A DNA stretch of 64,000 nt, from the NCBI RefSeq assembly GCF_009796765.1, contig NZ_CP047023.1, positions 3,517,501 through 3,581,500 on the forward strand. Reading direction: 5' to 3'. Shown one piece after another: positions 1-64,000 of this stretch. Position 1 is the first letter of the stretch. The number at the start of each line of letters is the position of its first letter. Under the pieces are notes generated by a model, which did no database searches, was not told where the DNA came from, and saw only the letters and a list, made by a program, of their open reading frames with translations. A program made the translations under genes and the position numbers. Origin of the DNA: Paraglaciecola sp. L3A3 (lineage in GTDB: Bacteria; Pseudomonadota; Gammaproteobacteria; Enterobacterales; Alteromonadaceae).

Positions 1-17
1 TTTATGAGCCATTAGCA

Positions 18-815
18 GTGAAACAATACTTTTTATATCAACTTAATTTATTTTTACTGGCCTGCAGTTTTTTCACTCGCCTACCTATGGCCAGTAACAT
101 TTGTTATAGCCCAAGTAAAATGCGCCGTTCCGGTCAGTATTTCCCATTGGTTGGTTGGTTATTAGCCTTAATCTTAAGTCTATTTTTTAGCTTACTTTTG
201 CCAGTAATAGGCCTGTTACCTAGCATCTGTTTATTAATGGTTTTAAGCATACTCTTGACTGGTGCTCTACACGAAGATGGTTTAGCCGACACCAGCGACG
301 GCATCTGGGGAGGACACACTACAGAGCGTAAACTAGAGATAATGAAAGACAGCCGAATTGGCACCTATGGCACCTGTGCTTTGGTTTTAGTGCTGTTAAC
401 TAAGTTTGTCTTATTGTGGGAATTAGCTAAACACCAACAACTACTTTTAGCTTTATTTGTCGCCTATCCACTATCTAGAGCAGCGGCCATAAGCCTAGTG
501 CAAGATATGTCATATGTATCCAATAGATTACCCACCAGTGGCAGTAAGAGTGAACCTTTGGCGAAACCGTTCAAAAGCAAAACTTTACTTTTTGTCTTAG
601 CTAGCGGTTCATTGGCCACACTGGCTTTGCCCTTAATGACGATTATTTATTTAGTGTTAGCCTGTAGCCTACTTAGGTTTTGGCTAAAACATTGGCTAAA
701 TAAACATATTGCAGGCTACACAGGGGACAGTTTAGGTGCGGCTCAGCAATTACAAGAGTTACTTATCTATCTGATATTACTGGCCAACCTACCGACACAA
801 GGGCTAATCCAATGA
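18..815 (+). CDS. cobS: Adenosylcobinamide-GDP ribazoletransferase (cobalamin synthase)
   Basis: CobS joins adenosylcobinamide-GDP to alpha-ribazole (or its phosphate) in the inner membrane, the last assembly step of the cobalamin nucleotide loop. The 265-residue protein has the family's pattern: an N-terminal FFTRLP segment, an HEDGLADTSDG acidic motif near residue 86 that binds metal and substrate, a KDSRIGTYG stretch, and several hydrophobic helices. The start used is GTG at 18, with a possible GAG ribosome site at 6-8; the frame stays open to the window edge, so an earlier start cannot be excluded. A TAG at 13-15 in another frame may be the end of an upstream gene, perhaps cobT. The TGA stop overlaps the cobU ATG, which indicates translational coupling. 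Confidence 0.95.
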   Translation: MKQYFLYQLNLFLLACSFFTRLPMASNICYSPSKMRRSGQYFPLVGWLLALILSLFFSLLLPVIGLLPSICLLMVLSILLTGALHEDGLADTSDGIWGGHTTERKLEIMKDSRIGTYGTCALVLVLLTKFVLLWELAKHQQLLLALFVAYPLSRAAAISLVQDMSYVSNRLPTSGSKSEPLAKPFKSKTLLFVLASGSLATLALPLMTIIYLVLACSLLRFWLKHWLNKHIAGYTGDSLGAAQQLQELLIYLILLANLPTQGLIQ

Positions 816-1360
816 GGCTTGAAAAAAACCAAACATTGATACATTTAGTATTAGGTGGCGCCCGTTCTGGTAAGTCTAGTTTTGCTTTAGAACAAGTAAA
901 AAACTTACAAAAAATCAGCAACAAGCCTGTGACGTTTGTGGCTACAGCCACTGCCACAGACAAAGAAATGACTACACGTATTGCTCGCCATCAAACGGAA
1001 CGTCCAGAAGATTGGCAATTAGCCGAGATCCCCTTAGACCTAGAGGCCTTTATTCGCCAACAAAACAATACAATTCTATTGATCGATTGTTTAACCCTGT
1101 GGCTGAATAATCAGCTTTTTGACAACACTCAACAAGACTTCAAACAATTAAGCAATAAGTTAGTCAGCGCCCTAACAGCAAGTGATTGCCAGATAGTTAT
1201 GGTCGCCAATGAAGTGGGTTTAGGCATTATTCCTATGGGTGAAATTACTCGTCAATTTGTTGATCAAGCGGGTTGGTTAAACCAGGCTATTGCTGCGGCT
1301 GCCGACCAAGTAACCTTTGTTGCTGCGGGTTTACCTATGACCTTAAAAGGTGCTAAATAA
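812..1360 (+). CDS. cobU: Adenosylcobinamide kinase / adenosylcobinamide-phosphate guanylyltransferase
   Basis: This bifunctional enzyme phosphorylates adenosylcobinamide and then transfers GMP to it, giving the AdoCbi-GDP used by CobS. The P-loop GGARSGKS lies at residues 15-22, and the family segments LIDCLTLWLNN and VANEVGLGIIP are present. At 182 residues it has normal length. The ATG start overlaps the cobS stop in an ATGA arrangement. The gene is cytoplasmic and is the second gene of the cobalamin operon in this window. Identification is firm from motif and context. Confidence 0.96.
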   Translation: MRLEKNQTLIHLVLGGARSGKSSFALEQVKNLQKISNKPVTFVATATATDKEMTTRIARHQTERPEDWQLAEIPLDLEAFIRQQNNTILLIDCLTLWLNNQLFDNTQQDFKQLSNKLVSALTASDCQIVMVANEVGLGIIPMGEITRQFVDQAGWLNQAIAAAADQVTFVAAGLPMTLKGAK

Positions 1361-1361
1361 C

Positions 1362-2018
1362 ATGTCAGAGCTAGATAAAGAAGGTAAAAATACAGTCACC
1401 ACTATCGATCTACTCAGACACGGTAAAGTAGACGGCCCACCCGCTTTATATGGCCGCACCGATGTGACTTTAAGCCAGCAGGGCTTGAAACAAATGTTTC
1501 GCCAAGTGGCACAATTACATTACCCCGATAATATCATTAGTTCGCCATTAAGACGCTGTAAAGAATTTGCCGAAAAGATGGCGCAAGATCACAGAGTGCC
1601 TTTAGTGATTGAGCCCGATTTACAAGAATGCGACTTTGGTGCGTGGGACGGCATAGAATTCGACGACACCTCTCAACAATGGCCTTTGATGACCTCATTT
1701 TGGCAAGATCCGTCACACAATACCCCACCCCAAGGTGAGTCATTACAGGCATTTCATAACCGTGTTGTACAAGCATGGCAGAAATTAACCACACAATTTA
1801 CTGCAGAATATAGTTTAGTAGTATGCCATGGAGGGGTGATAAGACAAATATTAGCCCATTTACTGCCCGTTGATTGGCAAGACGGTACTTGGTATTCCCA
1901 ATTAAACATAGGATATGCCAGCTTAACCCGCATCACTATTGCGAATTACGAAGACGCTAAACCTCAAGTCAATTTTATCGGCTTGCCAGCAGATTTTGGA
2001 GCAGAAAACGGTGAATAA
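1362..2018 (+). CDS. cobC: Alpha-ribazole phosphatase (histidine phosphatase family)
   Basis: CobC removes the phosphate from alpha-ribazole-5'-phosphate (or adenosylcobalamin-5'-phosphate) in nucleotide-loop assembly. The catalytic RHG triad is at residues 19-21 of the chosen start, followed by SSPLRRC (second arginine), the ECDFGAWDG block and the CHGG histidine near the C-terminus. The ATG at 1362 is preferred over an in-frame GTG at 1350 because AAAAGG lies about 11 bases before the ATG and the GTG would add only four residues inside cobU. A second histidine phosphatase follows three genes later, so which of the two is the real CobC is uncertain; this one sits beside cobU/cobS and carries the CDFGAWDG pattern. 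Confidence 0.85.
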
Positions 2019-3534
2019 CACTTCACCACAATTAAAGCGCCAAGGGGCGACTTTAATGATACAAGGAACAACGTCCGACGCTGGCAAAAGTTTGCTGGTA
2101 GCCGGTTTTTGTCGCTGCTTAGTAAAAAAAGGTTATCAGGTTGCCCCTTTCAAACCACAAAATATGGCACTGAATAGTGCTGTCACCGCAGACGGCGGCG
2201 AAATAGGCCGAGCTCAAGCATTACAAGCCCAAGCCGCAGGCATAGAGCCGAACGTAGACATGAACCCAGTACTACTAAAGCCCAGTTCAGATACAGGCGC
2301 ACAAGTGATTATTCATGGCAAAGCCATTAGTAACATGCAAGCTAAGGCTTATCACGACTATAAAAAAGTTGCGATGCAAGCAGTACTAGAATCTCATGCT
2401 AGATTGGCATCTCAATACCAAGTGGTGATGGTGGAAGGTGCAGGTAGCCCAGCAGAAATAAACCTAAGACAAGGCGATATTGCCAATATGGGTTTTGCTG
2501 AAGCGGTAGATTGCCCGGTTATTATTGTAGCTGATATTGATCGTGGCGGCGTGTTTGCCCAATTAGTTGGCACCTTAGAGCTATTATCCGAAAGTGAACA
2601 AAACCGCGTGGTGGGTTTTGTGATCAATAAATTCCGTGGTGATATTAAACTTTTGCAATCAGGTTTAGATTGGCTGGAACAGCGCACCAACAAACCAGTG
2701 TTAGGTGTGCTACCTTATTTAATGGACTTACAACTCGCTGAAGAAGACGCTATTCAGGCCAGCCAAACCATCGACCCAACAGATATTCGCTTACGCATTG
2801 CCGTGCCTGTGTTTTCAAGGATCAGCAATCACACTGATTTTGATATGTTACGGGCCCACCCTCAAGTTGACTTAACTTTTATTAGGCAAAGTTCGCCTAT
2901 TCCACCTTGTGATCTAATAATCCTGCCGGGCAGTAAAAGTGTTAGAGCCGATCTAGCCTTGCTTAAGTCTCTTAGTTGGCAACAAGATATCGCCAAACAC
3001 CTGCGCTACGGCGGCAAGTTATTAGGTATTTGTGGTGGTTATCAAATGTTAGGCAATAGCATTAGCGATACCACTGGGGTTGAAGGTGACATCGGCAGTT
3101 CTCAAGGTTTGGGTTATTTACCCATTACTACTGAGCTTTGTGAGCAAAAACAATTGACCCAAAGCCAAGGTAGCTTAATGTTACAAACAGATAACCCAAC
3201 AGAAACTAGCCCTAACTGTCAGATAAAGGGTTATCAAATTCATGTAGGGCAAACCACAGTTGCGGCTGATGCCCACCCATTTGCATGGTTAAACAGTGAG
3301 ACACAAGAAGACCAAGCAGAAGGCTGTATAAGTGACGATAACCAAGTAGCGGGCAGTTATTTACATGGTTTGTTCGATAGCCCCACAGCTTTACAACAAA
3401 TATTAGCTTGGGCCGGAGCTAACACAGAGGTAGTGACAGATTACTATGCCCAACAAGAACACGAATTAGAACGTTTGGCCGAGGCTTGTTTACAACATTT
3501 AGACTGGGCAAAAATTGAAAGCTTTTTTATATAA
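2011..3534 (+). CDS. cobQ: Cobyric acid synthase (glutamine-hydrolysing amidase)
   Basis: CobQ/CbiP amidates four side chains of adenosylcobyrinic acid a,c-diamide, using glutamine and ATP. Visible parts are the N-terminal nucleotide-binding [11 protein letters not shown] motif, the [11 protein letters not shown] block, and a C-terminal class I glutamine amidotransferase domain with the nucleophile in GICGGYQML and the histidine in SYLHGLF. The frame is open from 1939, but GTG at 2011 is chosen: GGAG lies eight bases before it, it overlaps the cobC stop by 8 bp as other pairs here do, and the resulting 507 residues match the family. It acts upstream of CbiB, so the cell can start from cobyrinic acid diamide or has corrin-ring genes elsewhere. 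Confidence 0.94.
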
Positions 3535-3576
3535 CCTGAACATCAGGTTTAAAACCAAATACTTCAAGGAAACAAA

Positions 3577-4191
3577 ATGACAGATAACAAAGCAACAGAC
3601 AAAAGTAATGAGCGTCATAAAGCACGCATGCAAGAACAAAAAGCCAATGTTGATAAACGCATAGCTGCCGCCCAACAAGATAAAGGTTTATTACTGGTGA
3701 TCACAGGTAACGGTAAAGGTAAGTCCACCTCAGGGTTTGGCACTGTGGCTCGTGCTGTAGGTCACGGTCTGAAAGCCTCAGTGGTGCAATATGTAAAAGG
3801 CGGTTGGGAATGTGGCGAACGTAATTTACTAGAAAAAAATGGCGTAGAATTTCATGTGATGGGCACAGGTTTTACTTGGGAAACTCAAGATAAAGACACC
3901 GATATACAAGCCGCTCAAGCCGCATGGCAACACAGTAAAACCTTATTAGCAGATCCCAGTATTAATCTAGTGTTATTAGATGAAATCACCTATATGGTAA
4001 CTTACAAATATATAGATCTTGACGAAGTATTAGCAGCACTAGAAGCACGTCCTAAAGATCAACATGTGATCATTACCGGCCGAGCTTGTCACCGAGCCAT
4101 CATCGACATAGCCGATACCGTCAGTGAAGTGCGCCCAGTGAAACATGCATTTGATAATGGCATCAAAGCGCAAAAAGGAATTGATTGGTGA
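3577..4191 (+). CDS. cobO: Cob(I)alamin / cob(I)yrinic acid a,c-diamide adenosyltransferase (CobO/BtuR type)
   Basis: This enzyme attaches the 5'-deoxyadenosyl group from ATP to Co(I) corrinoids, the upper-ligand step for both synthesis and salvage. The 204-residue protein has a lysine/glutamine-rich N-terminal extension, the P-loop TGNGKGKST, VVQYVKGGWECGER, and the LLDEITY Walker B-like block typical of CobO/BtuR. The start ATG has AAGGA nine bases upstream. A gap of about 40 bp separates it from cobQ, the widest in this operon. The stop overlaps the btuF start. Confidence 0.95.
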   Translation: MTDNKATDKSNERHKARMQEQKANVDKRIAAAQQDKGLLLVITGNGKGKSTSGFGTVARAVGHGLKASVVQYVKGGWECGERNLLEKNGVEFHVMGTGFTWETQDKDTDIQAAQAAWQHSKTLLADPSINLVLLDEITYMVTYKYIDLDEVLAALEARPKDQHVIITGRACHRAIIDIADTVSEVRPVKHAFDNGIKAQKGIDW

Positions 4192-5063
4192 GGCTGATAT
4201 TCAAACTATTTACTTGCCTAGCGAGTTTACATTTTGCTGCTTATAGCTTTGCTGCAACAGAATTAAGCAACCAGCAAAAACAACAACTAAAAATCATCGC
4301 TTTGGCTCCGCATATTGTCGAGTCTTTGTATGAAATAGGCGCAGGTGAGCAAATTATTGGTACCTCTTCTCATGCAGATTATCCCGAAGCGGCCAAAGAT
4401 ATTTTGCGAGTGGGCAACTACGCCAGTTTACAACTTGAAAAAATATTACAGCTCAAGCCCGATATTATTTTAGCTTGGCAAACCGGCAACCCTATGAGCG
4501 ATCTGGCTCGACTAGAAAAATACGACTTCAAAATCGTCTACTCTAAACCGTTAAAACTGGAAGACGTAGCCAGTGAAATGATCATGTTAGGTGAACTCAC
4601 TGGGCGGCAAGAAAAAGCCAAACAAATGGCTACCAAATACTTAAACAAACTGAATCAATTAACACAAGAATACGCCGATACCCCCCCTGTCATTGTATTT
4701 AATGAGTTATGGTCACGGCCTCTTCGTACTGTTGCGGGACAATCTTGGCCACAACAACAAATTGACTTATGTGGCGGAAAAAATCCTTTTGCTGATGTTC
4801 CAGAAGATTATCCAGCCATAGGTTTAGAACAAGTACTAGTCAGTGAACCACAAGTGATTTTGCAACCGAGTCAGCATGGCGAAGAAAGCCCAGACCGAAT
4901 AAAGTGGCAGCAATGGCCCCATTTACCGGCAGCAAAAAACGACTTCATCTTTTTATTAGACGCCGACAAAGTCCACCGTATGACCTCACGGATGTTGGAA
5001 GAAGTAGAAGTCATGTGCCAAAAAATTCACCAAGCGCGCTTATTTTACCAACACAATGACTGA
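4188..5063 (+). CDS. btuF: Periplasmic cobalamin/corrinoid-binding protein (BtuF-like)
   Basis: The protein looks like the substrate-binding component of a vitamin B12 or corrinoid ABC importer. It begins with a signal peptide of about 22 residues ending near YSFA-AT, followed by the family pattern IIALAPHIVESLYEIGAGEQIIG, the SHADYPEAAK segment and LKPDIILAW, the usual two-lobed type III binding fold. GTG at 4188 is chosen because it overlaps the cobO stop (GTGA) and has AAGGA at a suitable distance; TTG at 4185 is the alternative. No btuC or btuD permease/ATPase genes are visible here, so they must be elsewhere or the protein serves another transporter. The 3' end overlaps the next gene by 8 bp. 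Confidence 0.85.
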   Translation: MRLIFKLFTCLASLHFAAYSFAATELSNQQKQQLKIIALAPHIVESLYEIGAGEQIIGTSSHADYPEAAKDILRVGNYASLQLEKILQLKPDIILAWQTGNPMSDLARLEKYDFKIVYSKPLKLEDVASEMIMLGELTGRQEKAKQMATKYLNKLNQLTQEYADTPPVIVFNELWSRPLRTVAGQSWPQQQIDLCGGKNPFADVPEDYPAIGLEQVLVSEPQVILQPSQHGEESPDRIKWQQWPHLPAAKNDFIFLLDADKVHRMTSRMLEEVEVMCQKIHQARLFYQHND

Positions 5064-5661
5064 GCCCCGTTATTTGTATTTTTGCCGACATGGTCAAAGC
5101 GAATGGAATGCTCTAGGGTTATTACAAGGCCAAGTTGACAATAATTTGAGTGAATTAGGTAAGCAACAAGCTAAGGGTTTAGCTCAGCAAGCAGCCAAAT
5201 GGAACATTCAACACTTGTACCATTCCCCCTTAGCTCGAGCCGAGCAAACAGCGCAGATTTGCGCCCGAGAGTTACAAATAATTGCCAAGCCTTTACCAGG
5301 CACCCAAGAACGCCACTTTGGAGACTGGCAAGGTCAACCCGTGTCTGCATTATCTGCCTATCACGATTTTCGGCAATATTGTTATCAACAAAGAAATACA
5401 TCACCTAATGCTTTAGGGGAATCCACCGAGCAAGTTCAAGCTAGAATACAGTCTGCCCTCAATAAGATTGCCGCTGCTATGTTAACTGATCCAACTGGCC
5501 ATGCTTTATTAATTAGCCATGGTGATGCCATAGATTGTTTAATGACAGCATGGACAGAAGCCTTGCAGTTAAATAACTGCCAAGCTGTTAGGCTGGTACT
5601 AAATGATCATAATTTTATTTGGGATCACACTTTTACCCTAGATGCTAAGGATAAAATTTGA
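5056..5661 (+). CDS. Second histidine phosphatase family protein (CobC/phosphoglycerate-mutase-like)
   Basis: A 201-residue histidine phosphatase: FCRHGQSEWN carries the catalytic histidine near residue 11, HSPLARAEQTA the second arginine, ERHFGDWQG the acidic loop, and LLISHGD the second histidine. These are standard phosphatase residues, so it should be active on a small phosphate ester. Its place between btuF and cbiB suggests alpha-ribazole phosphate or another cobalamin-pathway phosphate, but the true substrate cannot be read from sequence. It is clearly diverged from the cobC at 1362 rather than a recent copy. Start ATG overlaps btuF; the stop overlaps the cbiB TTG. Confidence 0.8.
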   Translation: MTEPRYLYFCRHGQSEWNALGLLQGQVDNNLSELGKQQAKGLAQQAAKWNIQHLYHSPLARAEQTAQICARELQIIAKPLPGTQERHFGDWQGQPVSALSAYHDFRQYCYQQRNTSPNALGESTEQVQARIQSALNKIAAAMLTDPTGHALLISHGDAIDCLMTAWTEALQLNNCQAVRLVLNDHNFIWDHTFTLDAKDKI

Positions 5662-6632
5662 ACAGTCTTTTAATTGTGGCCCTACAAATATTAGCGGCAC
5701 TACTACTAGACCGTATTTTTGGTGAGTTCACTAAATATCATCCGTTAGTGGGTTTTGGCAATTTGGCCAACAAGCTTGAAGCCCGTTTTAATCGACTTGA
5801 TAAACAACAGTCAAATCCAAACAATGTATTAAAAATTCAAGGTGCAGTTTGTAGCTTAGTACTAGTTTTACCCCTGCCCTTATTATTTGGCTTAGTGGCG
5901 AATCCCTCTATTATTTATCTGGTTGTAGAAACCTTGATCTTATATTTAGCCATAGGCCAAAAAAGTTTATGCCAACACGCTATGCAAATATTTACTCCTT
6001 TACTGGCAGGCGATATCAAACAAGCAAGACACTACACAAGTTACATGGTCAGCCGCGATACCAGTAAACTGACAGAAAGCGACATGTCACGGGCCACAGT
6101 TGAGTCTGTGTTAGAAAATGGTCATGACGCTGTGATTGCTAGCTTGTTCTATTTTTTAATCGGCGGCGCACCTTTAGTGATATTACATAGATTGGTCAAT
6201 ACCTTAGATGCTATGTGGGGTTACAAAACAGCTAAGTTTTTACATTTTGGTTGGTTTGCAGCCAAGTTCGACGATTTTTTAGGCTTTTTTTCAGCATGTT
6301 TCACCAGTGTTTTGTATTTATGCAAAAGCAGAATATTCCACAATGTCTTCAACGGTTTGTCTTTGGCCTGGCAGCAAAGTAATCAATATAAAAGTAAAAA
6401 TGGCGGTTTATGTATGTCGGCCGGCGCACAAACACTAGGCATAAGTTTAGGCGGAAGCGCTTATTATCATGGTCAAAAAACCATGACTGTCACTTTAGGC
6501 AAAGGCCGCAAGGTTGCGATGCAAGATATTCCACTCAGTATCAAATTGGTCAATAAAAGCGTGTATCTATTAGTCGCTTGCCTGCTATTTATTGGCTTAA
6601 TATTACAGATAACCACTATATCAAACCCATGA
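5658..6632 (+). CDS. cbiB: Adenosylcobinamide-phosphate synthase (CbiB)
   Basis: CbiB condenses adenosylcobyric acid with aminopropanol phosphate in the inner membrane. The 324-residue sequence has the family N-terminus (LLLDRIFGE ... KYHPLVGFG), several transmembrane helices, the SRDTSKL and RATVESVLENGHDAVIASLF blocks, and the NTLDAMWGYK segment. Translation probably starts at TTG 5658, which overlaps the upstream TGA stop in the TTGA arrangement; no ATG fits better. The end overlaps the cobD ATG. Some databases call this family CobD, which should not be confused with the next gene. Confidence 0.95.
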   Translation: MNSLLIVALQILAALLLDRIFGEFTKYHPLVGFGNLANKLEARFNRLDKQQSNPNNVLKIQGAVCSLVLVLPLPLLFGLVANPSIIYLVVETLILYLAIGQKSLCQHAMQIFTPLLAGDIKQARHYTSYMVSRDTSKLTESDMSRATVESVLENGHDAVIASLFYFLIGGAPLVILHRLVNTLDAMWGYKTAKFLHFGWFAAKFDDFLGFFSACFTSVLYLCKSRIFHNVFNGLSLAWQQSNQYKSKNGGLCMSAGAQTLGISLGGSAYYHGQKTMTVTLGKGRKVAMQDIPLSIKLVNKSVYLLVACLLFIGLILQITTISNP

Positions 6633-7681
6633 CAAAACCTCTGATACATGGTGGTCAGTTAATCCTGATAGCCCAACAATATGCGCTCCCAGTTGAAGAC
6701 TGGTTAGATCTTTCAACCGGTATTGCGCCTTATAGTTACCCAGTAAAGGAAGTGCCTGAGCATATCTGGCGACGTTTACCTGAGGAAAATTCAGCACTGG
6801 TGCATGCCGCACAGCAATATTATCAATGCCCACATATTCTGCCCATTAGTGGCAGTCAAGCGGTGATCCAACTATTACCCCAATTGTTTAGTCAACAGCA
6901 AAACAAAGGGCAAAACAGCCCACGAGTATTCATTCCACAGATCGGCTATCAAGAACATAACAAGGCTTGGCAAAACAGTCAGTTTGAGCTAATAAAATAC
7001 ACAGACAGCCAAGCAATCACCAGCCTAACCAGTGGTGATGTGGTGGTGTTAATTAACCCCAATAATCCCAGTGGCCGATTATATACGCTCGCTGAAGTGG
7101 CAGAATTATTTAGCCGAGTAAAACAAGCCAAAGCTTACTTGATTATCGACGAAGCCTTTATGGACTGCAGCCCAGAACATTCGTTTATTAAGCACAGCAG
7201 CGATCCACAATTGCTAGTGTTACGCTCTGTGGGAAAATTTTATGCGTTAGCTGGGTTAAGATTAGGTTTTGTAGCAGCAGCGCCAATCTGGCTACAAAAA
7301 ATCGCGGCTTTATTAGGTCCATGGAGTGTTAATGGCCCTGCCCAATATATAGGCCAACAAGCACTGAGCGACAGCATATGGCAAGAAAAACAAAGAGCGA
7401 GACTGCACAAGCTTAGCCTCAATCTAAAAACCGTATTACAGCAGCATTTTAAAAGCACGCCTCAAGGCACTGCCCTGTTTCAAACCATACATCACAAACA
7501 GGCTCCACAAATATTCCACCAGCTATGCCAGCAGGGTATCTATGTTCGATTATGTGATGAACAAAACGCCCTAAGGTTTGGCACGCCTACCCCACCACAA
7601 CTTGAACGGCTAGAAAAAGCTTTAAGCAGAATGGTGCAGACTAAACAGAGTGGAGCAGGAAAAGATGACAGCAAAAGCTAA
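6629..7681 (+). CDS. cobD: L-threonine-O-3-phosphate decarboxylase (PLP-dependent)
   Basis: CobD decarboxylates threonine phosphate to (R)-1-amino-2-propanol phosphate, the linker used by CbiB. Aminotransferase-fold signatures are DLSTGIAPY near the start, LINPNNPSGRLY, DEAFMD, and SVGKFYALAGLRLGF with the PLP lysine. The open frame begins at 6578, but ATG at 6629 overlaps the cbiB stop as ATGA, and residues upstream of it are only the shadow of cbiB. With this start the protein is 350 residues. It is the last gene of the operon. A broken second copy of its C-terminal end lies at about 24.7 kb. Confidence 0.94.
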   Translation: MTKPLIHGGQLILIAQQYALPVEDWLDLSTGIAPYSYPVKEVPEHIWRRLPEENSALVHAAQQYYQCPHILPISGSQAVIQLLPQLFSQQQNKGQNSPRVFIPQIGYQEHNKAWQNSQFELIKYTDSQAITSLTSGDVVVLINPNNPSGRLYTLAEVAELFSRVKQAKAYLIIDEAFMDCSPEHSFIKHSSDPQLLVLRSVGKFYALAGLRLGFVAAAPIWLQKIAALLGPWSVNGPAQYIGQQALSDSIWQEKQRARLHKLSLNLKTVLQQHFKSTPQGTALFQTIHHKQAPQIFHQLCQQGIYVRLCDEQNALRFGTPTPPQLERLEKALSRMVQTKQSGAGKDDSKS

Positions 7682-8276
7682 AGGCAATTCACCACAGAGG
7701 GCACAGAGCCGCTGTGCTACACAGAGAAAAGCCATAAAGCAGTAGATAACCTGAATACTGGATAAGCTGAACCTCTCGATAACGCTCTTTTTGTGCCTAG
7801 CGGCGTTGGGCTAGCCGCGTTGGAGGAGAGTGTAGCAATAACACGTTATTACGTACGACAATCCGCCTTGCTATCCACGAAAAATTTCGTCACCGAGTAA
7901 GTATTCATGTGAGGTGAATTGGGTGAATATTATTAACTTATTGAATTGTAATAATAAATTAAGATTGGACGATACTTCTTATCCAGAACTCAGGTTAGAT
8001 AGTAAATAGGGAGTAGGAGATAGTTTTCAGGCTTTTTGATGTTTGTTATTCCTGCATCAACGATGACTAGCTACGAAATCCGAGCTACTAGCTTAAAACA
8101 GGTATTAGGTCCAAGATTATCGCTAACGTCAAAGCCCGTCCTTCCTGCATGTCGTTAGTAGGAATCCATTCTTTTGAGGCAGATAAAGTTGTATGAGCCC
8201 ACCCATAGAGCATACTATTATGCGCGGTGCTAATCACCATTTGTTCAAATTCTTAAGCTTTAGTATCCGTTATTCC
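7682..8276. repeat. Repeat-rich spacer after the cobalamin operon
   Basis: No gene is supported in these 595 bases. At 7691-7733 a CACAGAGG unit is followed by CTACACAGAGAAAAG, a pattern found again in at least five other spacers of the window. Around 8000-8060 there is AGGAGATAGTTTT followed by TTATTCCTGCAT, and at 8138-8172 a REP-like palindrome (TTCCT ... AGGAATCCATT). The order matches the spacers at 23.9-24.2 kb and 55.7-55.9 kb. No clear terminator for cobD was recognised. Confidence 0.6.
8138..8172. repeat. REP-like palindrome (GTCNTTCC ... GGAATCCATT)
   Basis: The left arm CTTCCTGCAT and the right arm AGTAGGAATCCATT form an imperfect stem around a short loop. Related copies occur at 24075-24107, 24195-24230 and 55848-55880, with left-end fragments near 8047 and 22072. 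The upstream flank CAAGATTATCGC is shared with the copies at 24 kb and 55.8 kb. Confidence 0.55.
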
Positions 8277-9632
8277 TTACACATAGCCACTATTCAATTT
8301 AGCCAGTAAATTAGAAGGGGCGATATAAATTAGAGTTTTACCATCCTTAGTGGTAAGAAACAGCTTTAGTTCGGCTAATTTTGCTAGATATGTTCTAGCC
8401 GTATTGGCTGAAATACTATAGGAATTAGACACCTCTTTCGCACTAAATATCCTTCCTGGCTCTTTGACCGCTTTTTTAATTAAATCTTTTTGAATAAAAT
8501 TAAGTTTATTACCCCAAGTAGTTTTATCTAATATCTCAGCAATTTTCTTAAATTCATGACTTTTATTACCCAAATACGTTTTCAGCTCTTCAAAAGCATT
8601 CAGAATAATATCCAATTGGAAGTAAATAAAATAAGTTAAATCATTAGCGTCCTTTTCAGTATAAATGTAAGACAAACCATACTCCTTTGGTTTCTCTTTT
8701 AGTAATTTGCTAATAGATACATATTTGAACAGGGTATATTCACTTTTAAGCATAAACCAATAAAACAGTGCTCTTGCTGTTCTACCATTCCCATCTCTAA
8801 AGGGGTGTTCATAACCCAACATAAAATGAAGTATTATTGCTTTAATTATAGGGTGTACAAAATCACAACCGTTTAAACCTGTATGTTCTGCATTAGCAAA
8901 ATCACATAACGTCTGTAGCCTTTCATTAAGTAAATCAAAATGTGGTGGTTGATGAGCGATATTGCCACCACCATCTTCAATGTAAATATCGTTACCTTCT
9001 CTAAACTCGCCTGGAACCACATTGTTTTCGGTTGTTCCAGTGGTCGCTATTCTATGAAATTCTAAAATCAGATCTAAGCTTAATTTTTCTTTTTTGTTTT
9101 GCTCAGCGAACCTCAAAAGAAGATAATTATTTAATATCATTCTCTCATCTTCATCCATAGGCTCCCTTTCATCTTCTAACATTTTTTTAGCTACTTCACG
9201 AGTGGTAGAGGCCCCTTCAAGTTGGGCACTTGTGATAGCCTCTTCCATTATTAAAGACGATACTAAGAATTTACTTTGCAAGTTATCACTGGCCGCAGAA
9301 TCAGATACCGCACCGACATTCCCACCGGCGATTTTTACTAGCTGATACAACAAAGCTTCCATTGAATGAGGCGTACAGTATAAAAAAGGGTTGCCCTGTT
9401 CGTCTAAAATAGGCAAAGCCTTGTACTGAGACATTCTTTTAAACTTTACCGTTTTCCAAATACTCTCAGCATCATTTTTAGGGACTCGCCACTTAAGTTG
9501 ACTCCAGTGAAGGTATCTCCCTTCATCATCAGTTACATCATATTTATTCAGAAAGGGCGTTATAGCTTGAAAGTCTTCAGGAATACTTAACTTAGGCGCT
9601 TTTTCCACTATCGCTTTAGCCACATTATTCAC
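8277..9632 (-). CDS. Fic family protein, probable self-inhibited AMPylase
   Basis: Fic proteins move AMP (or another nucleotide phosphate) onto hydroxyl groups of target proteins. The core motif HPFRDGNGRTAR is complete at residues 276-287, with the catalytic histidine first. An inhibitory helix motif of the S-x-x-x-E-G type (SAQLEG, residues 135-140) lies before the Fic core, so this is a class II enzyme that blocks its own ATP site. The C-terminal 70 residues (AKEVSNSYSISANTARTYL) look like a winged-helix DNA-binding or regulatory domain. It is a single gene between repeat-rich spacers, with no toxin or antitoxin partner next to it. The target protein is unknown. Confidence 0.9.
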   Translation of the reverse strand: MNNVAKAIVEKAPKLSIPEDFQAITPFLNKYDVTDDEGRYLHWSQLKWRVPKNDAESIWKTVKFKRMSQYKALPILDEQGNPFLYCTPHSMEALLYQLVKIAGGNVGAVSDSAASDNLQSKFLVSSLIMEEAITSAQLEGASTTREVAKKMLEDEREPMDEDERMILNNYLLLRFAEQNKKEKLSLDLILEFHRIATTGTTENNVVPGEFREGNDIYIEDGGGNIAHQPPHFDLLNERLQTLCDFANAEHTGLNGCDFVHPIIKAIILHFMLGYEHPFRDGNGRTARALFYWFMLKSEYTLFKYVSISKLLKEKPKEYGLSYIYTEKDANDLTYFIYFQLDIILNAFEELKTYLGNKSHEFKKIAEILDKTTWGNKLNFIQKDLIKKAVKEPGRIFSAKEVSNSYSISANTARTYLAKLAELKLFLTTKDGKTLIYIAPSNLLAKLNSGYV

Positions 9633-9743
9633 TTTTAATTTATTTAGTTTATATGAAATTTAGTATGTCACATCAAACATTAAACGCAAATTTTTATTTT
9701 TGAGTTTAAACGTATTAATTAAAATAATTTGAGAGTTTCAGTG

Positions 9744-9771
9744 TTAGGCTCAGCCAAAAAGCTGAGCCTAA
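9744..9771 (-). terminator. Hairpin after the phosphatase cluster
   Basis: An 11-bp perfect stem (TTAGGCTCAGC with GCTGAGCCTAA, loop CAAAAA) lies 12 bases past the stop of the PhoD-like gene and before the Fic gene. It has no T-run after the stem on the minus strand, so it may end transcription weakly or protect the 3' end of the mRNA. Confidence 0.55.
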
Positions 9772-9782
9772 ATGGTACATAC

Positions 9783-10847
9783 TTATAGATTGCTGTGAAG
9801 TTCGATAGATTGCGCCATTTTCACTGTGCCCTGAACATCTTTTATCGACATCTGGAGCTGGGTTTTATTTGCCACCTTGATGTCGATGACACCATAATTG
9901 GCCTTACTATAACTTTGCCCCACTCTATGTTGATTAGGGCTAACATCTTTCCACTCTTCGGTTAAACCTGATGCGGTCATTTCCCATAGAACTTGCTGAT
10001 TTTTACGCTTAACTTTAGTCAGTTCGCTCCAGTGAGTGTCACCACTTACCACCACCAAATTATTCACTTGATATTTATCTAACAAATCTAAAAATTGCTG
10101 TCGCTCTTTGGGGAAATTAGCCCATGACTCCCACCCGGTGAATTCTGGTAAAAGCTGTAAACTTGAGGCCATGATCCTAATATCAGCAGGCTCTTGTAGT
10201 TGCTGCTCTAACCATTGCCATTGGGCTTCACCTAACATAGAAGCTGTGGGATCTTCGCTTGGTTCATATGGGCCCATTTTTTTCGGGGCCTTGTCAGTCA
10301 TATAAGCAGACTTATCGACAGAATTAAGCGGTGTTCTATTCCAGCGTAAGTCTGGCAAAATAATTTGTACACGCATGGGCGCTTTACCAAAGATGTAACT
10401 TGTATATATGCCAGCTTCTCGGGTGCGTCTAATACTGTCTTTAGGCTCTTTAAAATAATCTAACATGATTTGTCGCGATGCTTCTTTTTGTGGATATTCA
10501 GCACCACCGTCGTTCACTCCAAAATCATGATCATCCCAAATCCCCACCATAGGAGTATTTTGCAACATAGTCTGCATACCGGGCTGCTGCCACTGTTTGG
10601 CATATTTGGCTGTTAACACAGCCATATCTTCGGTATCGCCATAAATGTTGTCGCCCAAAAGCACAAATAAATCGGCCTGTTCGGCATTCATGGCTTGCCA
10701 AATGGGTTGCTCTTTATCTTGATGCAAACAAGAGCCAAACACTATTTTGTAATGACTGTTAGTTTGGCTGCTATTCGCATTCGCTGTGCAAACCAATAAC
10801 CCACACAAAAATAAATTGATAGGCCTAAACCTTATTATTTTAAACAT
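9783..10847 (-). CDS. PhoD-like alkaline phosphatase family protein (exported)
   Basis: A 354-residue calcineurin-like metallophosphatase of the PhoD type, likely releasing phosphate from phosphodiesters or monoesters outside the cytoplasm. A signal peptide of about 25 residues is followed by FGSCLHQD, LLGDNIYGD, GIWDDHDFGVND and VVSGDTHWSEL, the metal-binding blocks of this family. The ATG has GAG eight bases upstream. It lies 11 bp behind the phosphodiesterase gene and both follow a TonB-dependent receptor, so phosphate scavenging is the likely job. Expression is probably tied to the Pho-box upstream of the receptor gene. It is shorter than classic PhoD and lacks the N-terminal extension domain. 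Confidence 0.88.
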   Translation of the reverse strand: MFKIIRFRPINLFLCGLLVCTANANSSQTNSHYKIVFGSCLHQDKEQPIWQAMNAEQADLFVLLGDNIYGDTEDMAVLTAKYAKQWQQPGMQTMLQNTPMVGIWDDHDFGVNDGGAEYPQKEASRQIMLDYFKEPKDSIRRTREAGIYTSYIFGKAPMRVQIILPDLRWNRTPLNSVDKSAYMTDKAPKKMGPYEPSEDPTASMLGEAQWQWLEQQLQEPADIRIMASSLQLLPEFTGWESWANFPKERQQFLDLLDKYQVNNLVVVSGDTHWSELTKVKRKNQQVLWEMTASGLTEEWKDVSPNQHRVGQSYSKANYGVIDIKVANKTQLQMSIKDVQGTVKMAQSIELHSNL

Positions 10848-10858
10848 GGTTTTCTCAA

Positions 10859-11980
10859 TTATTTATTGTGAGTAATAGGTAAAGCTTTACCTATGTCTTT
10901 AGCGTAACTTTGGCCATCAATACCTAATAATTGTAAAGCTGTGGCAGCAACTTGATTCAGGTAATAAGGAGGGTTTTTGCTGACTTCGCCCAAGTTTTTC
11001 ACATCAGGGCCCATAGCCGCCAACCAAACTTGATCAGCCCCCACTATGCCTTGAGGAAATTTGTTTAAACCATTTAAATAACCTTTAACTGCTTTAGCAC
11101 TGGCATGATGTTGCCAAGTTTCTGCGTTTTCACCTCGTCCGTGATCGACCGTGATCAATAAATTGGTATTGTTTTTATACTGTGGAATAAGCTGTAACTG
11201 ATGCCATAAGGCTGCGATTAATTTATCACTTCGATTGGCTCCTCTAATGTATTCAGGGTAGTTGCCTTGGTGGGCAAAATCATCGGTTTCACCTAATGCC
11301 AGATAAATCACCTTAGGCGAGTAACTTTTAATATATTCAACAGCAAAACCATGAGTAAAAGCATCTAAGCGCACATTGTGCCAAGGGCTAGGAATTTGTG
11401 TTTGCAACTGATTTAACCACGCGGATTTTTCTGAAAGTTGTGACCATGTAGCTGATTCAAAACCAGCGTTAATCATTAATTTACTTCTATCGCGATTAAT
11501 AATGGCCGGAAAGACATCCCAACTACCAAAAGCAACGACTTTTCCTTGATAACCCTGCTGTTGGTTTAACCATTCAAGAATAGTCACATTGGGATTGGGC
11601 TTGGCTTTATTAGAATCAATTCTAGGGTCTGCCCTACCGGTTAAAATTTCGTTGTAACCAGGGTACGAAAACCATAGTTCATTAGTAACCGACATATTAG
11701 AATTGAGGTCTCGATTGCCAATAATTGCACCTTTTTTAGCAATATCACTCCACAAGAATGGCATTAAATTTGAGCGTTTTTGTTTGTCGTTTTGGCCCGA
11801 AAATTGTTGCTCTAATCCTGTTTTTTGTTTGTCGAACTCGGCTAGGTTAAGCACATCGTCTTGGTAACCACGAAACACTTCTTGCCAACGTAAACCATCG
11901 ATAGAGACAATGACTAAATTGTCTGCGGCATAAACTTTAGCCGTCATTATAACCATCAAAATAATCAGTAAATATTTCAT
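10859..11980 (-). CDS. Type I phosphodiesterase / alkaline-phosphatase-superfamily hydrolase (exported)
   Basis: The protein has a signal peptide ending near KVYA-AD and then the superfamily start NLVIVSIDGLRWQEVF, where an aspartate binds metal. The SYPGYNEILTGRAD segment should hold the nucleophile, and GETDDFAHQG and TVDHGRG supply further metal ligands. This pattern fits nucleotide pyrophosphatase/phosphodiesterase enzymes that split nucleotides or phosphodiesters in the periplasm. It is 373 residues long. A SD-like AGAGAAAC precedes the ATG. A terminator-like hairpin separates it from the upstream receptor gene, so it may depend on read-through or have its own promoter. Confidence 0.85.
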   Translation of the reverse strand: MKYLLIILMVIMTAKVYAADNLVIVSIDGLRWQEVFRGYQDDVLNLAEFDKQKTGLEQQFSGQNDKQKRSNLMPFLWSDIAKKGAIIGNRDLNSNMSVTNELWFSYPGYNEILTGRADPRIDSNKAKPNPNVTILEWLNQQQGYQGKVVAFGSWDVFPAIINRDRSKLMINAGFESATWSQLSEKSAWLNQLQTQIPSPWHNVRLDAFTHGFAVEYIKSYSPKVIYLALGETDDFAHQGNYPEYIRGANRSDKLIAALWHQLQLIPQYKNNTNLLITVDHGRGENAETWQHHASAKAVKGYLNGLNKFPQGIVGADQVWLAAMGPDVKNLGEVSKNPPYYLNQVAATALQLLGIDGQSYAKDIGKALPITHNK

Positions 11981-12002
11981 ATTGTTTCTCTTTTATAAAA
12001 AA

Positions 12003-12032
12003 TAAAAAAGCGAGCATATTTGCTCGCCTTTT
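12003..12032 (-). terminator. Intrinsic terminator between receptor and phosphodiesterase genes
   Basis: A 7-bp stem (GCGAGCA/TGCTCGC, loop TATT, 12010-12027) is flanked by A-rich and T-rich runs on both sides. On the minus strand the stem is followed by TTTTTTATTTTTT, a good intrinsic terminator for the receptor gene. It could act as an attenuator that lowers expression of the two downstream hydrolase genes. Confidence 0.75.
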
Positions 12033-12047
12033 TGTAGATAGTCTAAT

Positions 12048-14477
12048 TTAGAACTGAGCAGTCACGTTTATTGCTGCTGTGCGCGGGGCACCAATCCAAG
12101 CTGATTGTCCAGCAATGCCACCTAAATAACTTTTGTCGAACATGTTATTCACTGTTAAACGAATTTCGAGTCCTTGGATACCTTTCACTGGTGATTGCAC
12201 AGCTACACCTGCATATAAGTCAGTGACTAAATAAGCATCGGCAATTTGCTCATTTGCCGCGTCGATATAACGATCGTCAACCCATTTTGTCGATAAACCT
12301 GCAAAACGCGTGTCTTTTTCCCAATCTAGTGAAACCACAGCCATATTTTCTGGCGAGCCGAATACAGTGTTACCTTTTGGGTAGTCTATCGAACCATCCA
12401 CATACTCAGAATCGTTGGTGGTAAATGAACCATAAGCAGTTAGAGTGTCGGTTAGATTAACCGATAACGACGCTTCAAAACCGGTCGAGTCAATTCCGCC
12501 AACGTTTTCATAGCTGCCATTGGTGCCAACATTATAATTTATTCCTGCTGGCGAATTAGGCGCAATAAAAGTTAAGCGATTATCAAACGAGATACTGTAG
12601 TAGGTTAAACTTGCATTCACATTTTGCGAAACATAACGGAAACCTAAGTCGAAGTTTTCTGCCGATTCAGGTGTCACTGTATCCAGCGTTGAAGCATCAC
12701 GCTCAAGTACTGTGTCTTTAATTGCCGCGAAGTTTTCCGCATAGCCAGCAAACACTTCAAGTCCTTCTACAGGTAAAGGAACCACTACACCGGCACTGAT
12801 TAATATGTCTGAATCTGAAGAAACCGCGGCTGAGTTGCTGGCATCAAAATTATCTTGGCGCTCTAAATCAACTAAGAATTTTTTCGCTCCTAAACGTAAA
12901 GTCGCGAAGCCCATATCAAGTTCATCTTCAAGATAAAGCATAGTCGTTTCAACCGGGAAAGTTCGCTCATATTGAACCCAGTATGGAGTATGGTCAAATT
13001 CATAACTTGAACGTGAATCTAGTATTTTATGCCAGTCTCGTGACTCATCACGGGTGTAGTCTTCGTACCAAATACCACCACGTAAAGTGTTGTCCATGTC
13101 ATTGAACTGAGTGAACCAAGCAAAATCGGCGTTAAAACCAATACGCTCTTTGTTGTAATGCGTATGGCGATATGAACTAACAGGAATGGCTTCCTCTTCA
13201 AAACAGTTAGGATCAGTATGCAAACCACTTGCTTCGTTCTTATCAGACGAGCTTGGGTCATCATTGCTTGTGCCGCCATAAGGGAAAGTTAATGACGCAC
13301 AACTTGAAATATCTCCAAGAGCTAATGACATGCCCTCTTTATCTACATAGCCTATTTGCACTAATTCTCCTTCAGCATCAACTCCAAGTGCAGAGATATT
13401 TTCCATAACACCATATGGCGTACCACCATATACAGTGTTGCCTGATACTAATTCAGAGTGAGGATTACCAACGCCATCGTCAGTTACGTTTACCACATAT
13501 TGAGGCATCCAATCACCACGACCTTCATTTCGGTGATAATAGACATTCGCATTTAATTCAATGTTATCGCCTTTATATTCGGCCGAAACATAACCAAATA
13601 AATTTTCACGCAAGGTTGACCAACCTTGACGGTATACTTGATCAACATATGGAATGCCTGTCCATTCGCCAGTTAAACCATCTGTTTCTGGGTTTTGCTT
13701 AAAGCCATCTAAAGTAACGCGTTGGTAGTTTTCCTCGTGGGTATCATCCCAAGAACCATAAGCAGTGATTTCCACATCTCCTACTAAGCTTACAACCTTG
13801 GCTGCTAAATGATCACGAGCATTTTCGGCCGTACCTGTTATCCAATCACTGTTACGGCTGTTCGATACACTGACCCATGCAAACGTATCTTTAGCAATCT
13901 TGCCTGTATCGTAACGAACAAAAAATTTCTGAGCATCAAAGTTACCTTGTGACCAGCTTACGGTAGTTTGCTCTGTATCATTAGGCGCAATGGTGGTGAA
14001 GTTCAACGTACCACCTAATGCTTCATTTGAACGCGAAGCGATATCTCCCGTACCTTGTGATACTTCAACAGCTGATAAGTTTTCAGTATCGATATAACGG
14101 TTGGCTTTAGCACCACCACCATAGTTTGAGTTACCATTAGCAATACCATCTATTGTGATACCAATTTGTTGTTCGTCTAGGCTTAATTGAAAACCACGCA
14201 TTGACACAGTAGTAGACCAGTCATCAGAACCAAAAGTATCACCCTCATTAATTAATACCCCAGGTAAGTTATCAATAACGGCTAATACACTGGTTAAATT
14301 ACTTTGCTGTTTAACCATTTCATCAGAGGTTAGGTTATTGGCATAAGATACACTTTTACCTACCACAGTAATCGATTCAATTTCTGACTCAGCTTCTTCA
14401 GCATGTACATTTGACAGAAAAAATTGACTAGAAAGTGCGACAGATACCGCTAAGGCGAGTTTAGTTTTGTGTTGCAT
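12048..14477 (-). CDS. TonB-dependent outer membrane receptor
   Basis: An outer-membrane, TonB-energised importer of about 809 residues. A signal peptide ends near NVHA-EE; a TonB-box-like ITVVG stretch follows, then the plug domain (LPGVLINEGD, STTVSMRGF, GDIASRSNEALGGTLNF) and a long beta-barrel ending in VTAQF with the terminal phenylalanine typical of outer membrane proteins. The ATG at 14477 is chosen over 14510 because GGAAAC lies just before it and the signal peptide then has normal form. The substrate is not evident; its neighbours, two phosphoesterases, and a Pho-box suggest organic phosphate compounds. It is not recognisably BtuB in spite of the nearby cobalamin operon. Confidence 0.92.
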   Translation of the reverse strand: MQHKTKLALAVSVALSSQFFLSNVHAEEAESEIESITVVGKSVSYANNLTSDEMVKQQSNLTSVLAVIDNLPGVLINEGDTFGSDDWSTTVSMRGFQLSLDEQQIGITIDGIANGNSNYGGGAKANRYIDTENLSAVEVSQGTGDIASRSNEALGGTLNFTTIAPNDTEQTTVSWSQGNFDAQKFFVRYDTGKIAKDTFAWVSVSNSRNSDWITGTAENARDHLAAKVVSLVGDVEITAYGSWDDTHEENYQRVTLDGFKQNPETDGLTGEWTGIPYVDQVYRQGWSTLRENLFGYVSAEYKGDNIELNANVYYHRNEGRGDWMPQYVVNVTDDGVGNPHSELVSGNTVYGGTPYGVMENISALGVDAEGELVQIGYVDKEGMSLALGDISSCASLTFPYGGTSNDDPSSSDKNEASGLHTDPNCFEEEAIPVSSYRHTHYNKERIGFNADFAWFTQFNDMDNTLRGGIWYEDYTRDESRDWHKILDSRSSYEFDHTPYWVQYERTFPVETTMLYLEDELDMGFATLRLGAKKFLVDLERQDNFDASNSAAVSSDSDILISAGVVVPLPVEGLEVFAGYAENFAAIKDTVLERDASTLDTVTPESAENFDLGFRYVSQNVNASLTYYSISFDNRLTFIAPNSPAGINYNVGTNGSYENVGGIDSTGFEASLSVNLTDTLTAYGSFTTNDSEYVDGSIDYPKGNTVFGSPENMAVVSLDWEKDTRFAGLSTKWVDDRYIDAANEQIADAYLVTDLYAGVAVQSPVKGIQGLEIRLTVNNMFDKSYLGGIAGQSAWIGAPRTAAINVTAQF

Positions 14478-14549
14478 GTGTTTGTTTCCATTAGTTTTTT
14501 TAATGGGCAATAATATGCAACTTTTAGATGAATCTAGTGTGTGTTTTTA

Positions 14550-14567
14550 TTGACAGTTAGATGACGG
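14550..14567 (-). promoter_or_regulatory. Predicted Pho box (PhoB operator)
   Basis: Read on the minus strand, two 7-base half-sites CCGTCAT and CTGTCAA are separated by CTAA. The Pho-box consensus is two CTGTCAT-like repeats with a 4-base AT-rich spacer, so the match differs mainly at one base of the first repeat. It lies 73 bp before the receptor ATG, where a PhoB-activated promoter would be. A further ATGACAG half-site lies at 14607-14613. Confidence 0.65.
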
Positions 14568-14697
14568 TTATAAGACAATAATATGACTACCCTGCTAAAA
14601 CCATGAATGACAGAAAAAGCAAAAGATTTAAAAACCAAATTATTAACCAACAAACACAAAATGAATAAAACGGCTTATTGATGAAAACGCATAGTGG

Positions 14698-15084
14698 TTA
14701 AACATTCACTTTATATTTTAAATCTTGCACTTCATCGCCTGTAATACCACGAAAGCCCCAACAGTGTTTAGGCTGTTCTTTGATGGTGATCTCTATGTCA
14801 ATCGGCGAGATATTCAGTTCTGTTTCGATGTTATGAAACAAAGATTTGATTAAGGCTTTTTTGGTCTCTATTTGCCGGCCTTCCATCATATTAATTTCTA
14901 TCACGGTATAACTATCAGAACGTCCATCAGGGTAATAAAAATCAGACTTATCTAAAGGGATAAATCTGTGTGCCCTTTTGTCTTCGGGCATACCGAGCAC
15001 ATCTTGCATTGATTGATGAATGACATCTGAAAACTTAGCTTTAATTGGGTTTAGGTTTTCTTTAATTCCATATATTACGATCAT
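14698..15084 (-). CDS. Tautomerase family protein
   Basis: A 128-residue protein starting MIVIYGIKENLNPIK, with HRFIPLDKSDFYYP, GRSDSYTVIEINMMEGR and a KALIKSLF helix, the arrangement of the longer tautomerase-superfamily (4-oxalocrotonate tautomerase-like) proteins. The usual catalytic Pro1 is not present after the initiating methionine, so classic tautomerase chemistry is doubtful. It appears to be transcribed alone; the upstream gene on this strand is separate. A conserved family of unknown physiological role is the safest reading. Confidence 0.7.
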   Translation of the reverse strand: MIVIYGIKENLNPIKAKFSDVIHQSMQDVLGMPEDKRAHRFIPLDKSDFYYPDGRSDSYTVIEINMMEGRQIETKKALIKSLFHNIETELNISPIDIEITIKEQPKHCWGFRGITGDEVQDLKYKVNV

Positions 15085-15230
15085 GTTTCACTTTCCTAAC
15101 GATACATTTTTAGAGCCGCTTTCAAGACAGTATAATAGTTACTTATCATTAGCTGCAATACACTCAATTTCTATTTTTGCGCCATTAAAGTGCAAAGCAG
15201 CTTACGTTAAAAACTAGGTACTAAACCCGC

Positions 15231-16481
15231 TTACGGCTTGGCCTTAAAATACCTAACATAATCGACCTTCATACTAGTACCATCTATTTTGTCAGTGACT
15301 GGACCATCCCATTTAATAATGGCTAGGCTCAACCAAATTGGGGTAAGGCTATGAGCTATGTCGTTCTTTTCACGACGAATTTCTTCTCCATCAAAATAGA
15401 AAATCAGTTCATCTTCATTCCACTCTAAACCGTAAGTATGGTATTGCTCAGCAAAGTTAATTGATTTTTTAACATCTAAAGTAGCAATATCTCGCCAACC
15501 TTCTTGCGTTTCATATTGCACTTTAAAATCAGTTATTAGGCCAGACCAACTTTTACCTTTATACAACCAACCATTGATAAATTCGATTTCGGAAATAGTT
15601 TTTGGTTTTTCCCATTCCAGTTCAAACCATTTTTCACCTTCAGCTTGTGCTACCCAACTGCTGCCAATGTTGTTATCTAACAGGTTTGCTAAATTATTTA
15701 ATTTAGAGCCCGTTAACTTTAAGTCTTGGCTTTGCGATAAATTGCTTGTACCCGTGGCTGAGGGATCACTGCCAAAAACATTAAAGTCGCGAATATGAAA
15801 AGGTCTAAAATTATTAGAACTAAAGCGTACTTTAGTGGTAGTTACAGGGATTTCTAACGGATAATTATATTTATGTTTAGCACCGTAAGTAGAAGTTCGC
15901 GAATCAGAAGGGTGGGTATTTTTACCTTGTTCATTTACTGTAATATCGGACCAATTATGAATATTGGTATTCACCTCATTGGGGTAATGGCCTTCATTAA
16001 TATCTATTTCGAACAACTTACCTTTTGGCGGCTGTGTGCCCAGCGGATATGACATTAGCCAAAAAGAATTATTGGTACCATTTGACGCAGCGTATTTATA
16101 TCTGGCTTCATAATAACCGTAACTGAACTGTTCTTTTGTACGAATACTGCCCGATGTCCAGTCTTGTCCTGCGCGCTTTTCTTTTCGGTTAACAAGATAT
16201 AAAGCGCCGTCATTTACTTCAACATTTTCACGCCAACGGCTAGAAAGAATATGATGGCTTGGCCCATGATGAGCATCCCAGCGTTTATCCAGTTCTTTGC
16301 CGCCACTTTCGCCCACATAGTCAAATTCATCATGCCATGCTAATTGCCAGTTAGATGGTTGGAACTTATCCGAGACAACATTAGGTTGAAGATCAACAAG
16401 TGCAACTTGTGATTCATTTTTAGTGGAACCACAACCTATGATCACAGCGGCTGATAAACAACCAATAATCAGTTTTTTCAT
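15231..16481 (-). CDS. GH16 glycoside hydrolase lipoprotein with inserted discoidin-like domain
   Basis: A secreted endo-acting glycanase of family GH16. A lipobox ends at Cys17, so it is likely anchored to the outer membrane. The catalytic motif EIDINE is at residues 158-163 (nucleophile and acid/base glutamates), in a jelly-roll half with WHDEF, WDAHHG and YYEARYKY blocks. Residues about 205-345 look like a F5/8C (discoidin, galactose-binding-like) domain, after which the GH16 fold resumes with YHTYGLEWNEDELIFYFDGEEI. The subfamily and substrate are uncertain: kappa-carrageenan, agar, porphyran or beta-glucan are all possible. It follows the GH9-like gene by about 44 bp and is probably cotranscribed with it. 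Confidence 0.85.
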   Translation of the reverse strand: MKKLIIGCLSAAVIIGCGSTKNESQVALVDLQPNVVSDKFQPSNWQLAWHDEFDYVGESGGKELDKRWDAHHGPSHHILSSRWRENVEVNDGALYLVNRKEKRAGQDWTSGSIRTKEQFSYGYYEARYKYAASNGTNNSFWLMSYPLGTQPPKGKLFEIDINEGHYPNEVNTNIHNWSDITVNEQGKNTHPSDSRTSTYGAKHKYNYPLEIPVTTTKVRFSSNNFRPFHIRDFNVFGSDPSATGTSNLSQSQDLKLTGSKLNNLANLLDNNIGSSWVAQAEGEKWFELEWEKPKTISEIEFINGWLYKGKSWSGLITDFKVQYETQEGWRDIATLDVKKSINFAEQYHTYGLEWNEDELIFYFDGEEIRREKNDIAHSLTPIWLSLAIIKWDGPVTDKIDGTSMKVDYVRYFKAKP

Positions 16482-16525
16482 TTTTATACTCTACCTTTCT
16501 ATATTTTATGATACTTGTGACGCGG

Positions 16526-18457
16526 TTATTTAATCTTTATGTTCGCTTGTTTTTCAAACCCTAAATAACCATAAGTTGCCAAAACTGTTTTCGCATTTTT
16601 AGGTACTTTGTATTCAGTTGAAAATATGCCGGTATTAATGCCAGTTTCTAATAACTCTATTCGTTGCTTTTGGTTATCAATCAATACCTCGACCCAAGCT
16701 TTATCTCTAATTTTCCAGTTTTGGTTTAACGCTGCTTTTAACTGAATAACAATAGAGCTACCTGCTTTTGCTTGGTTAATTGACTGATGAGATTGGCCAT
16801 CCAAAATCTGTAATTTGTGACTACCTAAGGTAGAAAAACTCAGGGTGGCCATCCAGCCTCTATTTGAAATCCCCCAGCCTTCTGTGGCATATGCTTTGTT
16901 ACCAAAGGTTTTGCCTAAGTTTTTCCCTTCATGGGCTTCAACTATACTGGTGATTGGGAATTGACTATCAAGAGGACTACCGTCTAATGTGCCACGCACT
17001 TTACCTAACTGCCCATAACCTTCAGGGTGAGACGATGGCCAGCCTTTTTCTACGCCCGGCCAATAACCCACTTTTATACGATCATCACTCTTATTGCCTA
17101 AATGTGTACCAACTGGATTAACGCCAAAAACAAAATCTACTTGTGCCCAAGCAAGTTGACGTAATTGAGGATCATCCAGTAAATGAGCAATGGCAAACAT
17201 TGAACCACCTAACGCAGGTGCCCCGCCTAACTCTTTGGTTTTTGTATGTGCCCATTCGTCTTCACTATGAACTCGATATTTCCAAAAGTTATTGGTTTTT
17301 TGCTTCATATGAATCGACCAAGCCGCGAGTTTTTGTTTGCTGCCCTTAGGGGCTAAATCCGGCTCTAACATTAAGAAAAAGGCTAAAGCTTGTGGGGTAA
17401 TATGTTCGGCATTGCGGATCCACCACATATGCCTAGGGTTATTGAAATCCCAGTTAGTAATAATGTCTTGAGCCCCAGCAACCGCCCACTCTAAAAATTT
17501 ATCTGCATGTTTTGAGCCTGACGCTTTTTCGCTTCGGTACATCATTATATTTCTAAAAACTGACTGGCCGTATGCATTGCCCATTTCATTAAATTCTTGA
17601 AAGCCAGAATCCACCCACTTAGTGCTAAAGGTCCAATAACGCACGACTTTATGACGATCGTATTGTTGCCAATTTTCTAACAATACTTTGCGGTATTTTT
17701 GGTAGGTGTTCTCATCCATGTAGCGATATAAAAAATCATGGTAAGCCCCCACAACGGCAGCAAGTTGATCCAATGTGTTCCAGTAATCAAAATTCATTCT
17801 AGGCTGACCTTCATAACCTAGTGTGCCGTGACGATTTTTTACCGGACCATTATATTGATGATACTTATATGCAAACTCAGCGTGCCATAAAATCAAGGCA
17901 ATTAAATCAGGTGTTTTATTACTACCCAATTCATTAGTCCAGTTATCGAATAACGCAGGATTACTGGCATATTGTAGTATTTCAAAGGTAGTTTCTAAAC
18001 CAAAAGCCCCACCGTCTCTTGTTGGGCCACCGCTGTAAACCTCTTCAATTTTGTAATTTTCTAAGGATTCAAAACCCCGTGAATCAACAAAAAAATCGTA
18101 AGCCAGTTTAGAAGATACTTTTTCAATTAAATGATCGGCTACCCAAAACGGAGTTGAACGCCCATGGCCTGCTACTTCGACAATAAACTCATTAGTCGCG
18201 CCTGTAGGATTGAAGTCGTTAAACCAACCTTGGAAGCCCAATATTTCCCCTGTGTAAACTACTTCAGAGGTAGTTGCATTTAAAATAGTAAATTGAGTAC
18301 CATCTTTTGCCCCATAACTAACAAAGCGTTTAGACTCACCTAAGTTATAACCCGCTTGGTTAACAAGGGGCTGATATATCTTTTTGTTGTCATCAGCCGC
18401 TAACACCCAACAAGAGTTGAATAACAAAGAAATATAAATACAAAATGAAATACGCAT
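16526..18457 (-). CDS. GH9-like glycoside hydrolase (N-terminal Ig-like domain plus alpha/alpha barrel)
   Basis: A 643-residue exported protein. A signal peptide of about 20 residues is followed by an Ig-like domain (VNQAGYNLGESKRFVSYG, about residues 31-105) of the kind that precedes GH9 catalytic domains. A long helical region rich in tryptophan follows, with a late FGVNPVGTHLG block that resembles the C-terminal GH9 motif. The usual GGW-DAGDY catalytic motif is not obvious; GGPTRDGGAFGLE is the nearest candidate. The last ~100 residues form an extra beta-rich domain. Family assignment is therefore an inference, and it may belong to a neighbouring six-hairpin glycosidase family. The gene is upstream of the GH16 gene on the same strand. 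Confidence 0.6.
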   Translation of the reverse strand: MRISFCIYISLLFNSCWVLAADDNKKIYQPLVNQAGYNLGESKRFVSYGAKDGTQFTILNATTSEVVYTGEILGFQGWFNDFNPTGATNEFIVEVAGHGRSTPFWVADHLIEKVSSKLAYDFFVDSRGFESLENYKIEEVYSGGPTRDGGAFGLETTFEILQYASNPALFDNWTNELGSNKTPDLIALILWHAEFAYKYHQYNGPVKNRHGTLGYEGQPRMNFDYWNTLDQLAAVVGAYHDFLYRYMDENTYQKYRKVLLENWQQYDRHKVVRYWTFSTKWVDSGFQEFNEMGNAYGQSVFRNIMMYRSEKASGSKHADKFLEWAVAGAQDIITNWDFNNPRHMWWIRNAEHITPQALAFFLMLEPDLAPKGSKQKLAAWSIHMKQKTNNFWKYRVHSEDEWAHTKTKELGGAPALGGSMFAIAHLLDDPQLRQLAWAQVDFVFGVNPVGTHLGNKSDDRIKVGYWPGVEKGWPSSHPEGYGQLGKVRGTLDGSPLDSQFPITSIVEAHEGKNLGKTFGNKAYATEGWGISNRGWMATLSFSTLGSHKLQILDGQSHQSINQAKAGSSIVIQLKAALNQNWKIRDKAWVEVLIDNQKQRIELLETGINTGIFSTEYKVPKNAKTVLATYGYLGFEKQANIKIK

Positions 18458-19454
18458 CTAATTAATTTCCCTAAATTTTAATTTACGACTTTTCATACAA
18501 AACTCCCAACTTTAAAAGATGTAGTTAAAGTACTAACGCCCCTTCAATAAAATACCAATGGCCCTTTTACCTCTAGCAAAACACCTCCACAAAGCATGCA
18601 CTAGTAAATACCGAATTTTAAGTATTAATATAACTATTGTCCTCTAGCTTATGAAATGACACATAAATTACCGATTATTTTTTTCGAAATATACGAGATA
18701 ACAAAGAAAAGCAGCATGAGGCAGACATAGTAGAGTGAAGCAGGAAAAGACCCAAAACACCGAGAGTGGCGAGCGACGAGCTTAAAAGTAAAAGATGCTA
18801 AATTGGCTTTTTCAACCAGACTCACACTTACCATGTGCTAGTTACACAGTACACAACATACAGAGTGGGATCTAGGTGAGGTTTATTTTCACAAAATGCA
18901 TTTGCGGTTTGATCCTGACTCCATACCTGAGCGTATTCTTTTACTGCAAAAAGACTTAATGACTTGACAGAAATTAGGTACAAAAAATAGATCGACACAT
19001 AAAATCAAACCTGATCTCGCCAATAACGGAAACCTGTAAACTTTGACATATGCCGTGAGTGATTTCCGTGGAATTGGCTTTTAAAAGTTCACTTATTTTT
19101 AGCTTGGGGCACTGATGCTTATATTTAGATTTTCATCTTTTTAACAAATTTCATAACTCTTTACTAGCGGCTGTTGATCTTTGGTGTATAAATTTTGTTC
19201 TATCTAAACGTTTTTTAATCGCGGCGCTGGTTTACTGCAGGCATCCTGCCTTACGCTAAAGCCAGCAAAGCTGTTTAAAAACATTCAACAAAGATCAACA
19301 GCCCCTAACTTAAAGAACATACTCAAAGTGGTTAACCTTATCTGCTCACAAACGACTTATTTACGCAACTATACTAGAGAAACCTGCAGTTTTAGATAAA
19401 TCAAACACTCTGTCCCTGCTGGCTTATTAGTTAATAAGTTAATAAGTTAATAAG
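18458..19454. other. 997-bp non-coding spacer with a MITE-like element
   Basis: No convincing gene is seen. At 18700-18800 there is a purine-rich GCAGCATGAGGCAG-type tract seen also in other spacers. A 143-bp terminal-inverted-repeat element occupies 19165-19307 and an octamer tandem repeat begins at 19430. The start of the region must hold the promoter for the GH9-like/GH16 genes, but no clear operator was found. Confidence 0.6.
19165..19307. mobile_element. MITE-like element with 19-bp terminal inverted repeats
   Basis: The ends TAGCGGCTGTTGATCTTTG (19165-19183) and its reverse complement (19289-19307) match at 18 of 19 bases, with the inner 15 perfect. The interior is partly self-complementary (a CGTTTTT stretch against AAAAACA; GCTGG against CCAGC; GCAGG-CAT-CCTGC at the tip), giving a long imperfect hairpin. 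It has no coding capacity. A solo right end (ATCAACAGCCCCTAA) lies at 42323-42337. A transposase able to move it is not in this window. Confidence 0.65.
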
Positions 19455-19469
19455 TTAATAAGTTAATAA
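19430..19469. repeat. Five tandem copies of GTTAATAA across a stop codon
   Basis: Five perfect adjacent copies of the octamer GTTAATAA span 19430-19469. They cover the last codons (Leu-Thr-Tyr) and the stop of the beta-helix/PDZ gene on the minus strand. Since the unit is not a multiple of three, gain or loss of copies inside the coding part could change the end of the protein, although TAA recurs in the array. Confidence 0.9.
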
Positions 19470-21884
19470 TACAGTCTGTTCTTTTTGGTTACGAACAATC
19501 ACTAATTTAATATGACTCTGCCATTTAGTTTTATCGTAAGCATCACGTAAGTCAGTATTGCTGACTATTTTATGGTTTTTGTCGTTGATAATGGCATAAA
19601 GTACGACATCTCCTACCTGTAGCCCTGCGTTTTCGGCAATGCCTTTTCTAACCATTTGCACTAAAGCGCCAGAAATTTCAGGGATACCTAAGGCTGATTG
19701 TTCACCGAGTGTAGTAACCGAACTAAATCTAGCACCGAATAGAGTGATGGCATTACCGTGGCGACCTGAAGTTTCGTTATTCGTTAAATTGGGTACTTTA
19801 GGTTGTTGTGCCTTGGCTTTTAAATGTTCACTGACTACACCAAATTGATCCATAGCAAAGTTTTTAAAGCCCATTTTATATGCAGGTGAATCTTTTTTAA
19901 CTTGGTAATTACCTGACTCTGCATCTACAAATTGTGGATCACCAAAAATTGAATGTTGATCGGTATTAAATTTTTGTGATGCAGTTAAGCTTTTTTGCCT
20001 AGTAAACAAGTTGTAATCAATTTCAGTTCCCCATTTTTCTATTTTCATCAGTGCCGGCTTGTAAGCCCCAAAAACAATGTTTTTACGAAAGATATCTTTA
20101 CTGTTTTCAAACCAAACATGGGGGTGCAGCGAATTATTTATTATAATGTTATTTTCAACCCTACGATCAAGACCTTCACGCAATTTAATACCGCCACTTA
20201 AAGTGACGTTATTATAGATTTGATAATGTGAAGAGCCGTCATCTAAGTCGATATCCCAACCATGATCACATTGAAAACGGTTGTTTCTGATGATGATAGG
20301 TTTGAGTACATCAAGCTTGTACATATCTGCATGACTTTTAACAATATCAATGAGTACATCACGTTTAGGATGCCAAAAACGATCCCGCCCCCAAGAGTTA
20401 AATGCACCGTGATCACTGGTTTCTAATACAGTATCAAACACATCGTTGTGCTCAAATATATGCCCACCCCAAGTACCTGCACCAACATTGATACCTGCGC
20501 GCGGTACATGATAAATAGAGTTATGGCTCACAGTAATATTAGCGGCCATTTGAATTTGTACACCAGCCACTTGTTTTTCAAGTTGGCCGATATGATGAAT
20601 TAAGTTGTCGTATACCCTTGAGTTTGCAGGATAATCAGAGGATTTAGGCCCAGCTTGCATATCCATTTTATCAAGTTCAACAAACTCTCTATATTGAAAG
20701 CTTGGTGAACGCACTGCATCAGGGTTGCCCACAAAGTTAATGGCACCTGCACCAATGTTATAGATTTCGTTGCTGGCTATATTTACAGCACGATTATAGT
20801 TGCTCACAAAAATGGCATTGCCACCTAATTCGGTGAAGGTGTTATGGCTAATTTGACAATGTTCGGTGCCTTCTAAAACCACTGCGCCACCACGATAAAT
20901 CGTCCAATCACTGCGTAGTAATGGCTCTTTAGTTTTCATGAAGGTTTGTTTAGTTTGGGTAAAGGTAATCCCCTGCACATGAATGTGTTTGACTGGGTTA
21001 TTGATGCTACCACGTAACTCTATTAAATTTTCTGCTTGAGAAACAGTGACTTTACTATTAGCTAAGTTAAGATCTGCTGGCGGATAAAAATAAAGGGTTG
21101 AGTTTTTTTTGTCAAAAAACCATTCGTTGGGTGCATCTAGCTCTTCAAAAACATTTTCTACATACCGGTACATATTATGTAAACCCGAACTGCGATTATT
21201 TTGAAAACCACCGGTTAGCGTGACTTCGCCTTGGCTATCAACACCGCTAATTTCATAATGCATGCCTCCCCAGCGGGCACGATGTAAAGCATGGACAAAG
21301 CCACCTGTAGGATCTTGCCAAGTAGCAACACGATCCGGCGCAATGGCATCGGTAGCATAACCATTAAAAATTCGAATTTCTGGATCAAAATTAGGATAAC
21401 GAGCACGAACTTGTTGTTGATCGTTAATGAACAGCAAATCGAAATTTTTAGCATCTATCTGGGCTTTCATTAATTGTTTATTGTGGCGTTGCCAATTGGC
21501 TTGCACAAGAGTGGCACCACTAAAGATCACCTGATGCCCCTTTACTGGTTTCATAACAAATGGGGCTTCAGCTGTACCTGAAAATTCTGGTCCTAAAACA
21601 ACAGGCTCAGCAAGATAATAGGTGCCTCTGCTTAATTGAATTTCAACAGCTTTGTTTTGCTGTAATAAGGTTTTAGCCTTAGCAAGTGTATCGATTAAAC
21701 TGCTACCTTGCGGCTGAGCGATTAATACTATGCTGTTATTTTCACTTTGCTGCTTATTTACATTTGATACAGTGGCATTAACTACTGTCTTAGCTGTGTT
21801 TTTTTGCGAATTTAAAGGGGTGTTACAACTGGCAAGGGCAATTAAAAGTAAAGGCAAAACCAATGTTTTATTTTTCAAAGTCAT
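19455..21884 (-). CDS. GH141-like right-handed beta-helix lipoprotein with C-terminal PDZ domain
   Basis: An 809-residue lipoprotein (lipobox IALASC, Cys20). After a low-complexity linker comes LSRGTYYLAEPVVLGPEFSG, then VRARYPNFDP, the pattern of GH141-type proteins (known members act on alpha-L-fucosides or xylans), followed by many beta-helix turns with N-x-I/F repeats (HNTFTELGGNAIFVSN, SNEIYNIGAGAINFVG, HNSIYHVPRAGINVG). The last about 95 residues form a PDZ-like domain (GALVQMVRKGIAENAGLQVGDVV). A PDZ domain fused to a carbohydrate-active beta-helix is uncommon. The gene appears monocistronic, with a palindrome upstream. Substrate is unknown; a sulfated or fucosylated marine glycan would fit the neighbourhood. 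Confidence 0.75.
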   Translation of the reverse strand: MTLKNKTLVLPLLLIALASCNTPLNSQKNTAKTVVNATVSNVNKQQSENNSIVLIAQPQGSSLIDTLAKAKTLLQQNKAVEIQLSRGTYYLAEPVVLGPEFSGTAEAPFVMKPVKGHQVIFSGATLVQANWQRHNKQLMKAQIDAKNFDLLFINDQQQVRARYPNFDPEIRIFNGYATDAIAPDRVATWQDPTGGFVHALHRARWGGMHYEISGVDSQGEVTLTGGFQNNRSSGLHNMYRYVENVFEELDAPNEWFFDKKNSTLYFYPPADLNLANSKVTVSQAENLIELRGSINNPVKHIHVQGITFTQTKQTFMKTKEPLLRSDWTIYRGGAVVLEGTEHCQISHNTFTELGGNAIFVSNYNRAVNIASNEIYNIGAGAINFVGNPDAVRSPSFQYREFVELDKMDMQAGPKSSDYPANSRVYDNLIHHIGQLEKQVAGVQIQMAANITVSHNSIYHVPRAGINVGAGTWGGHIFEHNDVFDTVLETSDHGAFNSWGRDRFWHPKRDVLIDIVKSHADMYKLDVLKPIIIRNNRFQCDHGWDIDLDDGSSHYQIYNNVTLSGGIKLREGLDRRVENNIIINNSLHPHVWFENSKDIFRKNIVFGAYKPALMKIEKWGTEIDYNLFTRQKSLTASQKFNTDQHSIFGDPQFVDAESGNYQVKKDSPAYKMGFKNFAMDQFGVVSEHLKAKAQQPKVPNLTNNETSGRHGNAITLFGARFSSVTTLGEQSALGIPEISGALVQMVRKGIAENAGLQVGDVVLYAIINDKNHKIVSNTDLRDAYDKTKWQSHIKLVIVRNQKEQTVLLTY

Positions 21885-22236
21885 ATGATTTCTGAATCCT
21901 GAGATTGCTATTCAATATATTAAACCAATGTAACATTTATATTTTAAATGTTAAACAACGTTTAACATCTGGGTTTAATTTAGCAGAAACAGCCCCCAGA
22001 AAGTGGGTAAAGCAGTTCAAAAACAAAGTTTAGCCAATAAGCCGCAGATAGTTTTTGCTGACTTTAACGGACGTCATTCCAGCATATTGTTAGCGACTTG
22101 ATTCGAGTGACAAACTAATAAACTAAAAGCAAAAAGCTTATTTGGACAGACATAGTAAAAATGATAAAAAATTGATGAAAAAATCAAGCAATGTTAATGT
22201 CGATATAAATATATAGTAAGGAAAATACCACCACAG
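21885..22236. other. Divergent promoter region between beta-helix gene and lemA pair
   Basis: This 352-bp spacer separates genes on opposite strands. It holds the 21-bp palindrome at 21948-21968 and a left-end fragment of the REP-like repeat (GTCATTCCAGCAT, near 22073). Nothing coding is visible. Confidence 0.6.
21948..21968. promoter_or_regulatory. Operator-like palindrome upstream of the beta-helix gene
   Basis: Perfect 9-base arms (ATGTTAAAC and GTTTAACAT) flank AAC, 64 bases before the beta-helix gene start. The size and symmetry fit an operator of a dimeric repressor (LacI, GntR or TetR type). No regulator gene is adjacent, so the binding protein is unknown. Confidence 0.5.
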
Positions 22237-23253
22237 ATGGATAAGCAAGGAGCTTCCAGCAATCAACAACTACAGCTGTTTCTCAAATCTCTCGAGAATA
22301 AAATTGCTATGGCTCGTAATCGTGTCGAACTTAACGCCATACTGCAAAAAGTAGAGTCCTTCGGTCGCCCGCTAAAATACGATAACTCAGGCTACTGGTA
22401 TAGTTTATTCGCAGCTTTATTCATTGCAGGTATTAGCTTTTTCTATCTTAATTACAATCCTCAAACGCCAGTTGTTATGTGGTTAATGGGCCTATCAGGT
22501 ATCACGGTTTTGGTGTTTGCTGGATTAATTTTTATGCGGCGCAACAAAATAAGTAGTTTGTCCGACGCCTTATATCAAAGAGACGTATATCTAGATAACA
22601 ACTGGCAAGATGCCCCCTTTCATGGCAAAAGACTGGCAGCAGAATTAGCTCAACGTTTTAATGAATTTAAACGAGGCAATCACTTACGTGAAATTCAATG
22701 GTTAGTGAAAGGCCATTATCAAGGGCAAGAACACCAATTTGACTATCATGCCTACACCTTTCACTATGTGGATCGTCGCCGAGTCAGCTCTACCGATTCG
22801 AAAGGCCGACATCGCACTCGCACCGTGTATGATCATCATTATCGATATGGGCTATATCTACCCTTTAACTTTGTTAGGAGCATAACGATTTCTTCTAGCT
22901 GGTTTGGCAGCTTTTTTGGCAGCACATATAAACCGGCATCCACAGAATTTAATCGCCACTTTAAAGTGAATGCACAGAGTGAAATGGCCGCTGCTAAATT
23001 TCTCAAACCGGCTGTAGTAGTAGAAATAGAAGATATGGGTAAAGAGTTAAAAGGTCTGAATTTAGAATTCAGCTCTGACGGCCAATTATGTATGTCGTTT
23101 ACCCCCAACATTTGTAAATGGCAACGGCAACATGGGTTGGATGAGCCTGCGGAATTTTTAGATGAAATTAAACAAAATCAAAAAATTCCTTTGCTGCAAC
23201 AAACGCTAGAACGCATTCATACATTAATGCGACACAGTGATAATAATTTTTAA
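22237..23253 (+). CDS. Uncharacterised membrane protein paired with LemA (DUF3137-like)
   Basis: I do not recognise a function. The 338-residue protein has a charged helical N-terminus of about 55 residues, two transmembrane helices (about 60-80 and 85-105), then a large cytoplasmic or periplasmic domain containing a histidine/arginine-rich stretch (YVDRRRVSS, RHRTRTVYDHHYRYG) and an SSSWFGSFFGS segment. The layout resembles DUF3137 proteins, which often stand beside lemA. It ends 14 bp before lemA, so the two are probably one operon. The ATG has AGGAAA about 13 bases upstream, a little far. Confidence 0.6.
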   Translation: MDKQGASSNQQLQLFLKSLENKIAMARNRVELNAILQKVESFGRPLKYDNSGYWYSLFAALFIAGISFFYLNYNPQTPVVMWLMGLSGITVLVFAGLIFMRRNKISSLSDALYQRDVYLDNNWQDAPFHGKRLAAELAQRFNEFKRGNHLREIQWLVKGHYQGQEHQFDYHAYTFHYVDRRRVSSTDSKGRHRTRTVYDHHYRYGLYLPFNFVRSITISSSWFGSFFGSTYKPASTEFNRHFKVNAQSEMAAAKFLKPAVVVEIEDMGKELKGLNLEFSSDGQLCMSFTPNICKWQRQHGLDEPAEFLDEIKQNQKIPLLQQTLERIHTLMRHSDNNF

Positions 23254-23267
23254 ATTAAGGACTTTCT

Positions 23268-23837
23268 ATGAACACTAGTATTGTATTTTTAGTCATTGTT
23301 GGCCTCGTTATTCTATCAGTGATAGTGATTTATAATGGCATTATAAGCCGTGCTAATGCAGCTCAACGTGCTTGGGCTAATGTGATCACCCAAGAAAGAC
23401 AAAAAAACAAAATCATTCCCCAACTACAAACCGTTACCGAGCAATACCAACAATTTGAATCTGCTGTTCAAGAAAAAATAGCAGCCTTACGTAGTGCTTT
23501 AGGTGGCTTAGATAGCGATAAAATGGACACAGGCAAACTAGCCAAAGTAGAAAGCGCCACTCGTAATTTAGTACAAGGTATGAATATCGCGGTAGAAGCC
23601 TACCCAGAACTCAAAGCCAATGAAATGTTTACTAAATTGATGCGTGAAATAGCCGAACAACAAGAAAACATAGGTGCCGCTATCCGCATTTTCAATCAAA
23701 ATGTCGAAGCCTTTAATAACGGTATTGAAGTTTTCCCTAATTCAATGGTTAACAACCTACTCAACAAAAAGGTAAAACTGAATACCTTTAGCGACAGCGA
23801 AGCTGAAGCAGGTTTTGACTATAAACCAAATTTTTAA
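23268..23837 (+). CDS. lemA: LemA family protein
   Basis: A 189-residue LemA protein: one N-terminal membrane helix (residues 4-24), then YNGIISRANAAQRAWANV and a helical bundle with QERQKNKIIPQLQTVTEQY and FNQNVEAFNNGIEVFPNSMV, ending FDYKPNF. LemA proteins are membrane-anchored helical domains of unclear role, often coexpressed with membrane proteins or peptidases. The ATG has AAGGA seven bases upstream. It follows the DUF3137-like gene directly. Confidence 0.9.
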   Translation: MNTSIVFLVIVGLVILSVIVIYNGIISRANAAQRAWANVITQERQKNKIIPQLQTVTEQYQQFESAVQEKIAALRSALGGLDSDKMDTGKLAKVESATRNLVQGMNIAVEAYPELKANEMFTKLMREIAEQQENIGAAIRIFNQNVEAFNNGIEVFPNSMVNNLLNKKVKLNTFSDSEAEAGFDYKPNF

Positions 23838-24315
23838 AGTTATAAAAGCAGAATAAGGCAGCATGGCGCAGAGTGAGCAGAATAAGGCAGAAAAGACAAA
23901 ACAAAAGCGTGTCACAGAGTTACACAGAGAAGAGCCGTAACATTATTAAAATCAAAAGCCGATCACAGAGACTGCGCTACACAGAGAAAAGACAACAGCA
24001 GATCCTAGTAGCTAGATAGAAAATAGTTAAAGATTAGGATTAGCTACAAGATTATCACCTAACCTCCGAAGTCTGTCATTCCTGCATGTGATAAGCTGGG
24101 ATCCATTGAAAGCAATCGCGAGATTCGAGCAAAAGAATAAAGTAGTAGAAAGTAAATAGGAACTAGGAGATAGTTTTTACTGGCTTTGAAATTCGTCATT
24201 CCGGTGAGCTTTTAGGCCGGAATCCATTCTTTCGAAGTTGCGTGGATAGGTTAAGTCGAGACTAATTCAAGTAAAGCCTATATTTTATTTAACCTTATTC
24301 TTCCCCTGATATTTT
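23838..24315. repeat. Repeat mosaic spacer downstream of lemA
   Basis: These 478 bases hold, in order: purine-rich GCAGAATAAGGCAG copies (23847-23900), two CACAGAG/TACACAGAGAA units (23911-23935 and 23962-23991), a GATTAGCTACAAGATTATCACC stretch (about 24037-24058), a REP-like palindrome (24075-24107), AGGAGATAGTTTTTACTGGC (about 24162-24185) and a second palindrome (24195-24230). The same order appears at 55.6-55.9 kb and partly at 7.7-8.2 kb. No gene was seen. Confidence 0.65.
24195..24230. repeat. REP-like palindrome, best-preserved copy
   Basis: ATTCCGG and CCGGAAT form a perfect 7-bp stem inside GTCATTCCGG ... CCGGAATCCATTCT. It resembles the GTCATTCC ... GGAATCCA palindromes dispersed in many bacterial genomes. 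The copy at 24075-24107, 90 bp away, is more decayed. Confidence 0.6.
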
Positions 24316-24540
24316 CTACTTTGCAAAAAGTTTATTAAATAGTGCTTCAGACTGTTTTAGCCCTTCTTCGGTTAACTGAACCGACTTAGCCTTTCCAACA
24401 GGATCGCAAATAAGACCTTTCTCGTGAAGTCTACTCATAGCCTGCCAATCGATTTTTTTCCAAGCTCGACCATTATCATGAAGAGTCAAATACATTAACG
24501 CTAAAGCTGCTTCATCAATTTTATTTTCATCTATATCCAC
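24316..24540 (-). CDS. DUF6429 family small protein
   Basis: A 74-residue protein with the conserved pattern DENKIDEAALALMYLTLHD, AWKKIDWQAMSRLHEKG, DPVGKAKSVQLTEEG. It matches the small DUF6429 family, whose function is unknown; the middle and end read like a winged-helix fold, so a regulatory role is possible but only inferred. GTG start at 24540 has AGGAG eight bases upstream. It is a single gene between repeat-rich spacers. Confidence 0.75.
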   Translation of the reverse strand: MDIDENKIDEAALALMYLTLHDNGRAWKKIDWQAMSRLHEKGLICDPVGKAKSVQLTEEGLKQSEALFNKLFAK

Positions 24541-24738
24541 ACAAAACTCCTATTTTTATGGGCAGCAAACAATTCATCTAGATAACCCAGAGAATAAACG
24601 ACCCAATTTCCATATCAACAAATAATTATGCCTGTCCTGTTTATGTTCTTCATCTTGTTTTCTAAACAGGTAGGCCAGCCTAGCCCATGACAATACTATT
24701 ATGGCTGTCCTGATAAGCTATGGCTGTCCTGATAAGCT
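24541..24738. other. Spacer with a 19-bp tandem duplication and an inverted repeat
   Basis: An inverted repeat CCTGTTTA/TAAACAGG lies at 24636-24670. The 19-mer ATGGCTGTCCTGATAAGCT occurs twice without a gap (24701-24719, 24720-24738), directly against the cobD fragment. A copy with two changes is at 55935-55953. The junction with the gene fragment suggests a past recombination scar. Confidence 0.6.
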
Positions 24739-24921
24739 TCAACTATTCAACATAAAAACGCCGCACAAATATTCTTCCACCTATGCCAACAAGGTATCTA
24801 CCTTAGACTATGCGACGAAAAAAACGCCCTAAGGTTTGGCGTTCCACAACAAGAACAATTCATTCGTTTAGAGCTGTCGTTAAAATCCTTACGAATTACC
24901 AATAATAAAATGTTAGACTAA
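24739..24921 (+). pseudogene. C-terminal fragment of a cobD (threonine-phosphate decarboxylase) paralogue
   Basis: Translating from 24739 gives a 60-codon run without stops whose middle, QIFFHLCQQGIY then LRLCDEKNALRFG, aligns with the end of the intact CobD at 6629 (QIFHQLCQQGIY, VRLCDEQNALRFG). Twenty bases are identical (24821-24840 and 7563-7582) while flanking codons differ at synonymous sites. It lacks the start, the PLP lysine and most of the fold and ends at TAA 24919-24921. This is a remnant of a duplicated or transferred cobD copy rather than a gene. Confidence 0.85.
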
Positions 24922-24969
24922 AAATTAGCCTACTTTACATAATTAGCATCTCTTCTTTTGAGTATTATT

Positions 24970-25770
24970 ATGAATATTTTAATTAAAATAATATTTCTTT
25001 TTTTAATCTATCCATTGTCGGTAATAGCTCACACCTCTGCCACACCAAAAATTCTAATGCCCGCTTCAACGGCAAATAAAATAACTCTGACTGTTGCCAC
25101 AACAGAACACGGATCTTCCCCCTACAATTTCGAAGAAAATGGGTCAAGAAAAGGCCTTTCCATTGATATTCTTAATTATATCGAAAAAAATTCAAAGTAT
25201 GATTTTGAATTTATAATTCTACCTTGGTCGAGAGCTATGCATTTTGTAGCAGAAGGTAAGATTGATCTGATGCTGACTTTGTTTAAATCAGCAAAACGCG
25301 AGCAAGCATATCATTTTATTGAGCCGTCATACGCCAACGAAGCCATTCAACTATTTACATTAACAGACAATAAATTCGAATTTAATGGCCACTTAGCAGA
25401 TTTAACACCATATATAATTGGCGTTAAATCTGGTTTTTCATATGGCGAGTCTTTCGAGCAAGCAAACTACCTGACAAAATTCTCCACCTTTACCGAAGAG
25501 GTATTGCTAAAGTTATTACTGGGAAAACGCATTGATTTTGTTATTTCGAATCCGTTACATTTTAATAAGCTGATTTCTAACCAAAGTATAAGGTCTAAGG
25601 TTAAGGGAATGACTCCCTATATTGCAATGACCCCACTATATATAGCATTAACAAAGAAAAGAAAAAATTCATTAGAAATAAAAGAGAACCTTGAACAGCT
25701 CACAAAACAATTAATTACGACACCTTATTACCAAGAGTTGTTAAATAAATATCAATTAAATTTCAAATGA
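24970..25770 (+). CDS. Periplasmic solute-binding protein (family 3-like), orphan
   Basis: A 266-residue exported protein. A signal peptide ends near VIA-HT; then come TVATTEHGSSPYNF, a GLSIDILNYIEK segment, FIILPWSRAMHFVAEGKIDLML and a C-terminal TTPYYQELLNKY. This is the layout of family 3 (amino-acid/polar solute) binding proteins. No permease or ATPase gene is next to it; many such single genes in marine Alteromonadales act as sensors or have unknown roles. ATG at 24970 is preferred to the in-frame TTG at 24958. A similar orphan is at 41334. Confidence 0.75.
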   Translation: MNILIKIIFLFLIYPLSVIAHTSATPKILMPASTANKITLTVATTEHGSSPYNFEENGSRKGLSIDILNYIEKNSKYDFEFIILPWSRAMHFVAEGKIDLMLTLFKSAKREQAYHFIEPSYANEAIQLFTLTDNKFEFNGHLADLTPYIIGVKSGFSYGESFEQANYLTKFSTFTEEVLLKLLLGKRIDFVISNPLHFNKLISNQSIRSKVKGMTPYIAMTPLYIALTKKRKNSLEIKENLEQLTKQLITTPYYQELLNKYQLNFK

Positions 25771-25879
25771 CCCAGCTTAAACACGCTGTACACAAAAAAT
25801 GACACTCAAGTCACAGCAACTAGACTGAAGTAGAAATAGCGCACTGTATACCGTCAGAAATATCTAAATGAGCAGAAGC

Positions 25880-27562
25880 TTAAGCCTGCTGTTGCATCTC
25901 TGTCTCTGCCCACTGTCTATTCACTCCAGAAAACAAAGCTTTAATTGCTGCAGTCATAATATTGCTATCTTTAGCTACCCCAAAACCGCAGTTAATACCG
26001 TCTATTTTTAACTCTACATAACACACAGCCGCGACGTCTGAACCACTGCCAATAGAATGTTCATGGTAATCTACCACTTCTATTGGGGTATGAATAAACT
26101 GGCTAATGGCGTTAACCGCAGCGTCAATAGGGCCATTGCCTACTCCACTGATATTTTGTTTGTTACCTTGATAACTAAACTTCACATCCACTTTTTGTCG
26201 ACCATCAAGTATGGTGGTCATCTGGCTACTGATAAATTCAATAGGCGTAGTTTGAGCAAAGTACTCTTGTTCAAATAACGCGACTATTGCTTTAGCTGTG
26301 GCTTCTTTGCCCGTTTCATCATTCACTTTTTGTACAATGCGGCTGAACTCCATTTGTAATTTTCTAGGTAAAGCTAAGCCTGCTTCTTGTTCTAATAAAA
26401 AGCTAACCCCGCCCTTACCTGATTGGCTATTCACCCTCACCACAGCATCGTAGCTACGGCCTAAATCGGCAGGATCAATCGGTAAATATGGCACTTGCCA
26501 CACACCTTGCTTATCTTGTACCGCTAAGCCTTTTTTAATAGCGTCTTGATGGGAGCCAGAAAAAGCAGTAAAAACCAATTCACCGGCATATGGGTGCCGT
26601 GGATGCACTGGCATTTGATTACATTCTTCAACCAATTTACGCACTTGGTCAATACTTGAAAAATCTAATTCAGGATGTACCCCTTGGGTGTACATATTCA
26701 TGGCCAAGGTCACTAAGTCCACATTGCCGGTACGTTCACCATTACCAAACAAACAACCTTCTACTCTGTCAGCGCCTGCCATAATGGCCAATTCTGCTGC
26801 AGCTACGGCTGTGCCTCTATCGTTATGAGGGTGCACACTTAAGATAATGTGTTGTCTTTGTTTAAGATGGATATGCATCCATTCAATTTGATCCGCATAA
26901 GTATTAGGGGTATTCATTTCTATTGTCGCGGGTAAATTAATAATGATCTTATTTGCCTTACTGGGTTGCCAAATTTCTACCACAGCATCACACACTTCTT
27001 TGGCAAAGCGAATTTCGGTACTAGAAAACACTTCTGGTGAATACTGATAAGTCCAATCCACTTCTGGCGCATTAGCTGTTAATTGTTTAACCCATTGGGT
27101 GCCTTGGGTAGCAATTTTTTTCACACCGGCTTTATCAGTTTTATAAACAATCTCACGAAAAGTCGGCGCTAAGGGATTATACATATGCAATATGGCTTGT
27201 TTAGCCCCTCTTAAACTGTCTACGGTTTTTTCAATTAAGTCGAATCTAGCTTGCACTAAAACTTCTATGCTTACATCCTCGGGTATGTGATTACCTTCGA
27301 TCAATAAACGCACAAACTGATAGTCAATTTCTGAAGCCGATGGAAACCCCACTTCAATTTGTTTAAAACCAATCGCCACTAATGCTTTAAAAAAACGTAA
27401 TTTGGTTTCTATCGACATTGGATCAATTAGCGCCTGATTTCCATCACGCAAATCTGTACTCATCCAAATAGGTGGGTTAACAATAGTCTTGTTAGGCCAC
27501 TGTCGTTGAGTCAATTTGATCCCTTTAAAGGCTTGATATTTACTTTGAGGATTATTGATCAT
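25880..27562 (-). CDS. leuA: 2-isopropylmalate synthase (long LeuA2-type)
   Basis: First committed step of leucine synthesis: acetyl-CoA plus 2-oxoisovalerate gives 2-isopropylmalate. [13 protein letters not shown] carries the metal-binding and catalytic residues, [10 protein letters not shown] and [12 protein letters not shown] the barrel histidines and glycine-rich loop. The C-terminal 130 residues form the LeuA allosteric domain ([20 protein letters not shown]) that binds leucine. It is the longer form like those of actinobacteria, not the short E. coli LeuA. ATG 27562 has GGAGC six bases upstream. No leader peptide or attenuator was recognised. It is divergent from an Lrp-type regulator. 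Confidence 0.95.
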
Positions 27563-27718
27563 GTGCTGCTCCAAAATTCGGCTAATAAAGAATAAAACAA
27601 GGTTATCGTAAAAACAGGCATAGATAATTGCGAAGACCCAACAATCAGCAGATTAACCGCAATTTTATTGCTAGAATAAAAACATTATTAGCAAGATTAA
27701 CCTTCAATAGTGAAAATC

Positions 27719-28183
27719 ATGAAATTAGACAAGTATGATCGCTTAATTCTAGAGACTATTCAGCAACAAGGCAGGATCTCAAACCAAGAGTTAGCCGAGG
27801 CAATTAACTTATCGCCTTCGCCTTGTTTGCGCCGTGTACGCCAATTAGAAGAATCAGGTATGATAGCGGGTTATGTGGCCTTACTCGATGCCAGAAAACT
27901 AGGCTTAACGCTCATGTGTTTTATGCAAATTAGTATGGATAAACACACGCCAGAGCGTTTCAAAAGTTTTGAAAGAAAAATAGCTGAATTTTCTGAAGTA
28001 TTAGAATGCCACTTAGTGACGGGCCAGTCGGCTGATTATTTATTGAAAGTAATAGTCAAAGACATGGATGATTTTCAGCAATTTTTACTGAATAAACTCA
28101 CCCCAATCGAAGGTGTCAGTGGGGTACATTCATCTTTTGTGTTGAAGTCCCCAGTTAATACTACAGCTTTACCTATTGGTTGA
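27719..28183 (+). CDS. Lrp/AsnC family transcriptional regulator
   Basis: A 154-residue regulator: an N-terminal winged helix-turn-helix (LDKYDRLILETIQQQGRISNQ, then SPSPCLRRVRQLEESG) and a C-terminal ligand-binding RAM domain (VLECHLVTGQSADYLLKV). It is divergent from leuA across about 150 bp, so control of leuA by leucine or another amino acid is a reasonable inference. ATG at 27719 is used; GTG at 27710 would add three residues. The protein is close to the size of Lrp itself, but orthology cannot be decided here. Confidence 0.9.
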   Translation: MKLDKYDRLILETIQQQGRISNQELAEAINLSPSPCLRRVRQLEESGMIAGYVALLDARKLGLTLMCFMQISMDKHTPERFKSFERKIAEFSEVLECHLVTGQSADYLLKVIVKDMDDFQQFLLNKLTPIEGVSGVHSSFVLKSPVNTTALPIG

Positions 28184-28192
28184 TAGAACTTA

Positions 28193-29134
28193 TTACTCAG
28201 TTAATAACTGACTAATATCCATCCATTGGGTTAAATCTTTGAACCAATCATATGAGTTACGTAATCCAAAACCATGACCACCTTCAGGTAATATCAATAG
28301 CTGACTAGGTACTTTGTTGTCATTCAGTGCTTGATAATAGACTAATGCATTTTCTACCGGAACAGCCTTATCATCACCAGCATGAGTAATAAAAGCCGGA
28401 GGTGTGTCGGCTGTGACTTGTAACTCATTGGAGTAATGTTTGACTAATGTAGGATCTAAAGTGGCTCCAATTAAGTTTTTCCGTGAGCCTTTATGCACAA
28501 TGCCATCGGCAAAACTAATAACAGGATAAATTAACACTTGGAAATCTGGACGTAGGTTTTGCCCGGCTAATGTTTGATTAACAGCTTTGTTGTAATGCAC
28601 TGCCGCTGATGATGCTAAATGTCCACCAGCTGAAAAGCCCATCACTCCCACTTTATTCGGATTGATGTTCCACTCTTGGCTATTTTGTCGAACCACACTA
28701 ATAGCTTGTTGAATATCTTGTAATGGGCCAACACTTTTGTTTTGCATAGTTTCATCTAAAGGTGTTCTATATTTAAGAACAAAAGCTGTTACGCCTATCT
28801 TATTAAAACGTTTAGCAATTTGTTCACCTTCAGCATAAATAGACACACCTTTGTAACCGCCACCAGGACAAATAATCACAGCTGTGCCATTGGCAGCTTC
28901 AGGAGCCGGCATATAAGCTGTTAATTGAGGAAAAGTGACATCAATTAAAAACTTATTTACTTCAATAGAGTCGCGCACATACTCCAGATTTTTTGATTCA
29001 ATCGCGCCTGGTATATTGCCTGTATATAAATCCATGACATCCTCTGAATCAGTAAAACTAGCATCCACTTCAACTTGTGATGCACAACCCGAAAGACCTG
29101 CTAATAACAATAAAATACTTACACCAAACCTCAT
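28193..29134 (-). CDS. Alpha/beta-hydrolase lipoprotein (acetyl-xylan-esterase/BD-FAE-like)
   Basis: A 313-residue lipoprotein with lipobox GLSGC (Cys17). The hydrolase core shows the oxyanion CPGGGYKGVS, nucleophile GFSAGG, HAGDDKAVP with the acid and GGHGFG with the histidine. Such enzymes remove acetyl or other ester groups from polysaccharides or small esters. It lies 92 bp downstream of a GntP-family permease on the same strand, which points to sugar-acid or ester use. The exact substrate is unknown. Confidence 0.85.
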   Translation of the reverse strand: MRFGVSILLLLAGLSGCASQVEVDASFTDSEDVMDLYTGNIPGAIESKNLEYVRDSIEVNKFLIDVTFPQLTAYMPAPEAANGTAVIICPGGGYKGVSIYAEGEQIAKRFNKIGVTAFVLKYRTPLDETMQNKSVGPLQDIQQAISVVRQNSQEWNINPNKVGVMGFSAGGHLASSAAVHYNKAVNQTLAGQNLRPDFQVLIYPVISFADGIVHKGSRKNLIGATLDPTLVKHYSNELQVTADTPPAFITHAGDDKAVPVENALVYYQALNDNKVPSQLLILPEGGHGFGLRNSYDWFKDLTQWMDISQLLTE

Positions 29135-29226
29135 TATAAATTCCCTTATTTACTAGTGAATAATTTCAACAGCGAAGATTAATACTTACAATTGCTAATG
29201 TATAGCATGATTAAAAATGATAGACA

Positions 29227-30534
29227 TCAGACAAATTGATCTAAAATCAACACGCTAATAATTCCTACCACACCAACAATTGTTTCCATCAAAGACCAAG
29301 ATTTGAAAGTATCTTTTAAACTCAAGTTAAAATAACCTTTATACATCCAAAAGCCAGAATCATTGACATGGGAGCACATCAAACTACCGGCACCAATGGC
29401 TAGTACCATTAAGTTAGGATTAACATCTGTAGATAACACTAAAGGCGCAACAATACCCGCTGCGGTTAACCCAGCTACTGTGGCTGAGCCTAAACAAATA
29501 CGAATAATAGTGGCAATTAACCAACCTAGAATTAACGGATTAATATCGATACTTTTAAGCGCATCGCCAATTTCAGTACTCACGCCACTGACGACAAAAA
29601 CCTGCTTCAAAGCCCCTGCCCCAGCAATGACTAATAAGATCACCGCAATATCTTTAATTGCCTCGCTATAATCGTCCATTATTTTACTGATGTTAATGCC
29701 TCGAGATATACCTAAAGTATAAGTGGCAATAACCAGTGCAATTAACATCACCACCATGGGGTTACCGATAAATTTAATCAAAGCTGATGACTCTTCACCG
29801 GCAATATAAGGTAAGGCCGTGGTGCCGGCAATTAACACTACAGGTAATAAACTAGTGACAAAACTATTCAGTGCACTGGGTAATTCATGTTCTTCCATGA
29901 TTTGCGGTTTGAACGTATCTAAAGGTTTACTATCGATATTTTTTAAAGTTTTAGCAAACACAGGCCCAGCTAAAGCCATAGTCGGAATAGCTACAATCAA
30001 ACCATAAACTAGGGTTAAACCTAAATCAGCACCAAATTGTGGTACTAAGGCTGTCGGTGAAGGATGAGGAGGTAAAAAACCATGAGTAACTGATAAAGCC
30101 GCTAACAAAGGAATACCTAAGTACACAGCAGGCAACTTAGTTTGGTACACCACAGAAAACACCAATGGCACCAACAAAACAAAACCCACATTGTAAAAGA
30201 GTGGGATACCTACGATAAAGCCCGTGAGCATTAAGGCCCAAGTAATATATTTATCACCACACATACTCATTAAACTACTACTAATTCGCTGTGCAGCCCC
30301 GCTGGTTGAGATTAATTTACCAAACATAGCACCTACACAAATAATCACAGCAAGAGAGCCTAACAAGCCCCCTATTCCTTGCTCGAGAGTTTTGGGAATA
30401 GTGTCTAGCGGCACATCAAGCATGATGGCTGCAATAATAGAAGTGATTAAAAATGCCAGAAAAGGATTAAGTTTTGCCCAAGTCACTAACAAAATCAAAA
30501 TGAGTATTGCAATACCAACTGAAACGATTGCCAC
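29227..30534 (-). CDS. GntP family permease (gluconate/sugar-acid:H+ symporter)
   Basis: A 435-residue membrane protein with about 12-14 hydrophobic helices and the GntP signatures GIPLFYNVGFVLLVPLVF, HGFLPPHPSPTALVPQFGAD and GSLMCSHVNDSGFWMYKGYF. It should import gluconate or another sugar acid with protons. GTG start is set by a strong GGAGG six bases before it. A palindromic, LacI-type site lies upstream. The esterase gene downstream may be in the same transcript. Confidence 0.9.
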   Translation of the reverse strand: MAIVSVGIAILILILLVTWAKLNPFLAFLITSIIAAIMLDVPLDTIPKTLEQGIGGLLGSLAVIICVGAMFGKLISTSGAAQRISSSLMSMCGDKYITWALMLTGFIVGIPLFYNVGFVLLVPLVFSVVYQTKLPAVYLGIPLLAALSVTHGFLPPHPSPTALVPQFGADLGLTLVYGLIVAIPTMALAGPVFAKTLKNIDSKPLDTFKPQIMEEHELPSALNSFVTSLLPVVLIAGTTALPYIAGEESSALIKFIGNPMVVMLIALVIATYTLGISRGINISKIMDDYSEAIKDIAVILLVIAGAGALKQVFVVSGVSTEIGDALKSIDINPLILGWLIATIIRICLGSATVAGLTAAGIVAPLVLSTDVNPNLMVLAIGAGSLMCSHVNDSGFWMYKGYFNLSLKDTFKSWSLMETIVGVVGIISVLILDQFV

Positions 30535-30573
30535 TGAGTACCTCCAAGTACTTTTATTATTCTAGAAAAATCA

Positions 30574-30588
30574 ATGAAAACGATTTCT
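30574..30588. promoter_or_regulatory. LacI-type operator candidate upstream of the GntP permease
   Basis: The site ATGAAAACGATTTCT has outer GAAA/TTTC symmetry around a central CG and fits the general LacI-family/cre pattern. It lies 40 bases before the GTG start, a position where it could block transcription. No regulator is beside it. Confidence 0.35.
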
Positions 30589-30668
30589 TAACATAAAAGT
30601 AACAAGATACATAAGCTTAGATAAATTGTATATGATTTATTATTGAAAATATTGAAAGGCAAAACAGC

Positions 30669-31181
30669 TCATGGGATTAACCAGAAGTATAGAAATGGGT
30701 TACGCAAATACAGACCTAAATGTAGACATGTAAGAGCAAATATCCCTGCTAGCACATCGTCAATCATAATCCCAAAACCACCATGCACATGTTTATCAAG
30801 GTAACTAATAGGCCAAGGTTTTAATATGTCAAAAATTCTAAATAATACAAACCCAGCCAATAAGGTTTGCCATGACAAAGGCACAGCCAACATAGTGATC
30901 AACATGCCTGCGACTTCATCCCACACAATTGACGAGTCGTCGTGCACTTGCATGTCATCAGCAGTTTTACCGCAGATCCAAATACCCACAACCGAGGCAA
31001 TCAAAGTAAAGATCAGATAAAAACTAAAGCTGCTATATAGTGATAAAACAATCACTAAAGGGAGGGCCGCTAAAGTACCAAATGTACCAGGGGCTTTTGG
31101 CGCTAAACCACTGCCCAATCCTAAAGCCAAACAATGTACTGGATTAAACAGACTGACACGTTGACGTATTTGCTTATCCAT
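30669..31181 (-). CDS. pgpA: Phosphatidylglycerophosphatase A
   Basis: PgpA removes the terminal phosphate from phosphatidylglycerophosphate in the inner membrane. The 170-residue protein has GLGSGLAPKAPGTFGTLAALP, KTADDMQVHDDSSIVWDEVAG and a series of hydrophobic helices, as in the family. It lies 9 bp after thiL, the common gammaproteobacterial order. It is the last gene of the riboflavin/nusB/thiL block. Confidence 0.94.
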   Translation of the reverse strand: MDKQIRQRVSLFNPVHCLALGLGSGLAPKAPGTFGTLAALPLVIVLSLYSSFSFYLIFTLIASVVGIWICGKTADDMQVHDDSSIVWDEVAGMLITMLAVPLSWQTLLAGFVLFRIFDILKPWPISYLDKHVHGGFGIMIDDVLAGIFALTCLHLGLYLRNPFLYFWLIP

Positions 31182-31190
31182 TGTAGTCCT

Positions 31191-32168
31191 TTAGAAGTGT
31201 TGGTAACCCTGAATATTAAGTGTATAGGCTTGATCATTTTTACGTAAATCTAGTTTTCCGTTACTACCATTCAATTGACCAATACAAGTCACTTGAATAT
31301 TGGCACTGGCTAAAGTTGTTTCCAAATTACCTTTTTGTTCTTCACTAACGGTAAATAACAACTCGTAATCATCGCCAGCACTGAGAGCATACTTTATCGC
31401 GGTTTCTTCATCCACTGACTCAGATAAAGCAGTTGATAATGGTAATTTATCAAGATTTAAAGTCGCGCCACAGTGAGACATGGTCAGAATATGCTTAATA
31501 TCAGAAATAAGCCCATCAGACAGATCAATGCAAGAGTTGGCAATACGACGAAGCATAGTGCCAGTTAACAATCTGGGAGTGGGATAATTTAATCGCTTAA
31601 GTAAAAAGTCTCTATTTTCTGCAGTGATAGCAGAGTCAGTCACTTTTTCTTGCTGGTTTTTAGCTATAGCTAAGCCTAATCCTGCATCACCAAGGGTGCC
31701 AGTCACATAAACAAGATCACCAGGTTTAGCGCCACTGCGGGTGATTGCCTGTTCAAAAGGCACAAAACCTTGAGCGGTAATAGTGATAGCCAAAGGTCCT
31801 TGAACAGTATCACCACCAATTAATTGAATAGAATAATAATCAACAAGTTCTTGGAGACCAGTAGAAAAATCTTTTAACCACAGCTCATCAGCATGGGGCA
31901 CGCTCAATGATAAACTTAACCAAGCAGGTTCTGCTCCCATTGCAGCTAAGTCACTTAAATTGACGGCAATGGCTTTTTGCGCCACAGCATGAGCACTAGC
32001 GTCAGGTAAAAAGTGTACACCACTTAACAAAGTATCAGTGGTAGTCACTAATGCTTGGCCTTGAGGTATATGGGTAACAGCAGCATCGTCACCGATGCCT
32101 ATGATCACATCTTTACGTTGGCCACTATTGGCTTTGAAAAAATGTTCTATCAGATTAAATTCTTTCAC
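31191..32168 (-). CDS. thiL: Thiamine-monophosphate kinase
   Basis: ThiL phosphorylates thiamine phosphate to thiamine diphosphate. The 325-residue protein shows GIGDDAAV near residue 23, TTTDTLLSGVHF, KAIAVNLSDLAAMGAEP, GGDTVQGP and SAGDDYELLF, the standard PurM-fold motifs. GTG at 32168 is the start. A 26-bp perfect inverted repeat lies in the gap to nusB. The gene is part of the nrdR-rib-nusB-thiL-pgpA chain. Confidence 0.95.
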   Translation of the reverse strand: MKEFNLIEHFFKANSGQRKDVIIGIGDDAAVTHIPQGQALVTTTDTLLSGVHFLPDASAHAVAQKAIAVNLSDLAAMGAEPAWLSLSLSVPHADELWLKDFSTGLQELVDYYSIQLIGGDTVQGPLAITITAQGFVPFEQAITRSGAKPGDLVYVTGTLGDAGLGLAIAKNQQEKVTDSAITAENRDFLLKRLNYPTPRLLTGTMLRRIANSCIDLSDGLISDIKHILTMSHCGATLNLDKLPLSTALSESVDEETAIKYALSAGDDYELLFTVSEEQKGNLETTLASANIQVTCIGQLNGSNGKLDLRKNDQAYTLNIQGYQHF

Positions 32169-32212
32169 AATGACAGGAACCTACTTATCATTTAACTAGC
32201 ATGGCACTAAAG

Positions 32213-32238
32213 TGACTAGACAGTGTACTGTCTAGTCA
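32213..32238. repeat. Perfect inverted repeat between nusB and thiL
   Basis: Arms TGACTAGACAG and CTGTCTAGTCA (11 bp each) flank TGTA. No T-run follows on either strand, so it is more likely an mRNA hairpin that influences processing or stability than a strong terminator. Confidence 0.7.
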
Positions 32239-32254
32239 TAAACTTAGGGTAAAT

Positions 32255-32677
32255 TTACGATAACTCGTCTTTACGCAGGGTTTTGATAGCTTTGTCCAGC
32301 ACACCATTAACAAACTTGTGGCTTTCATCAGCACCAAAAGACTTAGCTAATTCAATAGCTTCGTTAATGACAACTTTATAAGGTACATCTAAACGAGCGA
32401 TAAGTTCATAAGTAGCAATTCTGAGAATAGCTTTCTCAACTGGATCCAGTTCTTCAGGCAAGCGGCCAAGATATGGCTTAACCTTTTTATCAATTTCAGC
32501 ACAGTCTTTAACAACAGCACGTAATAATTCCAAAAAGTATTCAGTGTCTACTTTTTGCATATTGTTACTAGTGACTATGCTTAATTCAATTTGCTCAACT
32601 GGATTTTTAGACATTTGCCAAGAATAAACAGCTTGCACTGCTAATTCTCTGGCTAGGCGGCGAGCTTTAGGTTTCAC
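32255..32677 (-). CDS. nusB: Transcription antitermination factor NusB
   Basis: NusB binds NusE and boxA RNA in rRNA antitermination. The 140-residue helical protein has the family start [17 protein letters not shown] and end [26 protein letters not shown] (split by other residues only at its margins). GTG at 32677 starts directly after the ribH stop (TAG-GTG), implying translational coupling. Confidence 0.95.
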
Positions 32678-33154
32678 CTACTCTGCCCCTTCAATATTTG
32701 CGATAACGTTAACCATTTCTAGTGAACTAATTGCCGCTTCAGCGCCTTTATTACCCGCTTTAGTACCAGAACGCTCAATCGCTTGTTCGATACTGTCAGT
32801 GGTAATCACACCAAAAGATACTGGAATTCCGTATTCTAGAGAAACTTGAGCTAAGCCCTTGTTACATTCGCCTGCCACAAAATCAAAGTGTGGAGTACCG
32901 CCACGAATCACGGCACCTAATGCAATAATTGCATCATACTTATTTTGTTCAGCAAGTTTTTTAGCCACAATAGGCAACTCATATGCGCCTGGCACACGAA
33001 CTAGCGTAATGTCTTGCTCGTTAACTTCACCGTGTCTTTCTAGTGCATCAATAGCACCTTCAACTAAACTTTCAACCACAAAACTGTTAAATCGAGCAAC
33101 CACAAGTGCGAATTTTTTACCTGTAGCGCGAACGTTACCTTCAATAATATTCAT
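32678..33154 (-). CDS. ribH: 6,7-dimethyl-8-ribityllumazine synthase
   Basis: RibH condenses dihydroxybutanone phosphate with the ribityl-pyrimidine to give lumazine. The 158-residue protein has [43 protein letters not shown] and [25 protein letters not shown], with the conserved active-site histidine in TPHFDF. It is followed without gap by nusB. Confidence 0.97.
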
Positions 33155-33250
33155 CTAAAAACCTTACTAGAAAAATCGGCGCGCAGTTTAGCACATCCAT
33201 AGTTTAAAATATTGCGAAATTTTCAGTTCTATTTGTTATAACAAACAGAG

Positions 33251-34351
33251 TTAAACTTCTACGTACTCAACCACCTCTAAACCGTATCCAGATAAGGCAT
33301 GATACTTTTTAGGTTTACTTAATAAGCGCATTTTTTTCACGCCTAAACTAGCTAAAATTTGACTACCAACGCCGACTGTTCTCGACGACCCCTGCCAAGC
33401 AGGTGTCACTGGCTGCTCGCCATTATCTTCAGCTTCAAACAATTTCACTTGCGACAACAGATCTTCTTCTTTGCCCAGCACCACCAACACACCGCCATTT
33501 TCTGCAATGGTTTTAATGGCCTCAGATAATCCCATACTGCGGGAAACTGAACGTTGAGAGCCCAATAAGTCACTCAAAGAATTTTGTAAATGCACTCTGA
33601 CTAAAACAGGCTCATCACCTTTGATTTGGCCTTTACACATAGCAAAGTGTACTTGATTGTCGATAACATCTTTATAAGTGACGAGATCAAACTCACCATA
33701 TTCAGTGGGTAATTTACATTTTGCGACTTGCTGAATAGTGGTTTCATTTAAGTTTCTATATTCAATAAGAGCAGCAATAGTACCTATTTTCAGACCATGT
33801 TTAATCGCAAACTGCTCTAATTCTGGACGTCTAGCCATGCTGCCGTCTTCATTTAAAATTTCAACAATGGCAGAAGCGGGTTCACAACCAGCTAAACGGG
33901 CTAAATCAATGCCCGCTTCCGTATGCCCAGCTCGGTTTAACACACCGCCTTCTTTACCGATTAAGGGAAAAATATGCCCTGGCTGCACTATATCTTTGGC
34001 CTGCGCATTTTTGCCCACTGCGGCTAATACTGTTTTAGCTCGGTCTGCGGCAGAAATACCTGTGGTCACACCTTCTGCCGCCTCAATAGAAACAGTAAAA
34101 TTAGTGGAAAATTGTGCGCCATTGTTATCTACCATCAAAGGTAGGTTAAGTGCGCGACAGCGTTCTGCTGTCATAGGTAAACATACTAAACCTCTTGCAT
34201 GTGTCACCATAAAATTAATCGCTTCAGGCGTAACATGTTCTGCGGCCATGATTAGATCGCCTTCATTTTCGCGATCTTCATCATCCATCAAGATAACCAT
34301 TTTACCTTGACGAATATCTTCAATTATTTCTTCACAGCTATTGAGTAACAT
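33251..34351 (-). CDS. ribB: 3,4-dihydroxy-2-butanone-4-phosphate synthase with degenerate GTP cyclohydrolase II domain
   Basis: The N-terminal half (about 1-205) is a full Rib[36 protein letters not shown]. The C-terminal half has the RibA fold outline but lost the zinc cysteines: where GTP cyclohydrolase II has a LRCDCG block this protein reads [10 protein letters not shown], and the RQEGRGIGL segment is missing. It is therefore best called RibB with a RibA-like tail (RibBX-type), and GTP cyclohydrolase II must come from another gene. It lies between ribE and ribH in the riboflavin operon. Annotation as bifunctional RibBA would be wrong on these residues. Confidence 0.9.
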
Positions 34352-34425
34352 AATTCACTTTCTTTATTGACTTGGTAATTGTTAAAACCAATAGGTTTAA
34401 CGCATTAGGGATAGATTTAAATTTT

Positions 34426-35097
34426 TTATCTTAAAAAACCATTTTCAGCTAAAAACGCCATACTAATATCGCTTTTAGCATTATCATTTTGCTCTTGTGC
34501 TGCTTTGTCACCCATGATTAATCTTTCTAAATAACGGGCAATTACATCGACTTCTAGATTCACTTTAGTGCCCACTTTATAAGAGCCAATAATGGTTTCT
34601 TGTAAACTATGGGGAATAAGTGTCAGCAAAAATTTAGCGCCATTCACTTGGTTCACTGTCAGGCTAACCCCATCCACAGTAATTGACCCTTTTTCTGCAA
34701 GGTATTTAGCTAATTCATCAGGAGCTTTAAGCCAAATTTCAACATACCGACCCACAGTTGTCACCGACAATACTTGGCCTACCCCATCCACATGACCACT
34801 GACTATGTGGCCACCTAAACGGCTGTTAGCTTGCAATGCCTTTTCTAAATTAACTTTATGACCGGCTTTATAGGCAACAAACCCTGTACGCTTAATTGTC
34901 TCATGGGACACATCAGCACTAAAACCGTTAGACGACATAGCGACAACCGTTAAACACACACCGTTATTGGCTATACTGTCACCCAGTTTAACGTCGCTCA
35001 TGTCTAATTTGTTGACGTCTATCGACAACCTAATGTCTTCACCTGTAGGGGTTAAACTTTTGATGACACCTACATCTTCAATAATTCCGGTAAACAT
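34426..35097 (-). CDS. ribE: Riboflavin synthase alpha subunit
   Basis: Riboflavin synthase dismutates two lumazines to riboflavin. The two homologous lumazine-binding halves are visible: MFTGIIEDVGVI with GVCLTVV and NLEKAL in the first, HIVSGHVDGVGQV with GVSLTVN and NLEVDVIARYLERL in the second. At 223 residues the length is normal. It is 36 bp behind ribD and precedes ribB. Confidence 0.96.
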   Translation of the reverse strand: MFTGIIEDVGVIKSLTPTGEDIRLSIDVNKLDMSDVKLGDSIANNGVCLTVVAMSSNGFSADVSHETIKRTGFVAYKAGHKVNLEKALQANSRLGGHIVSGHVDGVGQVLSVTTVGRYVEIWLKAPDELAKYLAEKGSITVDGVSLTVNQVNGAKFLLTLIPHSLQETIIGSYKVGTKVNLEVDVIARYLERLIMGDKAAQEQNDNAKSDISMAFLAENGFLR

Positions 35098-35133
35098 AGT
35101 CTCTCGATAACTTTATTTTTGATTAACTGAATA

Positions 35134-36288
35134 CTAATTAACTGACTTCTTGTTAAGCAGCGCGGTGATTTTAATATCCTCGCCCACTTGCCTCACATCG
35201 GTGATAGACAAATCCACCACCTCTTGCATTGACTCGATAGGTAAAATATCAAAAAGATTTTGACCGGCTGCCCCTATTAATTTGGGCGCTTGGTACAAAA
35301 TCAATTCATCAACCAGATTATTTTGTAACAAAGCACCTGCTAACTTAGCTCCTGCCTCAACCCAAATATGATTTAATTGCATATCTGAGAGTTTAGACAT
35401 CACTGCAGGCAAGTCCAATTTGTTATTATTAAAGGGCGCTTGCCATTGCTCGACGTGCTCTGCAAATTCATGTTGACTTACTTGGCCATTAATTAATAAC
35501 ACATCACCTGCTTGATTTTTCTGTATAGACTGCAAACAAACTAAACTGCTAGGTAACTGATTACGGCCATCTAAAATCACCCTTAGGGGTTGGCGCAGAT
35601 TACCTAGAAGTAAGTCATCGGCGGATAAACCTAACTCGGCATATCGCACGTTAAGTGAGGGGTTATCGGCCATCACAGTACCCGAGCCAGATAAAATAGC
35701 GCAGCTTTTTGCTCTATGACGTTGCACATCTTGGCGGGCCATCGGGCCGGTGATCCATTGACTTAAGCCATTTTGCAAGGCGGTTTTACCGTCTAAGGTA
35801 GAAGCTAATTTGACTGTTACCCAAGGTTGACCGGTTTTCATTCGTTTAATAAAACCCCGATTAAGTTGTTCAGCAGCAGAGGTTAATAAACCTGTTGCAG
35901 TGACAATACCGGCATTTTTTAATTTCTGTACTCCCTCACCTGAAACCAAAGGGTTAGGATCTTCCATGGCAATCACCACTCGGCCAACTTGACTATGGAT
36001 CAAAGCATCAGCACATGGAGGTGTTCGCCCTTGATGACTACAAGGCTCTAGGGTGACATAAGCGGTTGCACCTTTTGCAAGCTCACCTGCTTGCCTTAAA
36101 GCATGTACTTCTGCATGAGCTGTACCGGCTTTGTGATGCCAGCCTTCACCGACAATGTTGCCAGTAATATCTGCTATTACACAGCCCACATTAGGATTAG
36201 GCGAGGTCGTAAACTGACCACGTTTAGCCAACTGAATAGCGCGGGCCATGAACTGGTGGTCTAACTTTGAAAATTTTGTCTCTGACAT
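35134..36288 (-). CDS. ribD: Bifunctional diaminohydroxyphosphoribosylaminopyrimidine deaminase / reductase
   Basis: RibD deaminates and reduces the pyrimidine intermediate of riboflavin synthesis. The deaminase part has the zinc sites HAEVHAL and PCSHQGRTPPC; the reductase part starts near residue 150 with WVTVKLASTLDGKTA and ends with LIGAAGQNLF. The 384 residues match the family. It follows nrdR by 33 bp. Confidence 0.96.
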   Translation of the reverse strand: MSETKFSKLDHQFMARAIQLAKRGQFTTSPNPNVGCVIADITGNIVGEGWHHKAGTAHAEVHALRQAGELAKGATAYVTLEPCSHQGRTPPCADALIHSQVGRVVIAMEDPNPLVSGEGVQKLKNAGIVTATGLLTSAAEQLNRGFIKRMKTGQPWVTVKLASTLDGKTALQNGLSQWITGPMARQDVQRHRAKSCAILSGSGTVMADNPSLNVRYAELGLSADDLLLGNLRQPLRVILDGRNQLPSSLVCLQSIQKNQAGDVLLINGQVSQHEFAEHVEQWQAPFNNNKLDLPAVMSKLSDMQLNHIWVEAGAKLAGALLQNNLVDELILYQAPKLIGAAGQNLFDILPIESMQEVVDLSITDVRQVGEDIKITALLNKKSVN

Positions 36289-36321
36289 TTAAAACCAATA
36301 AATTGAATAATAAGATAAGGC

Positions 36322-36771
36322 TTAGTCGCCTAAGCGGGCAATCTCTTCGCCAAACTCACGGATATCTTCAAAAGAACGATATACAGAAGCAAAACGCACA
36401 TAAGCCACTTTATCTAACTCTTTTAAAGCATTCATAATTAGGTTGCCTAAAAATTCACTGCTGATTTCGCGCTCACCAGTGGCCCGTAAAGAAGACTTTA
36501 AACGACTAATACATTGTTCAACCTGCTCGGTGCTCACAGGGCGTTTTTCTAATGCCCGTTGCAAACCTGCACGTAACTTATCTTCGTTGAAAGGTTCTCT
36601 GGAACCATCCCGTTTAACCACTCTAGGCATTACCAACTCAGCCATTTCAAAAGTAGTAAAACGTTCTTTACAAATTGTACATTCACGTCTGCGTCTAACC
36701 TGACTGCCATCAGCCACCAAACGAGAATCAATAACTTTAGTTTCTTGCACAGAACAAAATGGGCAATACAT
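36322..36771 (-). CDS. nrdR: Transcriptional repressor NrdR
   Basis: NrdR represses ribonucleotide reductase genes according to ATP/dATP levels. A four-cysteine zinc ribbon (CPFC and CTIC) is at residues 3-34, followed by an ATP-cone ([15 protein letters not shown]). The protein is 149 residues. It heads the riboflavin block, the usual position in gammaproteobacteria. Confidence 0.96.
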
Positions 36772-36843
36772 AGTGATTTCTAATTAAAACGGATTAATTC
36801 GCCTAAATTAACAAAAATCAGCCTCTAGGCATACAAGATATAC

Positions 36844-36870
36844 AAAAAAAGCCGACACTAGGTCGGCTTT
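36844..36870 (-). terminator. Intrinsic terminator of glyA
   Basis: The stem AAAGCCGAC/GTCGGCTTT (loop ACTAG) is followed on the minus strand by a run of T residues. It lies 39 bp past the glyA stop, before nrdR, so the glyA and nrdR-rib transcripts are at least partly separate. Confidence 0.88.
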
Positions 36871-36908
36871 AATAATATGTATATATGTTTTAGCTGATAT
36901 TTAATTAT

Positions 36909-38165
36909 CTAGCCATAAACAGGGAAAGCTTCACACAAAGCGACAACTTCACCTTTAACACGAGCAATCACAGCTTGATCGTTAATGTTATCCAACACAT
37001 CACAGATCCAGTTAGCCACTTGTTTTGCTTGCTCTTCTTTAAAACCGCGACGTGTGATAGCCGGAGAACCAATACGTAAACCACTGGTCACAAACGGTGA
37101 ACGTGGATCATTAGGTACAGAGTTTTTATTCACTGTAATGTTAGCCGCTCCTAGTGCCGCGTCAGCATCTTTACCAGTGTATTCTTTGCCAATCAAATCT
37201 AATAAGAACAAGTGATTGTCGGTTCCGCCAGACACAACTTTGTGTCCACGTTCTTGAATAACAGCCACCATAGCTTTGGCGTTTTTCACCACTTGCTGTT
37301 GGTACACTTTAAATTCTGGTTGTAACGCTTCTTTAAATGCCACGGCTTTAGCAGCAATCACGTGACACAAAGGACCACCTTGTCCACCAGGGAAAACCGC
37401 ACTATTTAGCTTTTTATAAATAGCTTCATCGCCACAAGCAGATAGAATCAAACCACCACGAGGACCCGCTAAGGTTTTGTGAGTAGTAGTAGTGACAACG
37501 TGTGCATGAGCCATAGGGCTTGGATAAACACCCGCTGCTACTAAACCTGCAACGTGCGCCATATCAACTAATAGATATGCACCTACTTTGTCAGCGATTT
37601 CACGGAATTTCTGCCAATCAACAATACCTGAATAAGCAGAGAAACCGCCGATGATCATTTTAGGTTTATGTTCAATGGCCAAAGCTTCAACTTGCGCCAT
37701 ATCGATTTCACCCGTATCTGGGTTTAATCCATATTGAACCGCATTGTAAGTTTTACCTGAAAAACTAACAGATGCGCCGTGAGTCAAGTGACCACCGTGA
37801 GCTAAGCTCATGCCTAAAACAGTATCACCAGCATTCAATAACGCCATAAATACAGCTGAGTTAGCTTGTGAACCAGCATGTGGCTGAACGTTAGCATAAT
37901 CACAACCGAACAATTGTTTAGCACGTTCAATGGCTAGATCTTCAGCAATATCTACGTATTCACAACCACCGTAATAACGTTTGTGAGGATACCCTTCGGC
38001 ATATTTGTTAGTTAGCTGAGAGCCTTGGGCTTCAAGCACACGTGGGCTGCAATAGTTTTCAGAAGCAATGAGTTCAATATGTTGCTCTTGGCGTAGGTTT
38101 TCATGTTGAATTGCTTGGTACAATTCTGGATCGAAATCAGCAATATTCATATCACGTGTAAGCAT
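36909..38165 (-). CDS. glyA: Serine hydroxymethyltransferase
   Basis: GlyA interconverts serine and glycine with tetrahydrofolate. The 418-residue protein carries [10 protein letters not shown], the [17 protein letters not shown] block, and [14 protein letters not shown] with the PLP-binding lysine. ATG 38165 gives [15 protein letters not shown], as in related proteins. A clean terminator follows. Confidence 0.97.
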
Positions 38166-38307
38166 TAGGTTTCCTCAAAATCAGGGATATATAAAAAGGG
38201 AAATAAAACAGCGGTCATTTTAGTGATTTTTACACATTTGTATACTTGCAATCGGGCATGAGAAACAACCAAAAGTTGTAACGCAAACCCGACAGTATTT
38301 GTAGACC

Positions 38308-39303
38308 TTAAAGTGCTTCGATTTCTGCACAAAATTGCAGACCAATTTGTTGACGAACTTCATCCATAATTTGGATAATGCCGATACTTTCATCGTGGGT
38401 CATCAAGTCACTAAAATGCTTACCGGCTTGGATACAACGCATTGATTCTTCTATTTGATATTCAAATCCGTTTACTTGATGTGGCATATCAATGGTTTCA
38501 ACTAAACCATTTAAATCATAGATATGTGCTTGGTCGGTATCCCAAAACATAGCCGGCAACACGATATTGCCGTCTGAGCCAACAATAGTCATGGTATTTG
38601 GACAATGGCCTGTAGCTGAACAAGTAAACTGAGAATAACGTCCTGACGGATAATGCATGTTGACCAAAGTACTTTCGTCTATTTGTCTTTCACCTACGCG
38701 CCCCATAGCTTGGATCACATTAGGCTGTTCACCAAGCAAAGCTTGACTAACCGCTATGGGATATAATCCCAAATCTAACAAAGCTCCGCCACCTAGTTTA
38801 GGATCGTACAAGCGCGTTTCTTTTCTATGTTGAAAAGCAAAACCAATGGTTGAAGTGATATACTGAATATCGCCTATTACACCTTGCTCAATTTTTTCTT
38901 TAACCTTGGCTAAACAAGGCATAAACCGAGTCCAAATAGCTTCTTGTAAAAATAAATTTTTTTGCTGAGCGAGTTTTGTCAAAATCTGAATTTGTTGGGT
39001 ATTGATGGTGGATGGTTTTTCCAACAATACATGTTTACCTGCTTCTAGACATAACTTAGCTTGGGGATAATGAAAACTATGGGGCGTGGCAATATAAATA
39101 ATATCGATATTTGGATCATTCACCAAGTCTTCATAACTAGTATAAACAGTAGGAACATTATAGGTTTTAGCGAACGCCTGACCCCGTTCAACCGAACGAC
39201 TCGCTACAGCAGTTAGCTTACCATGCTCTGACTGACTGATTGCTTCAGCAAATGTTTGTGCAATACTACCTGGGCCTAACACTCCCCAATTCATTGTTTT
39301 CAT
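38308..39303 (-). CDS. Gfo/Idh/MocA family oxidoreductase
   Basis: A 331-residue NAD(P)-dependent sugar or cyclitol dehydrogenase. The Rossmann start NWGVLGPGSIAQTFAEA is near residue 5, HVLLEKPSTIN carries the EKP motif, and the C-terminal domain has GGGALLDLGLYP. The exact substrate is open. The start may be ATG 39303 or ATG 39294. A 13-bp inverted repeat sits in its promoter region. The gene stands alone. Confidence 0.88.
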   Translation of the reverse strand: MKTMNWGVLGPGSIAQTFAEAISQSEHGKLTAVASRSVERGQAFAKTYNVPTVYTSYEDLVNDPNIDIIYIATPHSFHYPQAKLCLEAGKHVLLEKPSTINTQQIQILTKLAQQKNLFLQEAIWTRFMPCLAKVKEKIEQGVIGDIQYITSTIGFAFQHRKETRLYDPKLGGGALLDLGLYPIAVSQALLGEQPNVIQAMGRVGERQIDESTLVNMHYPSGRYSQFTCSATGHCPNTMTIVGSDGNIVLPAMFWDTDQAHIYDLNGLVETIDMPHQVNGFEYQIEESMRCIQAGKHFSDLMTHDESIGIIQIMDEVRQQIGLQFCAEIEAL

Positions 39304-39624
39304 ATTATTGATGTTTCCTTATGGCTAAGTACCAATTTAATGTCTAATTATTGGCATCTAATAATTAGACATAATTTTTAAAGAAGATAGTTTACTTATA
39401 TGAATCGATATTAATCAATTATTTAACTTAAATTACTAATTGGAATTGATATCGACAATTGTTTTTAAATGTTTTTCCATTGTTTTTCTATGCACAAGTA
39501 TTGGCGAATTGGTATTAAATAAACCTAAACACTAGAAATAAACTTAAAACAAAACTACACAATACCTTTTACCCAGCAGGCAGGGTGAATTAAACTATCT
39601 AAAATTTATCTAGAGAAACAATAA
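39304..39624. other. Divergent spacer between the oxidoreductase and ettA
   Basis: The 321-bp spacer has the long inverted repeat at 39340-39372 near the oxidoreductase side and AT-rich sequence beyond it that must hold both promoters. An AGAGAAAC precedes the ettA ATG. No coding signal is seen. Confidence 0.5.
39340..39372. promoter_or_regulatory. Long operator-like inverted repeat upstream of the oxidoreductase
   Basis: Perfect 13-base arms (ATGTCTAATTATT and AATAATTAGACAT) flank 7 bases. It lies 37-69 bp before the oxidoreductase start. Its size fits a dimeric repressor/activator site; a hairpin in the 5' leader is the alternative. Confidence 0.55.
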
Positions 39625-41292
39625 ATGGCACAATACGTATACAGCATGTTACGGGTCGGAAAAGTCGTTCCACCTGGTAAACATATCTTAAAAAATATCT
39701 CTTTAAGCTTTTTCCCTGGCGCAAAAATCGGCGTATTAGGTTTGAATGGCTCAGGTAAATCAACCTTACTTAAAATAATGGCTGGCATAGACACGGATAT
39801 TGAAGGTGAAGCTATCCCGCAAACTGGATTAAAAATTGGTTATCTTCCTCAAGAACCACAACTAGACGAAACTAAAGACGTGCGTGGCAACATTGAAGAA
39901 GCAGTACAAGACGTAGTCCATGCACTTAAACGCATTGATGAAGTTTATGCTGAATATGCCGAAGAAGGCGCTGACTTTGATGCTTTAGCCAAAGAACAAG
40001 GTGAACTTGAAGCGATTATTCAGTCGAAAGACGGCCATAACTTAGACAACGCTTTAGAACGTGCAGCCGATGCATTACGCCTGCCACCATGGGATGCGGA
40101 TGTTAGCAAATTGTCTGGGGGTGAACGTCGCCGCGTCGCACTATGCAAATTATTACTCGAAAAACCAGAAATGTTATTACTCGACGAACCAACCAACCAC
40201 TTGGATGCTGAGTCTGTGGCATGGTTAGAACGTTTCTTACATGACTATGAAGGTACTGTCGTAGCCATTACCCATGATAGGTATTTCTTAGATAACGTAG
40301 CCGGCTGGATCTTAGAGCTAGACCGTGGCCAAGGTATACCTTGGGAAGGTAACTACTCTTCATGGTTAGAACAAAAAGATGCCCGTCTTGAACAAGAAGA
40401 AAAAACCGAAAGTGCACGACAGAAATCGATTAAAACAGAATTAGAATGGGTTCGCTCAAATGCTAAAGGTCGACAATCGAAAAGCAAAGCACGTATGGCT
40501 CGCTTCGAAGAGCTAAATACTGGCGATTACCAAAAACGTAACGAAACCAGTGAATTATTTATTCCACCTGGCGAGCGTTTAGGTGACAAAGTATTTGAAG
40601 TCACAGGTTTACAAAAATCTTATGGTGATCGGTTATTGATCGACGACCTAAATTTCAAAATGCCTAAAGGTGCCATAGTCGGTATTATCGGCCCGAACGG
40701 TGCGGGTAAATCAACCCTATTCAGAATGTTAACCGGTCAAGAACAAGCGGATGCAGGTACAATTGATATAGGCGACACAGTGCAATTAGCCAGTGTAGAT
40801 CAATTCCGTGACCATATGGACGGAAAAAATACCGTTTATAAAGAAATTTCTGATGACTCAGACATTATCCGAATTGGTAATTTTGAATTAAACAGCCGAG
40901 CTTATTGTGGACGTTTTAACTTTAAAGGCTCAGACCAACAGAAGTTTATTAAAGACTTGTCTGGTGGTGAACGTAACCGAGTGCATTTAGCCAAACTGTT
41001 AAAAGCTGGCGGCAATGTATTGTTACTGGATGAGCCAACCAATGACTTGGATGTTGAAACCTTACGAGCATTAGAAAATGCCCTATTAGAGTTTCCTGGT
41101 TGTGCCATGGTTATTTCCCATGACAGGTGGTTCTTAGATAGAATTGCCACCCATATCATGGATTATCGTGACGAAGGTAAAATTAACTTTTTTGATGGTA
41201 ATTACACTGAATACTCTGCTTGGCTTAAAGCGACATATGGAACAGATGTTGTTGAACCTCATAGATTGAAATACAAAAAGATTAGTAAGTAA
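39625..41292 (+). CDS. ettA: Energy-dependent translational throttle protein EttA (ABC-F)
   Basis: EttA is a ribosome-bound ABC-F ATPase that gates the first elongation step by cellular energy state. Two ATPase cassettes are seen: GLNGSGKST with LSGGERRRVALC, LLDEPTNHLD, and GPNGAGKST with LSGGERNRVHLA, LLDEPTNDLD. Between them is the charged linker, and the first cassette carries the arm insertion (ETKDVRGNIEEAVQDV). At 555 residues it is a normal EttA. Its transcript ends at a strong hairpin. Confidence 0.97.
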   Translation: MAQYVYSMLRVGKVVPPGKHILKNISLSFFPGAKIGVLGLNGSGKSTLLKIMAGIDTDIEGEAIPQTGLKIGYLPQEPQLDETKDVRGNIEEAVQDVVHALKRIDEVYAEYAEEGADFDALAKEQGELEAIIQSKDGHNLDNALERAADALRLPPWDADVSKLSGGERRRVALCKLLLEKPEMLLLDEPTNHLDAESVAWLERFLHDYEGTVVAITHDRYFLDNVAGWILELDRGQGIPWEGNYSSWLEQKDARLEQEEKTESARQKSIKTELEWVRSNAKGRQSKSKARMARFEELNTGDYQKRNETSELFIPPGERLGDKVFEVTGLQKSYGDRLLIDDLNFKMPKGAIVGIIGPNGAGKSTLFRMLTGQEQADAGTIDIGDTVQLASVDQFRDHMDGKNTVYKEISDDSDIIRIGNFELNSRAYCGRFNFKGSDQQKFIKDLSGGERNRVHLAKLLKAGGNVLLLDEPTNDLDVETLRALENALLEFPGCAMVISHDRWFLDRIATHIMDYRDEGKINFFDGNYTEYSAWLKATYGTDVVEPHRLKYKKISK

Positions 41293-41305
41293 TCTGAATA
41301 TTGCT

Positions 41306-41335
41306 AACCAACGCAAGCTTCGGCTTGCGTTGGTT
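41306..41335. terminator. Bidirectional terminator between ettA and the binding-protein gene
   Basis: A 13-bp perfect stem (AACCAACGCAAGC with GCTTGCGTTGGTT) is closed by a stable TTCG tetraloop. It starts 14 bases after the ettA stop and touches the stop codon of the converging gene, so it can serve both. Confidence 0.85.
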
Positions 41336-42170
41336 ATTTATCATTCTGATTTTTAACGAGATAACTTAATTCTTTATGTGGACGGTTTTCATGTAAAGCC
41401 TGCCAAAAAGCTGAAACTATAGTTTTATTTTTTTGATAGTAATCTAAGTTGAATGGAGCATATACGTTACTTTTCAGTACAAAACCTGAAGTGACACTTA
41501 GTTTCTCTGACACATCTGGTTGTTTCACAAATGCATCGGCAAACGATCTAGCAATCACATAACCGTCTAAACGACCATTTTCAATTAATTTAGCAGCCGT
41601 TTTTAAATCTGCATTTACAGGGCTTAACAGATTTTGTTGTTGTAAAAATTGATAAGCCACATAACCAAATGGAGCACTGAGTCCGCTTACAACTCTTGTT
41701 CGATAAGTATTAATATTAAGTGAGTTATCTTGATAAAAAATTGAAGGTGTATTTGTTTCGACTGTATCAAAAGGGCCATTTTTCTTAACTATAATGGGAT
41801 ATTCGTTTTGATACATATATTGTGGATCATCTGGAAAAGCAAACTCAGTCTGTCGTTCGGGGGTTTTAATCATAAGCAGTAATCCTTGTAACTCACCACT
41901 TTTCACTAAGGATTGACACCTTAACCAAGGAAATCGAACAAATTTTACTTGTAAATCTGCCTGCTGTGCTGATTTCACAACAATATCGATTAATATCCCT
42001 TCAACATTATCTTGCCCATTGGGTCCTGCTTGCAGATAGGGTTTATAATCGTTATTTTCAATACATAGTTCAATTTTTTTATTCGCTTGTGCTATTTCGC
42101 ATATGCCTAGTAGCACAACAAATAAAAGTACCTTGAATATATTAAATCTTACGCCTAAAACTTTAATCAC
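41334..42170 (-). CDS. Periplasmic solute-binding protein (family 3-like), orphan
   Basis: A 278-residue exported protein. A signal peptide ends near AQA-NK; IELCIENNDYKPYL, VEGILIDIVVKSAQQADL, VRFPWLRCQSLVKSGEL and a late KTAAKLIENGRLDGYV match family 3 binding proteins. No transporter genes are adjacent; the nearest genes are ettA and the sulfated-glycan locus. It is the second orphan of this type here (see 24970), and the two are distant relatives. Confidence 0.75.
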   Translation of the reverse strand: MIKVLGVRFNIFKVLLFVVLLGICEIAQANKKIELCIENNDYKPYLQAGPNGQDNVEGILIDIVVKSAQQADLQVKFVRFPWLRCQSLVKSGELQGLLLMIKTPERQTEFAFPDDPQYMYQNEYPIIVKKNGPFDTVETNTPSIFYQDNSLNINTYRTRVVSGLSAPFGYVAYQFLQQQNLLSPVNADLKTAAKLIENGRLDGYVIARSFADAFVKQPDVSEKLSVTSGFVLKSNVYAPFNLDYYQKNKTIVSAFWQALHENRPHKELSYLVKNQNDK

Positions 42171-42282
42171 CTAATTATTTTTATCGACAGTGCCTTACTA
42201 TCAACTCATACGACTAGGTTAACCATTAGACATTAGTCTATTGTAACAATTATCAGATAAAGCTTAATTCAATATTTTTAAA

Positions 42283-42312
42283 GAATAAAACAATATCACT
42301 ATTGTTTTATTC
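42283..42312. terminator. AT-rich 13-bp hairpin downstream of the sulfatase operon
   Basis: Perfect arms GAATAAAACAATA and TATTGTTTTATTC surround TCAC, about 70 bp past the last gene of the operon. It has no T-tail, so termination is likely but not certain. Confidence 0.55.
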
Positions 42313-42322
42313 CCTTGCTCTA

Positions 42323-42337
42323 ATCAACAGCCCCTAA
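42323..42337. repeat. Solo end of the MITE-like element
   Basis: ATCAACAGCCCCTAA is identical to the right end of the element at 19165-19307. No left end is found next to it, so this is a remnant or an independent short relic. Confidence 0.55.
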
Positions 42338-42379
42338 AGTTATAGGCTTTAATTTTTCTGCTGTTTGATTTTTACACAA

Positions 42380-44056
42380 CTAATAAACCATCACTGGTCC
42401 TTCTAACACTGCAGACGGTTGATCTACTTGGGGTAAGGTAATACGGACATTAACCTTATTCAGTCGTTCTTGTATTTTTTGTCCCCACAAAGTCAGAGTA
42501 GTTTTTTCATAAGGTTTTAACTCAGGCACTTTACCTTTAGCAAACAACTGCCATTGGCCATCTTTTTGATATTCAATATTCACAGTGGTCGCTTTGGCTG
42601 GTGCTTGGCCAAAGTTTTCAATTTCTATCTCAGCCTTTAAAGATTTAGCATTGAGTGAAAATTCAGGAAACTTGCTTGATAAGTGCGGTAATTGATATTC
42701 CACCCAAGGTAGGCGGGCGAAGCCAAACAAAGGTTCTCCTTGGTTAGTTTTACCCAACAATTTAGCCGCAAAATTGTCGCTAGTAAAACCATGGCCCTCG
42801 CCAGCAAATGTAATCACTAAATCTTCACCTTGCTCAGTAGTTTTTAGCACTTTACTGCCACGGCCAAAATTGACTTCCTCAGATGCACCAAAGCGTAATG
42901 AACTTAAGTCGATATCTTCTTGCGGATCAAAACCGGGCTCAGCTTTGACTAACAAAGATATTTCTGCAGTATCTGTCGATATTTGTTGTGGACTCAAAAA
43001 CTCAAGTAAACGCCCTACTCTTAAGGGGATACTAATATTTTTAGAGCTGTGATTATCACTGCCCATATCTTGTTTTTTAACCGTATCATTAACGGCAAAA
43101 TTAGCTTGATAAGCTCGGCCATATTGATCTTGTAATACTTTAATTCGCTCGAACTTATACCAGTCTTCTACTCGGCCATCTTGATGTTTAGCAATGCCGG
43201 GTAAGTAAGCGGCGCCGGGGTCAAGTTTCCAGTTAAAGCCATCTTTAGAGCGCATGTAATAAGCCACTCGACCTAACCAATCGTTTACAATCAGGTGATA
43301 TTGTACATCTGACTTCCACACAACTGGATCTTCATAACGACCGTCATAGGGTGGATACACGGTTTGGGTTGATACCAAATTATACGGCGGCAAACCTGAT
43401 TCACTGATCCAGACCCCACCACCTCGGCCCACCATTAACATCGAGCCATCTTCCCGTTGGGTAAAGGTATTATTTGACATATGATCAACTAACTCACGCT
43501 GGCGAGTATCGTAAGTAAAAGGTTTCTTTTGCCACGGGCCACTCAAATCTTCTGCTAAATAATAATAAAAATCAGAAAATTTATGCACGTATAAAAAATA
43601 GCGACCATCTTTTAATTGCTGCATTTCAGGGTTATGCCCAGGCCCAACTACTTGCGCGACTTTATACGGGCCAATTGAATTGTCTGATACAGCATGTACC
43701 ACTTCTGAACGAGGCCATGCCATGTGACCTTTTGGATCATCTTCACGCCAGCGGCAAACAAATAAATGATGTTGACCTTGCTCATCGATATGAATATTAC
43801 CGCCCCAATAAGACCATTCTGGATCTTCTAAACCATTATTCAGATGACGAGGTTTAACTCCCTCTAGTCCCCACACATCAGAAGATAACTCCCCTACATC
43901 GGGCAAAGGCAAAAATCGATCAATAAAACGACTGCCTTGCACTAAACCGTCCCATTCTTTGGGTAATTCTCTTTCAACAATTTCAGCCCAAGAAGGCGCA
44001 ATTGCAGCAAATGATAGCGCCACTGTAAAAGCGAGATGTTTTTTCATTGATTTCAT
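42380..44056 (-). CDS. Exported beta-propeller protein of a sulfated-glycan locus (GH43/GH117-like)
   Basis: A 558-residue exported protein (signal peptide ending near SWA-EI). Its first part shows YWGGNIHIDEQGQHHLFVCRW (split here), ARSEV-type WPRSEVVHAVSDNSIGPY, GHNPEMQQLKDGRYFLYVH and RYEDPVVW, the recurring blade motifs of five-bladed propeller glycosidases such as GH43 and GH117. The last about 170 residues look like an added beta-sandwich. The exact family is not certain. ATG 44056 has AGGGAC just before it, better than ATG 44074. It is the last gene of an operon behind two sulfatases, so it likely acts on a desulfated oligosaccharide. Confidence 0.65.
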   Translation of the reverse strand: MKSMKKHLAFTVALSFAAIAPSWAEIVERELPKEWDGLVQGSRFIDRFLPLPDVGELSSDVWGLEGVKPRHLNNGLEDPEWSYWGGNIHIDEQGQHHLFVCRWREDDPKGHMAWPRSEVVHAVSDNSIGPYKVAQVVGPGHNPEMQQLKDGRYFLYVHKFSDFYYYLAEDLSGPWQKKPFTYDTRQRELVDHMSNNTFTQREDGSMLMVGRGGGVWISESGLPPYNLVSTQTVYPPYDGRYEDPVVWKSDVQYHLIVNDWLGRVAYYMRSKDGFNWKLDPGAAYLPGIAKHQDGRVEDWYKFERIKVLQDQYGRAYQANFAVNDTVKKQDMGSDNHSSKNISIPLRVGRLLEFLSPQQISTDTAEISLLVKAEPGFDPQEDIDLSSLRFGASEEVNFGRGSKVLKTTEQGEDLVITFAGEGHGFTSDNFAAKLLGKTNQGEPLFGFARLPWVEYQLPHLSSKFPEFSLNAKSLKAEIEIENFGQAPAKATTVNIEYQKDGQWQLFAKGKVPELKPYEKTTLTLWGQKIQERLNKVNVRITLPQVDQPSAVLEGPVMVY

Positions 44057-44073
44057 ATTGTCCCTTTTATTCA

Positions 44074-45750
44074 TTATTCTTGTTTTTGTAATTCAGTAAA
44101 AACAGCAGCAGTGGCTTTGTCGCGATAAGGCCAACCTTCGTTACTTTGTTTACTGCCTGCTGTGGTTCTGCCATCTTTTATGGCGGTAGCTAATAAAGTC
44201 ACCAATTGTTGCACTTTTTCTGGATACTGTAATTCAAGGTTTGTGCTTTCACTGGGATCATTTTTTAAATTATACAACTGCACTAACTTTGCTGGTGTAA
44301 CTTGATTTTGCCAAGGTAACGCCCAGCCGCCGCCATCGCCTGTTGTCATAAGAAGCTTCCAATCCCCTTGCCTAATCGCAAATTGACCTTTTATAGAATG
44401 GTGAATAGTAAAAGGTCTAACGGCTTTATCATTGCCCATTAAATTGGCATAAAACGAAAATGAATCTTCCGCAGCGTTATCAGGGATCTGCTGCTTTTTG
44501 CCTAACATGTCGGCAAATGTGGCAAAAATATCAGTGCTATTAATAGTTTGTTCACTGGTTTTCCCCGCTGCTATTTTATTAGGCCACTTCACAATAAAAG
44601 GGACTCTATGACCACCTTCATAAATATTCGCTTTGGCACCACGATATGGGCCTGAGGGGCGATAACCCGCTTTGATCATTTTTGGAATTTCTACATAGGG
44701 CGCAAAACCATTGTCAGCCGTGAACACCACCATAGTATCGTCTTCTAGGCCTGAGGCTTTTAACTCAGCCAATATTTGCTCAACCACCCAATCAGTTTCA
44801 GCCATAAAATCAGCATAGGTGCTGTATTGAGGATAACGACCTTTAAACTTTTCTCCCGGTGTAACTGGGGTATGCGGCGAAGTTAGCGCTACGTATAAAA
44901 AGAATGGCTGATCTTTATTATTTGTGGCTTTATCTTTAATGTAGCGACGGGACTCAGTTGCCCATTTTGCTAGGACAGTATTGGCATTGAAGTCTTTATC
45001 AGCGGCACCAATACGCTTGTAATCATTATATTCGTTATGGGCAAAGCCTTTATTAACCGTGGGGATTGATGTCGCTTGGTTATCCTTTAAATAAACATAA
45101 GGAGGCATATCTAAAGACGACAAAATGAAAAATGCCTGGTCGAACCCTTGATCAACAGGGCCGTTTTTGAAAGGTTGGCTGTAATCAATTAACCAAGAAC
45201 TAGGTTGTTTGTACTTTTGTTCAATATGCAATTCAGGATCATTGCTTTTATCTAACAGTTGCCAATCAACCCCCAAATGCCATTTTCCCACCAGCCCCGT
45301 TTGGTAGCCTGATTGTTTTAGCATCTTGGCTAAGGTTAAACGATTTGCATCCATTAACGCTGGAGACGTAGCCTTCACCAAAGCGGCACTTTTTAAACGG
45401 CTGCGCCAATTGTATCGACCAGTTAAAATACTGTATCGTGTAGGTGTACATACCGAAGAACTGGTATGAGCATCGGTAAATTGCATACCTTGCTCTGCTA
45501 AGCTATCAATCGCAGGAGTGGGGATTAAACCACCAACATAACTTGGTTCTCCAGCCCCCATGTCATCCACCAAAATAAAAACAATATTCGGTTTTTTGTT
45601 AGTCAGCACTCCACTTTTGGCAGGTGCTTGAGTGACCGTTTGGCCACAAGACAATAAACCTAAAGTGCTTAGAATTAGCATTAAAAATGCAACGACTCGC
45701 ACACATTGTGTCGATTGGAACATATTTAGAATTGTTTTTTTTAAGTTCAT
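44074..45750 (-). CDS. S1 family sulfatase (lipoprotein)
   Basis: A 558-residue formylglycine-dependent sulfatase. The modified cysteine is C101 in CTPTR, followed by YSILTGRYNWRSRLKS; metal ligands are in NIVFILVDDMG and later TADNGF. A lipobox LLSC (Cys35) suggests anchoring to the outer membrane. Maturation needs a formylglycine-generating enzyme that is not in this window. It overlaps the end of the upstream sulfatase and is followed by the propeller gene. The substrate is probably a sulfated algal galactan or fucan, but the sequence does not decide which. Confidence 0.92.
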   Translation of the reverse strand: MNLKKTILNMFQSTQCVRVVAFLMLILSTLGLLSCGQTVTQAPAKSGVLTNKKPNIVFILVDDMGAGEPSYVGGLIPTPAIDSLAEQGMQFTDAHTSSSVCTPTRYSILTGRYNWRSRLKSAALVKATSPALMDANRLTLAKMLKQSGYQTGLVGKWHLGVDWQLLDKSNDPELHIEQKYKQPSSWLIDYSQPFKNGPVDQGFDQAFFILSSLDMPPYVYLKDNQATSIPTVNKGFAHNEYNDYKRIGAADKDFNANTVLAKWATESRRYIKDKATNNKDQPFFLYVALTSPHTPVTPGEKFKGRYPQYSTYADFMAETDWVVEQILAELKASGLEDDTMVVFTADNGFAPYVEIPKMIKAGYRPSGPYRGAKANIYEGGHRVPFIVKWPNKIAAGKTSEQTINSTDIFATFADMLGKKQQIPDNAAEDSFSFYANLMGNDKAVRPFTIHHSIKGQFAIRQGDWKLLMTTGDGGGWALPWQNQVTPAKLVQLYNLKNDPSESTNLELQYPEKVQQLVTLLATAIKDGRTTAGSKQSNEGWPYRDKATAAVFTELQKQE

Positions 45751-47213
45751 TATTTTTTCTTTTTAAAGCTAATATTTGCGTTTTTATAATCGTATATGCC
45801 TGAGCGTACAGTCGTGGCAGTGAATGGGGCATGATCATTAAATTGTTGTTGAGTTAGTTTCATCTGCGTCACTAACTCAGCTAATTTTCCTTGATACTGT
45901 GCTGAGCCCACTAGATCATGTAATTCATTTGGATCATTTTCTAAATCAAAAAGCTGATTTTTATCGAGCTCTGTGTAACGAATTAACTTCCATTTACCAT
46001 CAGAAATAGAACGAAACTTATCTTTAAACGCATTAAACATATAATCTCTAACTTCTGTTTTCTCTCCCTGAATAAGCGGTTTTAAGCTTTGTCCTTGCAC
46101 ACTTTTTGGTACAGCTAGATCAACAAGGTCAACTAAGGTCGGAAAAATATCGTACAGGTAAGTTAAGGCCTGTGAGTTGGAGTTTCCTTTAATATTAGGT
46201 CCTGATATCACTAAAGGAGCTTTAATTGCATCTTCATATAAACTTTGTTTGGCCATCAATCCATGACTTCCCATTGATAAACCATGATCAGAAGCAAATA
46301 CAATATAAGTATTATCATATTCACCACTGGCTTTTAACGCTTTGATGACTCGCCCAATTTGCTCATCCATTTGGCTAATTAATGCATAATACTTTTTAAT
46401 TTCATCTTTTATTTGTGACGCTTCTCTTGGAAATTTTACTAACTTCTCAGCCCTAACTTTTAATTCACCTTGGTCAAAAGGATGATAAGCCATGAAATTC
46501 ATAGGTAGCGGAATGTCTTTGTTATCATACATGCGTAAATATTTTTCAGGTGGAGTACGAGGGTCGTGAGGGGCAGTAAAAGACACAAACATAAAAAAGG
46601 GTTTATCTTGTTCTCGATGGTTTACAAAATTAACCGCCGCATCGGCAAAAAGAGTGCTCGAAAATCCCTTAACCGTTTGATAATCATTTTTACCGTATTT
46701 TTCTGAGGTTTTATCAAATGGCCAAATTTTAACGTCAGTATGGCTGCCCATACCGGTCATAAATAAATTGTCACCAGAATCAAAACCCGTTTTAAAAGTA
46801 GGCGCATCTTGATGCCACTTCCCAGTCATAAAGGTGTGATAGCCATTCTGACGAAAATATTCAGGCATAGTGATAGTGTCCACTTTGCCCTGTTCCCCTT
46901 CTGGTGCTTCCCAAGGTACTAAATAACTACTGGGTATATTGAACAAGGGCCTGCCAGTTAAGATCATAGCTCGACTTGGCGAACAAACTGCAGCTGAGGT
47001 AGACCCCATATTATAGTTATTACGAAACGACACCCCTGATTTAACTAGAGCGTCAAGGTTAGGGGTAATGATGTGTTGATTACCAAAGGCAGCGATCGCA
47101 TCTGCTCTTTGATCATCAGACAAAATAAACAGAATATTAGGTGTTTTAGCACTGGCGATATTGCTAACGCTAGCAGTTAAAATACACAGCCATAACAAAA
47201 TTAATTTTTTCAC
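45750..47213 (-). CDS. S1 family sulfatase (periplasmic), first gene of the operon
   Basis: A 487-residue sulfatase with the formylglycine cysteine in CSPSR (SAAVCSPSRAMILTGRP), the metal site FILSDDQRADAI and FASDHGL. The SDDQR-type start resembles choline/iduronate-sulfatase-like subfamilies. GTG 47213 is chosen over ATG 47240: AAGGAAA stands seven bases before it and the signal peptide MKKLILLWLCILTASV is then complete. It heads the operon sulfatase-sulfatase-propeller. A 25-bp element shared with the other sulfatase gene lies 84 bp upstream. Confidence 0.92.
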   Translation of the reverse strand: MKKLILLWLCILTASVSNIASAKTPNILFILSDDQRADAIAAFGNQHIITPNLDALVKSGVSFRNNYNMGSTSAAVCSPSRAMILTGRPLFNIPSSYLVPWEAPEGEQGKVDTITMPEYFRQNGYHTFMTGKWHQDAPTFKTGFDSGDNLFMTGMGSHTDVKIWPFDKTSEKYGKNDYQTVKGFSSTLFADAAVNFVNHREQDKPFFMFVSFTAPHDPRTPPEKYLRMYDNKDIPLPMNFMAYHPFDQGELKVRAEKLVKFPREASQIKDEIKKYYALISQMDEQIGRVIKALKASGEYDNTYIVFASDHGLSMGSHGLMAKQSLYEDAIKAPLVISGPNIKGNSNSQALTYLYDIFPTLVDLVDLAVPKSVQGQSLKPLIQGEKTEVRDYMFNAFKDKFRSISDGKWKLIRYTELDKNQLFDLENDPNELHDLVGSAQYQGKLAELVTQMKLTQQQFNDHAPFTATTVRSGIYDYKNANISFKKKK

Positions 47214-47296
47214 TTCAGCTTTCCTTGGATACATCAACATACAATTGACTTTAATTTATTCACTCCAAACTAAACCAAATTAAACTTACAACATAT

Positions 47297-47321
47297 GTTT
47301 TACATGTAAATTTACCGCTAA
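47297..47321. promoter_or_regulatory. Shared sulfatase-locus regulatory element, copy 1
   Basis: A 25-base element that begins GTTTTACATG and ends TTTACCGCTAA, containing the palindrome TTTACATGTAAA (47299-47310). It is 24/25 identical to 50341-50365, in the same orientation to its gene. It lies between the first sulfatase and the divergent regulator, where it may control both. Confidence 0.7.
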
Positions 47322-47482
47322 ATAAAAAAATTAACCATATTTTTCAATGTATTAAATAATAAGATTAAGTAAAGACAATTTATTTGCTGCTGATCTATAC
47401 ATTTCCTTTACATATTATGGCAACTAATTCCTTTCGAATCGTATATGATAAGAACTTAACCTATTAAAATTGATAAAGATTT

Positions 47483-48784
47483 ATTACGTGGTTCAAGAAT
47501 ATTTTTTCGCCTTCAAAAACTGAGTTATTAGCGCAACTAGAGCGCATTAATAAAAGCAACGCGCTAGGGCGTTCAGAAAACTATAAGCGGCTGGTGCATT
47601 TTTTAGTGAGCCAAGCAGTGGCTGGCATAGAACAAGGTGAACAACACCCTACTCCGCCCAAAGAAATAGAAATAGCCATTGAGGTATTTAACAAAGGCGA
47701 AGATTACAACCCGCTAAATGACTCATCTGTGCGTGTATATATTTCTAATCTTCGCAAAAAATTGGCAACCTATTATGCCCTTGAAGGCAAAGATGAAACC
47801 TTTCATATTTCAATTCCCCCCGGTAGTTATGGTTTAACCTTTACCCCTGTAATTGATGAAAAAGACAATAAACTTACCTCTGAAGAAACCACCACCGAGC
47901 AACCGACATCTGCGGTAAAAGCATCAAAAATTAAACCGAATAAGTTGATGCAATTAGTGGCATTAGTTTTAGTACTAATCTCTATCGTGCTGAATGTTTA
48001 TTTGTTTACTCAACTGCAAGAGCAGCCAAAACATATTAATCGAACTGTGCAAGCTCACCCTTTATGGCAAGATTTACAAAATAACGGCAAACCCACCTTA
48101 ATCGTACTGGGGGATTTATTTGTTTACCGAGAGAAAGATGCCAACAATAAAAATGATCGCCTAGTACGGAGTTTTTATATTAATAATAAAGAAGACTTAA
48201 TTCGGTATGTACAAAGCTCGCCTGAAAAAAGCCAATTAATCGCTAAGGCTGGGCGCAAAATTTTGCCTAAAAGCAGCTTTTTTGTATTAAGAGAGTTATT
48301 ACCTTTGTTTGATAGTAAAAGTCAGTTTGAGGTCAAGCTGGCTTCTGAAATCAGCTCCCAAGATATTGCTCAAAGTAACCTAATTTATATTGGCCTAAAT
48401 CGCTCTATGGGAATATTAAAAAGTTACACCCAACATTCGAATTTTAATCACAATGGTAAAACTCTGTTCAATAAAACCAGCGGTGAACAATATAATGTCA
48501 GTGGTGAATTTTTAAGAGAATATACGGATTATGGACTGTTCTCAAAATTCAGCGGCCCAGCTGACAACGTTATATACCTGATTTCAGGTTTTACTGATTC
48601 ATCTATCATGCTGATGGCCAAAACGTTAACCCAAACATCATTCTTAGCTGATTTAACTGCCAAACATACTAATCAAGACTTTGACGCAGATAATCACTTC
48701 GAAATACTCTTCGAAGTGGACAGTTTTAATCACACAGATCTCAATTCAAGCATGTTATTTAGCGGCGGTAAAAACACTGAATAA
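47483..48784 (+). CDS. Membrane-bound winged-helix regulator of the sulfatase locus (one-component)
   Basis: The N-terminal part is a DNA-binding winged helix: LLAQLERINKSNALGRSENY, then EIEIAIEVFNKGEDYNPLND, VRVYISNLRKKLATYYALEG and IPPGSYGL. A single membrane helix (LVALVLVLISIVLNVYLF) follows, then a periplasmic domain of about 270 residues, so the plan is CadC/ToxR-like. The only standard start in frame, GTG 47594, would remove the first helix. The frame is open from 47477, so the real start is upstream: ATT at 47483 (used here, 433 residues) or GTG 47488 joined by a one-base shift at the T6 run 47502-47507. Divergence from the sulfatase operon suggests it senses glycan signals and controls the locus. 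Confidence 0.75.
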   Translation: MTWFKNIFSPSKTELLAQLERINKSNALGRSENYKRLVHFLVSQAVAGIEQGEQHPTPPKEIEIAIEVFNKGEDYNPLNDSSVRVYISNLRKKLATYYALEGKDETFHISIPPGSYGLTFTPVIDEKDNKLTSEETTTEQPTSAVKASKIKPNKLMQLVALVLVLISIVLNVYLFTQLQEQPKHINRTVQAHPLWQDLQNNGKPTLIVLGDLFVYREKDANNKNDRLVRSFYINNKEDLIRYVQSSPEKSQLIAKAGRKILPKSSFFVLRELLPLFDSKSQFEVKLASEISSQDIAQSNLIYIGLNRSMGILKSYTQHSNFNHNGKTLFNKTSGEQYNVSGEFLREYTDYGLFSKFSGPADNVIYLISGFTDSSIMLMAKTLTQTSFLADLTAKHTNQDFDADNHFEILFEVDSFNHTDLNSSMLFSGGKNTE

Positions 48785-48891
48785 AAGCGATTGAATAAAA
48801 TGTGCTGTACGCTCTAATAGCCCATATACAAACTGACAGTACTCATTGGTATATGCTGACTGTCATGTTTAGATTTAACTGAAGTACGCGC

Positions 48892-50247
48892 TTAATTATC
48901 GTAAGGTGAATCACGTAACGCATTGTTAAACATGGCTTTCACTTCTTTTTGCATGGCTTGTAATTTTTGCGGATATTGTTGGGCAATATTGTGCTTTTCT
49001 TGTGGATCTGACGATAAATCGTATAATTCATCGTTAACCAACTTCCAAGAGCCTTGTCTTAACGCTAGGCCATTACGTACAACAACACCTTTCTTTTTAT
49101 CTAGGTTTCCCCAAAAAATAGTGCGCTCAGCCTGCGCTTTGTGCTCAAACAATACCGGGCCAAGATCAATACCATCCAAATGAAGCTCCTTAGGTAAGAT
49201 GACATTAGCTTGAACTAAATTGGTAGGCATAATATCCATACTGGTAACAAGCGCATTTGAAATGCCAGGTTTCACCATTTTAGGCGCCCAAACAATGCCC
49301 GGTACTCTATGACCCCCTTCATATAGATCCGCTTTTTTGCCTCTAGTAAGCTCGCTCACAGTATGATTCGCGGTTGTCCCTCCATTATCTGAAACAAACC
49401 AAATAATAGTGTTGTCTGCCAAACCCAGCCTTTCTACCTGTTGACGAATTTTTCCTACACCTTCATCAGCAGCCAAAACTATGTGTTGCATTAACCAGTC
49501 ATTATCACCTGGCTTTTCGCTGTAGGTTGGCTGACCGATTCCCCATTTAGGTACTTTTCCTTTATTAGGTCCGCGTTTAATTTTAGAGCCGCGAGCTTGT
49601 AATGGATCATGAGGAGCACCGTGTGATACATAGATAAAAAATGGTTTATCTTTATTGTTTTCAATAAATTCAAGGGTGTTATCAGTAATAAGATCAGAAT
49701 GATAACCCAGCTGTTCATTCAGTTTATCATTCTGCCACCAGTCAAAAGTCCCCACTCGGTCATATTGAAAATGTGCATCGATATTGCCGCTAATAAAACC
49801 ATTAAATTGATCAAATCCATGATTCAAGGGATTAAATTCTGCTTTGTATCCCAAATGCCATTTACCAAAGATAGCACTCACGTAGCCGCTTTGCTTTAAA
49901 GCTTCAGGAAAGGTCAATACCTGCTTAGGTAACCCTCTTTGGTAGTCCTCATGTTCTGGTGAAGCATTAAAAACCAAATGGCTACCGGTGCGTTGTGGGT
50001 ACAATCCAGTCATCAATGAAGCTCGAGTGGGCGTACACACCACTCCATTCGAGTGATAATCCATCAGTTGTAACCCTTCTGCAGCCAATCTGTCTATTTC
50101 AGGGGTTTGGTAATATTGATTGGCAAAACTGCTGACTCCGCCGTAGCCCATATCATCAACCATGATGACTATAATGTTGGGTGGCTGTTTGGCGTTTGAA
50201 ATAAAACTAATTAACAGAAAAAAACATATACTCGCAACTCGATTCAT
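48892..50247 (-). CDS. S1 family sulfatase (periplasmic), separate unit
   Basis: A 451-residue sulfatase with signal peptide (cleavage near SNA-KQ), metal site IIVIMVDDMGYGG and formylglycine cysteine C71 in CTPTR followed by ASLMTGLYPQRTGS. FVSDNGGTTA gives further ligands. The ATG has AGGA eight bases upstream. It faces the regulator gene tail to tail and has its own copy of the 25-bp element 94 bp upstream. It differs from the other two sulfatases, so the locus can remove at least three kinds of sulfate ester or link. Confidence 0.93.
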   Translation of the reverse strand: MNRVASICFFLLISFISNAKQPPNIIVIMVDDMGYGGVSSFANQYYQTPEIDRLAAEGLQLMDYHSNGVVCTPTRASLMTGLYPQRTGSHLVFNASPEHEDYQRGLPKQVLTFPEALKQSGYVSAIFGKWHLGYKAEFNPLNHGFDQFNGFISGNIDAHFQYDRVGTFDWWQNDKLNEQLGYHSDLITDNTLEFIENNKDKPFFIYVSHGAPHDPLQARGSKIKRGPNKGKVPKWGIGQPTYSEKPGDNDWLMQHIVLAADEGVGKIRQQVERLGLADNTIIWFVSDNGGTTANHTVSELTRGKKADLYEGGHRVPGIVWAPKMVKPGISNALVTSMDIMPTNLVQANVILPKELHLDGIDLGPVLFEHKAQAERTIFWGNLDKKKGVVVRNGLALRQGSWKLVNDELYDLSSDPQEKHNIAQQYPQKLQAMQKEVKAMFNNALRDSPYDN

Positions 50248-50340
50248 TTTTACGTTCCTGAGTATTAACGTCTATCGCAGCCGTTAAATTAGAGGTTCCA
50301 GAGAGCTAAAAAAGTAAACTAAATTGACCAAAGAGAATAG

Positions 50341-50365
50341 GTTTTACATGTTAATTTACCGCTAA
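50341..50365. promoter_or_regulatory. Shared sulfatase-locus regulatory element, copy 2
   Basis: Identical to the element at 47297-47321 except one base (T for A in the centre), again upstream of a sulfatase gene. The flanking sequences differ, so the match is not just a duplicated promoter region. Confidence 0.7.
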
Positions 50366-50513
50366 TATCATAAGCTGATTTGATGGTCTGCACTGCATAT
50401 ATACTATGCACAGCAGAATATGAACCAGTTGGATTGACGAGAGTTGAATTGACGAGAGCTAGATTAAGACGACAGTTTAAGTCGTCGTCCAAATCAGAGG
50501 TAAATAAAAGCAT

Positions 50514-51452
50514 TTATTTTTTAATCAGCCATATATTTCGAAACTTCACTGGATTGTGGTGATTTTGGAAATAGATAAAGCCATTCGCTTGTTCGGCATT
50601 GTTTTCACGACCACGAGTGGGTTTAGATACTTCTACACTGTCATGAATTTTAATACCGTTATGAAAGACAGTCATCTTTGCATTCGTCACTTTTTTGCCA
50701 TCAACAAAACGCGGAGCGGTAAAATCAATGTCAAAACTTTGCCAATGTAAGGCAGGCAAGCTCAAATTAAGATCCGGCTCTCTTACTTCATAAATAGTTG
50801 CGTTCCAGGTATAAGGCTTTTTAATTAACGTCTCGGTTTTCCACGCAGATTTATCACTATCGTGAGCAAAACTGTCACTTATTTGTACTTCGTAAGCATT
50901 ATTTAAATAGATGCCACTATTGCCTCTATCAGGATGACTAATAGCTAATGTGGGTTTGTATGGGGTAAGGAATTCAACATGCAAAGTGAGATCTTGATAA
51001 ATGTCGGTGCTACGAAAACCGGCCAAAACCGCGTCGCCAACTTTTTTTGCGCCTTTTATTTTATCGGTAGATGTTCCATCAAATAAAACTATTGCCTCTG
51101 CTGGAGCTGGGTTAGCACCGGCTTTAATACTACGATCTATTTTTCTGTAGCTGGCTAATAATTGTTTGATGCGTTTTTCATCATACCACTGATGGCTAAC
51201 AGCAGAACCATCCCAGCCTGCCCCCGGCAATCCACCTTGATAAAGTGAAGTATAAAATTTTCCCACCGTAGACAATACTTGTAAGGCGTCTTTGCCTTTT
51301 ATGTATTCACCTTGATATTGAAAGTGAGGTTGTTCTTTCATCGCGACATCGTAATCTGTCCAAGTCGGCACCTTGTCAGGCTTTTTAGCTTGAGCAGCGA
51401 TAGAAAAAACAGCAATAAAAGCACTAAGTAAAATATATTTTGATACATTCAT
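50514..51452 (-). CDS. DUF1080 (3-keto-disaccharide hydrolase-like) exported protein
   Basis: A 312-residue exported protein (signal peptide near QA-KK). After an alpha-helical N-terminal part, the DUF1080 beta-sandwich is seen: EAIVLFDGTSTDKIKG, DLTLHVEFLTPY, RGNSGIYLNNAYEVQISDSF and FIYFQNHHNPVKFRNIWL. DUF1080 proteins are lectin-fold enzymes reported to split 3-keto-glycosides. It lies upstream of the third sulfatase on the same strand, separated by 266 bp, and is probably part of the same glycan pathway. A weak third version of the shared element is at 51599-51615. Confidence 0.85.
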   Translation of the reverse strand: MNVSKYILLSAFIAVFSIAAQAKKPDKVPTWTDYDVAMKEQPHFQYQGEYIKGKDALQVLSTVGKFYTSLYQGGLPGAGWDGSAVSHQWYDEKRIKQLLASYRKIDRSIKAGANPAPAEAIVLFDGTSTDKIKGAKKVGDAVLAGFRSTDIYQDLTLHVEFLTPYKPTLAISHPDRGNSGIYLNNAYEVQISDSFAHDSDKSAWKTETLIKKPYTWNATIYEVREPDLNLSLPALHWQSFDIDFTAPRFVDGKKVTNAKMTVFHNGIKIHDSVEVSKPTRGRENNAEQANGFIYFQNHHNPVKFRNIWLIKK

Positions 51453-51925
51453 TTTTATAATTCTTTAGTAAAAAAGATAATTAATCTAGGTTAGGTTGTC
51501 GTCGAAAGATTTATTTTCATAACACTCTGTCGATACTCAGTCTAGGATTAGACAGATGGCATTCCATTTAGCTTTATTAACGACATAAAGCCAATAAGTT
51601 TACAATTAAATCTACAAGTTTATATTTAAATTAACATAAGTAAAAAACTAAAGCAGCAGTGATTGGAAGATTGGAGCTGAAAAACAGTTAAAAGCAAATA
51701 CGAGATACGAGCAAAGCATAGAGGCAAAGAATTTAAATCACTGAGGTAATAAGTAAAAAGCAATCTATAAACGCTAACTTAACAATAAGATAAAATAATC
51801 GTGGCACCTAAATAAGGGAGGCAAGAGTTTCGAATTAGTAGCTACTTTCCCCCTATCGTTATCAATTTATTAAAGTGAGTTCATTTTGCTGTGAACTCAC
51901 TGCAGTTTATTAACATCAAACAATA
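51453..51925. other. Spacer upstream of the DUF1080 gene
   Basis: The 473-bp spacer carries the DUF1080 promoter, a TTTACAATTAAATCTAC site (51599-51615) that resembles the shared sulfatase-locus element at 14 of 17 positions, and a purine-rich repeat remnant with ACGAGATACGAGCAAAG (about 51697-51716). No gene is seen. Confidence 0.4.
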
Positions 51926-53026
51926 CTAAGCAAAATGAGCACCTTGAGTACCAACATAAACCGAATAGATAGATTGACTGGCCGTCATAAATAAACGGTT
52001 TCGATGTTTACCGCCAAAACATAAGTTTGAACATATCTCTGGCAACTTTATCAAACCAATACGGTCGCCATTAGGCGCAAAAATATGTACGCCATCAAAT
52101 CCTTCACCAGCCCAACCAGCACTGGACCAAATATTGCCATGAATATCTGCACGGATCCCGTCAGAGCCTCCTTTTCGCCCATCATACTGCATGGTACAAA
52201 AAGTTTTTCCGTTGCTTAATTTAGCGCCATTTATATCCCAAACTCTTATCAGACTAGGACTCGCTCCCGTATCAGACACATATAATTTTTTATAATCAGG
52301 GGAAAAACATAATCCATTAGGTTTCACCAAATCATCGCTTACTTTAGTCACTTTGCCATTTTGTCCATCGATTCGGAATACCGCTTCTTTTTGATAAGGC
52401 TGCGAAGATCCAGTGTCCGCTTTGGTGCCTTCGTACCACCCCAAGGAACCATAACCAGGATCGGTAAACCAGATACTGTCATCATTCGGATTGACCACTA
52501 CATCGTTAGGAGCGTTATATGATTTGCCAGCAAAAGAATCAGTTAATACAGTGACACTGCCATTATGTTCATATCTCACTAAACGGCGGCTTAGATGTTC
52601 GCAAGCAATTTGTCTGCCCTGAAAGTCGAAGGTATTACCGTTGCTATGACCTGAAGGTTGACGAAAATTACGAGAAACATGGTTATCTTCTTCGAGGTAA
52701 CGTAGTTGTTCATTGGCAGGTATATCACTCCAAATCAAATAGCGACCTACCGCATTCCAAGCAGGTCCCTCGGCCCAACGCATACCGGTATAAATTCGTT
52801 CGATAGCCGCATTACCAACTTTGTAAGTAAAACGTTTATCTAGGGCAATAATGTCAGGCTCTGGATAGCGAATTGGTGCAGCACCAGGTAAATATCGATT
52901 TGCGTCCTGAGCATGAGTGACAAAACTAGTCGTTAAAAGCCCAGTGGCGCTCGCTGCGACACTTTTAACAAAGGCCCTTCTAGAAAAAGTATCAGTACTC
53001 TTCGGTAGATTAGTATCATTTTTCAT
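51926..53026 (-). CDS. SMP-30/gluconolactonase family protein with Tat signal
   Basis: A beta-propeller lactonase-like protein of about 366 residues. The twin-arginine signal FSRRAFVKSVAASATG shows export in folded form. Family blocks are RWAEGPAWN, NDVVVNPNDDSIWFTDPGYG, KPNGLCFSPD and GSDGIRAD, with the metal ligands expected for SMP-30 enzymes. It probably opens a sugar lactone in the periplasm, which would follow an oxidised sugar step. ATG 53026 is used; ATG 53077 would place extra residues before the Tat motif. The gene belongs to the sulfated-glycan locus by position. Confidence 0.87.
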   Translation of the reverse strand: MKNDTNLPKSTDTFSRRAFVKSVAASATGLLTTSFVTHAQDANRYLPGAAPIRYPEPDIIALDKRFTYKVGNAAIERIYTGMRWAEGPAWNAVGRYLIWSDIPANEQLRYLEEDNHVSRNFRQPSGHSNGNTFDFQGRQIACEHLSRRLVRYEHNGSVTVLTDSFAGKSYNAPNDVVVNPNDDSIWFTDPGYGSLGWYEGTKADTGSSQPYQKEAVFRIDGQNGKVTKVSDDLVKPNGLCFSPDYKKLYVSDTGASPSLIRVWDINGAKLSNGKTFCTMQYDGRKGGSDGIRADIHGNIWSSAGWAGEGFDGVHIFAPNGDRIGLIKLPEICSNLCFGGKHRNRLFMTASQSIYSVYVGTQGAHFA

Positions 53027-53077
53027 GAGAATTTTTATTCCCTGTAAGACAAAGTTATCTCTAATGTAACTAAGCAT

Positions 53078-53391
53078 TTATTTATTAGCAAAACTCTAAT
53101 CAATAATTACCAAAAATAAGAAGGACAAAAATAGGAAACAGAAACAGCCGAACGAGCTTCGAGCAAAAGCATCAAACAGGAAAAGTCTAGGAGCCGTCAA
53201 AGAATTGAATGTGGATGCGCGGTTGATCCTAGTAAATTTTATAAAGCAGTCTGTATTTTTTACATATTGGCAGTTTCATACGAATATTAATCAATATATA
53301 TCAATCAGTTACAGCAGGCAGGCTTTTTGCAGCTAATATTAATAAATATCATATTGATACAATCCAACTCACTGCAAAAAGGACGATAGAT
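53078..53391. other. Divergent spacer upstream of the MAPEG gene
   Basis: A 314-bp spacer with a short repeat remnant (GAGCTTCGAGCAAAAGC, about 53155-53172) and AT-rich promoter-like sequence. AAAAAGGA before 53392 is the MAPEG ribosome site. Nothing else recognised. Confidence 0.45.
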
Positions 53392-53808
53392 ATGCTTTCA
53401 CTGGCCAATTCAGCTTATATGGCATTTTACCTGTATTTAATTATGTTATTAATTCAATGGATGGTGGCGACATTTAGTAAAACTAGCCAGCCAAATGCGA
53501 TACCGGGGAAAATGAATGAGGATTTATCTCATGATAGTTTTGTATTTAGAGCCCATCGCACCTTTCACAACACTTTAGAGAACAGTGCTCTGTTTATAGG
53601 CACAGTACTTTTCGCATTTTCAATCAACTATCAAAGCATAGTGTTTGCTATCGCAGTATGGACTTACTTGGTAGCACGGGTTATTCACATGGCGCTTTAT
53701 TACGCAATTGCCACTGAGAAAAATCCTAGTCCTCGAAGTTATTTCTTTTTGATCGCTGTTGCAGCCAATGCCGTGATGTTAGTTATGGTTGGAGTAAGAC
53801 TACTTTAG
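53392..53808 (+). CDS. MAPEG family membrane protein
   Basis: A 138-residue, four-helix membrane protein with the MAPEG pattern (AHRTFHNTLENSALF and TYLVARVIHMALYY). The eukaryotic family includes glutathione-dependent enzymes; the bacterial members are mostly uncharacterised. The ATG is supported by AAGGA nine bases upstream. It is probably a single gene; mscS begins 160 bp later. Confidence 0.88.
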   Translation: MLSLANSAYMAFYLYLIMLLIQWMVATFSKTSQPNAIPGKMNEDLSHDSFVFRAHRTFHNTLENSALFIGTVLFAFSINYQSIVFAIAVWTYLVARVIHMALYYAIATEKNPSPRSYFFLIAVAANAVMLVMVGVRLL

Positions 53809-53967
53809 ATGACGGCTAAATTAATTGTAGCCATTAGAATGACAGCGGATGTCGATTTGATTTGTTAAAGCAGTGAATTGTGTCTGCCTTTCTCGAATCA
53901 AGTAACGGATAGTATTAACTGAGTTGAATAAGCACTGTGAGTTAAATTATTTATTGGAGCCATTTGA

Positions 53968-54957
53968 ATGACATCAGCACAAATATTTGCCGACCTAATA
54001 TTACTTTATGAGCAAATCATCACTAAATTACCATCACTTATCTTAGGTTTAAGCCTATTTATTTTACTATTTTGCTTGGCGAATCCTGTAGCCAATATAC
54101 TGGTTCGTCCTTTAGAACGCACCAATGCCAGTAAATTAGTGCAGCTAGTAGTGCGCCGCACATTCACTCTAATGGTGATACTCATTGGTTTTTACATTTT
54201 ATTACGCTTCGCAGGCTTAACTCAATTTGCCGTTGCTTTGATTAGTGGCACAGGTGTTTTAGGCCTAATTGTTGGCTTTGCTTTCAAAGATATAGCAGAA
54301 AACTTCCTTTCAAGTTTATTACTTAGCGTACAAAAACCCTTCAAACTTGGTGATATTGTCGAAGTAAGTGGATATTTGGGGGTAGTAAAAAAAATGACGT
54401 CACGGGCCACCACATTAGTCGACTTTAATGGCGATCATATTCAACTCCCTAATGCCACTATATATAAAAGTCCGATTCGCAATCTGACCGCAAATCCAAA
54501 CATGAGAGGGGCTGTAGATATTGGTGTAGGCTATGATGCTGATATACATCAATCTCAAACTATGGCTTTAGATATTTTACAAAATATTGATGCAGTGCTG
54601 CCCCAACCTGAACCCCAGGTGTTAGTTGAATCTCTGGGTTCATCAACAGTGAACCTAAAACTATATTTCTGGGTGAACAACGAACAGAACAGTAAATTAA
54701 AAGTAGCATCAGTGATTATGAAACAAGTGGTAGAAGCTTTCTTAATAAATAATATCTCAATGCCAGATGATGCTAGAGAAAGGATTATTATCAAATCTGA
54801 GCAACAGACAAATAACATGATGAATAATACCCAACCCACACCGCTGCCCCATAAGCAGCGTTTAAATAGTGCCGATGATACATCAAGTGATAATCATGAA
54901 ATACGACAACAAGCTGCATCAGCAAATGACCCTGATCAGGGGGAAAATATTTTATAA
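53968..54957 (+). CDS. Small-conductance mechanosensitive channel (MscS family)
   Basis: A 329-residue MscS-type channel that vents solutes when turgor rises. It has membrane helices at about residues 20-40, 60-80 and 90-110, the pore helix segment VALISGTGVLGLIVGFAFKD, FKLGDIVEVSGYLG, and the cytoplasmic beta domain with IQLPNATIYKSPIRNLT. The last 50 residues are a charged, low-complexity tail. GGAG lies before the ATG. Confidence 0.92.
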   Translation: MTSAQIFADLILLYEQIITKLPSLILGLSLFILLFCLANPVANILVRPLERTNASKLVQLVVRRTFTLMVILIGFYILLRFAGLTQFAVALISGTGVLGLIVGFAFKDIAENFLSSLLLSVQKPFKLGDIVEVSGYLGVVKKMTSRATTLVDFNGDHIQLPNATIYKSPIRNLTANPNMRGAVDIGVGYDADIHQSQTMALDILQNIDAVLPQPEPQVLVESLGSSTVNLKLYFWVNNEQNSKLKVASVIMKQVVEAFLINNISMPDDARERIIIKSEQQTNNMMNNTQPTPLPHKQRLNSADDTSSDNHEIRQQAASANDPDQGENIL

Positions 54958-54990
54958 CCTCCCAAAAGACACCTCTGACTGCTAAAACAA

Positions 54991-55578
54991 TTAACCTAGT
55001 CTATCCGCTAAGGATTTTTTAACACTAATAGCCGCATGCGCATCATTTGCTGCGTATAAAATCTGATGTTGTTGCAGTGGATATTGAGCCCAATTTGATC
55101 GCTGCGCGCCCTTACCTAATCGAAATTTAAGCACCATTGCCACAGCCGCCTTTGCACCAATTAGATTTTCGTCCTGTACAAGGTTCTTTAATACAACAGA
55201 TAAGTCTTGGGTGTTTACAATATTGATATTGAGTTTATTACGTAATTCTTTGTTATCCCCTTTAATGCCAAACCCCACCTTTTGAATATCAGGGTTATTT
55301 AAAATAGCATTAGCAGCTGATACGGCAAAAGGAAATCGAGTTGGAAATAAGAAGGCCTTAGACTCTGTAGCCAGTTGGATCAAGGTCGGCCCGGGACTGG
55401 TTTGGCCCTTACGAAAGATAGGCTTACTTTCAGTATCAAACCCCAGACATTTTTCCCTTTCTAATACTTTTACTGCATTAAGCGCATCTAGCTCAGTTTC
55501 TATAATATTAATATCACCAATGCCAAGGCCTACATACAAAGGCAACCTTTGTACTTGCTCTTTAGTGGGACGTTCCAT
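54991..55578 (-). CDS. 3'-5' exonuclease (DEDDy type, RNase D/DnaQ-like)
   Basis: A 195-residue nuclease domain protein. Metal ligands are visible as FDTES (DE), KVGFGIKGDNKEL (D) and YAANDAHAAI with the Y-D signature of the DEDDy class. The domain stands alone, without HRDC or polymerase parts. Its substrate, DNA or RNA, is not clear. GGAAAT precedes the ATG. It converges with mscS. Confidence 0.9.
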   Translation of the reverse strand: MERPTKEQVQRLPLYVGLGIGDINIIETELDALNAVKVLEREKCLGFDTESKPIFRKGQTSPGPTLIQLATESKAFLFPTRFPFAVSAANAILNNPDIQKVGFGIKGDNKELRNKLNINIVNTQDLSVVLKNLVQDENLIGAKAAVAMVLKFRLGKGAQRSNWAQYPLQQHQILYAANDAHAAISVKKSLADRLG

Positions 55579-56231
55579 GTTTATTTCCTATTCTTATTTT
55601 TTAAAGCAGCCCTAGAGACTAGTGAAAAAGAAGATACTCGATCCGAGAGGCTAGGAAAAGCGGAATACAGCAGAGTGAATAGGAATGGAGCAGATTCGAG
55701 CTTCGAGCAAAAGGATAAAACAAGCCAAGACTAAAGCAAAACAATTAGTCACAGAGTAGCACCGAGAAGACTAAAAAGTAGCTAGTAGATAGATGCTAGA
55801 AAAACAGTTTAAAGATTAGCTACAAGATCATCACTGCCCCAGAGCCCGTCATACCTGCATTTCATTAGCAGCAATCTATTAAAAGCAGCCGCTAGTTACG
55901 AGCTCAAAAACAGACTGTAGCAATACCCACTATTATGGCTGTCCTAGTAAGCTCCTGGTAAGTTGTAAAAAACAATTCACCACATGGCTTAACGACACAG
56001 AAAAAAAATCATTTAAACCTACCAATGGCAAAATCAACGTCTACCCCCTTTTTATTCCGTGGAAAATTAACATTTATAGGCAAAGAACTAGAGCCTGATG
56101 AGTAACAACTGCGAATAAAAACCGAAACACGCTGTAAGGAAATGCAAATTTAATGTGTGCTAAAAAGCGATTCGACATTTATGGCACCATTGATATAGGC
56201 TATCTTATGGGTTGCCCCATTAATTATATTT
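55579..56231. repeat. Repeat mosaic spacer before the histidine kinase
   Basis: The 653 bases repeat the order seen at 23.8-24.2 kb: purine-rich GCGGAATACAGCAG (about 55651), TTCGAGCAAAAGGAT, a TCACAGAG/CACCGAGAA unit (55748-55770), TAAAGATTAGCTACAAGATC (about 55810), a decayed REP-like palindrome (55848-55880), and the 19-mer relative at 55935-55953. From 55980 to 56230 there is unrelated AT-rich sequence with no recognised gene. Confidence 0.6.
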
Positions 56232-58205
56232 CTACTTTGGCGATAGCAGGTATTTGGTTAATAGAGAGTATAATTTATCTAGATCAAAGGGTTTGGATAA
56301 ATAGGCGTTAAAGCCCTGTTGGCTATATTGAGCTATTTCTTCTGCCATGACATTGGCGGTAAAGGCAATGATAGGTGTGGTATGATCTTTTTTACGAATA
56401 GACAAGGTGGCAGCCACTCCATCCATTTTTGGCATTTGAATGTCCATTAAGATTAAATTAGGCGAATATTGCTGCACTTTTTCACAAGCTTCAATACCGT
56501 TATTTGCCATATAAATAGTCGCGCCAGTAGGCTCTAATGCATGTAGCATAACCATTTGATTAATTTCATTATCTTCAGCAACTAGCAATACTTTGCCATG
56601 TAAATTGGGGACACTGTCAGACTCTTCCGTCAATCTATCTACTGGTGGTTTCTCAATAGTTAGCGGCAATTTAACTTCAAATTTCGTCCCTTCACCTTTA
56701 GCACTCTTAACTTGCATATTTCCTTTTAGTGCCGTCACTAAATTCTTGCATATGACTAACCCCAAACCCGTTCCGCCGAATCGCCGGGTAATTGAAGAGT
56801 CAGTTTGAGTAAAGGGCTCAAATGCACGAGACAGTTCTTGCGCATCCATTCCAGTGCCAGTATCTTCCACTCGCAGTATTAAGTAATCGGTCTCAGCAGA
56901 ATGCTCATGACTAATACGCAGAATGACTCGCCCCTGCTCGGTAAACTTAATCCCATTACTCACCAAATTTAATAATATTTGCCCAATACGAGTGGGATCT
57001 CCCGCCCAATATGGAGGAATAGCATCTTGTACTTCGACAGTAAAAGCGACGCCTTTTTCTTTTGCCATTTGATTAAATGAAAACTCAACAAAAGTAATAA
57101 TGTCATCCAATTCAAATGGAATATTTTCCACTTCAATTTTATTGGCTTCTATTTTAGAGAAATCCAGAATATCGCTGATGATGGTTAATAGTTTACGGGC
57201 TGAGAATAATGCGCTATCGGTGAGTTTTTTTTGTTTCGTCTCCAGGGGGCTTTGTTTAAGTATTTGTAAGGTGCCAATAACACCATTTAATGGGGTACGA
57301 ATTTCATGAGACATATTAGCCAAGAACAGGGATTTAGTCTGATTCGCTTGATTGGCGGCCGCGGTTTGTATTTTTAACTGTTGTTGATAACGTTCCTCGC
57401 GCTGAAAGACCAACAATATCAGCATCCAAAGTAGGATCAACGGCACAATTATTACTACCGCACTACCCTTGTGTTGATTAAGGTTGTGCCAGTCTATCGC
57501 AATCAACCAAGACCCAATTGGTAACCCAATCACTGAAGTCGCTTGAGCGCGTTCAAATATAGATTGTTCGCCATAAACCGCTTTATTCGGTGCTTCGGCT
57601 TGTTTGATTGCCACCTTTACTTGAGGAAATAAATGATTGACTGTTGTAAAGAGTAGGTCGTAATCGATAACTACAGATAACACTCCCCAAAACTCACCAT
57701 TTTGGCTATTCACTATTTTTTGACGGGCAATCAGCCCTTTGCCACCTTGTACCAAATCCACAGGACCATCTAATAAAACTTTATCGCTTTCCAATGCTCG
57801 TAATACTGCAGCATATTGCACAGGGATTGATTTGTAATCCAATCCCAAAGCTTTCACATTATTCTGTAAAGGATATATATGCGTAATCACCAGATCTTTA
57901 GCAGCACCAATATTACGAATTTGACTATGATGAGTGAGCATATCTTGCGCGAAAGCGGAGAATTGTTGTTGCGTCATCTCTGGGTGTACCGAGATATAGC
58001 TTTTTATACCTGCTGTTAGCGCTAGGTTCTGTAATAATTCCCGTTCTAATTGGGCACGATATTGGGATAAAACTTGTGTTGCTGCGACTTTATTTTCTTG
58101 GATTTGAGCCTGCTCTTTCCAATAATTAATAATGACACCGACTGCCGCTAAAAACAAAAATGACGCGGCAATTTTACTGACAAATTTTCTGTTGAGAATT
58201 ACCAT
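56232..58205 (-). CDS. CHASE-domain hybrid sensor histidine kinase
   Basis: A 657-residue membrane sensor. Between two membrane helices (about 12-27 and 252-270) lies a CHASE domain (GIKSYISVHPEMTQQQFSAF, with LDGPVDL and RQKI), a periplasmic ligand sensor. Then come the kinase core (H-box MSHEIRTPLNGV, N-box LLNLVSNGIKFT, G-boxes EDTGTGMD and GGTGLGL) and a receiver domain with the phospho-acceptor in LILMDIQMPKMDG. No HPt domain or response regulator gene is nearby, so the output is unknown. The gene is isolated on the minus strand. Confidence 0.93.
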   Translation of the reverse strand: MVILNRKFVSKIAASFLFLAAVGVIINYWKEQAQIQENKVAATQVLSQYRAQLERELLQNLALTAGIKSYISVHPEMTQQQFSAFAQDMLTHHSQIRNIGAAKDLVITHIYPLQNNVKALGLDYKSIPVQYAAVLRALESDKVLLDGPVDLVQGGKGLIARQKIVNSQNGEFWGVLSVVIDYDLLFTTVNHLFPQVKVAIKQAEAPNKAVYGEQSIFERAQATSVIGLPIGSWLIAIDWHNLNQHKGSAVVIIVPLILLWMLILLVFQREERYQQQLKIQTAAANQANQTKSLFLANMSHEIRTPLNGVIGTLQILKQSPLETKQKKLTDSALFSARKLLTIISDILDFSKIEANKIEVENIPFELDDIITFVEFSFNQMAKEKGVAFTVEVQDAIPPYWAGDPTRIGQILLNLVSNGIKFTEQGRVILRISHEHSAETDYLILRVEDTGTGMDAQELSRAFEPFTQTDSSITRRFGGTGLGLVICKNLVTALKGNMQVKSAKGEGTKFEVKLPLTIEKPPVDRLTEESDSVPNLHGKVLLVAEDNEINQMVMLHALEPTGATIYMANNGIEACEKVQQYSPNLILMDIQMPKMDGVAATLSIRKKDHTTPIIAFTANVMAEEIAQYSQQGFNAYLSKPFDLDKLYSLLTKYLLSPK

Positions 58206-58253
58206 GCCGAAGAATCCAATTACACACCTACCCCAATGATTTATATGCTACCT

Positions 58254-58283
58254 CTAACAAACTCTATTAACAGAGTTTGTTAG
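58254..58283 (-). terminator. Hairpin between trxC and the histidine kinase gene
   Basis: A 12-bp perfect stem CTAACAAACTCT/AGAGTTTGTTAG with loop ATTAAC follows the trxC stop by 46 bp. There is no T-tail, so termination is only likely. Confidence 0.55.
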
Positions 58284-58329
58284 CAATTATCCCAATATAT
58301 ACAGAGAGCTTTACCGGAGTTAAATGAAA

Positions 58330-58761
58330 TCAGCCCAATTTTTGTACACACTGCACTATCCAGCTTTTTAATTGTGACTCACTTAAGCCACCCGACAACC
58401 TATCAACTTCTTTGCCATGATGAAAGAAAATCAAAGTAGGAATGCTGCGAATGCTAGCGTTTGCTGATACATTTTGCGCTTGTTCGGTATTCACTTTGGC
58501 AAATAACAGATCTTTAGATTGTTTAGCCACACTCTCAAAAATGGGCGCCATTGCTTGGCAAGGGCCACACCAACTCGCCCAAAAATCGACAATCACTGGC
58601 AAATCATTTTTTTCTATATAGCGATAAAATGTATTATCAGCTAACTCGACAGGAACGGCCGAGTATACAGCTTGCTGACACTTCCCGCATTTAGCCTGTG
58701 TATGACTTTTATTTTCTGGGATCCGATTTATTGCTTGGCAATGTGAACAAACTATATGCAT
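58330..58761 (-). CDS. trxC: Thioredoxin 2
   Basis: A 143-residue thioredoxin with an N-terminal zinc finger of two CxxC pairs (VCSHCQAI and KCGKCQQ) and the redox motif WASWCGPCQ, followed by SIRSIPTLIFF. This is the TrxC (thioredoxin 2) form. ATG 58761 is chosen; the frame is open further but the upstream 29 residues do not look like protein and AGAGAAAA is a plausible ribosome site. Confidence 0.94.
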   Translation of the reverse strand: MHIVCSHCQAINRIPENKSHTQAKCGKCQQAVYSAVPVELADNTFYRYIEKNDLPVIVDFWASWCGPCQAMAPIFESVAKQSKDLLFAKVNTEQAQNVSANASIRSIPTLIFFHHGKEVDRLSGGLSESQLKSWIVQCVQKLG

Positions 58762-59351
58762 TATATTTTCTCTAATTGTTCGATTTAAAGTAAATGCAGA
58801 ATAAAACAGAGAATACCAGAATGCTACAGAATGAAGCAGTAAAATCAAAAGCCAAAGCTACTAGCAGTAGGTACGAGATAGGATTTAGTGGATAGCAAGA
58901 AAAAGACAAAGACTAAAAGTCTTGTCACAGGGTGGCACAAAGAACAGCGAATAATTGTTAAAAGCAAAAGATTAAAAGAATTTGAACCACAGAGGCTTCG
59001 CTACACAGAATAAAACATGAAAAACAGCATGGGGAAGACTTTATCAGAATGAAACAGAATAAAGCAGTTACCAGCTGGGGCTAGCGAACAGTCAAGACTC
59101 ACCATAGATCAAACAAAAATCATCGACTAGAAGATTAACCCAACAAAACCACCCCAAATTTAATTCACCTCACCGGTTGGCCAACTGAAATTTAACACTG
59201 ACTTTTTTTTATTTTTTATTTTGGACTCAAACTTCCAGAAACCCGTGCCTGTTTAATAAAATATTAAATCTTTGTTTTAATTGATAATTTGACTAATCCC
59301 TCATTCATCAATATTATATATTTTAGATAATATTTTAACGTTTAAAAGAAA
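58762..59351. repeat. Repeat-rich spacer between trxC and the pilin gene
   Basis: These 590 bases hold purine-rich AGAATGAAGCAG and AGAATAAAGCAG tracts (about 58825 and 59060), a TCACAGGG/GCACAAAGAACAG unit (58924-58948), a CCACAGAGG/CTACACAGAATAAAAC unit (58986-59016), and finally AT-rich sequence likely to be the pilin promoter. No gene is seen. Confidence 0.55.
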
Positions 59352-59861
59352 TTGAAAATACAAAACACTAACGGTTTTACCTTAATTGAATTAATCATTG
59401 TAATTGTCATTCTCGGAATTTTGGCAGTTGTGGCTGCTCCTAAATTTATTGACCTGAATAAAGATGCAAATATCGCTGCGTTACAAGGGATGTCTGGGGC
59501 GGCAAGCGGTGCGGCCAATTTAGTCCACGTAAAGGCGATTATTCAAGGAGTAGTTAACGATCCTACTGGTAATGTTGACATAGATGGTGATGGTGTAGAC
59601 GATGTTGCCACAATTTATGGCTACCCAAGTGCAAACCGAACAACAGGTCTTGCCAATGCCATTGAATTAGGCGAAGACTGGGCATATGGTGATACATTTG
59701 GTGGCGGACAACTATTCATTTCACCAGCTAGAATAGTTGGATTCAATGGGATTACTAACAACAATATTCCACTTCGAGGTCCAAATTGTTATTTTACATA
59801 CACCCCCCCAGCCTCAGCAAATAGTCAACCCACTTATCAATTTGTTACATCAGGTTGCTAA
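59352..59861 (+). CDS. Type IV pilin-like protein (MSHA/major-pilin type)
   Basis: A 169-residue prepilin with a short leader and the processing/methylation site G-FTLIELIIVIVILGILAVVAAPKF (written split: GFTLIELIIVIV then ILGILAVVAAPKF), followed by a soluble domain with VDIDGDGVDD, a metal-loop-like segment, and two cysteines (NCYF and SGC) that can form the D-region disulfide. TTG at 59352 is the only start near the leader. It stands alone, without other pilus genes, which is unusual for a major pilin. The AT-rich flanks and repeat-laden neighbours hint at an island, but codon use was not measured. Confidence 0.85.
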   Translation: MKIQNTNGFTLIELIIVIVILGILAVVAAPKFIDLNKDANIAALQGMSGAASGAANLVHVKAIIQGVVNDPTGNVDIDGDGVDDVATIYGYPSANRTTGLANAIELGEDWAYGDTFGGGQLFISPARIVGFNGITNNNIPLRGPNCYFTYTPPASANSQPTYQFVTSGC

Positions 59862-60040
59862 TTGACTATAAAACCACTCTAAAGCAAAGCGTTCCACCAC
59901 ACAGTAATAGCAGTAACAAACAGATAGAAAGAACCAAAGATAAAAGCAGTTAAAGCAGGGCCTAGCAAACAGCCTAGGCTCAGCATAGATGAAACAAATA
60001 AGCGAAGCGAATACTTTTACTCGCTTCTATTTACTAGGAT

Positions 60041-60910
60041 CTATCTACTGCTGTTACTGCCTTTATTATTCGCCTGACGTACTCTATGCTTCTTCACCGA
60101 CCTACGCATACGACTCAACTTAACGTGATCCAATTTACCTGGATCTATCTTAATTAGGGTATTGGTTTCATCTGGTAGTTTTACACTGTTACGTAAAGCA
60201 TTTAAATCAGGTAAAGTTAATTCTACCCAACCACCTTGTGGTAAACGTTTTTGTAACTCAAGTGCGCCATAACGTACACGTATTAAGCGGCTCACTTGTA
60301 CGCCTTGCGATTCCCATAAACGCCTTACTTCTCGGTTACGTCCTTCAGACAAACTAACGTTATACCAAGAGTTAGTGCTTTCTTCATCACTTGGTTTTTT
60401 CACTATTTCTGTAAATTTAGCTAAGCCATCTTCAAGTTGTACGCCGTCGGTCAGGCGTTTTAACATCTTGTCTTCCACTTCACCAAATACACGAACAGAG
60501 TACTCACGTTCAACTTCATGTTTAGGATGCATTAAGCGATTGGCCAACTCACCATCATTGGTAAACAATAATAACCCACTGGTATTAATATCAAGACGAC
60601 CCACGGCTATCCAGCGCCCATTTTTAATCACTGGTAGGCGATCAAATACAGTGGCACGGCCTTCGGGATCTTTACGGCTGCATAATTCACCTTCAGGTTT
60701 GTTATACATCAAAACGCGACACATAGGCGCTTCTTCTGGGGTACTAATAGGATTGCCGTCTACTCTGACTTTATCGCTAGGTTCAACTCTGTCACCTAAA
60801 GTGGCAATTTTACCGTTAACAGAAATACGGCCGGCTTCGATCCATCTTTCCATTTCACGACGAGAGCCTACGCCAGCATTGGCTAGGACTTTTTGTAATT
60901 TATCACTCAT
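60041..60910 (-). CDS. rluB: 23S rRNA pseudouridine 2605 synthase
   Basis: RluB makes pseudouridine at position 2605 of 23S rRNA. The N-terminal S4 domain (KLQKVLANAGVGSRREMERWI) is followed by the catalytic VGRLDINTSGLLLFTNDG with its aspartate and VSLSEGRNREVRRLWESQG. At 289 residues it has the usual charged C-terminal tail (MRRSVKKHRVRQANNKGS). The start overlaps the scpB stop. Confidence 0.93.
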   Translation of the reverse strand: MSDKLQKVLANAGVGSRREMERWIEAGRISVNGKIATLGDRVEPSDKVRVDGNPISTPEEAPMCRVLMYNKPEGELCSRKDPEGRATVFDRLPVIKNGRWIAVGRLDINTSGLLLFTNDGELANRLMHPKHEVEREYSVRVFGEVEDKMLKRLTDGVQLEDGLAKFTEIVKKPSDEESTNSWYNVSLSEGRNREVRRLWESQGVQVSRLIRVRYGALELQKRLPQGGWVELTLPDLNALRNSVKLPDETNTLIKIDPGKLDHVKLSRMRRSVKKHRVRQANNKGSNSSR

Positions 60911-61620
60911 TAATGTATTTGCTCTGGTTCATCTGGAAGTTCAGGATCATCTACCATAGTCGACGTTAGTGTCGGCAAAGTCCTGTTATTTTCCACAGTT
61001 TGATTAGTTTGAAGTTCTTTAGAGGTCTGCGTTGCAGAGTCTTCAGAAAGTATATGTAATTGATCATTATTTTGTTCAGATTCAGCTGCTTGTAAAAAGG
61101 CCTCTGTGCTTGGCAAATCTGCCAAGCTTTTTAACGAAAAGTAATCGAGAAATTCTTTAGTGGTGGCATATAAAGAAGGCCTACCTGGCACTTCTTTATG
61201 ACCAATCACTTTTATCCAAGCTCGTTCGCTTAGTGTTTTTATTATATGGCTACTCACTGACACGCCGCGCACATCCTCGATTTCACCTCGAGTAATAGGC
61301 TGCCTGTAAGCAATTAAAGACAAAGTTTCTAACATGGCCCGTGAATAACGAGGGGCTTGTTCTTGCCACAATTTGCTTAACCAAGGACTAAGACTGTCCA
61401 TAGATTGAAAACGATAACCCGAAGCGACTTCCACCAGCTGAATACCCCTTGCTTGGTAGTCTAAGGTTAATTCATCCAATACTTCTTTGAGCATTTTTTT
61501 ACTGACTTGCAAGCCATCTAGTACCGTTAGCTGTAATTGCTCAAAGGTAATAGCTTGGTCAGCCACAAAAATAGCGGCCTCTACTAATTGTTTTAATTGA
61601 CCCCGAACAATTTTAGCCAT
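60910..61620 (-). CDS. scpB: Segregation and condensation protein B
   Basis: ScpB is a kleisin-partner of the SMC complex that folds the chromosome. Tandem winged helices are seen: LVEAAIFVADQAITFEQLQ in the first and ETLSLIAYRQPITRGEIEDVRG in the second. ATG 61620 overlaps the scpA stop by 8 bp. The C-terminal tail of about 60 residues is acidic and low in complexity. Confidence 0.94.
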   Translation of the reverse strand: MAKIVRGQLKQLVEAAIFVADQAITFEQLQLTVLDGLQVSKKMLKEVLDELTLDYQARGIQLVEVASGYRFQSMDSLSPWLSKLWQEQAPRYSRAMLETLSLIAYRQPITRGEIEDVRGVSVSSHIIKTLSERAWIKVIGHKEVPGRPSLYATTKEFLDYFSLKSLADLPSTEAFLQAAESEQNNDQLHILSEDSATQTSKELQTNQTVENNRTLPTLTSTMVDDPELPDEPEQIH

Positions 61621-62497
61621 TAGCTTGAACTCCGAACTGGGTATCATCTGCTAGCAGTACTGACTCAGAACTATTTAATCGCACATGCATATTGCCAAAA
61701 ACTTGACCTTGCACCAGTTCAATTAATTGTTCTTTAGCCAATTCTAAAATCGCCAAAAAGGTTACTACCACCCCAGCTTTGCCTTCATGTGCTTGAAATA
61801 ACTCATCAAAACCAGTGAAGTGTTCAGAATTTAATTTTTCTAAAATCATACTCATACGTTCACGGGTAGATAAGGTTTCTTTTTCAATGTGATGATGACT
61901 AAAGGCATCAGCCCTTTTCATCACCCCTTGAAAACTTAACACTAATTCTTGCATGCTGACATTAGGTAATATTTTAATAGGTTCTACACTGGACGCAGGC
62001 TCGGCTGTTGCAATAAAAGTATCTCGCTCTTGCCTAGGAATATTGTCTAACTCATGAGCCGCCTGTTTGATTAATTCATATTCTTTTAAGCGACGAATTA
62101 ATTCGGCCCTCGGATCGTCCTCATCTTCTTCAGCGTCGGGACGTTTAGGCAATAATAAGCGAGATTTAACTTCAGCTAAAATTGCCGCCATTAACAAGTA
62201 TTCGGCAGCCAACTCTAATTTTAAATCTTTCATCAATTCAACGTATTGCATATATTGTTGAGTTACTTGATATACAGGTAAATTGACAATATCGAATTTT
62301 TGCCGCCGAATAAGGTACAAGAGTAAATCGAGAGGACCTTCAAATGCTTCGAGAATTAACTCTAAGGCGTCGGGAGGAATGTATAAGTCTTCTGGTTTTT
62401 CAATTAAAGCCTCACCATTAACAAACGCCAGCGGCAAAGGTTGCTGCACGGGTTCGTTAACATTCGGGCCAGAAAATGAAGAATTGTCAGTAGACAT
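61613..62497 (-). CDS. scpA: Segregation and condensation protein A
   Basis: ScpA is the kleisin that closes the SMC ring. Visible family blocks are FEGPLDLLLYLIRRQKFDIVN, YLLMAAILAEVKSRLLLP and the C-terminal VVTFLAILELAKEQLIEL. ATG 62497 is chosen, since the upstream TTG at 62506 would add only three residues. It is cotranscribed with scpB and rluB. Confidence 0.95.
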   Translation of the reverse strand: MSTDNSSFSGPNVNEPVQQPLPLAFVNGEALIEKPEDLYIPPDALELILEAFEGPLDLLLYLIRRQKFDIVNLPVYQVTQQYMQYVELMKDLKLELAAEYLLMAAILAEVKSRLLLPKRPDAEEDEDDPRAELIRRLKEYELIKQAAHELDNIPRQERDTFIATAEPASSVEPIKILPNVSMQELVLSFQGVMKRADAFSHHHIEKETLSTRERMSMILEKLNSEHFTGFDELFQAHEGKAGVVVTFLAILELAKEQLIELVQGQVFGNMHVRLNSSESVLLADDTQFGVQANG

Positions 62498-62512
62498 AGT
62501 TAGCAAGAATAC

Positions 62513-63133
62513 CTATACAAATGGACTAATATCACCACTACCTTCACGGATAATAGTGTTTTCGCCTTCCGACATATCAATTACAGTAGTCGGTTGTTCA
62601 CCTAAAAATCCACCATGAATAATCAAGCCCACTTGTTTTTCTAATTTATCGCGAATTTCATCAGGATCCGATTCAGCGATAATTGCATCAGGTAAAATTA
62701 AGGTAGTGGACATTAACGGCTCGCCTAATTCTTCTAACAAGGCTAAAGCAATTTTATTATCTGGCACTCGAATACCTATGGTTCTACGTTTCGGGTTTTG
62801 TAGACGTTTAGGCACTTCTTTGGTGGCTTTTAAGATAAAAGTATAAGGACCAGGAGTGTTGTTTTTAATGGTACGAAAAGCAGTATTATCGACCCTTGCG
62901 TATTCAGACAACTCGGACATATCTTTACACATGAGAGTAAAATTATGCTCTTTCGTGATATGACGAATTCGACATAATTGATCTAAGGCTTTTTTGTCAT
63001 TCATGTGACAGCCGATAGAATAACCGGAATCCGTTGGGTAAACGATCACTTCGCCTTGGTGTATTAATTCGCAGGCTTGCTTGATCAAACGAGCTTGCGG
63101 ATTATCTGGATGTATATAAAAAAACTGACTCAT
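62513..63133 (-). CDS. yciO: L-threonylcarbamoyladenylate synthase family protein (YciO)
   Basis: A 206-residue YrdC/Sua5-fold protein: VYPTDSGYSIGCHM, LCRIRHITKEHNFTLMC, TPGPYTFILKATKEVP and RTIGIRVPDNKIA. The KRX/SXN pattern is less clear than in TsaC, so it is the YciO branch, whose role in tRNA t6A synthesis is not settled. It is close to scpA and separated from the PHP gene by about 48 bp, the common gammaproteobacterial order. Confidence 0.9.
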   Translation of the reverse strand: MSQFFYIHPDNPQARLIKQACELIHQGEVIVYPTDSGYSIGCHMNDKKALDQLCRIRHITKEHNFTLMCKDMSELSEYARVDNTAFRTIKNNTPGPYTFILKATKEVPKRLQNPKRRTIGIRVPDNKIALALLEELGEPLMSTTLILPDAIIAESDPDEIRDKLEKQVGLIIHGGFLGEQPTTVIDMSEGENTIIREGSGDISPFV

Positions 63134-63181
63134 TATTTAACTCCTATTCTACTATCCCAGCAGTACTTTGAGTGGGGATGG

Positions 63182-64000
63182 TTATTCAGCAATACCCACG
63201 TCTACGCCTGCCAATTGCCAGTCATGCCATATTGGCACAAGCTGCTTGGGAAGCGAAAGGTTTTTGCCTAATTCAGTCCAACGATTCGGAAAATGAAAAT
63301 CTGAACCACTGGAGCCTTGTAAATTATGTTCACTAGCCATGTCGGCTAGCAATTTTTTGCGTTCAGGGGTTAAATGAGAATGGATCACTTCCATACCATC
63401 ACCACCCGCTTGACTAAATTCGCCTACTAAACGTCTTAACCATTTGGTAGTCATATCGTAATGACCTGGATGGGCTAACACAGCTTTTCCGCCAGCGTCG
63501 TGGATCCAGTTCACCGCTTCTTCAATAGAGATCCACTTAGGTTTTACATGGGCCTTTTTGCCTTTACCTAAATATTTTTTAAACACTGTATCAAAATCTT
63601 TAACCACATTTCTTTGTACTAATACGCGAGCAAAATGCGCTCGGGTCAGCTGGCCGACACCGGCAATTTCTTTAGCATCGGCTAACACATTTTCAATGCC
63701 AACCTTGGCTAATTTGTCAGAAATTTGTTGGGCTCGTCTGTCACGCTCTTGGCTTTGCTGCTCTAGGCGCTGCAAAAAAACCGGATCATGGTGATCAACA
63801 TGTAAACCTAAAATATGAATATCAAAATTATGCCAAGAGGTAGAAATCTCCACACCGGGTAATATTTGCATATCCCTTTTTTGGCTACTTTGATATTGCA
63901 GTGCCTCATCAATGCCATGCACAGTATCATGATCTGTAATAGCCAATACATTCACTTGCATATTGTGCGCGCGGTCAATTAACTCCTTTGGAGACAGTTG
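63182..64000 (-). CDS. PHP-domain phosphoesterase (RNase AM/YciV-like), 5' end cut by the window
   Basis: The frame continues beyond the window end; the first visible residues QLSPKELIDRAHN match the early part of the family, so only about 15 N-terminal residues are missing. Metal-binding PHP motifs are VLAITDHDTVHG, LPGVEIS, KAVLAHPGHY and GSSGSDFHF. Such proteins (YciV/TrpH, RNase AM) hydrolyse nucleotides or trim RNA 5' ends. It precedes yciO in the same direction and is probably part of that transcript. Confidence 0.92.
   Translation of the reverse strand, partial: QLSPKELIDRAHNMQVNVLAITDHDTVHGIDEALQYQSSQKRDMQILPGVEISTSWHNFDIHILGLHVDHHDPVFLQRLEQQSQERDRRAQQISDKLAKVGIENVLADAKEIAGVGQLTRAHFARVLVQRNVVKDFDTVFKKYLGKGKKAHVKPKWISIEEAVNWIHDAGGKAVLAHPGHYDMTTKWLRRLVGEFSQAGGDGMEVIHSHLTPERKKLLADMASEHNLQGSSGSDFHFPNRWTELGKNLSLPKQLVPIWHDWQLAGVDVGIAE

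What the first reader, a model, noticed from the sequence alone, without database searches (positions are those of the whole stretch)
47297..50365. A near-identical 25-bp element lies upstream of both sulfatase transcription units
Copies at 47297-47321 (84 bp before the first sulfatase) and 50341-50365 (94 bp before the third) match at 24 of 25 bases while their flanks differ. The element contains the palindrome TTTACATGTAAA and ends in ACCGCTAA. A weaker version (14 of 17) is at 51599-51615 before the DUF1080 gene. The membrane winged-helix regulator lies between the two copies, so it is the natural candidate to bind them and make one regulon from units that are not cotranscribed.
Basis: partly seen in the sequence, partly recalled or inferred. 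Interest (0 to 1): 0.75.

Follow-up and report, generated by a model that had tools for sequence, protein, structure and literature searches.

The report
Paired switch sites for sulfatase genes
In a marine bacterium, two sulfatase gene units seem to share one control switch: a pair of near-identical DNA sites around the gene of a membrane-anchored regulator whose relatives in other bacteria carry a similar site beside their own genes.

Summary
Two copies match at 24 of 25 bases; 2000 shuffles of the two upstream regions never exceeded 20. The repeat is really a 55-nt, 80%-identical, promoter-like unit. In the 5.31-Mb genome only these two copies lie within 3 of 23 mismatches, although it has 85 sulfatase-domain matches: a two-promoter local switch, not a general sulfatase regulon. 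The regulator between them is a divergent OmpR/PhoB-fold winged helix with a predicted membrane helix and outer domain. Upstream DNA of its homologs, window excluded, carries a TTAACNGTTAA-like family motif. Motifs learned from 45 homolog regions alone put both elements within the top 100 of about 128,000 window positions in 32 of 32 runs (e.g. ranks 5 and 6); shuffled regions did so in 4 of 240, other genes' upstream regions in 0 of 80. This ties element to regulator. Best model: a ToxR/TcpP-like membrane activator. The stressed palindrome is broken in copy 2, the DUF1080 'weaker copy' is doubtful, and binding itself is untested.

The parts
47297..47321 (-). Element copy 1 (target strand TTAGCGGTAAATTTACATGTAAAAC), upstream of the S1-S2-564aa genes and in the divergent region shared with the regulator gene
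   Evidence: 24/25 with copy 2; 16-mer core exact only twice in the genome (23-mer); family-motif hits within 47303-47326
50341..50365 (-). Element copy 2 (TTAGCGGTAAATTAACATGTAAAAC), upstream of sulfatase 3
   Evidence: family-motif hits within 50343-50367
47267..47296 (-). Downstream half of repeat unit 1, with a candidate -10 TAGTTT (47272-47267), 53 nt before the S1 start
   Evidence: 55-nt repeat D1; 20/30 in register, hexamer position; the -10 is an inference
50311..50340 (-). Downstream half of repeat unit 2, with a candidate -10 TACTTT (50316-50311), 63 nt before the S3 start
   Evidence: the -10 is an inference
47299..47315 (-). GTAAA-N7-GTAAA direct repeat (12-bp period) in copy 1; same in copy 2 at 50343-50359
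47483..48784 (+). Regulator, 433 aa: winged helix (12-122), hydrophobic, presumably membrane, helix (154-180), C-terminal alpha/beta domain inferred to be periplasmic. No ATG/GTG/TTG start in the expected place; ATT at 47483 fits the homologs' N-termini
45750..47213 (-). Sulfatase 1 (S1; CSPSR motif), GTG start at 47213 (my choice; the ORF tool starts at 47240)
   Evidence: PF00884
44074..45750 (-). Sulfatase 2 (S2; CTPTR), shares a base with S1, likely co-transcribed
42380..44074 (-). 564-aa protein, no Pfam family at E 0.001, shares a base with S2
48892..50247 (-). Sulfatase 3 (S3; CTPTR), 26-27% identical to S1
50514..51452 (-). DUF1080 / 3-keto-disaccharide hydrolase; linked by gene neighbourhood in homolog loci; its 'weaker copy' is doubtful

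Best explanation
The element is an operator within a repeated promoter unit. The regulator encoded between the two copies is a membrane-anchored one-component regulator with an OmpR/PhoB-type winged helix, and it binds both copies through their TTAGCGGTAAATTWAC core (a variant of its family's TTAACNGTTAATT motif), possibly with a second contact at the GTAAA 12 bp further on. From about -61 to -37 of the candidate promoters it recruits RNA polymerase to the S1-S2 operon and to S3 when its periplasmic domain senses a signal, probably a sulfated-glycan fragment. Copy 1, in the divergent region, may also control the regulator gene. Shown: sequences, uniqueness in the genome, shared promoter-like unit, family motif and its match, predicted fold of the DNA-binding domain. 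Inferred: binding, activation rather than repression, transcription start, membrane topology, signal.
For: Near-identity beyond chance and in-register downstream similarity between promoters of genes only 26-27% identical, so old shared ancestry without selection is an unlikely cause. Only two genome copies, both close to the regulator gene. Upstream regions of homologs carry a motif: EM log-likelihood 65.0-73.1 (width 11) and 110.0-126.4 (width 18) for 38 regions, against at most 53.7 in 300 and 77.8 in 60 shuffled sets; 78.6-88.9 and 131.5-151.2 for all 45 regions, against at most 52.4 and 86.2 in 120 shuffled sets each. Both elements fall within the top 100 of about 128,000 window positions in 10 of 12 runs with 38 regions and 32 of 32 with 45, against 7 of 300 (width 11), 0 of 60 (width 18) and 4 of 240 shuffled sets and 0 of 80 sets of other genes' upstream regions. 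Best-scoring width-18 runs of the 45-region set with mechanical starts: ranks 5 and 6. OmpR/PhoB fold: the first 12 Foldseek hits are response-regulator DNA-binding proteins. Neighbourhood: DUF1080 or sulfatase genes near part of the homologs, six sulfatase matches around one in a Melioribacteraceae MAG.
Against: No binding or expression data. Single-homolog matches to the element are weak (best p 0.008 for L072, next 0.039, of 17 homolog regions tested), and a few other AT-rich window 18-mers match the L065/L071/L072 block as well as the element does. Motif runs vary: two of 12 with 38 regions put one element below rank 100 (425; 285), and in one good solution (ranks 35 and 22) another S3-upstream site, AGCCGTTAAAT 31 nt before the gene, scores higher. 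Direct repeats with a 12-bp period are not enriched in homolog upstream regions (59 vs 71 expected). Exact core or close ortholog locus was not found elsewhere, so conservation of the element itself could not be tested. In the closest homologs the site lies next to the regulator's own start, which also fits auto-repression. The regulator lacks a canonical start codon.
Confidence: 0.62

Rival explanations
1. The regulator binds the two elements but as a repressor (or autorepressor) released by the signal, not as an activator.
For: In the closest homologs (L065-L067, L071, L072) the best match to the element lies within about 6 nt of the regulator's own start codon, a typical repressor position; copy 1 lies in the divergent region.
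Against: Both window copies lie upstream of the candidate core promoter, at about -61 to -37, the activator layout of TcpP at toxT (-55 to -37, PMC8546550). The transcription starts are not measured.
Confidence: 0.18
2. Another regulator of the cell recognises the element; the position of the winged-helix gene between the copies is coincidence.
For: Many AT-rich sites belong to other families; no direct binding data.
Against: A regulator with only two sites in 5.3 Mb is expected to be local; homolog-derived motifs find both sites. No other DNA-binding family was recognised among the 10 proteins scanned at 36909-51452; the rest of the window was not scanned, so this is a partial check.
Confidence: 0.13
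3. The repeat is a copied promoter fragment without a specific regulator.
For: The similarity covers 55 nt and stops abruptly on the far side.
Against: No further copies in the genome, conservation uneven (24/25 then 20/30), both copies at similar distances from a sulfatase start, and a match to the regulator-family motif.
Confidence: 0.06

Closest known systems
TcpP of Vibrio cholerae at the toxT promoter (ToxR-like transmembrane regulators)
   Same: Membrane-bound winged-helix regulator, few genomic sites (three ChIP peaks, passage of PMC4829181), direct-repeat AT-rich site TGTAA-N6-TGTAA at -55 to -37 (passages); here GTAAA-N7-GTAAA starting at about -55 and -43 of candidate promoters.
   Different: 12-bp rather than 11-bp repeat, a dyad-like family core, a partner protein was not looked for, different periplasmic domain, targets are sulfatases. 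The similarity is one of working, not shown kinship beyond the fold.
CadC/ToxR-type one-component transmembrane transcription regulators (survey PMC10269533, passages seen)
   Same: N-terminal OmpR/PhoB-fold winged helix, one predicted membrane helix, C-terminal domain probably outside the cytoplasm.
   Different: PF00486 match is below the gathering score (15.0 vs 26.2 bits), so a survey that relies on Pfam models could miss this group; sensor domain has no Pfam family and only weak fold similarity to BcsB (E 0.033).
PhoB / OmpR-family response-regulator effector domains
   Same: Fold (SaeR, PhoB, ArlR, RpaA, CovR, CssR as the first 12 Foldseek hits; that all of these are OmpR/PhoB-type is recalled).
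   Different: E-values 0.018-0.29, TM-score by query length 0.38-0.43, no receiver domain; apparently membrane-tethered.

Membership tests
ToxR/CadC-like transmembrane transcription regulators | N-terminal winged-helix DNA-binding domain of the OmpR/PhoB fold | tested here: met
   Domain model pLDDT 91.8; first 12 PDB matches are response-regulator DNA-binding proteins, though none at E <= 0.001; recognition-helix region matches PF00486 below its cut-off
ToxR/CadC-like transmembrane transcription regulators | Single membrane helix followed by a periplasmic domain | tested here: inconclusive
   Hydrophobic helix 154-180 in the model, then an alpha/beta domain; no topology program was run
ToxR/CadC-like transmembrane transcription regulators | Pfam Trans_reg_C above the gathering score | tested here: not met
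   15.0 of 26.2 bits; this is a detection rule rather than a biological requirement
ToxR/CadC-like transmembrane transcription regulators | Direct DNA binding and transcription control from the membrane | not testable with these tools
   Needs bench work
TcpP-type operator | TGTAA-N6-TGTAA direct repeat just upstream of -35 | tested here: not met
   Here GTAAA-N7-GTAAA, 12-bp period; transcription start not known
Operator of this window's regulator family (defined here) | TTAACNGTTAA-like motif upstream of the regulator gene | tested here: met
   Enriched in homolog upstream regions; window elements are diverged variants among the top window matches

The most novel reading that the evidence does not exclude
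The regulator belongs to an undescribed family of membrane-tethered winged-helix regulators, below Pfam's threshold and spread over Alteromonadaceae, Ignavibacteria-type, KSB1, Calditrichaeota and Bacteroidota genomes. Its own operator code (TTAACNGTTAA and variants that partly follow the recognition helix) marks its targets, and its periplasmic domain senses glycan fragments to switch on small local sulfatase/DUF1080 units, one paralog per substrate.
Probability: 0.35. Interest if true: 0.68.

Novelty: new variant of a known kind. Interest (0 to 1): 0.52.

Why it matters
This genome has 85 sulfatase-domain matches, and which signals switch on which sulfatases in such marine bacteria is largely unknown (my own knowledge, not searched for). 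A local regulator with a definable operator would let one assign sulfatase units to sensors by sequence. The family motif gives a code that can be tested in several phyla.

Tried and rejected
Palindrome TTTACATGTAAA as the key: it is broken in copy 2, and its near-matches in the window are not more than chance (13 vs 9.2 expected). DUF1080 copy: nominal p 0.008 against copy 1 and by eye it keeps the 12-bp GTAGA/GTAAA spacing, but the family motif ranks it low; left as doubtful. Genome-wide regulon: only the two copies at 23-mer level. The 19-mer gave 7 further places at 3 mismatches, against 12 for the reversed control. The 16-mer core gave 39 places (2 of them the elements, both exact) against 22 for the control; I read the context of 20 of the 39: 2 are the elements, 14 lie inside ORFs and 4 between genes. 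Family pattern search over 295 genomes: 36 places outside the own genome, all at exactly 3 mismatches; the reversed control gave 23 by my count of the table. Local repeat pairs next to other homologs: none convincing; repeats in L076 look like a dispersed REP/MITE-type element. Direct-repeat spacing over 38 homolog regions: enriched at 11 (118 vs 68), 9 (114 vs 71) and 21 bp (104 vs 65), not at 12 (59 vs 71), so the 12-bp repeat of the window is not a family rule, although GTWA-N8-GTWA, a pattern chosen after looking, was in 8 of 38 vs 2.2 expected. Single-homolog matches to the element mostly not significant. One search dropped homolog L071 by a slip in the script; one search repeats it correctly and is the one used. 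Sigma-70 scan: 9 sites vs 17 in shuffles, not useful. Full-length model gave only weak sensor-domain matches (BcsB E 0.033; GH67 glucuronidase E 0.21 and weaker). DNA search of plasmids: one 120-bp match, in the regulator gene of Catenovulum adriaticum. Helix-motif correspondence as proof of binding: only partial, see report. Papers: the searches listed no paper that looked to be on this regulator group or on such a sulfatase switch (listings only, and one search showed 6 of 20); of PMC4829181, PMC8546550 and PMC10269533 I saw passages. No other literature was searched.
Full report
What was checked. The window is positions 3517501-3581500 of a 5,308,776-base single-contig genome. One genome counted as same genus (G239) has a contig of the same length (52,920) with a regulator homolog as Paraglaciecola algarum, so the strain is probably a Paraglaciecola. 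The two copies at 47297-47321 and 50341-50365 match at 24 of 25 bases. Two thousand dinucleotide shuffles of the two upstream regions gave at most 20 of 25. The repeat finder gives the natural unit: 55 nt at 80%, 47267-47321 and 50311-50365. The 30 bases on the sulfatase side match in register at 20 of 30 (p 0.0003, length chosen after looking), the far side not beyond chance (16 of 60). So what is repeated is element plus core-promoter-like region. The two sulfatases are only 26-27% identical, so unconstrained DNA from an old gene duplication should not look like this.

Anatomy. Read towards the sulfatases the element is TTAGCGGTAAATTWACATGTAAAAC. The candidate -10 hexamers TAGTTT and TACTTT lie at the same offset; taking their first base as -12 puts the 25-mer at about -61 to -37. 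This is inference; no transcription start is known, and the sigma-70 scan was uninformative.

Genome context. Only these two copies exist in the genome at up to 3 of 23 mismatches, although it has 85 sulfatase-domain matches, 84 of them above the Pfam cut-off, and 15 DUF1080-domain matches. In 295 family genomes no place outside the own genome comes closer than 3 mismatches. A locus with close relatives of these genes was not found: in that family sample the best sulfatase-3 homologs are 44-46% identical (limit 1e-80), the best regulator homolog 41%, and of 22 genomes of the genus, own included, one other has a regulator homolog. A DNA search was made only in plasmids. Conservation of the exact element therefore could not be tested.

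The regulator. ORF 47483-48784 gives a winged helix (12-122), a hydrophobic helix (154-180) and an alpha/beta domain, model pLDDT 85.6. The N-terminal domain alone (pLDDT 91.8) finds SaeR, PhoB bound to DNA, ArlR, RpaA, CovR and CssR as its first 12 folds, with probability 0.85-0.99 but E 0.018-0.29. A sequence profile finds DrrD and ArlR at E about 0.1. Pfam Trans_reg_C stays below its cut-off. Paralogs lie at three further places of the genome, and 16 of 295 family genomes, own included, have a match at E 0.001. A genome-collection scan with an alignment gave 33 loci, from Alteromonadaceae to Ignavibacteria-type, KSB1, Calditrichaeota and Bacteroidota MAGs among others.

Neighbourhood. In Catenovulum adriaticum the homolog stands divergent from a c-type cytochrome gene, a hypothetical gene and a DUF1080 gene; L065, L067, L071 and L072 have the same order by lengths and matches, and in L071 the first two were recognised as cytochrome c and DUF7133. 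With profiles made here, partly from these same loci, DUF1080 was found in 7 of the 16 Alteromonadaceae stretches L062-L077 (L064-L067, L071, L072, L077) and sulfatases in 3 (L065, L073, L074). Of the 33 loci, four of which repeat Alteromonadaceae loci, sulfatases were found in 8, among them L131 with six around the regulator. Many loci had neither. This is guilt by association, in genomes where sulfatases can be common.

The link between element and regulator. I first took 200 bp upstream of 38 of 46 distinct homologs at hand, the window left out. AACAGTTA/ACTGTTAA-type words were the three most enriched 8-mers (z 6.7-7.1, above the 6.3 maximum of 60 shuffled sets). TAACNGTTA is in 8 of 38, mean 0.3 expected, though that pattern was chosen after looking. 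An unsupervised EM motif converged on ATTNAACNGTTAATT-like solutions. The solutions, scanned over the 64 kb, rank the two elements 17 and 3 of 127,980 (width 11), 6 and 44 (width 14), 5 and 20 (width 18) and 42 and 51 (width 22); among intergenic positions at width 18 they are 1 and 4 of 15,046. In 12 repeat runs 10 put both in the top 100, the others reached 425 and 285 for one element; the best-scoring runs gave 15 and 3, and 12 and 11. Without the three closest lineages the runs with best score gave 13 and 3 or 37 and 22 (width 11) and 6 and 39 (width 18), poorer ones up to 771; with 12 gammaproteobacterial homologs alone 11 and 9, a poorer one 319 and 213. One more run gave 35 and 22 and preferred another site upstream of S3.

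Full set and controls. With all 45 homologs that have upstream DNA, 32 of 32 runs put both elements in the top 100 (lowest rank 74), with hand-set or mechanical starts alike; with mechanical starts the best-scoring width-18 runs gave 5 and 6. Shuffled sets did so in 7 of 300 (38 regions, width 11), 0 of 60 (38 regions, width 18) and 1 of 120 and 3 of 120 (45 regions, widths 11 and 18). Sets of other genes' upstream regions from the same loci did so in 0 of 40 and 0 of 40. The 45 include near-duplicates, which raise the real scores relative to independently shuffled ones. Since the two elements resemble each other, they are close to one observation, not two. A direct comparison with the block conserved in L065, L071 and L072 gives 40 of 54 matches for copy 1 (p 0.006 and 0.002 by two kinds of permutation) and 37 for copy 2 (0.03 and 0.005), but three other window 18-mers do as well or better than copy 1.

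Helix and motif. The match between recognition helix and motif variant is partial. TTAACTGTTA is in 3 of 6 homologs with (V/I)RVYISN (L122, L125, L071; not L062, L136, L140), but also in L126 and L127 with other helices. GTAACSGTTAC is in 3 of 4 with VRVH(I/V)SR (L064, L070b, L074) and in no other best site. ACCTGT(T/G)(A/G)ATTGC is in 4 of 10 with IRSYISN (L145, L146, L152, L154), with near variants in L132 and L148 (counts by me over the 38 regions). The groups are related lineages, so this is weak support. The window protein has VRVYISN; its site ATTTAGCGGTAAATTTAC looks nearest to ATTTACCCGTTAATTTAC of a KSB1 homolog (L128, VRAYISN).

Reading. Most likely the two 55-nt units are promoters activated by this membrane regulator, as TcpP, a membrane-bound winged-helix activator with very few sites, activates toxT from -55 to -37 (passages of PMC8546550; PMC4829181). 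I put binding by this regulator at about 0.8 and activation rather than repression at about 0.77 given binding, hence 0.62 overall (judgement; a draft had 0.66, lowered because the helix correspondence proved partial on recount and because the two odds must multiply). The DUF1080 gene is tied to the regulator by neighbourhood and at most by a doubtful site.

Limits. No binding, expression or start-site data; homologs are distant; the large protein database was off; the regulator's start codon is unusual (ATT), and its first residues are therefore uncertain.

Noticed in passing
window 47471-47490: The regulator ORF has no ATG/GTG/TTG between the upstream in-frame stop and its conserved N-terminus; ATT at 47483 would fit the homologs' length.
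   Followed up: partly
window 50279-50292: AGCCGTTAAATTAG, 31 nt before sulfatase 3, scores higher than the element in one family-motif solution; possible second operator.
   Followed up: no
L131 (Melioribacteraceae MAG), whole locus: A homolog of the regulator stands among six sulfatase matches within 13 kb; a good second system for testing the idea.
   Followed up: partly
L076 at about 1690-1765, 6779, 12036, 14702-14775: Dispersed element GACAGGCACACC...GTGGCTGTCAT-like in a Catenovulum plasmid, REP/MITE-like.
   Followed up: partly
L067 9497-9927: About 270 bp extra DNA between regulator and cytochrome gene compared with L066, looks like an inserted short element.
   Followed up: no
window 7506-7582 and 24764-24840: 77-bp direct repeat, 84% identical.
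   Followed up: no
window 42380-44074: 564-aa protein without a Pfam or NCBIfam family at E 0.001, directly behind S2.
   Followed up: no
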